IMG/VR virus record: IMGVR_UViG_3300034066_001650
Location: 1-31,413 of that record
Strand: one strand, 5' to 3'
Origin: a virus
Length of the DNA stretch: 31,413 nucleotides
The notes under the pieces were generated by a model. That model saw only the letters and a program-made list of their open reading frames with translations, was not told the origin of the DNA and did no database searches. Position 1 is the first letter of the stretch. Every line of letters starts with the position of its first letter. Positions 1-31,413 of the stretch are shown here, one piece after another. Position numbers and translations under genes: made by a program.

Positions 1-2
1 AT

Positions 3-3000
3 GTTATTGACGACATTGTAAAATTTGGTGCAAATACTTATGTTTGTACTACAAACCATACTTCTTCTTCTTCAGAACAAGTATGGTATTCTGTAGATGC
101 ATCAAATTGGTCTTTACATACTGAAGGAGTACGAAATGTTGGTACTTATACTCCAGGGACTTTTTATAAAATTAACGATGTAGTTCTTGATGGTAATACA
201 CAGCGTAGAGTTACCGTAGGAATTTCTACTGCTGTTGGTATTGGGAGTACTAATAGTGTTCTTTATGTTTCTGGATTTAATGGTGAAGGAACCTATGATC
301 CAGGAACGGTTTATCAAACTGGAGATGTTGTAATATTTAATGGTATTAGTTATGTAGCTATTACTACTACAACTTCTGGTGTTGTACCTCCTGTTGAGTT
401 GGGAACAAAATGGAATGTTCTTGCTGATGGTATCAATGCTGCTGGAATTACTACCTATCAAGGAAATTCAATTTATTATAAAGGAGATTTAGTAAGACTT
501 GGTGGAAATACATATAGACTTAACGCAACTACTGCACAGTATGTTAATCCTGCAATTGGATCTACCATTGGAATCGGATCTACTGTTGTTGGTGTTGCAG
601 TAACTGCTTGGGATTTATATAATACTGGATTAAGATACGCTGGAACATATTCATCAATTACTCAATATTTTGCAAATGATGTTGTAGAATATTCTTCATC
701 TGCATATGTTGGTATAGGTTCAACTTCATTCCAAGGAATTGTTCCTGGAACAGATTCTACTATTTGGGGTGCTTTAGCAATTGGAGATTCCAATGCCCTA
801 CTAACCACAAAAGGTGATATTTTAATTAGAGATTCTTCTGCCCCAGCCAGACTTGGAATTTCTACAGTTCCTTATAAGTCTCTTGGTGTAAGTACATCGG
901 GTGTTCCACAATGGATGACCATTGGTGATTCTACTCGTATTTACTATGTTGACCCAGAACTTGGTTCTGATACTTATAATGGCAGTACACCTGATATGGC
1001 GTTCAGAACTCTGAAGTATGCCTGTGATAATGCTAGTGCCGTAACATCTATTACAAACTTTGTATATGATCCTCTAACTGGTATATCAACAATTACGGCT
1101 CCTTCACACGGAATTTTATATCCAAATATTACTATTAGACTTGAGGATATTGAATTTGAATGTTTAAGTGGTGGTAGAAGTTACAACGTTACTGGATTTA
1201 CATATGATGCTACTTCTGGTATTGGTACTGTAACAGTTGGGGCTGCAGCAACAGGAATTTCTCCTGGTACAGTAGTTAGACTCAAAGACTTAGAATTTAC
1301 TTGTCCTGGTGGATCTGGAATTACAACTACAATATTCCCAGATGGTACAAGAGCTCAAGGACCCAATTTCACGGTAACTTCTGTTAATAGTTCAACATCA
1401 TTTGCAGTAAACGTTGGTGTTTCTACAATCAACCACATTTATGTAAGTGGTGGTAATGCATTTGTTGGATTTGATACCACAGTGTTCCCAAGAAATGTGG
1501 TTGAATCTTATTTTACAGTAAGTGAAATTGTAGATAATAATACTATTAAAGTTAATGCTGGATTATCTACAATTTATCACACTTATGTAAGTGGTGGTCA
1601 CGTAATTAACCTTTCACCTGCAGTTGTTAAGTTATCTGCATCTGAATTTGCTGAGCAACTTCCAATTACTGTTCCTGCATTTACAAGCATCGTTGGATCT
1701 ACTCTTAGAGCGTCTAAGATTCGTCCTGCTGCTGGTTTATCAACTGATGGTACTACTCCAAATAATCGCCAGACAATGTTTAGATTGTCTGATGCAACAA
1801 CAATTCAAGGTCTGAATGTATCTGGTCTTGTTGGATTTAATTATGACGTTAACCGTCCTTATGAATTAGAAGCAAGTACAGTTAGAACTGGTGTTGGAAC
1901 AACTGCTTGTGGTGTTTACTTTGCATTCAATCCAAGTTCACCAATTTTAAATAAATCACCTTACGTTAAGGATTGTACTTCATTTGGTGATCCAGATCCT
2001 AATGGTTATGGTGGTGCTGGCGTCGGTGTATTCATTGATGGAGGAGTGCATAATGAAGGTGCCAAGACAATGGTATTCGATGCATATACCAATGTTCTGA
2101 GTGATGGTGCTGGATTCATTCTTGATAGAGATGCTGGTGCAGAAATTGTATCTTGCTTTACTTATTATTGTAGATGGGGTTACTATTCTGGTGGTGGATC
2201 TAGAATTCGTTCTGTCGCTGGTAACAACTCTTATGGTGATTATGGTGTTGTCTCTTCTGGATTCTCTACATCAGAAACTCCAAGAACTGGTAGAGTCTTT
2301 GGTGATAGAGCAGATACCGTTGTTGGAACTGTAAGTGGAACTATCGGCGTCGGTATGACAATGATTGGTGAAACCTCTGGTGCAAGAGCAACCTTCATTA
2401 ATGATCAAACCAGTGCGGATAGAATTTACTTCAAGTATTGGCCTGGTTACGGTAGTGTATCTGCTGGAATTGGTACTACTTCTTTTGTTGATGGTGAATG
2501 GGTATCATTTATTGGTGCTGGTACTACTGGTGCTCTTAGAATCGCTACTGCTACTGGTTCAGTATCTGGACAAAAGGGTGTTATTATTGAACTTGATGAA
2601 GTTAATGGTAATAATTTACCATTAGTTGGTGATGCTATTGGATTTACTACAACTGGAATTGGTAGTGATAGAACTGGTGGAGAAGTAAGATATTACATTA
2701 TTAATAATGTAACTGGATTTACTTCATCGTATACTCAGTACCGTGGTTCTAGTGGATTATCTTCAGTAACTTATAACAATAGAGTTACCATTACAATTTC
2801 TCCTGAAAAAGGTGGTGCTACTCCCGATACAAGATCTACTTTCCTGTCTGGTGTTGGTACTGCTTCTGGTGGTTCATTCGTAGACATTAGAACTAAGTTC
2901 TCTAATGCTCGTTTAACTGGTCACGACTTCTTATCTGTTGGTACTGGAAACAAAGCTGAAACAAATTATCCTAACGTCAATGAATCAAATGTTCAGCAGG

Positions 3001-3728
3001 GTAATGAAACAAATACATTTGGTCCAGGTAAAGTATTCTATGTATCTACTGACCAAGGTGGTAACTTCCGTGTAGGTGATCTCTTCTCGGTTAACCAGTT
3101 AACTGGTGCTGCAACTCTTGATGCTTCTGCATTCAACCTGTCTGGTCTTACAGAATTGAGACTCGGTTCTCTTGGTGGTCAGATTGGTGAAGCAATTAAT
3201 GAATTCTCATCTGATGAGACAATGAGTGGTAATTCCAATACTGCTTGTCCTACTGAGTATGCAGTTCGTGGATATCTTACCAGAGATAAGATGGGTAGTG
3301 AGGCTATGGTTCCTCCTACAGGAACTACTGCTGAAAGACCTGGTGTTGGCAACTTAATTGAAGGTCAATTCCGTTACAACACTGATCTTAAAACTCCAGA
3401 ATATTATGATGGAACTCAATGGATTCCTGCTGGTAGATGGGCAACTGTTGATATAACTTCAAACACTAACGCATCTATTTGGAGAACCTACTTCTGTAAT
3501 ACCAGTGGTGGTGCATTTACATTAACTCTTCCTGCTTCTCCAGTTAAGGGTGATGCGATCAGAGTATTTGACGTTGGTAATACCTTTGATACAAATAACT
3601 TAACAATTGGTAGAAATGGAAAACCAATCGGTGGCCTTGCTGAAAACATGACTATCTCAACAGAAGGTGCTGCGTTTGAATTGGTATTCTTTGATAATAC
3701 ACAAGGATGGAGAATCTTCACCGTCTAA
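3..3728 (+). CDS. Tail-fibre-like virion structural protein, 5' end outside window
   Basis: The frame is open from the first bases of the window, so the ATG at 399 is internal and the true start lies upstream. About 1241 residues are visible. The N-terminal part has roughly five degenerate modules of the type Y..GD(V/L)V..(G)..Y....W (near bases 10, 150, 300, 460 and 650), resembling small carbohydrate-binding or tail-fibre repeats. Near base 940 the motif YYVDPELGSDTYNGS followed by AFRTLKYA is the usual entry into a right-handed beta-helix of tail spikes. The C-terminus (YNTDLKTPEYYDGTQW, then a beta-rich domain) is a common phage fibre ending. Ser/Thr/Gly-rich, no membrane segment. It is followed directly by a terminator. 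A structural fibre role is well supported; the exact position in the virion is not. Confidence 0.85.
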   Translation, partial: VIDDIVKFGANTYVCTTNHTSSSSEQVWYSVDASNWSLHTEGVRNVGTYTPGTFYKINDVVLDGNTQRRVTVGISTAVGIGSTNSVLYVSGFNGEGTYDPGTVYQTGDVVIFNGISYVAITTTTSGVVPPVELGTKWNVLADGINAAGITTYQGNSIYYKGDLVRLGGNTYRLNATTAQYVNPAIGSTIGIGSTVVGVAVTAWDLYNTGLRYAGTYSSITQYFANDVVEYSSSAYVGIGSTSFQGIVPGTDSTIWGALAIGDSNALLTTKGDILIRDSSAPARLGISTVPYKSLGVSTSGVPQWMTIGDSTRIYYVDPELGSDTYNGSTPDMAFRTLKYACDNASAVTSITNFVYDPLTGISTITAPSHGILYPNITIRLEDIEFECLSGGRSYNVTGFTYDATSGIGTVTVGAAATGISPGTVVRLKDLEFTCPGGSGITTTIFPDGTRAQGPNFTVTSVNSSTSFAVNVGVSTINHIYVSGGNAFVGFDTTVFPRNVVESYFTVSEIVDNNTIKVNAGLSTIYHTYVSGGHVINLSPAVVKLSASEFAEQLPITVPAFTSIVGSTLRASKIRPAAGLSTDGTTPNNRQTMFRLSDATTIQGLNVSGLVGFNYDVNRPYELEASTVRTGVGTTACGVYFAFNPSSPILNKSPYVKDCTSFGDPDPNGYGGAGVGVFIDGGVHNEGAKTMVFDAYTNVLSDGAGFILDRDAGAEIVSCFTYYCRWGYYSGGGSRIRSVAGNNSYGDYGVVSSGFSTSETPRTGRVFGDRADTVVGTVSGTIGVGMTMIGETSGARATFINDQTSADRIYFKYWPGYGSVSAGIGTTSFVDGEWVSFIGAGTTGALRIATATGSVSGQKGVIIELDEVNGNNLPLVGDAIGFTTTGIGSDRTGGEVRYYIINNVTGFTSSYTQYRGSSGLSSVTYNNRVTITISPEKGGATPDTRSTFLSGVGTASGGSFVDIRTKFSNARLTGHDFLSVGTGNKAETNYPNVNESNVQQGNETNTFGPGKVFYVSTDQGGNFRVGDLFSVNQLTGAATLDASAFNLSGLTELRLGSLGGQIGEAINEFSSDETMSGNSNTACPTEYAVRGYLTRDKMGSEAMVPPTGTTAERPGVGNLIEGQFRYNTDLKTPEYYDGTQWIPAGRWATVDITSNTNASIWRTYFCNTSGGAFTLTLPASPVKGDAIRVFDVGNTFDTNNLTIGRNGKPIGGLAENMTISTEGAAFELVFFDNTQGWRIFTV

Positions 3729-3736
3729 TAAAATGA

Positions 3737-3761
3737 GGGGACTAGTGATCTAGTCCCCTTT
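3737..3761 (+). terminator. Rho-independent terminator after the fibre gene
   Basis: Perfect 9-bp stem GGGGACTAG (3737-3745) with CTAGTCCCC (3750-3758), 4-base loop TGAT, then TTT. It starts 8 bases after the stop codon of the fibre gene and just before a late promoter, so it separates two late transcription units. The T tract is short. Confidence 0.85.
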
Positions 3762-3763
3762 AG

Positions 3764-3771
3764 TATAAATA
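3764..3771 (+). promoter_or_regulatory. T4-type late promoter TATAAATA
   Basis: Exact match to the T4 late promoter consensus TATAAATA, in the short gap between a terminator and the next start codon (ATG 3793, 21 bases downstream). The position is what is expected for a sigma-gp55/gp33-dependent late promoter driving the three tandem Cys-rich genes. Confidence 0.75.
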
Positions 3772-3792
3772 TTAGTAATCCAAATATCAAAA

Positions 3793-4575
3793 ATGGCATC
3801 ATACGCAAGCTATAAAAAAGTAGTTGGAGATCAAGTACTCTCTACTTCCATTCCAGATTCTAAATTAGAATCTACAGCTTTTAAAAATTATACAGTCCAG
3901 TGGATTCGTGGATGTTTGGGTGTTTGTAGCCCTGGATGTTGCTGCTTATGGACAGTTCCAAGTGGCGTAAGACGAGTTACTTTTGAACTTTGGGGTTCTG
4001 GTGGAAATGGTGCTGGTGCTTGTTCTAATGGTCGCTGTCAGCACTATGCTGGAGCACAGGGAGGGTATTATAATATAAAAACAATTTCGGTATCTAGTGG
4101 GTGGACCTATACTATATGTGCTGGTGGTGTTTATCCATGTAATAGTATTGAATGTAATGGATGCGAAGGTTGCTCATCGTATATTACTGGATGTGGATTA
4201 AGTAACTTCTGTGCAATTGGTGGATGTGCTGGATGTGCCGATTCTAACTGGAACGTCCCATGTTTTTCCGATCAAGGTAGATGTTGCATGGCTCCTGGTG
4301 CATGGGGTGGTGATTTTGGAATGGGTAATCATAGAGGTGCATTTACTGGTGCTTGGAACTGTCACTGCTATAGACACATATTCTGTGCTTCTGGTGCCCC
4401 ATTCTTAGGTGGAGCTAACGTTACTGGAGAATTAACAGAATGTTGGATTCGTTGTGGTTGCTGGAACGTTCCTTATGGTAGTGGTGGACAAAATGCTATG
4501 ACCACATATTGTGGTGGTTGCTGTGGACAGGGAGGAACTGGTGGCCCTGGTGTTGTTAAAATTACATATTTCTAA
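3793..4575 (+). CDS. Cys/Gly-rich adhesin-like structural protein, copy 1
   Basis: 260 residues, first of three tandem paralogs. The N-terminus MASYASYKK is shared by all three. About residues 40-60 hold a CCC cluster followed by LWTVPSGV and a beta strand FELWGSGG. The rest is Gly-rich with about 28 cysteines (roughly 11 percent), in clusters such as ECNGCEGC, RCCM, NCHC and CWIRCGCW, and it ends GGPGVVKITYF. The glycine-rich layout recalls phage tail adhesins such as T-even gp38, but the cysteine load is unusual. No signal peptide or membrane segment. The cysteines could form disulfides after lysis or bind metal. A late promoter lies just upstream. Function as a fibre-tip adhesin is inference. 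Confidence 0.75.
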   Translation: MASYASYKKVVGDQVLSTSIPDSKLESTAFKNYTVQWIRGCLGVCSPGCCCLWTVPSGVRRVTFELWGSGGNGAGACSNGRCQHYAGAQGGYYNIKTISVSSGWTYTICAGGVYPCNSIECNGCEGCSSYITGCGLSNFCAIGGCAGCADSNWNVPCFSDQGRCCMAPGAWGGDFGMGNHRGAFTGAWNCHCYRHIFCASGAPFLGGANVTGELTECWIRCGCWNVPYGSGGQNAMTTYCGGCCGQGGTGGPGVVKITYF

Positions 4576-4620
4576 GGAGTAGAATCAAATGGCATCTTAT
4601 GCAAGTTACAAAAAAATAAA
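4553..4620 (+). repeat. 68-bp perfect direct repeat, copy 1
   Basis: Identical to 5364-5431. It covers the end of one Cys-rich gene, the 13-base gap with ribosome-binding site AAGGAG, and the first 32 bases of the next gene. The spacing of 811 bp equals one gene unit, so it marks a tandem duplication junction. Confidence 0.95.
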
Positions 4621-5386
4621 CGGATCATCTTTTGTTGCTGGAACTCTAGATGAAACAAAATTTGATTCTACTGCTAGAAAGACTTTTGGTGTTAAATGGT
4701 TTTATGGTGATCCTGGAGCTTGTTCGCAGGGATGTTGCTGTCTTTGGACTGTTCCTTCTGGTGTAACTAAACTTTTTATTGAGCTTTGGGGAGCTGGTGG
4801 GTCTGGACATGGTGCATGTTCTTGTAGTAGATGTCACCACTATAGAGGTGCTGGTGGTGGAGCATATAACTCTAAAATGATTACTTCTGCCTCTGGATGT
4901 CAATATACTGTTTGTGCTGCAGGAAATGGTAACTGCTGCAGATTTGAATGTAGTGGATGTATTGGATGTGCTTCTTATACAACTGGATTTAATTTATCCA
5001 ATTTTTGTGCTGTTGGTGGATCTCCTGGATGTGCAAACACTGATTGGGCAACTCCTTGTAACTCTGTCTGGGATTGTTGTTTGCAAGGTGAAAACAATGG
5101 TGGTGACTTTGGATACATGAACCATGCTGGTGCTTTTGGTGGTGTTGAATGGTGGTTTGGTGTTGGATTCTGCCATTGTCATCATCAACAAACTCAACCA
5201 ACTTCTGCTCCTTTAATTGGAACAACTGTTCAACAGTCAATTAACTACTGTTGGATGCGTTGTGGTTGTTGGACTGTTCCTTATGGTCATGGTGGACAGG
5301 GGGCTATGACTTCCTATTGTGGAAGCAGTTGCTGTGGGCAAGGTGGTATGGGTGGTCCTGGTCTTGTTAAAATTACATATTTCTAA
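4589..5386 (+). CDS. Cys/Gly-rich adhesin-like structural protein, copy 2
   Basis: 265 residues, second tandem paralog, 13 bases after copy 1 with AAGGAG upstream of the ATG. It shares the MASYASYKK start, the CCCLWTVPSGV segment and the GGPGLVKITYF ending. About 27 cysteines. Its middle (about residues 85-190) is the most divergent of the three: the block GAWGGDFG.GNHRGAF of copies 1 and 3 is replaced by NNGGDFGYMNHAGAF, and there is a His-rich insert CHCHHQQ. The C-terminal part (QQ....CWMRCGCW, PYGHGGQGAM) matches copy 3 closely. Same likely role as copy 1; the divergent middle suggests a variable receptor-binding face. Confidence 0.75.
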   Translation: MASYASYKKINGSSFVAGTLDETKFDSTARKTFGVKWFYGDPGACSQGCCCLWTVPSGVTKLFIELWGAGGSGHGACSCSRCHHYRGAGGGAYNSKMITSASGCQYTVCAAGNGNCCRFECSGCIGCASYTTGFNLSNFCAVGGSPGCANTDWATPCNSVWDCCLQGENNGGDFGYMNHAGAFGGVEWWFGVGFCHCHHQQTQPTSAPLIGTTVQQSINYCWMRCGCWTVPYGHGGQGAMTSYCGSSCCGQGGMGGPGLVKITYF

Positions 5387-5431
5387 GGAGTAGAATCAAA
5401 TGGCATCTTATGCAAGTTACAAAAAAATAAA
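5364..5431 (+). repeat. 68-bp perfect direct repeat, copy 2
   Basis: Identical to 4553-4620 and placed at the copy 2/copy 3 junction. It includes stop codon, spacer, ribosome-binding site and start of the next paralog, and would allow unequal recombination that gains or loses one gene unit. Confidence 0.95.
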
Positions 5432-6191
5432 TTCCTCTGATGGCATAGTTGATGGTACTATTCCATCAACTGCTGTTGGTGGAAATGCCTTTGCAACATG
5501 GGAAGTTAAGTGGTTTTATGGGCAACCTTGTTTTTGTTCTACTGGTTGCTGTTGCCTTTGGACTGTTCCGAATGGTGTATTTAAGGCATTTATTGAACTC
5601 TGGGGTGCTGGTGGAAATGGACACGGGGCATGTACAACTAGTAGATGTCAACACTTTGCGGGAGCACAAGGAGGATATTATAATTCAAAAATGATTAATG
5701 TATGTCCTGGATGGACATATACAGTCTGTGCTGCTGGTGTGTATCCTTGTTTGTCTAACGAATGTTTGGGTTGTTGTGGATGCTCATCGTATATGACTGG
5801 ATGTGGATTGAGCAACTTCTGTGCATTGGGTGGAATTACTGGGTGTGCAAATGGTAGTTGGAATGAAGGATGCTTCTCAGATCAAGGTGCCTGCTGTATG
5901 GCTCCTGGTGCATGGGGTGGTGATTTTGGACTGGGTAATCATAGAGGGGCATTCTTTATTCATGGATCTCAATGTCATTGCCATTGTAAGGGTGCTACAC
6001 CAACTCCAGCTCCATTTATTGGTACACAAGTTCAACAAAATGTTCATGAATGTTGGATGCGTTGTGCGTGTTGGACTGTTCCTTATGGTCATGGTGGACA
6101 AGGTGCAATGGGAACCGTTTGTGGTGGTGGATCTTGTTGTGGTCAAGGTGGAACTGGTGGTCCTGGACTTGTTAAAATTAGCTTCTTATAA
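5400..6191 (+). CDS. Cys/Gly-rich adhesin-like structural protein, copy 3
   Basis: 263 residues, third tandem paralog, same 13-base spacer and AAGGAG site. About 29 cysteines. The middle (CSSYMTGCGLSNFC, CFSDQGACCMAPGAWGGDFG) follows copy 1, while the first residues (MASYASYKKIN) and the C-terminal third (QQNVHECWMRC, PYGHGGQGAM) follow copy 2, so it looks like a recombinant of its two neighbours. A short His/Cys cluster CHCHC lies near residue 192. No signal peptide. A late promoter follows immediately after its stop codon. Adhesin role is inferred from composition and place. Confidence 0.75.
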   Translation: MASYASYKKINSSDGIVDGTIPSTAVGGNAFATWEVKWFYGQPCFCSTGCCCLWTVPNGVFKAFIELWGAGGNGHGACTTSRCQHFAGAQGGYYNSKMINVCPGWTYTVCAAGVYPCLSNECLGCCGCSSYMTGCGLSNFCALGGITGCANGSWNEGCFSDQGACCMAPGAWGGDFGLGNHRGAFFIHGSQCHCHCKGATPTPAPFIGTQVQQNVHECWMRCACWTVPYGHGGQGAMGTVCGGGSCCGQGGTGGPGLVKISFL

Positions 6192-6193
6192 TA

Positions 6194-6201
6194 TATAAAT
6201 A
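6194..6201 (+). promoter_or_regulatory. T4-type late promoter TATAAATA
   Basis: Exact TATAAATA in the gap after the third Cys-rich gene, 39 bases before ATG 6241. Expected to drive the tail-chaperone-like gene and perhaps the genes that follow it. Confidence 0.7.
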
Positions 6202-6240
6202 TAATTAAAGCAAAAATTATCAATTTATACTCATAAACTC

Positions 6241-6936
6241 ATGGCACAAATTTCAGTAGAATTTGAATTTCCAGAATTCAATGATTATCTAGTAGATCAT
6301 TCTTTTAGTGAAGGAAAAACACGTAAATATACTTATCATGGACCAGATAAAATTTATCTCCAAATTGGAGAAGATGGTACTGAAAAATATGGTCCATTAA
6401 CTGAAGAAGACATTGCTGATGGTAGACCAATTCCTGCTGATGTTGTTGAATGGTATGAAGTTGATTGTACAGAAAATCCTCTTGTATGTCATTTAAGAGG
6501 ACCAATTGTAAATGAATTTCAGGAAGATTATACTGGAGAAAAATTCCATCCTGGATCACCTGAAATAGAAGGATATGATAGATATTCTTATCCAACACCT
6601 CTTAAGCCAGAGGACGTTTTTGATAAGTGGAATGTTAAAGTTACAGATGGTAATGTAGAATTAACTACATATACAGTTTCTGAAAAACTTCATGGCAAAC
6701 CTGAAAACTTAACATGGGGTGATATTAGAAATCATAGAGATATGATGCTTGGACTTAGTGATGGTCAAATTGCTGAAGATATGCCACAATCATTGAAAGA
6801 TGAATGGATGGAATATCGTCAAAAATTAAGAGATCTTCCTACTGTAATGGAAAATGCGGGGGTTGATCCAAATATTGCTTACTATATGTTCCCATTACAA
6901 CCAAAAGCTGCTAATATTGCTGGAAGAGATTCCTGA
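6241..6936 (+). CDS. Virion-associated protein with tail-assembly-chaperone-like C-terminus
   Basis: 231 residues. The N-terminal half is acidic and unrecognised (FEFPEFNDYLVDHSF, then GPDKIYLQIGEDG). The C-terminal part, about residues 160-205, reads WGDIRNHRDMMLGLSDGQ followed by YRQKLRDLP. This is the pattern of the Phage_tail_APC domain (R..RD.ML..SD......YRQ.LRDLP) seen in small tail-fibre assembly chaperones. The gene lies after the adhesin genes and has its own late promoter, which fits a role in assembling or attaching fibres. The start is the only ATG near the promoter. The C-terminal family assignment is by motif only. Confidence 0.7.
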   Translation: MAQISVEFEFPEFNDYLVDHSFSEGKTRKYTYHGPDKIYLQIGEDGTEKYGPLTEEDIADGRPIPADVVEWYEVDCTENPLVCHLRGPIVNEFQEDYTGEKFHPGSPEIEGYDRYSYPTPLKPEDVFDKWNVKVTDGNVELTTYTVSEKLHGKPENLTWGDIRNHRDMMLGLSDGQIAEDMPQSLKDEWMEYRQKLRDLPTVMENAGVDPNIAYYMFPLQPKAANIAGRDS

Positions 6937-6946
6937 GTTATAATTT

Positions 6947-7483
6947 ATGAGTGAATATACATTATATAATTTTGATTATGTTAAAGAAAATCAAATAGAA
7001 ATAATAAAAGAACTGAAGACATCTCAAGATAATTTAGTTAAATATGGAGTTTTCGATACAACGAAAGCTTATATTTACTATAATATCTTTGGGGTGTCTT
7101 CTCCTTCTAAGCATATGTATAGAGTTTATTCCAAAGTTAGGGATATTGTAAGAGAACAACTTCCAGATCAAATGATTTGGATTCAGTCTTGGTTAAACTA
7201 TCAAAGTTATAATGAAGTTTTACCTTGGCATAATCATACTTCAAGTTGGCATGGGTACATATCAATAGAACCTCAAGATACTGTAACTGAATTTGAGAAT
7301 TGGTCCATCGAAAATGAATGTGGAAATATTTACTTTGGTCCTGGTGGATATTTACATCGTGTAGTTAATAAGTCAAATTATAAAGGAAAGAGAATTACGA
7401 TAGGTTTTGACATTATTTTAGAAGAAGATTATAATGGCATTATACTACCTACAGAAAATTTTGGTGCAATCCCATTACTATAA
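6947..7483 (+). CDS. 2OG-Fe(II) oxygenase-like protein (2OG-FeII_Oxy_5 type)
   Basis: 178 residues. The middle reads PWHNHTSSWHGYISI, matching the W(H)xH....(S)GxYY metal-site segment of the PF13759-type oxygenases. The distal segment GNIYFGPGGYLHRVVNKS followed by KRITIGFD supplies the second His and the Arg that binds 2-oxoglutarate. This family hydroxylates protein residues or small molecules using Fe(II), O2 and 2-oxoglutarate. It is the first gene of the accessory cassette and its stop codon overlaps the next start (TAATG). No clear ribosome-binding site is seen. The substrate is unknown. Confidence 0.7.
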   Translation: MSEYTLYNFDYVKENQIEIIKELKTSQDNLVKYGVFDTTKAYIYYNIFGVSSPSKHMYRVYSKVRDIVREQLPDQMIWIQSWLNYQSYNEVLPWHNHTSSWHGYISIEPQDTVTEFENWSIENECGNIYFGPGGYLHRVVNKSNYKGKRITIGFDIILEEDYNGIILPTENFGAIPLL

Positions 7484-8169
7484 TGTTTGAAGTTAATAGT
7501 GAATTAAAAGTAAAAATAGAAAAAGTAAAAGATATTACTTGGGAATCTATATCTGATGGTGTTGTAAAATATAGTTCAGATACAGTTGAAAAAATGGTTT
7601 TTATAATCGATGATTTTTATAAAAATCCAGATGAGATACGGGATTGTGCAATAAAATCAAAAACTTATACTGATAAAGAACGTCTTGCTGGTGCTATTGG
7701 TAGACGGGTATGGGATGAAGAATTTGAAATAATGAATCAATTAAATATTAATCTTTGTCCAGTTTTTGAACAATTATGTTTATATCCAAAATGGCATATT
7801 GAATTTGATAAAGAACATCATTACAATAAATGGCAATATATGAGATTTGTTGTTAATGTTACTAGTAATAAGGAAATTGTTAATTCTGGTAGAGATTGGA
7901 AAACTATATGTCATGTTGATGGTCCATATAATAAATGGGCAGCATTAGTATTTTTGAATAAAGAAAATGAGTGTGAAGGTGGTACTAGTTTTTATTCTGT
8001 AAGTATTCCAAATTCTGATGGAACTACAAATTCACCAAAATTAGAATATACATGTGATATGAAATATAATAGATGTATCTTGTATGACGCAAATCAAATA
8101 CATGGTGCAGTGATGGAACCACATATGTTTAAAACATGTGATCGTTTAACTCAAATAATGTTTTTTTAA
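7483..8169 (+). CDS. DUF6445-like 2OG-Fe(II) oxygenase-fold protein
   Basis: 228 residues. The segment VFIIDDFYKNPDEIRDCAI at about residues 40-58 is the typical opening of DUF6445-like proteins. The core has H-x-D (CHVDGPYNKWAALVFLN), then QIHGAV and a closing RLTQIMFF strand, giving the H-x-D...H...R layout of 2-oxoglutarate/Fe(II) oxygenases. To my knowledge DUF6445 proteins in bacteria often lie beside tryptophan-halogenase-family genes, and one lies four genes downstream here. Translationally coupled to the preceding oxygenase by TAATG. Substrate unknown; the family name is from memory of motifs. Confidence 0.65.
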   Translation: MFEVNSELKVKIEKVKDITWESISDGVVKYSSDTVEKMVFIIDDFYKNPDEIRDCAIKSKTYTDKERLAGAIGRRVWDEEFEIMNQLNINLCPVFEQLCLYPKWHIEFDKEHHYNKWQYMRFVVNVTSNKEIVNSGRDWKTICHVDGPYNKWAALVFLNKENECEGGTSFYSVSIPNSDGTTNSPKLEYTCDMKYNRCILYDANQIHGAVMEPHMFKTCDRLTQIMFF

Positions 8170-8192
8170 TCTTCTAAATAAAATTGAATCGT

Positions 8193-8206
8193 GCTATAAT
8201 TATAGC
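8193..8206 (+). promoter_or_regulatory. 14-bp palindrome containing a TATAAT -10-like element
   Basis: GCTATAATTATAGC is a perfect palindrome in the 66-base gap before the glycosyltransferase gene. It contains TATAAT at 8195-8200, about 35 bases before ATG 8236. No convincing -35 box stands 17 bases upstream. It could be a promoter, an operator, or chance in AT-rich DNA. Confidence 0.4.
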
Positions 8207-8235
8207 AATATTAATTACACTGAGGTTGACTGTAA

Positions 8236-9372
8236 ATGAGATCCAAGGCATTTTTTATAAATGGTGGAGCTGGCAGAGTGATTTGCTCCATCCCTGCATT
8301 TGAAAAATACGCAGAAACTCATGACGATTTTGTTATAGTTTGTGAAGGGGGAACTGATTTTTATAAAGGACATCCAATTCTGCACAAATATGTTTTTGAT
8401 AATTGGCATAAAGGTCTATTCGAAAAAGAAATTAAACATAGAGATTGTATAACTCCAGAGCCATATCGATCTTGGCATTATTACAATCAGAAGTGTAATC
8501 TTGCTCAAGCATTTGATGTTATCATTAATGAATTGGATGAACCGAGAGAAATTGGTGATCCAACAATTCATTTAAATAAAATGGAACTTCTTGCTGGTTA
8601 TAATTCTGTGGAAGAAATTAAAGCAGGAACTGGTAAGGATAAAGTTTTAGTTGTACAACCTTTTGGTAGATCTGTTGAACAAGTCGGGGCAGATTTTATT
8701 GCAGATCCAACATCTCGTAGTTTTTCTCTCAATAATATTGTAGAAATTATTAACGAACTTAAAAAAGATTATGCAATTATTATTATGAGTGAGATTCATT
8801 TTCCTCTTGAAGAAAATGAAGAAAAATCTAAATATCGTGTCGCAAGACCACAAATTACAGATATGAGAATGTGGGCAAGTATTATCAATGCTTCAGATCA
8901 CTTCCTGGGTTGTGATAGTATGGGGCAACATATTGCTAAAGCATTTGGTAAAACTGCTACTGTTGTTTTGGGATCAACATATCCAGAAAATATTTCATAT
9001 CCAAATTCAAAGGATTTTAATATTATTGATGCTGGATTAGATAGGAGAAAATATAGCCCTATTCGTATCTCTATTGATGAAGAAATTGATCGATATAATG
9101 ATGAAGCAATGGAGTTGAATAAGCAAAAAATACAAGAAGTTATTTCTTCTGTTAAAAAAAGTTTAGGTAAATCTGTTGCTTATACTGGAAATTGGAAACC
9201 ATCTAATGCAGCACAAAGTTCTTGTTGTCCAACTACTCAAAATGCTCTTCCTATGGCACCAGAAATAAAGGCACCCTCTACTCCAGTATTGATGCCAAAA
9301 GAAAATAAAGGATTTGGTGGAAAAGAATCATTAGATAAAGAAATTAATAACATTTTAAAAAAACTTAAGTGA
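8236..9372 (+). CDS. Glycosyltransferase family 9-like (heptosyltransferase type)
   Basis: 378 residues. The N-terminal half opens with a Rossmann-like segment FFINGGAGRVICSIPAFEKY. The C-terminal half carries the GT9 signature: MWASIINASDHFLGCDSMGQ, then HIAKAFGKTATVVLGSTYPE, matching the D(S)G..H.A.A.G.P...(F)G.T.P pattern of ADP-heptose:LPS heptosyltransferases. The last 60 residues are a Pro/Ser-rich linker and a Lys-rich helix that are not part of the usual family. GAGG sits upstream of the ATG. Heptose-nucleotide genes downstream make a heptosyltransferase role attractive, but sugar and acceptor are not proven. Confidence 0.7.
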   Translation: MRSKAFFINGGAGRVICSIPAFEKYAETHDDFVIVCEGGTDFYKGHPILHKYVFDNWHKGLFEKEIKHRDCITPEPYRSWHYYNQKCNLAQAFDVIINELDEPREIGDPTIHLNKMELLAGYNSVEEIKAGTGKDKVLVVQPFGRSVEQVGADFIADPTSRSFSLNNIVEIINELKKDYAIIIMSEIHFPLEENEEKSKYRVARPQITDMRMWASIINASDHFLGCDSMGQHIAKAFGKTATVVLGSTYPENISYPNSKDFNIIDAGLDRRKYSPIRISIDEEIDRYNDEAMELNKQKIQEVISSVKKSLGKSVAYTGNWKPSNAAQSSCCPTTQNALPMAPEIKAPSTPVLMPKENKGFGGKESLDKEINNILKKLK

Positions 9373-9382
9373 GGTATAATAA

Positions 9383-11185
9383 ATGACACAATGGATTGCT
9401 GCTATTGCTAGAGGGCATAACTCTGGGGTTTGTCTTCTTAAAGATGGTGAATTAGTTTTATCTATTGAGGAAGAGCGTTTATCTAGGGCAAAATATGATG
9501 GTGGACCATTGGCGTCAATGGTTAAAATTCTTGAATATACTGATAAACTTGATTATTTGGTAATCGCACATACACAACCTTTAAGTGACGCTGGAAGAAT
9601 TGATTTTTCTGGTGATGATATCTATACTGGTCTTGCAAGAAAACTTGGATTAATTGATAGAAATCAAGATAATTATAATCATCCTCAAGTTATAGATTTA
9701 AGTAGAAATCATCATAAACTTCATGCTGCATGTGCATTTTATCGTTCTGGATTTGAAAGTGCAGTATCATTAGTTGTTGATGGTGCTGGAACTTTTATTC
9801 CAATGCAAATTGGGCGAAATCAAGAAATGACCTGGGAACTTGAATCTATTTTTAGTTGTGAATATCCAGCGTTATTCAAAACTCTTTATAAGCATCAATC
9901 TGGAAGAGGTCCTTGGGCATCTGTAAGAATACCCGAAATGCCTAGTGATACTGAAGGTGAAGACGGAACACATGAATTAGTTCTTGATGATAGTGCTGGT
10001 ATTACAAAAGCATATGAAGCAGCAACACAATATTGTGGTTGGCCTCCCATTGAAGCAGGTAAAACTATGGGATTATTCCCTTATGGAAAACCAAATGATA
10101 ATATTCCTGCAATTTATACTGATGGTAATGGTGGTAGTTGGAAGACTTCTGATCGAAATGTTATTATTCCAACCTATCCTAACGGTGCATTAGTTAATGA
10201 AGGTAGATATGAATTTCTTAGAACACCAGAAGAATTTGATGATCTAACACTTCTTGAGAATCGTCGTGATATGGCATATGCTATTCAAACACAATCACAA
10301 CAAATGGTTCTTGATTTAATTCGTAAAGCAGTTGAAATGACTGGAAATAATAATGTCGTTATTTCTGGTGGATATGGTCTTAATTGTGTTGCAAACTATT
10401 GGTATCTTGAGCAACTTAAAGATGAAAACATTAATCTTTATGTTGAACCAGTAAGTAATGATGCTGGAACTGCAATTGGTGCTGCATTAATATGGCATCA
10501 TAAAGTCAATGAAGATAATAATGTAAAAGAAAAAATTCAAAATCTTTATACTGGACCTAGTTATAATTACAGTAATCAAGAGATTAATTTAGTCTCGGAA
10601 AAATATAATGCGACGGAAGTAACATCTGCATCTTATGAAGATGTTATTGAGTTAATCATGGATAAAAATATTGTCGCAGTATTCCAGGGAAGGTCGGAAG
10701 CTGGTCCTAGAGCACTTGGTAATAGATCCATTCTTTATGATCCAAGAGATCCAAATGGTAAAGATCATGTAAATCGTATTAAGAGAAGAGAATACTTTAG
10801 ACCTTTTGCTGGATCTATTCTTCATGAGCATGTTCATGATTGGTTTGATCTTCGTGGTATGGAAGATTCTCCCTTCATGATGTATGCTGTAAATTGTAAA
10901 GAAGGTATAGAAGAAAAAATTCCTGCAATTATTCATGTTGATGGAACTTGTAGAATTCAAACTGTTACTCAAGAACAGAATTTGCATTACTATAATTTAA
11001 TCAATACCTTCTACGAAAAAACTGGTTGTCCTATTATTTTTAATACATCATTTAATCTTGGTGGAGAACCTCTGGTTGAAACTCTTGATGATGCTGTAAG
11101 AACTCTTGCTAATAGTTTAATTGAATATCTGTATTTGCCAGAATACAATACTTTAATTTACGTTAAAAATCAGGAGGATGAATGA
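9383..11185 (+). CDS. NodU/CmcH-family O-carbamoyltransferase
   Basis: 600 residues, full length for the family. N-terminal Kae1-like domain: GHNSG at 11-15, EEERLSR at 29-35, the metal-site region NHHKLHAA at 109-116, the nucleotide-site VVDGAG at 131-136, and ISGGYGLN near 334. C-terminal domain: EAGPRALGNRSIL near 440 and RREYFRPFAGSIL near 467, both typical. These enzymes form carbamoyl-adenylate from carbamoyl phosphate and ATP and move the carbamoyl group to a sugar or polyketide hydroxyl. The gene lies between the glycosyltransferase and the halogenase and overlaps the latter by ATGA. A second, divergent copy lies at 18521-20107. The acceptor is unknown. Confidence 0.92.
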   Translation: MTQWIAAIARGHNSGVCLLKDGELVLSIEEERLSRAKYDGGPLASMVKILEYTDKLDYLVIAHTQPLSDAGRIDFSGDDIYTGLARKLGLIDRNQDNYNHPQVIDLSRNHHKLHAACAFYRSGFESAVSLVVDGAGTFIPMQIGRNQEMTWELESIFSCEYPALFKTLYKHQSGRGPWASVRIPEMPSDTEGEDGTHELVLDDSAGITKAYEAATQYCGWPPIEAGKTMGLFPYGKPNDNIPAIYTDGNGGSWKTSDRNVIIPTYPNGALVNEGRYEFLRTPEEFDDLTLLENRRDMAYAIQTQSQQMVLDLIRKAVEMTGNNNVVISGGYGLNCVANYWYLEQLKDENINLYVEPVSNDAGTAIGAALIWHHKVNEDNNVKEKIQNLYTGPSYNYSNQEINLVSEKYNATEVTSASYEDVIELIMDKNIVAVFQGRSEAGPRALGNRSILYDPRDPNGKDHVNRIKRREYFRPFAGSILHEHVHDWFDLRGMEDSPFMMYAVNCKEGIEEKIPAIIHVDGTCRIQTVTQEQNLHYYNLINTFYEKTGCPIIFNTSFNLGGEPLVETLDDAVRTLANSLIEYLYLPEYNTLIYVKNQEDE

Positions 11186-12666
11186 AACCACTTCGTAGAA
11201 TTGTAATAGTTGGGGGAGGAACTTCTGCTTGGTTGACTGCTGCGTTCCTCTTAAACAGAACTAGAAAATATTGTGAGATAGTTGTAATTGATAAAGAACA
11301 AGGTCAAACTGTTGGTGTTGGAGAAGCAACTGTTTTAAGTTTTAAACCATTTATGGAGGCATGTGGATTTCCAATTGAATCCTGGTTTAATCAAATAGAT
11401 GCTACTTTTAAATCTGGAATTTTATTTGCAAATTGGCAAAAAGAAGGGGAAGATATTTGGCACCCATTTGCATTCCCAGCATATGATTGGGCTAATACAA
11501 ACTTATTGAATATCTGGACTCAATGTAAAGATCTTGATTTTAAATTGAATGCTACAGCATTATATCATCCTTCAGTGGATGAGAATAAAATAGATCCAAC
11601 AAATCTACCCGCATATGCATACCATATTGATTGTGGTAAATTAGTTAAATTTATCCAAAATAAAATTATGGATAAAATAACTTTTGTTCAATCCGAGGTT
11701 GTTGATATTGTTAGAGATAATACTGGCAATGTCCAGTACTTATTGTTAAGTGATGGACAAGAAATAGAATCTGATTTATTTGTTGATTGTACTGGATTTA
11801 AGAGATTAATTGGATCCAAACCAGATACTGTAAATCTTCGTGATAGGTTGTTTTGTGATACTGCGGTTGCTGGGCATATTCCATATAATGATATTAAAAA
11901 TGAAATGAGACCTTATGTAATATGTGATGCAGTTGAGCATGGATGGATTTGGAATATTCCTGTTCAAACCAGAATTGGATCTGGGTTAGTTTTTAATAGA
12001 TCTATTACAGACCCAGAAGAAGCAAAAGATTATTTTGTTAATTATTGGGATAATAGAGTAGAACGTGAATCACTAAAAGTTATTGATTGGACTCCTTATT
12101 ATCATAATAACTTTTGGGAAAATAATGTTGTATGTATTGGATTATCTGCTGGATTTATTGAACCATTAGAAAGTACTGGTGTAGCATTAATTTGTGCTGG
12201 AGTAATTGGATTGGGAGAAGCACTTAAAGGATCTTCTTATAATATGCAAGACATTAATTTGTATAATTGTAAGATGAAATGTTTCTTTGAGAATGCTGTA
12301 GACTTTGTAAATATGCATTATTCTAGATCTCAAAAGAGTGGAAAATTCTGGGAGTGGGTTAAAGAAACTCATCAAATAACTGATACTCAAAAATATTATG
12401 AATTTGAACTTGAGCATAATCCATATCAAGTTCCTAATGATGGAGATTTTATGTTTGCTGGTGAAAATTGGAGTGTATGGTTATTTCAATTAATGGATGT
12501 AGAAAATATTTTATATAAAAATAATGGATTGTCCGAAATTCAAACGAGACGAATAATTTCAGATTTTCGTAAAAATGAACTAGAAAAGCATAAAAATTCT
12601 GTGCTCCATTATAATTATGTTAAAGGTTATTCAACTATGATAAATGACAATAAAAATAATAGATAA
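11182..12666 (+). CDS. Flavin-dependent halogenase (tryptophan-halogenase family)
   Basis: 494 residues. FAD-binding motif IVIVGGGTSAWLTAAFLL at about 7-24; GVGEATV at 45-51; ATFKSGI with Lys77, equivalent to the catalytic Lys of PrnA; GWIWNIP at 254-260, the WxWxIP motif of flavin-dependent halogenases; EPLESTG at 327-333 with Glu330, equivalent to the PrnA active-site Glu. All key residues are present, so it should make HOX/lysine haloamine using FADH2, O2 and halide. AGGAGG stands 4 bases before the ATG, and the start overlaps the carbamoyltransferase stop. A related cyanophage enzyme, VirX1, is known to be a halogenase preferring iodide. The substrate here is unknown, and free tryptophan should not be assumed. 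Confidence 0.93.
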   Translation: MKPLRRIVIVGGGTSAWLTAAFLLNRTRKYCEIVVIDKEQGQTVGVGEATVLSFKPFMEACGFPIESWFNQIDATFKSGILFANWQKEGEDIWHPFAFPAYDWANTNLLNIWTQCKDLDFKLNATALYHPSVDENKIDPTNLPAYAYHIDCGKLVKFIQNKIMDKITFVQSEVVDIVRDNTGNVQYLLLSDGQEIESDLFVDCTGFKRLIGSKPDTVNLRDRLFCDTAVAGHIPYNDIKNEMRPYVICDAVEHGWIWNIPVQTRIGSGLVFNRSITDPEEAKDYFVNYWDNRVERESLKVIDWTPYYHNNFWENNVVCIGLSAGFIEPLESTGVALICAGVIGLGEALKGSSYNMQDINLYNCKMKCFFENAVDFVNMHYSRSQKSGKFWEWVKETHQITDTQKYYEFELEHNPYQVPNDGDFMFAGENWSVWLFQLMDVENILYKNNGLSEIQTRRIISDFRKNELEKHKNSVLHYNYVKGYSTMINDNKNNR

Positions 12667-13123
12667 TTTTTTAGAAAAACAATACTTCAATGAATTAGAA
12701 GATACTATACTTGGACCAATGTTTCCTTGGTTTTTTCAAAAAGGTATAGTATCACCGTATGATGGATATTCTCAATTTATTCATCTTTTTTATACTGATT
12801 ATGAACCAAAAACAAAATATTTTGGATTGATATTTCCCATATTTGAAATTTTAGGTGCATCATCTGTTGTAAGATCTAAAGCTAATTTACTTATAAAAAC
12901 TGACAATATAATTCAACATGATTTTCATTCGGATCATCCAGATTGCACAACTGCTATTTTATATCTAAATACAAATAACGGAAAAACGATATTTGAGGAT
13001 GGAACGGAAGTTGAAAGTATTGCCAATCGGTTAATCGTTTTTAATTCTAATCAAAAACATACTGGTACAACTTGTACTGATGAATACAATAGAGTAGTAA
13101 TTAATTTTAATTATCATGTCTAA
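12644..13123 (+). CDS. 2OG-Fe(II) oxygenase-like protein
   Basis: 159 residues. It opens IKIIDNFLEKQYFNELE, a common start of phage prolyl-hydroxylase-like proteins. Metal site FHSDHPDCTTAILYLN gives H-x-D, followed by GKTIFEDG, then NSNQKHTGT for the distal His, and NRVVINFNYH for the Arg. The start lies inside the last 23 bases of the halogenase gene, so the two are likely co-translated. The next gene also overlaps its end by 8 bases. It probably hydroxylates the same product or protein on which the neighbouring enzymes act; this is inference. Confidence 0.7.
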   Translation: MTIKIIDNFLEKQYFNELEDTILGPMFPWFFQKGIVSPYDGYSQFIHLFYTDYEPKTKYFGLIFPIFEILGASSVVRSKANLLIKTDNIIQHDFHSDHPDCTTAILYLNTNNGKTIFEDGTEVESIANRLIVFNSNQKHTGTTCTDEYNRVVINFNYHV

Positions 13124-13535
13124 AGAAATAACTAAAGTATTTGTAAACGGAACATTTGATCTTTTGCATAAAGGGCATATTGAAATGTTAAATTATGCAA
13201 AATCAAAAGGTGATATTTTATATGTTGCCATTGACACTGATCAAAGAGTCAAAGAAAAAAAAGGAGAATCAAGACCAATCAATAGTCAAAATGATAGGGC
13301 AGAATTTTTAATTAATTTAAAATCTGTTGATTATGTTGTTTTATTCAATACCGATGAAGAATTGGAATATTTGGTTAAAAGTATAGAACCTGATATAATG
13401 GTTGTAGGTTCTGATTGGATTGGTAAAACTGTTATTGGATCTGAACACGCAAAGGAATTAAAATTTTTTAATAGATTAGATGGATACTCAACTACAGGCA
13501 CAATTGAACGTATTATTAATAGGGGAGAAGTGTGA
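13116..13535 (+). CDS. HldE-C/RfaE2-like nucleotidyltransferase (heptose-1-phosphate adenylyltransferase type)
   Basis: 139 residues, the size of a single cytidylyltransferase-like domain. Motifs: VNGTFDLLHKGH at 10-21 with the HxGH nucleotide-binding site; VAIDTDQRVKEKKGESRPIN; RAEFL; IEPDIMVVGSDW; and the C-terminal YSTTGTIERI. This order fits the C-terminal half of HldE, which joins D-glycero-beta-D-manno-heptose 1-phosphate to AMP from ATP. Glycerol-3-phosphate cytidylyltransferase is the main alternative. The downstream gene starts inside its conserved C-terminus and is the PfkB-type kinase that HldE carries as its N-terminal half, which favours the heptose reading. Confidence 0.82.
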   Translation: MSKEITKVFVNGTFDLLHKGHIEMLNYAKSKGDILYVAIDTDQRVKEKKGESRPINSQNDRAEFLINLKSVDYVVLFNTDEELEYLVKSIEPDIMVVGSDWIGKTVIGSEHAKELKFFNRLDGYSTTGTIERIINRGEV

Positions 13536-14286
13536 AGATGAATATCTTTATGGTGATGTAGAACGCATCAGTCCAGAAGCTCCAGTACCAATACTTAAAT
13601 ATACTCACACAGAAATATATTCTGGAATGTCTTCTAATGTTAAAAATAATCTAGAGTCTTTTGGTATAAATGTAGTTCATATAACAAATAAAGAATCTAT
13701 TAAAAAAACTAGAGTAGTTCATAATGGTAGTAAACAACAACTTCTAAGAATTGATAATGATGTAAAAGTATCTCCGATTAAACCCTCTGAGGTTCGGAGT
13801 GCTTTTTTGCATTTTTCATATGATGCAGTTGTTGTATCTGATTATGATAAAGGTCTTCTTACAACTGATGACCTTAAAGTAATTTGTCAAAACTTTAATG
13901 GTCCCGTTTTTATTGATACTAAAAAACGAGATTTATTTACTGAAAAGAATGTAATTTTTAAAATAAATCAGAGAGAATATAATAACCTCATATCTTATCC
14001 AGAGGATGTACATTTAATTGTTACTATGGGTAGTGATGGAGTTAAATACTTGGGGTATACATATCCATCTGAAAAAGTAAATGTATTTGATGTTGTTGGT
14101 GCTGGTGATACCTTCTTAGCAGCATTTGTACACTCTTACTTGACATGTAAAGAAGATAGGTTTAGATTTTCTGAATCTATTAAATATGCAAATAAAGCAG
14201 CAGCAATTGCTGTTCAACATTTTGGTACATATACATTATCAGAAGATGATATTAGGAGTTTAAATAATGGCAATATATTGCATTGA
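13480..14286 (+). CDS. PfkB-family kinase, HldE-N/RfaE1-like (heptose-7-phosphate kinase type)
   Basis: About 268 residues from ATG 13480. A TTG at 13504 would begin NVLLIGEKCEDEY, exactly where family members begin, so the true start may be there; neither has a clear ribosome-binding site. Motifs: GDVERISPEAPVP at 25-37, strongly typical of HldE kinases (DT.RISPEAPVPV); KQQLLRID; DYDKGLL; and the PfkB signature VVGAGDTFLAAF at 205-216 with base Asp210. It is shorter than the usual kinase domain of about 315 residues, and the canonical PGGAANVA is altered to SGMSSNVK. It overlaps the upstream adenylyltransferase by up to 56 bases in another frame, and overlaps the next gene by 20 bases. Confidence 0.82.
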   Translation: MDTQLQAQLNVLLIGEKCEDEYLYGDVERISPEAPVPILKYTHTEIYSGMSSNVKNNLESFGINVVHITNKESIKKTRVVHNGSKQQLLRIDNDVKVSPIKPSEVRSAFLHFSYDAVVVSDYDKGLLTTDDLKVICQNFNGPVFIDTKKRDLFTEKNVIFKINQREYNNLISYPEDVHLIVTMGSDGVKYLGYTYPSEKVNVFDVVGAGDTFLAAFVHSYLTCKEDRFRFSESIKYANKAAAIAVQHFGTYTLSEDDIRSLNNGNILH

Positions 14287-14596
14287 TATTGATGGTACAA
14301 TTTGTGAAAATGGAGCATGTAAAGTGTGTGCATATGAAGGAAGTATGCCTCATTTAGAACGAATTGAAAAAATTAATCAACTTTATGAAGATGGGCATAC
14401 AATAAAATATTTTACCGCTAGGGGAATGGGTAGATACAATGATGATGCTCAAAAGGCGAGGGATAAATTTTATAATTTAACTAAAATGCAATTAGAATTA
14501 TGGGGATGTAAATACCATGAATTGATAATGGGTAAACCATCAGCAGACTACTATATAGATGATAAAGCAATAAAAGACAATGATTTCTTCAATTGA
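14267..14596 (+). CDS. Small HAD-superfamily phosphatase
   Basis: 109 residues. Motif I YCIDIDGTIC holds nucleophile Asp7 and Asp9; motif II is YFTARG with Thr50; then GKPSADYYIDDKA with Lys90 and the Asp98/Asp99 acidic pair. No cap domain fits in this length. Small phosphatases of this type occur in capsule and surface-sugar clusters. Lying between the heptose kinase and the rest of the cassette it could remove the 7-phosphate (the GmhB step), but it lacks the Cys-rich zinc loop of classical GmhB, so the substrate is uncertain. It overlaps both neighbours, suggesting translational coupling. Confidence 0.78.
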   Translation: MAIYCIDIDGTICENGACKVCAYEGSMPHLERIEKINQLYEDGHTIKYFTARGMGRYNDDAQKARDKFYNLTKMQLELWGCKYHELIMGKPSADYYIDDKAIKDNDFFN

Positions 14597-14933
14597 ATTT
14601 GTTCCTAAAGGATGGGGATTTGAAAAGTGGATCGTTAATAATGAACAATATTGTGGTAAACTTCTTTATTTTGTAAAGGGTAGAAAATGTTCTTGGCATT
14701 ATCATAAGATAAAAGACGAAACATTTTATGTTCAATCTGGATTGTTAATACTTCATTATGGGTATGATGATGATATTAATCTAGCACAAAAAAGAACACT
14801 TAAAAAAGGAGAAAAATTTCACGTCCCAGTTGGACTTAGACATAGAATGTATGCCCTAGAAGATACTGAATTATTTGAATTTTCTACTCAACATTTTGAA
14901 GAAGATAGTATTAGAATTATTAAGGGGGACTAA
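14580..14933 (+). CDS. Cupin-fold protein, sugar isomerase/epimerase-like
   Basis: 117 residues. The cupin motif 1 is CSWHYHKIKDETFYVQSG at about 38-55 (H.H...E....G) and the second metal segment is FHVPVGLRHRMYA near residues 80-92. The opening PKGWGFEKWIVNNEQYCGK resembles small cupins linked to mannose-6-phosphate isomerase/guanylyltransferase. A metal-dependent sugar-phosphate isomerase or a sugar-binding protein is plausible. It starts inside the HAD gene and its stop overlaps the next start (TAATG). The reaction cannot be assigned from sequence. Confidence 0.7.
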   Translation: MISSIEFVPKGWGFEKWIVNNEQYCGKLLYFVKGRKCSWHYHKIKDETFYVQSGLLILHYGYDDDINLAQKRTLKKGEKFHVPVGLRHRMYALEDTELFEFSTQHFEEDSIRIIKGD

Positions 14934-15517
14934 TGGAACTGCAAGACTTGATTGTAGAATATCCTAATTTTATATCTGATGAATGTGCGGATAAAATACG
15001 TTCCTGGTTTTTAGAAAATGAACATCTTCATATAGATGGATCTGTGTCTGGATATGGAGAGTCTGGGTATCAAAATTATGTTAGATTGGATGTTAAAAAG
15101 GCAAAACAATCTAATCCACCACCAGATCACGAAATATCACATTTAATGACACAAATTATTTGTGATGTATATACTAATTACAGTAACATAAGACCTTCAG
15201 TAACAATGGATTATGTTTGCATTAAAGACTATTCTGTAAGAGTCTATGAAAAAAATAATGGGTATTTTGATTGTCATATTGATCAAGGTCCTGGTGGTAA
15301 TGTAACTAGAACGTTTGCGGTAATAATATATTTAAATGATGTGGTGGAAGGTGGGGAGACAGAATTTCCACATTATGATATAAAAGTTAAACCAGAAAAA
15401 GGTAAAGTTTTAATATTTCCTTGTAACTATTTGTTTCCTCATAGTGGAAACACTCCAATATCTGGAGAAAAATATATTGCCACTGCTTTTATTAACTACA
15501 AAGAATTTTCATGTTAG
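14933..15517 (+). CDS. Prolyl-4-hydroxylase-like 2OG-Fe(II) oxygenase
   Basis: 194 residues. The core FDCHIDQGPGG gives H-x-D, followed by TFAVIIYLNDVVEGGETEFP, the very typical P4H strand pair. KPEKGKVLIFPCNYLFPHSG carries the distal His and GEKYIATAFINY the Lys that binds 2-oxoglutarate. The match to phage and bacterial P4H domains is strong. Such enzymes can hydroxylate prolines or other residues, or small molecules. It sits in the overlapping operon with the heptose genes. The start is fixed by TAATG coupling to the cupin gene. Confidence 0.85.
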   Translation: MELQDLIVEYPNFISDECADKIRSWFLENEHLHIDGSVSGYGESGYQNYVRLDVKKAKQSNPPPDHEISHLMTQIICDVYTNYSNIRPSVTMDYVCIKDYSVRVYEKNNGYFDCHIDQGPGGNVTRTFAVIIYLNDVVEGGETEFPHYDIKVKPEKGKVLIFPCNYLFPHSGNTPISGEKYIATAFINYKEFSC

Positions 15518-16125
15518 AATATAATATAACTAAACCTTTTGGTCCTATCATTTTTGAATGTTTTTGCCCACAAAATGTGGTGGATAATTTTAATAATTTC
15601 ATTGATAATATGGATCAAGAAACAAAAGAACTATGTTCCTCTAAGCATAGTAAAGTTCAAGGATTTCCTGATCTATTATCAAGAGGATTTGAGATTGTAT
15701 ATTTGACAAGTGATCAATTAGATACTATTGGATTTTCATCTTTTATTGCTAATGCTTCTGAAGAATATATGAAAGTTCATGGTGTGAATAGTGCGGATAT
15801 ATATTTTAACAATTCACATTTTTCAGAGTTATTTGTTGATGTTTGGGTTAATAGATATTTTCAAAATGACTATACACCACCACATGATCATGCTGGACAT
15901 ATATCTGGAATAACGATATTGGATTTACCAGAAGATTCGGATTGGTATGATTTACATAATTTGGAATTTATTTGGAATAATGAGCATCATAGACCTGAGC
16001 AGAAAATAGGAAAAACTTTTTTGTTTCCCAGTAACCTTATGCATTGGGTTACTAAACAAAAAAGTCTTTTAGAAAGAAGGACTATTAGTTTTAATTTACT
16101 TGTAAATACTCAGCAACAGACTTGA
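15511..16125 (+). CDS. 2OG-Fe(II) oxygenase-like protein (2OG-FeII_Oxy_5 type)
   Basis: 204 residues. The central part VDVWVNRYFQNDYTPPHDH followed by AGHISGITILDLP is the metal-site region, and GKTFLFPSNLMHWVTKQ then RRTISFNLLV completes the site with His and Arg. This is the same family as the protein at 6947-7483 (shared layout H.H...SG...FPS.L.H.V....R..ISF). It overlaps the P4H-like gene by 7 bases. Its 3' end overlaps the convergent epimerase gene by 35 bases, so the two C-termini are read from opposite strands of the same DNA. Confidence 0.72.
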   Translation: MLEYNITKPFGPIIFECFCPQNVVDNFNNFIDNMDQETKELCSSKHSKVQGFPDLLSRGFEIVYLTSDQLDTIGFSSFIANASEEYMKVHGVNSADIYFNNSHFSELFVDVWVNRYFQNDYTPPHDHAGHISGITILDLPEDSDWYDLHNLEFIWNNEHHRPEQKIGKTFLFPSNLMHWVTKQKSLLERRTISFNLLVNTQQQT

Positions 16126-16885
16126 AGTTATAATTTTTTAACCAACTCATATCTGCACAAGTATAAGTTTGATATTTACCAACTAAATGATCTGGGAAGG
16201 GAATGGTATTAATTTTACCATTCTCTTTTTTTGCAACTAATTCTGCAACCTCTTGGAATGAAATTGGATTTCCTGTGCCAATGTCATAAATTCCACTTGG
16301 TGCATCATTGTTTAAAACAATATCAACAATATCATCAACACAAACAAAGTCACGAAGAAATTTGTCTGATCCTTCAAATAAATTAAGTTCTCCAGTTTCT
16401 CTAATTTCTTTGGTGAATTTACTAACTGGACTTGCTTGATTTCCTTTATGATCTTCTCCATCACCGTACACATTAAAATAACGGAATCCCTGAATCAATT
16501 GGAATTGGTCTAAGTTATCTAATACACAATAATCAATTTGAAGTTTTGAAATTGCGTATTGATTTAATGGATTAATCTGCCCATTAGTGTTTCCGTATAC
16601 TGATGCTGAAGATGCATATTTTACTGGAATTTTATATTCGATTGCTTTATTAAATAAGGCACAAGAAAATGCTACATTATAATGCCATAATTTTTGTAGA
16701 TTTTTTTCTGTGGTCGATGATATTGCACCTTGATGTATGATAAGACTTACTTTGTCCCAATCTTCAAATTCTCTTAATAATCTCCAAGAATCTTCTTGAT
16801 CTATTAATAGTATGTCTTCATTTGTACTGATTTTATTTACAAAATGTTGACCAATAAAACCAGATGATCCTGTAAGTATAATCAT
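16091..16885 (-). CDS. hldD: NAD(P)-dependent sugar-nucleotide epimerase, ADP-heptose 6-epimerase (HldD) type
   Basis: 264 residues, minus strand. Rossmann motif TGSSGFIG at 5-12; HQGAISSTTE at 51-60, close to the HldD-specific HEGACSSTTE; ASSASVYG at 91-98; catalytic YAISK at 110-114; and the diagnostic block GFRYFNVYGDGEDHKGNQAS, then LFEGSDKFLRDFV, matching HldD (RYFNVYGP.E.HKG.MAS, FEGS....RDFVYV). It converts ADP-D-glycero- to ADP-L-glycero-D-manno-heptose in the LPS heptose pathway. Somewhat shorter than bacterial HldD. AGGAG stands 6 bases before the ATG. It is the only minus-strand gene of the cassette and is convergent with the oxygenase gene. The family is strong; exact specificity is likely but unproven. 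Confidence 0.87.
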   Translation of the reverse strand: MIILTGSSGFIGQHFVNKISTNEDILLIDQEDSWRLLREFEDWDKVSLIIHQGAISSTTEKNLQKLWHYNVAFSCALFNKAIEYKIPVKYASSASVYGNTNGQINPLNQYAISKLQIDYCVLDNLDQFQLIQGFRYFNVYGDGEDHKGNQASPVSKFTKEIRETGELNLFEGSDKFLRDFVCVDDIVDIVLNNDAPSGIYDIGTGNPISFQEVAELVAKKENGKINTIPFPDHLVGKYQTYTCADMSWLKNYNFKSVAEYLQVN

Positions 16886-16899
16886 AATTCTCCTATTAT

Positions 16900-16907
16900 A
16901 ATAAATA
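16900..16907 (+). promoter_or_regulatory. Probable T4-type late promoter AATAAATA
   Basis: NATAAATA match, 29 bases before ATG 16937 of a structural gene and within the divergent gap with the epimerase gene. The spacing is similar to the other late promoters in the window. AT-rich sequence makes a chance match possible. Confidence 0.55.
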
Positions 16908-16936
16908 ATAACATAAAAAAGACTAAAAGTATATCA

Positions 16937-17593
16937 ATGTCCTTTGGATCTCTAGCCTCATATTCTACAATAAATAACTTCCCACAAATATTATATACTT
17001 CGCCATCTTCAAATTTTTCTGAAGGTAGTGTATATGTGGTTAATATGAATTCTTTCCCCGTTAAAATTAGAGTTGCGGTTTTGGGGAGCAATGATATAAG
17101 TGATTTACTAATTTCAGATTACATTATATATAACCATACAATTCCAACTGGAGAAAAATTTGTCTCCGATAAAATATTTTTAAAAGATGGTGAGTCTGTA
17201 GTTGTTAGAGCAGATTTGCCTAATGTTAAATTTACTTTCCGTGGTAGCGAAGTTGGGTTATCAACTTCAACTTGTGGAATTTTATCTGCCTTTAGTCCAG
17301 TAACTAATGTTAAAATTGGTGCTGGACAAACGGTATTCAATATTCCAGTATCTATACTTGAAACAGATGCTAATTTATACATAACTAACACCTCACCAGA
17401 TTATGTTGAGGTTAGTGTTGGTATTGGTACAACCATTGGCTCAAACCATTATTTGGTATATAATGAGAGAGTTGATCCTGGAAATTATTTTTGTCAGAAC
17501 GACATTAAATTGGGTGCTGGAGAAATTATTTTTGCGAAGGCTACATCAACAGATATAAATATAGTCGCTTTAGGAAAAACTACAAACAGATAA
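16937..17593 (+). CDS. Virion structural protein with two tandem beta domains
   Basis: 218 residues made of two related halves of about 100 residues. The first has VYVVNMNSFPVKIRVAV, SDYIIYNHTIPTGEKF, DKIFLKDGESVVVRAD; the second has LYITNTSPDYVEVSVGI, HYLVYNERVDPGNYF, NDIKLGAGEIIFAKA. Each half is all-beta, like small phage capsid- or tail-decorating domains. A probable late promoter lies just upstream and glutaredoxin is coupled downstream by TAATG. Structural role inferred from composition, repeats and promoter; no catalytic motif is seen. Confidence 0.65.
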   Translation: MSFGSLASYSTINNFPQILYTSPSSNFSEGSVYVVNMNSFPVKIRVAVLGSNDISDLLISDYIIYNHTIPTGEKFVSDKIFLKDGESVVVRADLPNVKFTFRGSEVGLSTSTCGILSAFSPVTNVKIGAGQTVFNIPVSILETDANLYITNTSPDYVEVSVGIGTTIGSNHYLVYNERVDPGNYFCQNDIKLGAGEIIFAKATSTDINIVALGKTTNR

Positions 17594-17835
17594 TGATGAA
17601 ATTTACAGTTTACTCTAAGTATGGTTGTCCATATTGTACCAAAGTTGAAGAAGTTTTAAAATTGGCAAATATTGAACATAAGGTTTATAAATTAGATGAT
17701 GATTTTACCCGAAATCAATTCTATGCAGAATTTGGTGAAGGTGCCACATTTCCACAAGTATTGCTAAATGATCAACAACATCTTGGTGGATGCACTGAAA
17801 CAGTGAAGTATTTGAAAGAACAAAATTTAGTGTAA
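17593..17835 (+). CDS. grx: Glutaredoxin
   Basis: 80 residues. Thioredoxin fold with active site YGCPYCTKVE (CPYC near residue 12), cis-Pro segment TFPQVLLN, and the glutathione-binding GGCTETVKYL. A complete, typical cyanophage glutaredoxin that could supply reducing power to phage ribonucleotide reductase or help handle protein thiols. It starts at ATG 17593 overlapping the previous stop; a second ATG follows at 17596. Its 3' end overlaps the convergent bilin reductase gene by 9 bases. Confidence 0.95.
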   Translation: MMKFTVYSKYGCPYCTKVEEVLKLANIEHKVYKLDDDFTRNQFYAEFGEGATFPQVLLNDQQHLGGCTETVKYLKEQNLV

Positions 17836-18474
17836 GTCGAATAAAAAATTGTAAATATATTTTTCAGCAAATTCTTTATTATAATGTGCTTTTAAAATTC
17901 CATAAGCTGGATCTGTAGAAGACAGATGGTAATCATATCCCTTTTGATAAAGGTATGATACTTCTGTCTTTTTTGAATTTTCTATGCATTTTTTATATTG
18001 AGATATATATTGCGTAAATTGCTCTATGTATTCTTTATAAAAACAACTATCGGAACTTTTAATCCATAATTTTTTTGAGAAGTATTTGTTTAAATCATAT
18101 ATTTTAGATTGTTCCTTTTTCCTATCTCCAAAATCTGATAGGTAAGAATCAATATATTTTGAATTGTATTCTGGATCTGATTTTAGTGGGTGAAAGTCTA
18201 TAGTTCCAAAATATTTTTTACTTGAAGTTCCCAAATATTCAGTACCAAGAATTGGAAACTCGTAGTTAAAGTCTGGATACAATACTAAAGACTCTGCAAA
18301 AAATTTATTTTTTATATTTAATTCACACAACCTTATCCTTCTTAATTTATCTGTCTTCCAAATGTATGAGGTTATAGTAGATTCATTTTCTGTAATGTGG
18401 TTGCTTAACCATGGGGGTAAATCTACTGATTCTAAATTATTGAATGTGCCTAGTAAGATATCTTTTAAACTCAT
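17827..18474 (-). CDS. pebS: Ferredoxin-dependent bilin reductase (PebS/PcyA family)
   Basis: 215 residues, minus strand. The core YPDFNYEFPILGTEYLG then KKYFGTIDFHPL follows the HY2/PebS pattern (P.FD.PI.G.......G.IDF.PL). The C-terminal SSTDPAYGILKAHYNKEFAE and YNFLFD are typical of the family. Asp93 (IDFHP) and Asp188 (DPA) correspond in place to the two catalytic aspartates of PebS (Asp105 and Asp206). PebS reduces biliverdin to phycoerythrobilin in two steps with ferredoxin. IDFHPL is closer to PebS/PebA than to PcyA, but PcyA- or PcyX-like activity cannot be ruled out. Antisense to its neighbours and convergent with glutaredoxin. Confidence 0.82.
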   Translation of the reverse strand: MSLKDILLGTFNNLESVDLPPWLSNHITENESTITSYIWKTDKLRRIRLCELNIKNKFFAESLVLYPDFNYEFPILGTEYLGTSSKKYFGTIDFHPLKSDPEYNSKYIDSYLSDFGDRKKEQSKIYDLNKYFSKKLWIKSSDSCFYKEYIEQFTQYISQYKKCIENSKKTEVSYLYQKGYDYHLSSTDPAYGILKAHYNKEFAEKYIYNFLFDLH

Positions 18475-18502
18475 GCACTTATAATATAAATTATTATAAC
18501 AA

Positions 18503-18510
18503 TATTTATT
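18503..18510 (-). promoter_or_regulatory. Possible late promoter AATAAATA for the minus-strand bilin reductase
   Basis: On the minus strand this reads AATAAATA, 28 bases before the bilin reductase ATG at 18474, inside the 46-base divergent gap. On the plus strand the same gap has only a near match, TATAAATT at 18485-18492, ahead of ATG 18521. The sequence is very AT-rich, so confidence is low. Confidence 0.35.
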
Positions 18511-18520
18511 TGTTACTTTT

Positions 18521-20107
18521 ATGAGAATTTTATCAATTTTTGATGGTCACGATGCGTCAGCAACTGTTTTAAATAATGGTGTTGTTGAGTATTATTTAAA
18601 AGAAGAAAGATTCTCTAAAGTAAAAAAGGATAAGAGGACTGACAATATATTTAAAATTTGCTTAGAAAATTTTGTAGATAAGTGTGACTATTTTATTTTT
18701 AAAACTAATGATACTAATGAAGTAAAGGATAATAAAAATAAAATAATTCAGCAAAAGAATAAAAATATAGTGATGATAAATTCAAATACTCATCATCACT
18801 TATATCATGCATCAATTGCTTTTTATAATAGTGGATTTGAAAAAAGTATAGTAATAGTAGTAGATTCTTCTGGTGCAATATTAAAAGATATGCATGAATG
18901 TGAATCTGTTTATATTTTGGAATATCCAGATAAAATAACACCAATTTATAAAAATCATCATAGTTCTAACCCACAAAACTTAGATAAAATTATTGATGGA
19001 TGTCAATACATTTGTAAATCACAGTATGGAATAGGAAATTTGTATGATGGAGTGTCTATGATTATGGGACAAACCATTGATGATTGTGGTAAGGCAATGG
19101 GTTTGTCATCATATGGAAATAGAATTCCTGATTTTATTAATTTTTTTGATAAGGCAATTGATGAACCAATAGTAGCATTAGATAATGTGGAAGAAAAATT
19201 ATTTTTCAATTTAATTGATAATGGAAAAAATGTAAAAATTACAGAAGATAATTATCAGTTTTATGCAGATTATTGTTTTGAGGTTCAAGTTCAAACGCAA
19301 GAAGCTATTTGTAAATTAGTAAAAAATTCTATTGAAAAAACTGGTATAAAAAATGTTTGTATAAGTGGTGGATATGGAATGAATATAATATCCAATCATT
19401 TATTGACTAAAAAATTTCCTGATATTGATTTTTATTTTGAACCTCTTTGTGATGATGGTGGAATATCTATAGGTGCAGCAATGTATGCATATAGAAAGAT
19501 GACTAAAGATTCAAAAATAATTCCAATAGAAAATACTTTTGTTCATGGTTTTAATTATGATATATCAAAATATAAAGGAGATAAAATTGAAATAAAACAA
19601 CTTGCTGAAATCCTATACGATAATAAATCTGTTGCAATATATAATAATCTTGCTGAATCTGGGCAAAGGGCATTGGGTAATAGATCTATATTATTCAATG
19701 CGTTAAATCTTAATGCAAAAGAAATAGTTAATGGTATTAAAAAAAGAGAATGGTATAGACCTTTTGCTGCTATAGTTTTAGAAGAAGACGCGAATCAATA
19801 TTTTGATATGGGAAATTTAAAATCAAATCCTTTTATGACAGTTTGCTTTCCAGTAAAAACTGATATAATTCCAGGTGTAACGCATGTAGATAAAACTTGC
19901 AGAGTCCAAACGGTTAATAGTGGACACCTAAAAGAACTTCTGCTAGAATTTAAAAAAATTAGCGGGCATGGAATTCTTTTGAATACAAGTTTTAATCTTG
20001 CTGGGGAACCATTAGTAGAAACACCTGAAGATGCATTTAAAACTTTAAATAACTCATCCTTGGATTTTCTTTGGTTTTGTCAATCAAAACAGTTGTTTAA
20101 TTCTTAA
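18521..20107 (+). CDS. Second NodU/CmcH-family carbamoyltransferase
   Basis: 528 residues, about 70 shorter than the copy at 9383-11185 and clearly diverged. N-terminal Kae1-like domain: FDGHDASATVL at 7-17, KEERFSK, HHHLYHASIAFY near 91, VVDSSGAI, GKAMGLSSYG and ISGGYGMN. C-terminal domain: SGQRALGNRSIL near 381 and KKREWYRPFAAIVL near 407. The usual GPRALGNRS has Gln in place of Pro. All catalytic landmarks remain, so it is likely active, probably on a different hydroxyl or acceptor than the first copy. The start is not supported by a good ribosome-binding site. Confidence 0.9.
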   Translation: MRILSIFDGHDASATVLNNGVVEYYLKEERFSKVKKDKRTDNIFKICLENFVDKCDYFIFKTNDTNEVKDNKNKIIQQKNKNIVMINSNTHHHLYHASIAFYNSGFEKSIVIVVDSSGAILKDMHECESVYILEYPDKITPIYKNHHSSNPQNLDKIIDGCQYICKSQYGIGNLYDGVSMIMGQTIDDCGKAMGLSSYGNRIPDFINFFDKAIDEPIVALDNVEEKLFFNLIDNGKNVKITEDNYQFYADYCFEVQVQTQEAICKLVKNSIEKTGIKNVCISGGYGMNIISNHLLTKKFPDIDFYFEPLCDDGGISIGAAMYAYRKMTKDSKIIPIENTFVHGFNYDISKYKGDKIEIKQLAEILYDNKSVAIYNNLAESGQRALGNRSILFNALNLNAKEIVNGIKKREWYRPFAAIVLEEDANQYFDMGNLKSNPFMTVCFPVKTDIIPGVTHVDKTCRVQTVNSGHLKELLLEFKKISGHGILLNTSFNLAGEPLVETPEDAFKTLNNSSLDFLWFCQSKQLFNS

Positions 20108-20121
20108 CATTAATATATAAT
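20093..20121 (+). promoter_or_regulatory. Sigma70-like promoter before the small-gene block
   Basis: TTGTTT (20093-20098), 17-base spacer, TATAAT (20116-20121), then GGGAG and ATG 20137. The -10 is perfect and the -35 is partial. The -35 lies in the last codons of the carbamoyltransferase. An early promoter for the small genes that follow is plausible. Confidence 0.45.
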
Positions 20122-20136
20122 TTAATTTGGGAGAAC

Positions 20137-20505
20137 ATGAACTTAATGACCACCAATCTTTTCGATGTTTATCATGATGTTGAAAAGGCTATTGATCTTG
20201 CTTTTGATGGAAAATTTGTTTTAAAATTTTATGATTATTTAAAAATTAATAGTGCAAAAAGATGTCAAGTTGAGTCTTTTATTGAAAGTAATACTGCTAC
20301 TAATATCAATAGTATTATTTTAGATTTGGATGATTATCTTGAAGGTGGACAAGACGATGTGCATAAGCAACTACGTGAAGCATATGGGCATATACCCAAA
20401 CCACAAGCAAGAAAGATTAGAAATTACCTTTACGGCATTTTAGAAGATGCTTGGAGATATAGTAATGATAGGAGACCAGGAAGAAGAAAAAAGCAAACTA
20501 AATAA
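20137..20505 (+). CDS. Small basic-tailed protein of unknown function
   Basis: 122 residues, not recognised. GGGAG lies 5 bases before the ATG. Visible: an N-terminal helical region with LFDVYHDVEKAIDLAF, a central acidic LDLDDYLEGGQDDVH, then AYGHIPKPQARKIRNYLYGI, and a strongly basic end DRRPGRRKKQTK that could bind nucleic acid. The acidic-then-basic layout and its place at the head of a block of small genes suggest an early phage accessory protein. The next gene starts within its last 41 bases. Confidence 0.65.
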   Translation: MNLMTTNLFDVYHDVEKAIDLAFDGKFVLKFYDYLKINSAKRCQVESFIESNTATNINSIILDLDDYLEGGQDDVHKQLREAYGHIPKPQARKIRNYLYGILEDAWRYSNDRRPGRRKKQTK

Positions 20506-20677
20506 TCAAGAGCCCGATATTAATCGGGGATTTGAGTTAATGTTAAGACAGAATAATAGGAGGGAAAATTCATTAACGCCAAAAACATTTGAGATAATGT
20601 TTGGTAAAATGGTTTCTCTCTTCAAACGAGAGTTCCATATTCAGTTCCAGTTTATCTTTGATGTAAGAAAGATTTAA
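20465..20677 (+). CDS. Small protein of unknown function
   Basis: 70 residues from ATG 20465, chosen because GGAG stands 7 bases upstream; an earlier TTG at 20447 has no such site. Sequence begins MIGDQEEEKSKLNN and continues INRGFELMLRQNNRRENSLT, ending with an aromatic basic segment FKREFHIQFQFIFDV. The start overlaps the previous gene in another frame. No known motif. Probably real from the site and the compact layout. Confidence 0.55.
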   Translation: MIGDQEEEKSKLNNQEPDINRGFELMLRQNNRRENSLTPKTFEIMFGKMVSLFKREFHIQFQFIFDVRKI

Positions 20678-20694
20678 CTCTCGGGAGAAAAAAA

Positions 20695-20919
20695 ATGTTA
20701 GCAGTAGCTCTTACTTTAGGAACATTAATTTCTATTATGTTCTTTTTTGTTGGTGTATTATGTGGGTGGATGGTCAAACAATATTTAATTGAAAGAAATT
20801 ATACCGCGTATACACATCCCGAAATGTTTGATGAAAACGGTAACGTAATTCCAGACGAAATTTTAGCAGTACGATTTGAAAATGACTATGACTACAACGA
20901 AGACGAAGAAGACGACTGA
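20695..20919 (+). CDS. Small single-pass membrane protein
   Basis: 74 residues. One hydrophobic segment at about residues 3-25 (LAVALTLGTLISIMFFFVGV) followed by a basic residue and a strongly acidic C-terminus ending NEDEEDD. GGGAG precedes the ATG. N-terminal anchor with acidic tail on the other side is the visible topology. The next gene starts in its last 38 bases. Function unknown. Confidence 0.6.
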   Translation: MLAVALTLGTLISIMFFFVGVLCGWMVKQYLIERNYTAYTHPEMFDENGNVIPDEILAVRFENDYDYNEDEEDD

Positions 20920-21466
20920 AAAGACTAATAAAATTACAATTACAGAACTTCAACCTAATGCTTTTCAGTTTGAAATTTTAGAACTAGTATCAAAACAAAG
21001 ATCAAATATTAACAAGGTTGAAGTTCTTAAAAAATATAGAAATGATGCTTTAGTATCAATTCTAATTTGGAATTTTGATGAATCTATTATTTCACTTTTA
21101 CCACAAGGTGATGTTCCATATTCTCGTGTAGAAGAGCAGTCATCTTTTAATGATACTTTATCTGCTTCTTTATCTAAGGCAAATAAAGTTGAAGGTCTTA
21201 GTAGAGCTGATGAGTTTATTAGAGAAAGGCACACTTCTATTCGCAATGAATTTGAAAATTTTTATAATTATCTTCAAGGTGGAAATCCAGGACTTAGTTC
21301 TCTGCGTAGAGAAACTATGTTCATTCAAATGTTAGAAGGTCTTCATCCTCTTGAAGCAGAAATTATGTGTCTGGTTAAGGATAAAAGATTAACAGATAAG
21401 TATAAAATTAGTCTTGATAATATTAAGGAAGCATATCCCGATATTGTTTGGGGAGGTCGCTCTTAA
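20882..21466 (+). CDS. Conserved-looking phage protein of unknown function (possibly DUF6433)
   Basis: About 194 residues from ATG 20882; ATG 20888 or an upstream TTG at 20876 are alternatives, and none has a strong ribosome-binding site. The N-terminus is a Thr/Lys-rich tail. The body is helical: FQFEILELVSKQRSNINKVE, a hinge LLPQGDVPYSR, and a C-terminal half with LRRETMFIQMLEGLHPLEAE, then KISLDNIKEAYPDIVWG. The layout recalls a family of T4-like cyanophage proteins labelled DUF6433, from memory. It overlaps the next gene by TAATG. Role unknown. Confidence 0.65.
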   Translation: MTMTTTKTKKTTEKTNKITITELQPNAFQFEILELVSKQRSNINKVEVLKKYRNDALVSILIWNFDESIISLLPQGDVPYSRVEEQSSFNDTLSASLSKANKVEGLSRADEFIRERHTSIRNEFENFYNYLQGGNPGLSSLRRETMFIQMLEGLHPLEAEIMCLVKDKRLTDKYKISLDNIKEAYPDIVWGGRS

Positions 21467-21723
21467 TGTGTAAAATTATTCATGAAAATTGTGATGCATC
21501 AATGGCAGAGGACAAAACTTTGCCATCTAATTCTTATCTTGTTAACTATTATAACGAAGATAATCTTAGATACGATATTGTTATTTGTAATAAAAGATCC
21601 GATATTTTCGATATGTATTGGGACAAATATAGGGAAGGACTACAATCTATAAAATGGACTGATGGTAGAGTCAATCCAAAACTTTGGGGTATAGCACCTA
21701 AGGAGGCAAAAAAGAAAAAATGA
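21466..21723 (+). CDS. Small phage protein of unknown function
   Basis: 85 residues from ATG 21466, set by GGGGAGG 9 bases upstream and by TAATG coupling. MCKIIHENCDASMAEDKTLP is followed by a mixed alpha/beta region, then MYWDKYREGLQSIKWTDGR, and a Lys-rich end AKKKK. It looks like a soluble basic-tailed protein. It overlaps the next gene by ATGA. Function not recognised. Confidence 0.65.
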   Translation: MCKIIHENCDASMAEDKTLPSNSYLVNYYNEDNLRYDIVICNKRSDIFDMYWDKYREGLQSIKWTDGRVNPKLWGIAPKEAKKKK

Positions 21724-21926
21724 CAACAGGATTTGGTGAATCTACAAATAAAAAAGGTAAAGCAACAGTAATAGTTGATGATGATGAAGTTAAAAAATTA
21801 ATAAAAGAATATAAAAAAATAAAGAAATATATGAAGTCTTCATTATATAAAATTATGACACTTGATGGAACTGAAAAAAAAGTGTCTAATTTATTAGAAG
21901 AATATGGTGAAGATGATATTGCCTGA
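21720..21926 (+). CDS. Small charged phage protein of unknown function
   Basis: 68 residues. Very Lys- and Asp-rich with a predicted long helix VKKLIKEYKKIKKYMKSSLY, then a short acidic end LEEYGEDDIA. The start overlaps the previous stop (ATGA). AGGAGG lies upstream within the previous gene. No recognised domain; the helix could mediate protein or nucleic-acid contacts. Confidence 0.6.
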   Translation: MTTGFGESTNKKGKATVIVDDDEVKKLIKEYKKIKKYMKSSLYKIMTLDGTEKKVSNLLEEYGEDDIA

Positions 21927-22644
21927 GTGGAAAGAAAAAATATTTAATTTAGATTGGAAAAAATATAATGATACTTTGTATAACTCAGTATCATTTAATT
22001 ATTTTCCTAAAGAACAATTAGATATTGATCTTATTGGTGAAACTGATGTTTTTTATAAATCTGATGTTTTTAAGATAGTATATGTTCCAATATATAAAAA
22101 TGCATCTACATCAATAAAAAATTCTTTAAATTTTGAACCAGTTTATATTAAACCAAAAAAAGAAAAAGTATTTGATATTGATATACCAGAACAATATAGA
22201 GATTATAAATTTTTTACAATTATTAGAGATCCAAAAAGCAGATGGATTTCTGGGATTAATGAATTTATAAACATATATCAAGATCTCGGTGTAGATTTTG
22301 ATGGAGATATAAAAGGATCAAGAAAAAAATTTTTACTTGAATTAAAGAATAATAAGTTTATATTTGATGGTCATACTAGACCGCAGTTATCAAGTATAGA
22401 TTTTTGTTTTAAATATGATATTGATCTGACACTCATTAAAATGGATGAAAGATTGGAAGAAAAAATATCAACATTTATCAAAGATCCTATTAAATTGAGA
22501 CATGATAATCCTATAGAAAAATATAAATTTAAGTTAGAAAATTATAATTTTTGTTATCAGATATTAAATCGATATTGTATGAAAAATACTTCTTTCTTAG
22601 ATTTGTATTCACTGGATTTTTATCTTTATAATAACTCTTTTTAA
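21904..22644 (+). CDS. Sulfotransferase-like protein (PAPS-dependent, Sulfotransfer_2 type)
   Basis: About 246 residues; the start may be ATG 21904 or 21913, both inside the previous gene. Residues 61-72 VPIYKNASTSIK match the 5'-phosphosulfate-binding loop (P..(N)A.TS...). Residues 104-117 FTIIRDPKSRWISG match the 3'-phosphate-binding motif (RDP..R..S). HTRPQLS near 155 fits the carbohydrate sulfotransferase layout, where a QxS/QxxF segment often follows. Such enzymes move sulfate from PAPS to a sugar or other hydroxyl. Even more AT-rich than its neighbours. A sulfated product would fit the decoration theme of the window. Activity not proven. Confidence 0.8.
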   Translation: MVKMILPEWKEKIFNLDWKKYNDTLYNSVSFNYFPKEQLDIDLIGETDVFYKSDVFKIVYVPIYKNASTSIKNSLNFEPVYIKPKKEKVFDIDIPEQYRDYKFFTIIRDPKSRWISGINEFINIYQDLGVDFDGDIKGSRKKFLLELKNNKFIFDGHTRPQLSSIDFCFKYDIDLTLIKMDERLEEKISTFIKDPIKLRHDNPIEKYKFKLENYNFCYQILNRYCMKNTSFLDLYSLDFYLYNNSF

Positions 22645-22682
22645 ACAAATCTAAATATAAAATAATCTTTTTTTTGTTTGGA

Positions 22683-23009
22683 ATGGGTAAGCATTATCTC
22701 CTCAATTTATATGGTTGTTCTTTTTCTTTATTAAACGATTTAGAATTTCTAATAGACCTTTTAGAAAATGCTGCGTATGCTAGTGGGGCTACAGTATTGG
22801 AAACTGTATATAAAAAGTTTGATCCTCAAGGGGTAACTGTGTTGTGTTTATTATCAGAAAGTCATATTAGCATTCATACATGGCCAGAAGAAGGTAAGGC
22901 TGCATGTGATGTTTATACCTGCGGTTCTTCTAATCCCAAAATAGGATGTGATATTATAATTGAACAATTAAAATCTGAAAATCATACATTAAGTTATATT
23001 GAAAGATGA
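22683..23009 (+). CDS. speD: S-adenosylmethionine decarboxylase proenzyme
   Basis: 108 residues from ATG 22683; an upstream TTG at 22674 would add MFG and is less likely. The self-cleavage site is LSESHISIHTWPE with pyruvoyl Ser60, His65 and later Cys80 in VYTCG, at the same spacing as Ser63/His68/Cys83 of the Thermotoga enzyme. It makes decarboxylated AdoMet for spermidine synthesis; spermidine may help package DNA. speD is a known accessory gene of marine T4-like cyanophages. It overlaps the next gene by ATGA. Confidence 0.95.
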   Translation: MGKHYLLNLYGCSFSLLNDLEFLIDLLENAAYASGATVLETVYKKFDPQGVTVLCLLSESHISIHTWPEEGKAACDVYTCGSSNPKIGCDIIIEQLKSENHTLSYIER

Positions 23010-23491
23010 AGATTGATACGATTATTATAGATAATTTTTTAGATAATCCCGACCTAGTAAGAAATTCTGTATTAAAAATTCCATTTAAACATTCTGGTAC
23101 ATTTCCTGGATTTAGGAGTGATGCTGCAGATAAAGAATATCAAAAAATGGTTGAAGTTAAATTGACACAAATATTAGGCACAAGTAATATTAAATTTAGA
23201 AAAGATAGAGATTGTTTTAGATTTCAATTATGTCTTCAAGATGCTGGCACTTGGATACATAAAGATGACACTGAATGGGCAGGAGTTTTATATTTAACAC
23301 CAGATGCTGATATAAATTCTGGTACGGGAATATTTGACGAGAATCAAAATTTAGTTACTGTAATAGGTAATGTTTATAATAGATTGGTATTGTATAGAGG
23401 AGATTTATTTCATAGAAGTTTGATTTCTGGATTTGGTGATGATGTAGATACTGGAAGACTCACCCAAGTATTCTTTTTTGATTTGTATTAA
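23006..23491 (+). CDS. 2OG-Fe(II) oxygenase-like protein, DUF6445-like
   Basis: 161 residues. Opens IDTIIIDNFLDNPDLVRNSV, like DUF6445-type proteins. Metal site WIHKDDTEWAGVLYLTPDA gives H-x-D; NRLVLYRGDLFHRSL provides the distal His, and GRLTQVFFFDLY the Arg. Same general layout as the protein at 7483-8169 (both end RLTQ.(M/F)FF). It is translationally coupled to speD by ATGA. A hydroxylase for an unknown substrate, possibly the same chemistry set as the large cassette. Confidence 0.68.
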   Translation: MKIDTIIIDNFLDNPDLVRNSVLKIPFKHSGTFPGFRSDAADKEYQKMVEVKLTQILGTSNIKFRKDRDCFRFQLCLQDAGTWIHKDDTEWAGVLYLTPDADINSGTGIFDENQNLVTVIGNVYNRLVLYRGDLFHRSLISGFGDDVDTGRLTQVFFFDLY

Positions 23492-23508
23492 ATTACTCTA
23501 TTATATAA

Positions 23509-24393
23509 ATGAAAGAAATAAATAAAAAAAATCTTTATACCGTTACTCCAAAAAGATTATTTACCTTTGGGTGTAGTTTTACTAAGTATGCTTTGGCAAC
23601 ATGGGCTAATATACTTGGATTTGAATTAAATAAAACTGTTGGTTGTGAATTTTATAATTTTGGTAAATGTGCATCTGGTAATGCATATATATCAAATATT
23701 ATTTCGCAAGCAGATCAGTACTATAATTTTAATTTTGATGATCTTGTAATTGTTTGTTGGACAAGCATTACAAGAGAAGATAGATGGATAACTAATAAAT
23801 GGGATTGTCCTGGTAACATATATTCACCAAATACAACATATGATAAAATTATTGTTAAAAAAATAGCAGATAATATTCATTTTTTGATGAGAGATTTGTC
23901 AAATATAAAACTGGTGGATTCTTTATTAAAACATAAAACACAGTATCATTTTCTCTCGATAAAAAATCTATGTGATAGTAAATTACATGTTGATGTTAAT
24001 TCTTTTAATAAATTAAAAAAAAATTATCAAAGTATAATTGATAAAATATATCCTAGTTATTATGAAGTTTTATGGGAAAATGATCTCAGAATAAAAAATA
24101 TTAATGATAAACAAATTATACATAAGAATTATAAAGAAGGTCATCCATTGCCATTAGAGCATTTATATTATTTGCATAATATATTTGATTATAATTTTTC
24201 AAATGATACTAAACTTATTGTGAAAAAAATTAATAATGAGTATAAAAATTTAATTTTAGATTTATATTCTAATCAACATGAAGAGTGTCATCCAGCAGAT
24301 CTTCCTAAAGAAAAACAAAAAAAATTTTATTTAGAATGTGAAAAGTTTTTTATATATAAGTCCAAAACGTTATCTGATCTAATAATTGTATAA
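23509..24393 (+). CDS. SGNH/GDSL-hydrolase-like protein
   Basis: 294 residues. Block I is LFTFGCSFTKY with candidate nucleophile Ser23. Block III-like is FGKCASGNAYISNI near 51-64 with the Gly/Asn oxyanion residues. Block V-like is EGHPLPLEHL near 210-219 with the catalytic His; the usual Asp is replaced by Glu. Such enzymes are esterases or, in sugar clusters, O-acetyl transferases/esterases. The C-terminal 70 residues are Lys-rich and unrecognised. Very AT-rich. Fold assignment is by motif; substrate unknown, but an O-acyl trimming role would fit the other sugar-modifying genes. Confidence 0.6.
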   Translation: MKEINKKNLYTVTPKRLFTFGCSFTKYALATWANILGFELNKTVGCEFYNFGKCASGNAYISNIISQADQYYNFNFDDLVIVCWTSITREDRWITNKWDCPGNIYSPNTTYDKIIVKKIADNIHFLMRDLSNIKLVDSLLKHKTQYHFLSIKNLCDSKLHVDVNSFNKLKKNYQSIIDKIYPSYYEVLWENDLRIKNINDKQIIHKNYKEGHPLPLEHLYYLHNIFDYNFSNDTKLIVKKINNEYKNLILDLYSNQHEECHPADLPKEKQKKFYLECEKFFIYKSKTLSDLIIV

Positions 24394-24508
24394 TATTTTA
24401 CAAAAGAACTTGACTATATAAGTCAATGGGTATATAGTGTGCCCACGTTCATTCGCTATTTGCGAATAGCGAACGGAAGTAAGCCGACTCGGAACGGATC
24501 GTTCATCT
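24394..24508. other. Structured intergenic leader, compositionally distinct
   Basis: 115 bases without a gene I can support. It holds a promoter (listed separately), a 9-bp perfect hairpin TTCGCTATT (24452-24460) / AATAGCGAA (24465-24473) with loop TGCG, and a small inverted repeat GAACG (24492-24496) / CGTTC (24500-24504). G+C is visibly higher than in the flanking genes. It may be the structured 5' leader of the tiny gene that follows, or a small RNA. Confidence 0.5.
24410..24438 (+). promoter_or_regulatory. Strong sigma70-like promoter
   Basis: TTGACT (24410-24415), 17-base spacer, TATAGT (24433-24438); TATATA at 24431 is an alternative -10. The -35 matches 5 of 6. It also forms a small hairpin TTGACT/AGTCAA. 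Expected to be read by the host polymerase early in infection and to drive the tiny genes 24509-24965. Confidence 0.65.
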
Positions 24509-24661
24509 ATGGAAGCACTCATCCTTACTTGCTTGCAAGCACAACTGATTTCCACCCGAGTTTACAAAGCAGAGATGCCGAAACAAACTCGTAACGATCT
24601 TATTTGGGAGGTTAAACAAATCTCCCCAAAAGAGTGTAAAGTAGACGCAAAAGCCGACTGA
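24509..24661 (+). CDS. Tiny protein of unknown function, cyanobacteria-like composition
   Basis: 50 residues. It starts MEALILTCLQAQLISTRVYK, then has KQTRNDLIWEVKQISP and ends ECKVDAKAD. Codon and base composition is less AT-rich than the surrounding phage genes. It lies behind a strong promoter and structured leader. A reading frame this short is not proof, but its soluble helix-rich sequence, place in a tight promoter-to-terminator unit, and resemblance to small cyanobacterial/cyanophage proteins support it. A TGCTTGCAAGCA palindrome lies inside the frame at 24530-24541. Confidence 0.6.
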   Translation: MEALILTCLQAQLISTRVYKAEMPKQTRNDLIWEVKQISPKECKVDAKAD

Positions 24662-24699
24662 AGGAACGCTCTTTAGCCTCAAAATTAAGGAGAAACCTA

Positions 24700-24867
24700 A
24701 TGTCTAAAGTCGTATATCGTGGTGTTGAATATGACACCAATGATCGTCCAAATCAAACTTTGAAAAGAGAACCTCATGTAGAAATCTATCGTGGAGCAAT
24801 GTTCTGGGTAGATGAAAATGGAAACAAATTCTCCATGGAAAAGGTACAGGGAGGTAAAGCAAAATGA
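24700..24867 (+). CDS. Small DUF4278-like protein
   Basis: 55 residues, with AAGGAG 7 bases before the ATG. It starts MSKVVYRGVEYDTND; the YRGVxY opening is the hallmark of DUF4278, a small family common in cyanobacteria. VEIYRGAMFWVDENG repeats the YRG theme in the second half. Expressed with its neighbours from the promoter at 24410. Overlaps the next gene by ATGA. Function of the family is unknown. Confidence 0.75.
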   Translation: MSKVVYRGVEYDTNDRPNQTLKREPHVEIYRGAMFWVDENGNKFSMEKVQGGKAK

Positions 24868-24965
24868 ATACTTACTTCGTTCGCTATCTTAAGAAAAAAG
24901 CAAAGAAGGAAAAACTTCTCAAAGATGCACAATTAAATATGGCAAAACAACCACAGATTGCATAA
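24864..24965 (+). CDS. Tiny basic protein, last gene before terminator
   Basis: 33 residues, starting MNTYFVRYLKKKAKKEKLLK. Lys-rich amphipathic helix. ATGA overlap with the preceding gene and GGGAGG 9 bases upstream of the ATG make translation likely. A strong terminator starts 5 bases after its stop codon. Function unknown; could bind nucleic acid or a host protein. Confidence 0.55.
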   Translation: MNTYFVRYLKKKAKKEKLLKDAQLNMAKQPQIA

Positions 24966-24970
24966 TTTTT

Positions 24971-24999
24971 AAAGGAGGATTGACATCCTCCTTTTTTTT
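24971..24999 (+). terminator. Strong rho-independent terminator
   Basis: Stem AAAGGAGGAT (24971-24980) with ATCCTCCTTT (24985-24994), loop TGAC, followed by five more T. Perfect 10-bp pairing. It closes the small transcription unit that begins at the promoter at 24410. Confidence 0.92.
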
Positions 25000-25029
25000 A
25001 TGTAAAATGAAAAAAAGATTTGAATCTTT

Positions 25030-25188
25030 ATGGACAAAGAAAGAATAAAATTAATCATTAGTAATATGGAATTATTAATTGATTCATTGAAGAAAGAAGT
25101 TCTTTTGGAAGATGTAGTTGAAGAACAACAATTTTCTTCATCAGTGTTTGGTGATTATGATGAAGTATTTGAAGAATATGATGATTGA
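25030..25188 (+). CDS. Small acidic protein of unknown function
   Basis: 52 residues, MDKERIKLIISNMELLIDSL then a strongly acidic C-terminus ending DEVFEEYDD. Helical amphipathic start and acidic tail, a layout seen in many small phage proteins. No clear ribosome-binding site. It follows a terminator, so it would need its own promoter, which I cannot identify with confidence. Confidence 0.5.
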   Translation: MDKERIKLIISNMELLIDSLKKEVLLEDVVEEQQFSSSVFGDYDEVFEEYDD

Positions 25189-25231
25189 TTTTATTACTTG
25201 GTAAATATTAATACAAAAAATTTTTAAATTT

Positions 25232-25984
25232 ATGAAACCTATTAAAGCAAAAGATTTACTCGAACTTGATAAAAGACTTGAAGTTGTAAAACTTCAAGGA
25301 TATCCCATTCCTGAACAGGTAATATGGCAAGCAGGAAAAGGTGATTACTCGGAAGTTCCAATTCATAACGTAAAAGTTCCCAGTCAGCAAGAGTGTGGGG
25401 AATGGATTGTTGAACAACTTCTTGCGAATGAGCGTGGGCATTGGGGTCCTCTAGAGCATCCTCAAATTACATTCTCTTGTTCTGGTTTTGTTCATAACGT
25501 AATTGTTCAAGCAAGAACTCACCGAATTGGAACTACTTGGGATGTTCAATCGCAACGTTATACTGGTAAGCGTGTAGTTAAAGTTGCCAAGCGTGAACTT
25601 GATGTTGAAGAAGTCTTCTACGTTCGCCCTGAGGGGTTCTATACTAATCGTAAAGGTAAGAAGTATGAATGGACTGCTGAGAACCGTCAACGCAAACTGG
25701 GGCGTATTCTGAGTGAGTGTGAAGAGTATGCTGAGTATTATGATCAGGGAATGTGTGAAGAGCATATTCGTGATTATCTTCCCCAAGCAATTCGTCAGAA
25801 CTTTGTAGTATCTTTTAATTTACGTTCTGTACTTCACTTTATGGATCTTCGTTCAAAACTTGATGCTCAACTTGAAATTCAAGCACTATGCGATGCATTT
25901 GCACCAGAACTTCAAAAATGGTCTCCAAGTGTTTGGCAATATTATGAAGAAAAGCGTTTACACAAAGCAAGATTGTCACCCTGA
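25232..25984 (+). CDS. thyX: Flavin-dependent thymidylate synthase
   Basis: 250 residues. ThyX signature RTHRIGTTWDVQSQRYTGKR at 95-114, corresponding to RHRxxSxxxxS.RY but with Thr for the second residue before His and one extra residue before the Ser. GHWGPLEHPQITF at 69-81 is the usual folate/FAD-side segment, and LRSVLHFMDLRSKLDAQLEI at about 197-216 is the typical substrate-binding end (LR...F..LR....AQ.EI). It methylates dUMP to dTMP with methylene-THF and FADH2 for phage DNA synthesis. Its G+C is a little higher than that of the neighbours. Confidence 0.97.
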   Translation: MKPIKAKDLLELDKRLEVVKLQGYPIPEQVIWQAGKGDYSEVPIHNVKVPSQQECGEWIVEQLLANERGHWGPLEHPQITFSCSGFVHNVIVQARTHRIGTTWDVQSQRYTGKRVVKVAKRELDVEEVFYVRPEGFYTNRKGKKYEWTAENRQRKLGRILSECEEYAEYYDQGMCEEHIRDYLPQAIRQNFVVSFNLRSVLHFMDLRSKLDAQLEIQALCDAFAPELQKWSPSVWQYYEEKRLHKARLSP

Positions 25985-25990
25985 GGAACT

Positions 25991-26149
25991 ATGAAAACCT
26001 GGTGTTTAAAAGACCATTTAACTGGTCATATATTTAAAGTCATTTTTAGTGAAGATGAATTGAAAGAATATTTGAATAAAAATCCAGATATTTCTGAATG
26101 TATAGACTGTATTGAATGTGATGATGCTTCTACTATATTGATCGAATAA
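25991..26149 (+). CDS. Small CxxCxxC protein of unknown function
   Basis: 52 residues, 6 bases after thyX, with GAGGAAC before the ATG. MKTWCLKDHLTGHIFKVIFS, then a helix EDELKEYLNKNPD, then SECIDCIECDD with three cysteines spaced CxxCxxC, which could bind a metal together with Cys5. The opening resembles short FmdB-like zinc-ribbon proteins, but it is too short for a full ribbon. Co-transcribed with thyX. Confidence 0.6.
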   Translation: MKTWCLKDHLTGHIFKVIFSEDELKEYLNKNPDISECIDCIECDDASTILIE

Positions 26150-26155
26150 AATTAA

Positions 26156-26163
26156 AATAAATA
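26156..26163 (+). promoter_or_regulatory. Probable T4-type late promoter AATAAATA
   Basis: NATAAATA match 22 bases before ATG 26186, the same distance as at the Cys-rich genes. It would give late expression to the small gene and phoH that follow. AT-rich context makes a chance match possible. Confidence 0.5.
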
Positions 26164-26185
26164 TTACTGTAAATTAATGTAACTT

Positions 26186-26428
26186 ATGGCGATTTATCCT
26201 ATCATTAATAACGAGACTGGGGAAAAAAAGATCATTGAGATGAGTGTACATGACATTACTCAATGGTATAAAGATAATCCAGAATGGACTAGAGATTGGT
26301 CTAAAGGATGTGCATCTTTTGGAGAAGTTGGAGAATGGAAAGATCAACTTATTAAAAAACATCCTGGATGGAATGAAGTCCTAGAAAAAGCATCTAAAGC
26401 ACCCAAGTCCCTTGTTAAGAAAATCTAA
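26186..26428 (+). CDS. Small FmdB-like phage protein without zinc cysteines
   Basis: 80 residues. MAIYPIINNETGEKKIIEMS followed by ITQWYKDNPEW, then KKHPGWNEVLEKASK. This is the plan of phage FmdB-like small proteins (Y....TGE..E..MS....... NP.W....G..E.L), but the CxxC zinc-ribbon pairs are lost; only one Cys is present. Translationally coupled to phoH (TAATG). Function unknown. Confidence 0.65.
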   Translation: MAIYPIINNETGEKKIIEMSVHDITQWYKDNPEWTRDWSKGCASFGEVGEWKDQLIKKHPGWNEVLEKASKAPKSLVKKI

Positions 26429-27186
26429 TGGCAAGAAGAAGAAGAACTGATGAGCATCAACCAATAGGTGTTGGTATGACTGCAAAACAAATGAAAAGAA
26501 AAAAACCTGTTAATACGGAATTACTTTTAGATATTGATCCTTTAACAGAGAATCAAAAAAAATTATTCTCTTCATATAGTGAAAGTAAAAATCTTGTGGC
26601 ATATGGTGCTGCTGGAACTGGTAAAACATTTATCACTTTGTATAATGCATTGAAAGATGTTTTAAAAGAACATTCTCCTTATGAAAAGATATACATCGTT
26701 CGTTCATTAGTTGCTACCAGAGAAATTGGATTTCTTCCTGGAGATCATGAAGATAAATCTTCTCTGTATCAAATTCCTTATAAGAACATGGTTAAATACA
26801 TGTTCCAACTTCCAAGTGATACTGAATTTGAGATGTTATATGGCAACTTAAAGACACAAGGAACTATAAGTTTTTGGTCAACATCATTTCTTCGAGGAAC
26901 TACATTAGATAATGCCATTATTATAGTTGATGAATTTCAAAACTTGAATTTTCATGAACTTGATAGTATAATTACTCGTGTTGGTGAAAATACAAAAATT
27001 TGTTTTTGTGGAGATGCGACTCAATCGGATCTTGTAAAAACAAATGAGCGTAATGGTATTATTGATTTTATGAAGATTTTACGAGTAATGCCTTCTTTTG
27101 ACATCATTGAATTTGGTGTAGAGGATATTGTTCGTTCAGGTCTGTGTAAAGAATATATTATTGCAAAAACTGAGTTAGGATTTTAA
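26428..27186 (+). CDS. phoH: PhoH-like P-loop ATPase
   Basis: 252 residues. Walker A GAAGTGKT at 60-67, the PhoH-specific block RSLVATREIGFLPGDHEDK at about 92-110, and Walker B IIIVDEFQNL at 164-173. Basic N-terminus MARRRRTDEHQP. phoH is a common marine phage gene and marker; its role in infection is not settled (RNA helicase/nuclease-linked ATPase in other systems). Coupled on both sides by TAATG overlaps. Confidence 0.96.
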   Translation: MARRRRTDEHQPIGVGMTAKQMKRKKPVNTELLLDIDPLTENQKKLFSSYSESKNLVAYGAAGTGKTFITLYNALKDVLKEHSPYEKIYIVRSLVATREIGFLPGDHEDKSSLYQIPYKNMVKYMFQLPSDTEFEMLYGNLKTQGTISFWSTSFLRGTTLDNAIIIVDEFQNLNFHELDSIITRVGENTKICFCGDATQSDLVKTNERNGIIDFMKILRVMPSFDIIEFGVEDIVRSGLCKEYIIAKTELGF

Positions 27187-27866
27187 TGTTTAAACATATT
27201 GAATTGGATCTCCCCAAATTAGAACGGGAGAATATAGATGGTGTTCGTTATTATAAAATACCTGATGGAAATGAACTTTTAAAATTATTTTCTATCACTT
27301 CAGTTACCAGTCATAAAAATCGCCAGTTCTTTGCTAACTGGCGTAAAAAAATTGGTGAAGAAAAGGCGGATAAAATTACTAAGCAGGCAACCAGTCGCGG
27401 GACTGATATGCACACTTTAGTTGAACATTATTTGATTAACGATCAAGAACTTCCTAAAGTTCAACCTTTATCTGATTTCTTATTTAAAATTGCTAAACCA
27501 GAATTAAATAAGATAAATAATATTCATGCTCTAGAGTCTTCTCTTTACAGTAAAGTATTAGGTGTTGCGGGAACAGTAGATTGTATTGCTGAATTTAATG
27601 GAGAATTGGCAATAATTGATTTTAAAACCTCAAAAAAACCTAAACCTAGAGAATGGATTGAACACTATTTTGTTCAATGTGTAGCATATGCATGTATGCT
27701 TTATGAGTTAACTGGAATTACCGTTAAAAAATTGGTAATCATTATGTCTTGTGAAAATGGAGAATGTGTTGTTTATGAAGAATACGACAAAGAAAAATAC
27801 ATCAAACTACTCATACAGTATATTAGAGAGTTTGTTCAATACAAATTGGGAACATATGAAACCTGA
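27186..27866 (+). CDS. PD-(D/E)XK family exonuclease
   Basis: 226 residues. Early helix RGTDMHTLVEHYL around residues 71-83 (G..(M)H...E), acidic ESSLYS at 117, then AGTVDCIAEFNGELAIIDFK at about 128-147 giving Asp132 and the D-x-K pair Asp145/Lys147, and QCVAYACM with Gln164. This is the order of Cas4/RecB/MGME1-like nucleases. In cyanophages it lies beside replication genes and likely processes DNA ends in replication or recombination. Starts at TAATG with phoH; overlaps gene 33 by 11 bases. Confidence 0.85.
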   Translation: MFKHIELDLPKLERENIDGVRYYKIPDGNELLKLFSITSVTSHKNRQFFANWRKKIGEEKADKITKQATSRGTDMHTLVEHYLINDQELPKVQPLSDFLFKIAKPELNKINNIHALESSLYSKVLGVAGTVDCIAEFNGELAIIDFKTSKKPKPREWIEHYFVQCVAYACMLYELTGITVKKLVIIMSCENGECVVYEEYDKEKYIKLLIQYIREFVQYKLGTYET

Positions 27867-28146
27867 TAAACAAACAAAAAGTAATTTAGAACAAAAAGAA
27901 TTTGAAAAAGTATTAGAAAATAAGTTTTTCTGTCCTACTAAATTCGCACAAGAAATTGAAGCATTAGTTCATCATAATAATGATATGAATTATATTGATG
28001 CTATTATTCATTTTTGTGATAAAAATAGTATTGATTTAGAATCTGTTCCTAAACTTATATCTAAACCATTAAAAGAAAAAATTAAGTATGATGCAATGGA
28101 ACTTAATTTCTTAAAAAGAACTTCCAGGGCTAAGTTAATTTTTTAA
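27856..28146 (+). CDS. 33: gp33, late-promoter transcription accessory protein
   Basis: 96 residues from ATG 27856, chosen because the frame upstream lies wholly inside the nuclease gene and the gp33-like domain begins after it. The body IEALVHHNNDMNYIDAIIHF then CDKNSIDLESV, LISKPLKEKI and AMELNFL lines up with T4 gp33 (IEKMVEEFGMSYLEATTAF, EENSIPETQF, IPSGIIEKI, AIDENLL). gp33 links the phage sigma gp55 and the gp45 clamp to host RNA polymerase at TATAAATA promoters, which occur in this window. Slightly shorter than T4 gp33. Confidence 0.82.
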   Translation: MKPDKQTKSNLEQKEFEKVLENKFFCPTKFAQEIEALVHHNNDMNYIDAIIHFCDKNSIDLESVPKLISKPLKEKIKYDAMELNFLKRTSRAKLIF

Positions 28147-28161
28147 TTTTTAATTTATATT

Positions 28162-28752
28162 ATGACACCTTTTGATGTTTATAAAACATATCTTGCTTTA
28201 AAAAATCACTTTACTAAAGATAGTTACGACTATCATAAGTATTGTGGTAAAAGTAGAGCTACGCTACAATCCTTCTATAAAAGGAAGGATAGATATTGGT
28301 TTGAAAAATTATCTAGACAAAAGAGTGATCAGGAAGTTATAAATTTTTTTGTTGCCAATTTTGTTTCTTGTGATGATCCTCAATCGTTATGGATTGGAGA
28401 AATAATTAGAGAAGGTGAAACTAGATACGTTGATTGGGAAAAAAAGAAACAATCCCTTTCATATCATTTTAAAGAACAGGTAAGTAATATATTTAATAAA
28501 AATAATTTTGATGAGATGTTTTTTGTAGAAGGATCATCTCATCCACAAATATTAAAGCAACATTTGCAAAATAATATCTCCTTAGAAACTTTTATTATAC
28601 TTGATAAAATTTTTGGATTTGTAAAAGTTTTTGATAAGAAATTAAATGATCCTGTGTGGAAATTTATATCTGCTAGGATAAAAAAATATTCTTCGTTTCT
28701 AAATATTGATATATTTAAGTATAGAAAAATTTTAAAGGAGTGTGTATTATGA
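28162..28752 (+). CDS. 59: gp59, loader of gp41 replicative helicase
   Basis: 196 residues against 217 in T4. FDVYKTYLALKNHF matches T4 SVYKLYLMIKQHM; YKRKDRYWFEKLSRQ matches YQKRRDKYFFQKLSEK; FFVANFVS, LWIGEI match FISNLVA, AWIGDI; LETFIILDK matches FETFILLDS; YRKIL matches the end. It brings helicase to gp32-covered DNA and forks. Very AT-rich. Overlaps the next gene by ATGA. The neighbour order 33-59-32 also fits T4. Confidence 0.92.
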   Translation: MTPFDVYKTYLALKNHFTKDSYDYHKYCGKSRATLQSFYKRKDRYWFEKLSRQKSDQEVINFFVANFVSCDDPQSLWIGEIIREGETRYVDWEKKKQSLSYHFKEQVSNIFNKNNFDEMFFVEGSSHPQILKQHLQNNISLETFIILDKIFGFVKVFDKKLNDPVWKFISARIKKYSSFLNIDIFKYRKILKECVL

Positions 28753-29090
28753 GTTTTTTTGAATCAGATGTAGTTCGTGCAGAGATGGTAGAAATTTCTG
28801 AACTACAAGAAGATCTTTATAATAGTGTTTTTAAATTTTACCAAATGGATCATAAAGGTAAAATGCAACATGTTGATTTACTTCAAAGGTTATTGGATAA
28901 ACAAAAAGTCTTATATACCAGATTATCTTTATCTGATGATCCAGAAGCAAAAAAGATGAAAGAAAATATATCAAAGTCTGCTGTTATGATGGGACTACCA
29001 GCAAATGTTGATATGAATGTGATCTTCACTAATATGCAAACTTTGATTGAAAAAATGAAAGAACAAATTGGTAAATTTGAAAACACTTGA
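28749..29090 (+). CDS. DUF1825 family protein
   Basis: 113 residues from ATG 28749, with AAGGAG 9 bases upstream; the GTG at 28740 has no spacing for a site. MSFFESDVVRAEMVEISELQ, then MDHKGKMQHVDLLQRLLDKQ, LYTRLSLSDDPEAKKM, and MQTLIEKMKEQIG follow the DUF1825 pattern (MGFFDSEIVQ.EA.....L, F.REGK...IE.ME.L....R.F..R..LSDD). The family is otherwise cyanobacterial, so this marks the phage as a cyanophage and suggests past host capture. Inserted between genes 59 and 32. Helical protein of unknown role. Confidence 0.85.
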   Translation: MSFFESDVVRAEMVEISELQEDLYNSVFKFYQMDHKGKMQHVDLLQRLLDKQKVLYTRLSLSDDPEAKKMKENISKSAVMMGLPANVDMNVIFTNMQTLIEKMKEQIGKFENT

Positions 29091-29097
29091 CATGGAC

Positions 29098-29150
29098 GGG
29101 CATCTGCAATATATTGGTTTAGTGCCCACCGCAGATGCCCTAACGGGCAC
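29098..29150 (+). promoter_or_regulatory. Pseudoknot-like RNA leader of gene 32 (possible autoregulation site)
   Basis: Stem A: GGGCATCTGC (29098-29107) with GCAGATGCCC (29131-29140), 10 bp perfect. Inside its loop GTGCCC (29122-29127) can pair with GGGCAC (29145-29150) after the stem. The pairings interlock, giving an H-type pseudoknot or two competing hairpins; the 4-base linker across a 10-bp stem is tight. It ends 36 bases before the gp32 ATG, and the gap is an A/U-rich unstructured tract with GAGG at 29176. T4 gene 32 mRNA has a pseudoknot in the same place that gp32 binds to shut off its own translation. No T tract follows, so it is not a terminator. Confidence 0.65.
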
Positions 29151-29186
29151 CCAAAGGCCAAATCTAACTTAATCTGAGGTAATCTA

Positions 29187-30152
29187 ATGTCTTTTTCTGA
29201 TCTTAAAAAACAATCTTCTCTTGGTTCTCTTACACAAAAACTTGTTAAAGAGATGGAGAAGATGAATACATCTTCTAATGGTGCTGATGATCGTCTCTGG
29301 AAACCAGAGATGGATAAGACTGGTAATGGGTACGCAGTTGTTCGATTCCTACCTTCTCCTGAAAGTGAAGATCTTCCGTGGGTAAAAATGTATGCCCATG
29401 GATTTCAAGGTCCTGGTGGATGGTATATTGAAAACTCGCTCACTACTATTGGACAAAAGGATCCAGTTTCTGAATACAATCGTGAATTGTGGAACAGTGG
29501 TAGTGACAAAGATAAAGAAACTGTTCGTAAGCAAAAGCGTAAACTATCTTACTACTCTAACATTTACGTAGTTAAGGATCCTGCAAATCCCGCCAATGAA
29601 GGTAAAGTATTTCTCTTCAAGTATGGTAAAAAAATCTTTGATAAGATTATGGCAGCAATGCAACCTGAATTTGAAGATGAGACCCCTATCAACCCCTTTG
29701 ATTTTTGGCAAGGTGCAAACTTTAAGTTGAAAATCCGTAAGGTTGATGGTTACTGGAACTATGATAAGTCTGAGTTTGATCGCCCAGAACCTCTTCTGAA
29801 TGATGATGAAGCAATGGAAGCAATTTGGAAAAAGGAATATTCCCTTAATCAATTGATTGCTCCGACCGAATTTAAAACATACGAAGAACTTGAAAAGCGT
29901 CTTAAGTATGTCCTTGGTCAAAAATCTGCTGCTCAACGTCCTGTTGATGAAGAGGTTGATGATGAAGACAACTCTCGCGGTTCTTATACTCCTAACTTTG
30001 AATCTCGTCGTCAGACTTCCGAACTTCCCGAAGACCTTAGTTCTCAACTAAGTTCTCTTTCTTCTAGTTCTTCTAGTTCTTCTAGTTCATCTTACGGTGA
30101 AGATGAGGATGATGATGCTATGAGTTACTTTCAAAAACTTGCAGAAAGTTGA
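29187..30152 (+). CDS. 32: gp32, single-stranded DNA-binding protein
   Basis: 321 residues. N-terminal KKQSS at 7-11 resembles the basic/Ser LAST motif for cooperativity. The core follows T4 gp32: GNGYAVVRFLPSPESE, HGFQGPGGWYIEN, KRKLSYYSNIYVVKDP, NEGKVFLFKYGKKIFDKI, then WQGANFKLKI. The C-terminal tail has Ser runs and EDEDDDAMSYF, the acidic tail that recruits gp59 and polymerase. The T4 zinc ligands are absent: I see no Cys in the whole protein. G+C is higher than in genes 33 and 59. A pseudoknot-like leader lies upstream and the terminator lies beyond, inside the convergent gene. Confidence 0.95.
   Translation: MSFSDLKKQSSLGSLTQKLVKEMEKMNTSSNGADDRLWKPEMDKTGNGYAVVRFLPSPESEDLPWVKMYAHGFQGPGGWYIENSLTTIGQKDPVSEYNRELWNSGSDKDKETVRKQKRKLSYYSNIYVVKDPANPANEGKVFLFKYGKKIFDKIMAAMQPEFEDETPINPFDFWQGANFKLKIRKVDGYWNYDKSEFDRPEPLLNDDEAMEAIWKKEYSLNQLIAPTEFKTYEELEKRLKYVLGQKSAAQRPVDEEVDDEDNSRGSYTPNFESRRQTSELPEDLSSQLSSLSSSSSSSSSSSYGEDEDDDAMSYFQKLAES
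30062..30088 (+). repeat. Three tandem 9-base repeats in the gp32 Ser tract
   Basis: TTCTAGTTC repeated three times without mismatch, coding for part of the Ser run in the gp32 tail. The 9-base unit keeps the frame, so slippage would change tail length by three residues. Confidence 0.9.
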
Positions 30153-31413
30153 TTAATCGTAATATCTAGGGTTATCACCTCTCTTAAGGGTTCTGGACAA
30201 ATATTGTTCAGAACCTTTTTTATATGTCATGATATTTTCAATATCGTCAAATACTATACTTAAATAATCTGATTTTAAAACATAGATTGATCTTTTTTTC
30301 TCTTCTAACTCTATCTCATAATCATAGTTTGTTACTGGTTTTGATACTTTATCACCTTCAATTTCTATAACTTTTTGTTCCTTTCTATCATAATATTGAA
30401 CTCCGTCTGATATTTTTCTGTACCAGTTAAATCCATTATACTTCCATATTTGACCATTAATTTCAAATAATTCATCTACTTGTGGTTCGTATATATTTCC
30501 AGGAGGACTAATTGTTACTTGTGGTGCTGTTTCATATCCTCTTCCAGTATTTGTAAGTATTAAATCAATGATTACCCCATCTTCAACTAGTGCTCTTCCA
30601 GAAGCTGGAATTGGATCTAATGGTGCTTGTATTGTGACTTGAGGTGGTTGTCTATAATTATATCCTGGATCCGTAATTACTATTTGATTTACCTTTCCAT
30701 CCGCATAAAGGGCATATCCTTGAGTTGTTCTTGCTGGAATTGGTGGTTGTATTGAAATTGTTGGTGGTTCAGAATATCCTCCACCTGGATTGGTTAGTAC
30801 AAAACTACCTATATTTTCTCCACTTAGTGTTACATATCCTCTTGCTTGTAAGTCAATATTATATCCATATGCTTTTCTAGTTGAAGATCCAGAAATTATT
30901 AATCTAGTTCTTGCAGAATTTATAAAAACATCTTGAGGTAATGTATCTTTTGAAGAAAAATCTAAACTTGTTACTAGAGATGCAGTTCTAATATCCCAAG
31001 CAGTAGTTAAAGAAAATGCATATACTGTATTTGAACCACCAACAAATAAATCTTTACCAGTATCATTAAAATTGAATCCTAAAATATTAAAATCATTGGT
31101 TATTGCTGATATATTTAATGATGATACTTGTATCGGTGATAATGTCGTAATATCCCATGCAACAGATAATGAATATTTTCTAATTGTATCTGGAGATTCT
31201 CCATCTAGAATAAACAGAGATCTTCCATTATCTTGGAATCTTACACCAGCTGGGGTTGATACTGATACGCTGGATTTATAAATTACAGATGTTAATAACC
31301 AAGGATTTCCTAAAGTATATTGGGCAATTTTATATCCACTTGATGTTAGTCCAGAAACATACATTCTTGTTCCATCTGGACTAAATTCTACACCAGTTGC
31401 ATATGTAAATGCT
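30153..31413 (-). CDS. Virion structural protein with propeller-like and GGGY repeats, 5' end outside window
   Basis: Minus strand; the frame stays open to the window edge (…ATGVEFSPDGTRMYVSG), so the ATG at 31364 is internal. About 419 residues are visible. The N-terminal part repeats (G)V.F...G..(L/M)(Y/F)(V/I).....I..Y.L..AWDI, like blades of a beta-propeller. Residues further on have three copies of a (I/L)..(P/T)G.GY..(A/P)P.(V/I)(T/S)I.(P/A)P module. The C-terminus is charged (ELEEKKRSIYVLKSDY) with no such repeats. Likely a tail or baseplate-associated fibre. Its stop codon touches the gp32 stop with no gap. Confidence 0.8.
   Translation of the reverse strand, partial: AFTYATGVEFSPDGTRMYVSGLTSSGYKIAQYTLGNPWLLTSVIYKSSVSVSTPAGVRFQDNGRSLFILDGESPDTIRKYSLSVAWDITTLSPIQVSSLNISAITNDFNILGFNFNDTGKDLFVGGSNTVYAFSLTTAWDIRTASLVTSLDFSSKDTLPQDVFINSARTRLIISGSSTRKAYGYNIDLQARGYVTLSGENIGSFVLTNPGGGYSEPPTISIQPPIPARTTQGYALYADGKVNQIVITDPGYNYRQPPQVTIQAPLDPIPASGRALVEDGVIIDLILTNTGRGYETAPQVTISPPGNIYEPQVDELFEINGQIWKYNGFNWYRKISDGVQYYDRKEQKVIEIEGDKVSKPVTNYDYEIELEEKKRSIYVLKSDYLSIVFDDIENIMTYKKGSEQYLSRTLKRGDNPRYYD
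30189..30221 (+). terminator. Rho-independent terminator of gene 32, inside the convergent gene
   Basis: Stem GGTTCTGGACAA (30189-30200) with TTGTTCAGAACC (30204-30215), 12 bp with one G-U pair, loop ATA, then TTTTTT. It lies 36 bases past the gp32 stop, within the last codons of the minus-strand gene. Confidence 0.88.

Follow-up and report, generated by a model that had tools for sequence, protein, structure and literature searches.

The viral DNA stretch of 31,413 nucleotides analyzed here (the window) encodes what is probably a phage-borne system for heptosylation and further tailoring of the phage's own tail adhesins. It appears that marine cyanobacterial viruses carry a nearly self-sufficient gene set for making a heptose and decorating the adhesins with it. 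An earlier note on this DNA had described thirteen tightly packed, mostly overlapping genes at 6947-16885, and these are indeed present, namely, as thirteen ORFs that overlap or abut for the most part, twelve on the plus strand and only the epimerase gene on the minus strand. The left boundary at 6947, however, was drawn too narrowly: the unit extends leftward and includes the tail fiber, three adhesins, and a tail assembly chaperone. The genes, with the glycosyltransferase abbreviated GT, are these:

399..3728, +, tail-fiber protein (frame open at the left end of the window, 399 being the first listed in-frame start); homologs in the same position in many GT loci
3793..4575, +, Cys/Gly-rich tail adhesin 1; 10.8% Cys; homologs upstream of the GT
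4589..5386, +, Cys/Gly-rich tail adhesin 2; 10.2% Cys; phrog_4205
5400..6191, +, Cys/Gly-rich tail adhesin 3; 11.0% Cys
6241..6936, +, tail assembly chaperone; Phage_tail_APC, E 2.6e-7, above cut-off
6947..7483, +, 2OG-Fe(II) oxygenase-like, optional; Pfam E 0.0056, below cut-off; phrog_81, E 3e-8
7483..8169, +, DUF6445 protein, possibly oxygenase-like; above Pfam cut-off, family function unnamed
8236..9372, +, GT9-like, probable heptosyltransferase of the adhesins; phrog_8954, predicted fold
9383..11185, +, NodU/TobZ-type carbamoyltransferase; PF16861, E 4e-61; PF02543, E 2e-28
11182..12666, +, flavin-dependent halogenase, tryptophan-type, optional; PF04820, E 3e-92
12644..13123, +, 2OG-Fe(II) oxygenase-like, optional; Pfam E 4e-5, below cut-off
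13116..13535, +, heptose-1-phosphate adenylyltransferase-like (HldE C-domain type); cytidylyltransferase-like, best NCBIfam rfaE_dom_II
13480..14286, +, heptose-7-phosphate kinase-like PfkB protein, shortened (HldE N-domain type); best NCBIfam rfaE_dom_I
14267..14596, +, HAD phosphatase, EcbF-BcbF type, candidate heptose-1,7-bisphosphate phosphatase; best NCBIfam EcbF-BcbF
14580..14933, +, cupin, candidate sedoheptulose-7-phosphate isomerase replacing GmhA
14933..15517, +, 2OG-Fe(II) oxygenase; above Pfam cut-off
15511..16125, +, 2OG-Fe(II) oxygenase, optional; above Pfam cut-off
16091..16885, -, HldD-like ADP-heptose 6-epimerase; best NCBIfam HldD TIGR02197

Family membership and gene context suggest how these products could act together. 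The cupin would turn sedoheptulose 7-phosphate into manno-heptose 7-phosphate, the PfkB kinase would phosphorylate C1, the EcbF-type HAD would take off the 7-phosphate, the adenylyltransferase would form ADP-heptose, and the HldD-like epimerase would set the configuration at C6. During virion making, the GT9-like enzyme would move the heptose onto the Cys-rich adhesins encoded upstream, perhaps onto Cys (S-linked), or else onto Ser/Thr or another side chain. Finally, the carbamoyltransferase and, in some phages, the halogenase, a methyltransferase, and oxygenases may act on the sugar or on side chains close by.

The earlier note had taken the genes for a single linked unit and had listed unlinked genes in relatives among the results that would refute it. 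The genes were found linked, not scattered, and because viral contigs and isolates repeatedly show the same order, the clustering is not due to chance. Counting distinct sequences regardless of kinship (for the GT, 124 from viral contigs), the first assigned gene past the GT encodes the carbamoyltransferase in 115/117; the carbamoyltransferase lies, together with the adenylyltransferase, kinase, HAD, and cupin, within 10 kb in 44 of 46, and the epimerase does so in all 46. The adenylyltransferase adjoins the kinase in 122 of 123, with the HAD within 5 kb in 57/59 and the cupin in 58/59. The heptose core is nearly fixed, and the halogenase and several oxygenases are optional: the halogenase is found in 48 of 85 complete intervals, the oxygenase-like gene at 6947..7483 only in a minority of loci, and the DUF6445 gene is common, not universal. 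The five 2OG proteins listed earlier stand in part, with 14933-15517 and 15511-16125 above the Pfam 2OG cut-off, 6947-7483 and 12644-13123 below it, and 7483-8169 a DUF6445 protein.

The GT (8236..9372) yielded no Pfam match up to E 0.1 and no NCBIfam match up to 0.01, and its designation as GT9-type, already proposed, comes solely from the predicted structure (pLDDT 81.6). Compared with Foldseek and VIA-align, the model, which is predicted to have the GT-B fold of GT9 type, is closest to GT9, WaaF, TibC, and WaaC structures (Z 22.3, 20.0, 19.3, and 18.6). Over all matches to proteins of these kinds, Z spans 18.3-22.3, the next other family being at 12.4; chains of the NDH-PSI complex, which are not heptosyltransferases, match at Z 18.5-19.4, level with TibC and WaaC. 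Sequence comparison with WaaC and WaaF by hhalign gives no significant similarity (E about 0.1); the alignment places the motif D-[ST]-x-G-Q-H, conserved in 124/124 distinct GT sequences, on DTGLSH of WaaC and DSGLMH of WaaF, and Arg14, aligned by eye, falls at the position of Asp13 of WaaC.

What is new here is the coupling of this GT to Cys-rich tail-region proteins. Each of the 106 GT loci having more than 3.5 kb of upstream sequence (87 clusters when grouped at 95% GT identity, 25 at 70%) encodes a Cys-rich protein there (at least 200 residues, >5.7% Cys). The adhesin family is upstream in 103 of the 106, which favors the upstream adhesins, one of the destinations suggested earlier, as the most likely target; searching from the adhesins, the GT was found downstream in 69 of 80 loci, and the remaining 11 have less than 4 kb downstream. 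Every one of the 270 adhesin-family proteins upstream of the GT contains at least 8.3% Cys; a content of at least 4% is reached by 8 of 269 other upstream proteins, all in the three loci without the usual adhesin, and by none of 717 proteins elsewhere in the GT loci. In these three, L230, L238, and L232, the upstream Cys-rich protein differs from the usual adhesin, and two loci chosen as having been missed by the adhesin query passed the Cys-rich test as well. Against the adhesins as target, the association is incomplete among distant GT relatives: among 80 such loci, a cysteine-dense protein is encoded within 3.5 kb in 59 and elsewhere in the locus in 4, with weak candidates only in 5 and none in 12. 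On the supporting side, in an Aeromonas phage and a Vibrio phage, a relative of the GT adjoins a protein with a cysteine-dense stretch, with no recognized heptose gene within the stretch read. Speaking against the coupling, one of 18 kinase loci without this GT (L253) encodes a Cys-rich protein as well. Adhesin 2 also matches Gly_rich_2 at E 6e-5, slightly below the cut-off, and its model has viral fold matches chiefly among glycine-rich and tail proteins.

These observations make S-linkage of the heptose to the adhesins plausible. It is conceivable, at somewhat less than even chance, that this GT9-like family attaches heptose to tail-adhesin cysteines (S-linked protein heptosylation), unlike scaffolds having become Cys-dense where its gene is present. 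It would then be possible, to a similar degree, that cyanophages bring the whole pathway, with a cupin for GmhA, as their hosts may lack heptose, and, as tentatively, that the transferase alone suffices in phages of heptose-making hosts.

Alternatively, the adhesins might be O-heptosylated on Ser/Thr in the manner of TibC and AAH, which attach heptose to serine, with the cysteines, which could stabilize exposed loops through disulfides or bound metal, merely traveling along; we consider this rather unlikely. TibC, one of the GT's best fold matches, heptosylates adhesin autotransporters (PMC4358343), and the phage enzyme resembles TibC/AAH (TibA, AIDA-I) in its predicted GT9-like fold, expected ADP-heptose donor, and adjacently encoded adhesin. 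The phage adhesins also contain 8.7% Ser and 7.1% Thr, and a search for a common sequence rule around their cysteines found none. Against O-linkage, Cys is the largest difference between the window adhesins (10-11%) and 18 tail-region proteins chosen by hand from nine GT-less cyanophages (0.4-3.0%), which are mostly richer in Ser than the adhesins, and the unlike scaffolds beside this GT (Gly_rich_2, RCC1, and several family-less proteins) are all Cys-rich; Arg14 at the catalytic Asp position of WaaC likewise speaks against it. The enzyme itself differs from TibC/AAH in having this Arg14, in lacking the N-terminal beta-barrel (the alignment begins at TibC residue 96), and in lacking the four invariant Cys of the iron finger, no invariant Cys being found in the GT family alignments. 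Furthermore, the phage acceptors would be Cys-rich tail adhesins rather than autotransporters, and both the sugar pathway and the tailoring enzymes are encoded by the phage itself.

Phages often bring surface-modifying genes, and the cassette could serve to decorate the envelope of the infected host, for instance as a block to superinfection. The adenylyltransferase-kinase-HAD-cupin module does occur in viral clusters without this GT, along with methyltransferases and other genes. Here, however, it sits inside the tail-fiber/adhesin region, and GT and adhesins co-occur. In addition, the portion of PMC4515613 drawn on here reports no heptose in the LPS of marine Synechococcus WH8102 and CC9311, although a phage could add it. 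Host-surface modification, suggested earlier, is thus less well supported and appears improbable.

Taken together, the kinase, adenylyltransferase, EcbF-type phosphatase, cupin, and HldD relative suggest that ADP-heptose is made without GmhA, in agreement with the heptose-type pathway initially proposed. The kinase, adenylyltransferase, HAD, and epimerase all score below the curated NCBIfam equivalog or subfamily cut-offs (140.5 vs 345 and 125.3 vs 181.5 for the HldE domains, for which the rfaE I and II models are still top-scoring; 215.2 vs 274.6 bits for the epimerase). The HldE-type motifs GAGD[TVS]F and G[TV]FDxxHxGH are present in 125/128 and 115/125 distinct sequences, respectively. The epimerase shares 42% identity with E. 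coli RfaD and retains its HKG and PFPxxLxGxYQ-like stretches, as well as Y140, K144, and K178, which we take to be the catalytic residues of HldD-type epimerases. Compared with the GmhA-HldE-GmhB-HldD pathway, of which the phage has kinase-like, adenylyltransferase-like, and HldD-like proteins, the HldE halves are separate genes, the phosphatase is EcbF-like, and no GmhA-type domain was found, a gap that the cupin would fill. The SIS_2 (GmhA-type) domain was detected in none of 32 distinct virus records, many of them fragments (0/13 and 0/20, one record being in both lists), with controls positive in 9/14. The cupin is a candidate sedoheptulose-7-phosphate isomerase by weak similarity and gene context: the best solved matches of its profile include D-lyxose/D-mannose isomerase and D-lyxose ketol-isomerase (E about 5e-4). 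Some of its homologs are annotated as cysteine dioxygenase, and homologs of the HAD as phosphoheptose isomerase. Because a SIS_2 match turned up in Synechococcus elongatus, the freshwater control, and heptose is listed in Spirulina LPS (PMC4515613), the host could supply GmhA.

The resemblance of the cupin to lyxose/mannose isomerases, along with the missed heptose-enzyme cut-offs, would also fit another product, namely, ADP-mannose or a different activated hexose formed by the cupin, kinase, phosphatase, and adenylyltransferase. The identity and retained stretches of the epimerase and the predicted fold of the GT, similar to that of ADP-heptose transferases, argue against this, as do the transketolase-like halves that adjoin the module in a related cluster (L235) and could be a source of sedoheptulose 7-phosphate; a hexose seems quite improbable.

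As in the NodU/TobZ O-carbamoyltransferases, both Pfam domains of the carbamoyltransferase exceed the cut-off, and TobZ and GdmN are solved relatives; the phage enzyme differs in being nearly fixed beside the GT. The halogenase, with PrnA and RebH among its solved relatives, contains the WxWxIP motif (WIWNIP at 255; 65 of 82 distinct relatives) and the putative catalytic lysine of flavin-dependent halogenases (K77, aligned with PrnA K79), together with EPLESTG at 327. Its dinucleotide motif is GGGTSA, the last G replaced by A, where PrnA has GGGTAG; GxGxx[GA] is present in 81/82. Although such families are known in natural-product pathways (PrnA, RebH, TobZ, GdmN) and filler DNA for headful packaging has been raised for cyanophage LPS genes (PMC3037559), a small halogenated, carbamoylated metabolite, released as earlier conjectured, or mere filler is highly improbable given that a Pfam scan of 20 window proteins turned up none for peptide or polyketide assembly, 37/85 intervals lack the halogenase, most relatives retain the catalytic motifs, and gene order is conserved. 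The Cys-rich adhesins, their coupling to the GT, and the optional status of the halogenase and several oxygenases next to a near-fixed heptose core were absent from the earlier note.

That note knew of no description of such a system, which holds only in part. Four core genes, those for the adenylyltransferase, kinase, cupin, and epimerase, correspond to T4-GC 304, 305, 307, and 308 among the co-occurring cyanophage "LPS genes" of Sullivan 2010 (PMC3037559), where their function was left open and, in the part of that paper used here, they are not linked to adhesins, a GT, or cysteine. Virus-encoded NDP-heptose enzymes are reported to make ADP-heptose in vitro (Tang et al., Science 2024, as recounted in PMC11461863 and PMC11573728); by that account, the phosphatase is absent in viruses and the viral role unsolved, whereas candidates for phosphatase, isomerase, transferase, and acceptor can be named here from gene-based prediction. 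If protein heptosylation of tail adhesins is indeed what this locus performs, virus-encoded heptose enzymes would gain the purpose called unsolved in PMC11573728, and a candidate for the viral phosphatase, as well as an unconventional isomerase, would be named. Modular enzymes would then let a group of marine phages chemically edit their receptor-binding proteins, and sequence-based host-range prediction would therefore be incomplete; adhesin decoration could represent a new viral route to altering the host-recognition surface. It would also provide a natural-substrate hypothesis for cyanophage halogenases, which are near tail-fiber genes in several phages, such as VirX1 of cyanophage Syn10 (PMC8407142), a member of the same superfamily as the cassette halogenase (PDB 6qgm, E 4e-48). 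Syn10 lies outside the 55 records that match the GT; both its halogenase genes come after genes similar to the tail-fiber-assembly region of Syn9.

The cassette is best read as a phage-encoded system that would heptosylate and tailor the tail adhesins encoded beside it, a reading that we consider fairly probable, with all of its chemical steps putative. The 13 genes that the earlier note took, from the sequence alone, for one cassette making and decorating a sugar or small molecule (6947-16885) are all present in the window, a 31.4-kb virus record whose gene content would fit an origin from a T4-like cyanophage. The DNA immediately 5' of the cassette encodes a tail fibre, three adhesins paralogous to one another, and a tail-assembly chaperone. 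The GC content is 0.36-0.43 in the tail genes, 0.28-0.34 in the cassette, and 0.25-0.38 in the downstream DNA; because it is low downstream too, the tail genes, not the cassette, are the GC outlier. A 148.8-kb metagenomic contig (L022; L-numbers denote related viral contigs, isolate phages, and genome contigs) encodes a protein identical across its full length to the GT9-like protein of the window (GT), a predicted heptosyltransferase. Further genes follow the cassette:

within 17593-23491: glutaredoxin-like ORF, beside the cassette
within 17593-23491 (-): bilin reductase, beside the cassette
18521-20107: second NodU-type carbamoyltransferase
21904-22644: sulfotransferase-like protein, a weak match under the cut-off
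22674-23009: SpeD-like ORF, read by eye
23006-23491: oxygenase-like ORF

The gene order recurs among relatives, which were collected with the GT (best 80 of 158 viral-contig relatives), with the adhesin (best 80 of 325), and in two further sets (best 80 of 591 and best 80 of 580, the latter being the distant GT set); counts are over distinct viral-contig GTs or kinases, without isolates and genome contigs. In the GT-query loci, a tail fibre is followed by three adhesins or one, a chaperone, an oxygenase, the GT, and a carbamoyltransferase, and then by a variable slot, adenylyltransferase, kinase, another variable slot, HAD, cupin, oxygenase, and, on the opposite strand, the epimerase. Among the 124 distinct GTs, the adhesin family lies upstream in 103/106, and a carbamoyltransferase is the next assigned gene in 115/117; carbamoyltransferase, adenylyltransferase, kinase, HAD, and cupin are all found less than 10 kb downstream of the GT in 44/46. 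Conversely, with the adhesin as query (best 80 of 325), the GT is downstream in 69/80 loci, and the remaining 11 have less than 4 kb of downstream DNA. For the 126 distinct kinases, the adenylyltransferase adjoins in 122/123, a HAD gene is found no farther than 5 kb away in 57/59 and a cupin gene in 58/59, and the GT shares the locus of 91; 15 GT-less loci have more than 8 kb upstream. Of 85 complete intervals, 48 contain the halogenase, as one, two, or three copies, and the cassette of L002 includes a methyltransferase. From these counts of order and presence it follows that the heptose core, the GT, and the first carbamoyltransferase are nearly fixed, and that the halogenase, extra carbamoyltransferases, methyltransferase, and oxygenases are variable. 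In the isolates S-SSM7, Sf-FS3, P-SSM2, and S-CAM3, the unit adjoins tail or neck genes; in Sf-CH8, the adenylyltransferase, kinase, HAD, and cupin genes are present, and this GT is not in the stretch viewed. In some loci (L061, L203), the HAD and cupin genes are inverted as a pair onto the other strand. Two MAG contigs, titled Rhodobacteraceae (L087) and Euryarchaeota (L100), carry the phage cassette with adhesins and look like misbinned phage; scanning genome contigs with the kinase as query led nowhere.

Sequence profile searches (Pfam, NCBIfam) name no family for the GT, and hhalign scores against WaaC and WaaF are not significant. The top structural matches to its model (36 sequences, pLDDT 81.6) are nevertheless GT9 proteins, namely, a Veillonella GT9 (Z 22.3), WaaC (18.6), WaaF (20.0), and TibC (19.3), as given by VIA-align, whose rows are not a search; chains of the chloroplast NDH-PSI complex score 18.5-19.4 against the same model, and the next values drop to 12.4. 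The motif D-[ST]-x-G-Q-H, which hhalign aligns with the donor motif of WaaC/WaaF, is present in 124/124 distinct GTs. Against the GT9 assignment, besides the hhalign scores, the place of WaaC Asp13 is, on by-eye comparison, apparently occupied by Arg14, invariant across alignments. Membership of the TibC family was rejected: TibC has a beta-barrel and an iron finger (PMC4358343), whereas the phage GT has neither. Residues 326-364 of the GT (window 9211-9327) form a low-confidence C-terminal tail that often bears Cys; at least one Cys occurs in 99/121 relatives having the tail and CC in 42, as against CC in 1/124 GT bodies.

The adhesins of the window contain 10.2-11.0% Cys. In all 106 GT loci with more than 3.5 kb upstream (out of 124), that upstream DNA encodes a protein of 200 residues or longer whose Cys content exceeds 5.7% (median of maxima, 10.6%); these loci are not independent, forming 87 clusters at 95% GT identity and 25 at 70%. 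All 270 upstream adhesin-family proteins have at least 8.3% Cys. Other upstream proteins, counted separately, reach 4% in 8/269 cases, all in three loci without the usual adhesin (L230, L238, L232), and proteins elsewhere in the GT loci, belonging neither to the adhesin family nor to the set upstream, in 0/717. The exceptional loci supply different scaffolds: L230 and its near relative L238 encode RCC1-type propeller proteins with loops loaded with Cys, L232 two Cys-rich proteins that fall in no Pfam family, and L246 and L248, with just under 3.5 kb upstream and hence outside the 106, another Cys-rich protein. Compared one to one, the Cys-rich groups show no similarity at E 1e-3 except L253-L230 and L281-L232, and no clear sequence rule around cysteine common to the scaffolds emerged. 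Among kinase loci without the GT, 1/18 has a Cys-rich protein (L253, RCC1-like). Two single-cell viruses whose GT loci the adhesin query had missed, examined as a test, each encode upstream of it a protein with 9-11% Cys. Among the cyanophage-isolate records of the phage collection, 19 (seven named phages) have the GT, and they are exactly the 19 that match the adhesin; 35 GT records lack an adhesin match, of which four were read (L281-L284). Eighteen hand-picked tail-fibre-region proteins from nine cyanophages outside the GT hits contain 0.4-3.0% Cys. Viewed from the other side, an ORF of 200 residues or longer in which Cys makes up 4.5% or more occurs in 187 loci; the 19 that lack the GT comprise 11 adhesin contigs and six genome contigs, together with L253 and with L235, where the ORF is on the opposite strand. 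The boldest reading compatible with the data, an S-linkage of heptose to cysteine, is plausible, though somewhat less likely than not.

The association with Cys appears to extend beyond cyanophages. GT relatives occur in Aeromonas phage HJ05 (26.9% identity) and Vibrio phage D505 (29.0%), where the gene beside the GT encodes a protein with up to 12 Cys per 100 residues (4.1% overall, annotated hypothetical) and up to 9 (2.3% overall, annotated tail protein), respectively. No heptose genes were recognised beside these GTs in the 20 kb read; hosts such as Aeromonas and Vibrio produce their own ADP-heptose. Viral scans queried with the Aeromonas GT alone or the Vibrio GT alone gave none confirmed. 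In the distant set (best 80 of 580), which is not independent, sharing at least five contigs with earlier sets (L342, L295, L311, L326, L358), a protein that reaches 8 Cys per 100 residues is encoded no more than 3.5 kb from the GT in 59/80 loci, and 13/305 proteins more than 5 kb away reach that density. Of the remaining 21 loci, several with little upstream DNA, four have 17-20 Cys per 100 elsewhere (L345, L357, L360, L365), five only weak candidates (8-9), and twelve none above 7. When identical GTs are merged (80 to 68), 101/427 near versus 9/176 far proteins pass (Fisher p 7e-9, uncorrected for relatedness). Where no heptose genes are recognised and both flanks exceed 4 kb, 16/23 distant loci pass; where three or more heptose genes are present, 26/30 do.

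The enzyme families suggest a heptose pathway. The epimerase shares 42% identity with E. coli RfaD (HldD) and has the equivalents of Tyr140, Lys144, and Lys178, residues ascribed catalytic roles. The best NCBIfam models for kinase and adenylyltransferase are the two halves of HldE, both below curated cut-offs, and the HAD is nearest, also below cut-off, to EcbF-BcbF capsule phosphatases. The cupin retains an HxH...E...H pattern in 102/122 relatives; among its best profile matches of solved structure are D-lyxose/D-mannose and L-ribose isomerases, with modest E-values and with unrelated cupins interspersed. Conversion of fructose 6-phosphate to mannose 6-phosphate and of sedoheptulose 7-phosphate to manno-heptose 7-phosphate is the identical stereochemical step. 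Searches of 13 + 20 virus records (one common to both; four isolate genomes, the others mostly contigs, possibly fragments) for a SIS_2 (GmhA-type) domain gave none. Matches came up in 9/14 controls, Synechococcus elongatus among them, so that a host could in principle supply GmhA; the cupin is therefore a candidate stand-in for GmhA. The names "phosphoheptose isomerase" for the HAD and "cysteine dioxygenase" for the cupin are unsupported by NCBIfam or alignments. The STT-Arg motif of heptose nucleotidyltransferases, reported for NTP promiscuity, decides nothing here; the residue before STT is Tyr in the window, and of 177 adenylyltransferase ORFs, 71 are off pattern, whereas that place is taken by Tyr in 103 and by another residue in 3.

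A second cluster type does without this GT. In L235 (7742-11388), two transketolase-like half proteins, which fit a seven-carbon precursor, precede epimerase, adenylyltransferase, kinase, HAD, and cupin, and several further contigs have similar gene strings; the L235 epimerase is only 21% identical to that of the window. L253 (4894-6180 and 13046-13810) likewise carries a heptose module without this GT, along with another GT9-like protein with repeats, recognised by eye, and a Cys-rich protein resembling the RCC1-type ones.

Parts of this system have been noticed before. The part of Sullivan 2010 (PMC3037559) considered here describes a set of seven "LPS genes" that occur together in three phages, with function left open; four of the seven are the core of the present cassette. 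According to a review (PMC4515613), the LPS of Synechococcus WH8102 and CC9311 contains neither heptose nor KDO, and Spirulina heptose is listed; Sf-FS3 has WH8102 as its listed host. As PMC11461863 reports of a 2024 Science paper, ADP-heptose can be made in vitro by viral enzymes, and viruses lack the phosphatase; PMC11573728 calls the viral role unsolved. Among the papers listed by a literature search that left most subscription papers outside, none was recognised as describing the cassette as an adhesin-modifying system, S-linked heptose, P-SSM2 with heptose, or phage-tail S-glycosylation on cysteine-rich proteins.

The halogenase of the window has WxWxIP and the catalytic Lys. Among 21 phages, with one halogenase place examined in each, ten have genes annotated as tail fibre or tail-fibre assembly upstream of it (S-SSM7, Syn9, S-RIM44, P-TIM40, Sf-FR1, S-WAM1, S-SZBM1, P-RSM6, Sf-FP1, S-SRM01); in Syn10, S-CREM1, and Sf-CH11, this context is read from similarity or position, P-SSM2 is borderline, with tail-fibre-assembly genes on the opposite strand, and seven (S-H38, Syn1, S-MbCM6, S-H35, S-PM2, S-SCSM2R, HTVC008M) have no such context. 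A link between halogenase and adhesin Trp (3.55 versus 2.84%, p 2e-6 over 79 loci, one of nine residues tested) weakened on closer comparison. When only the 50 loci with the three-adhesin layout are compared, 40 of which have the halogenase, p is 0.11 for Trp, and of 13 residues tested there, Lys (p 0.002) and His (p 0.013) alone differ; the Trp signal therefore probably reflects lineage. In GT-less phages (L260, which is Syn9; L266, which is Syn10; L262, L263, L265, L270, L272, L273, and L279), one or two halogenases follow tail-fibre genes and are themselves followed by 2OG oxygenases and by further candidate oxygenases, annotated "DNA endonuclease V" or "minor coat protein". Syn10, the phage of VirX1, belongs to this GT-less halogenase group.
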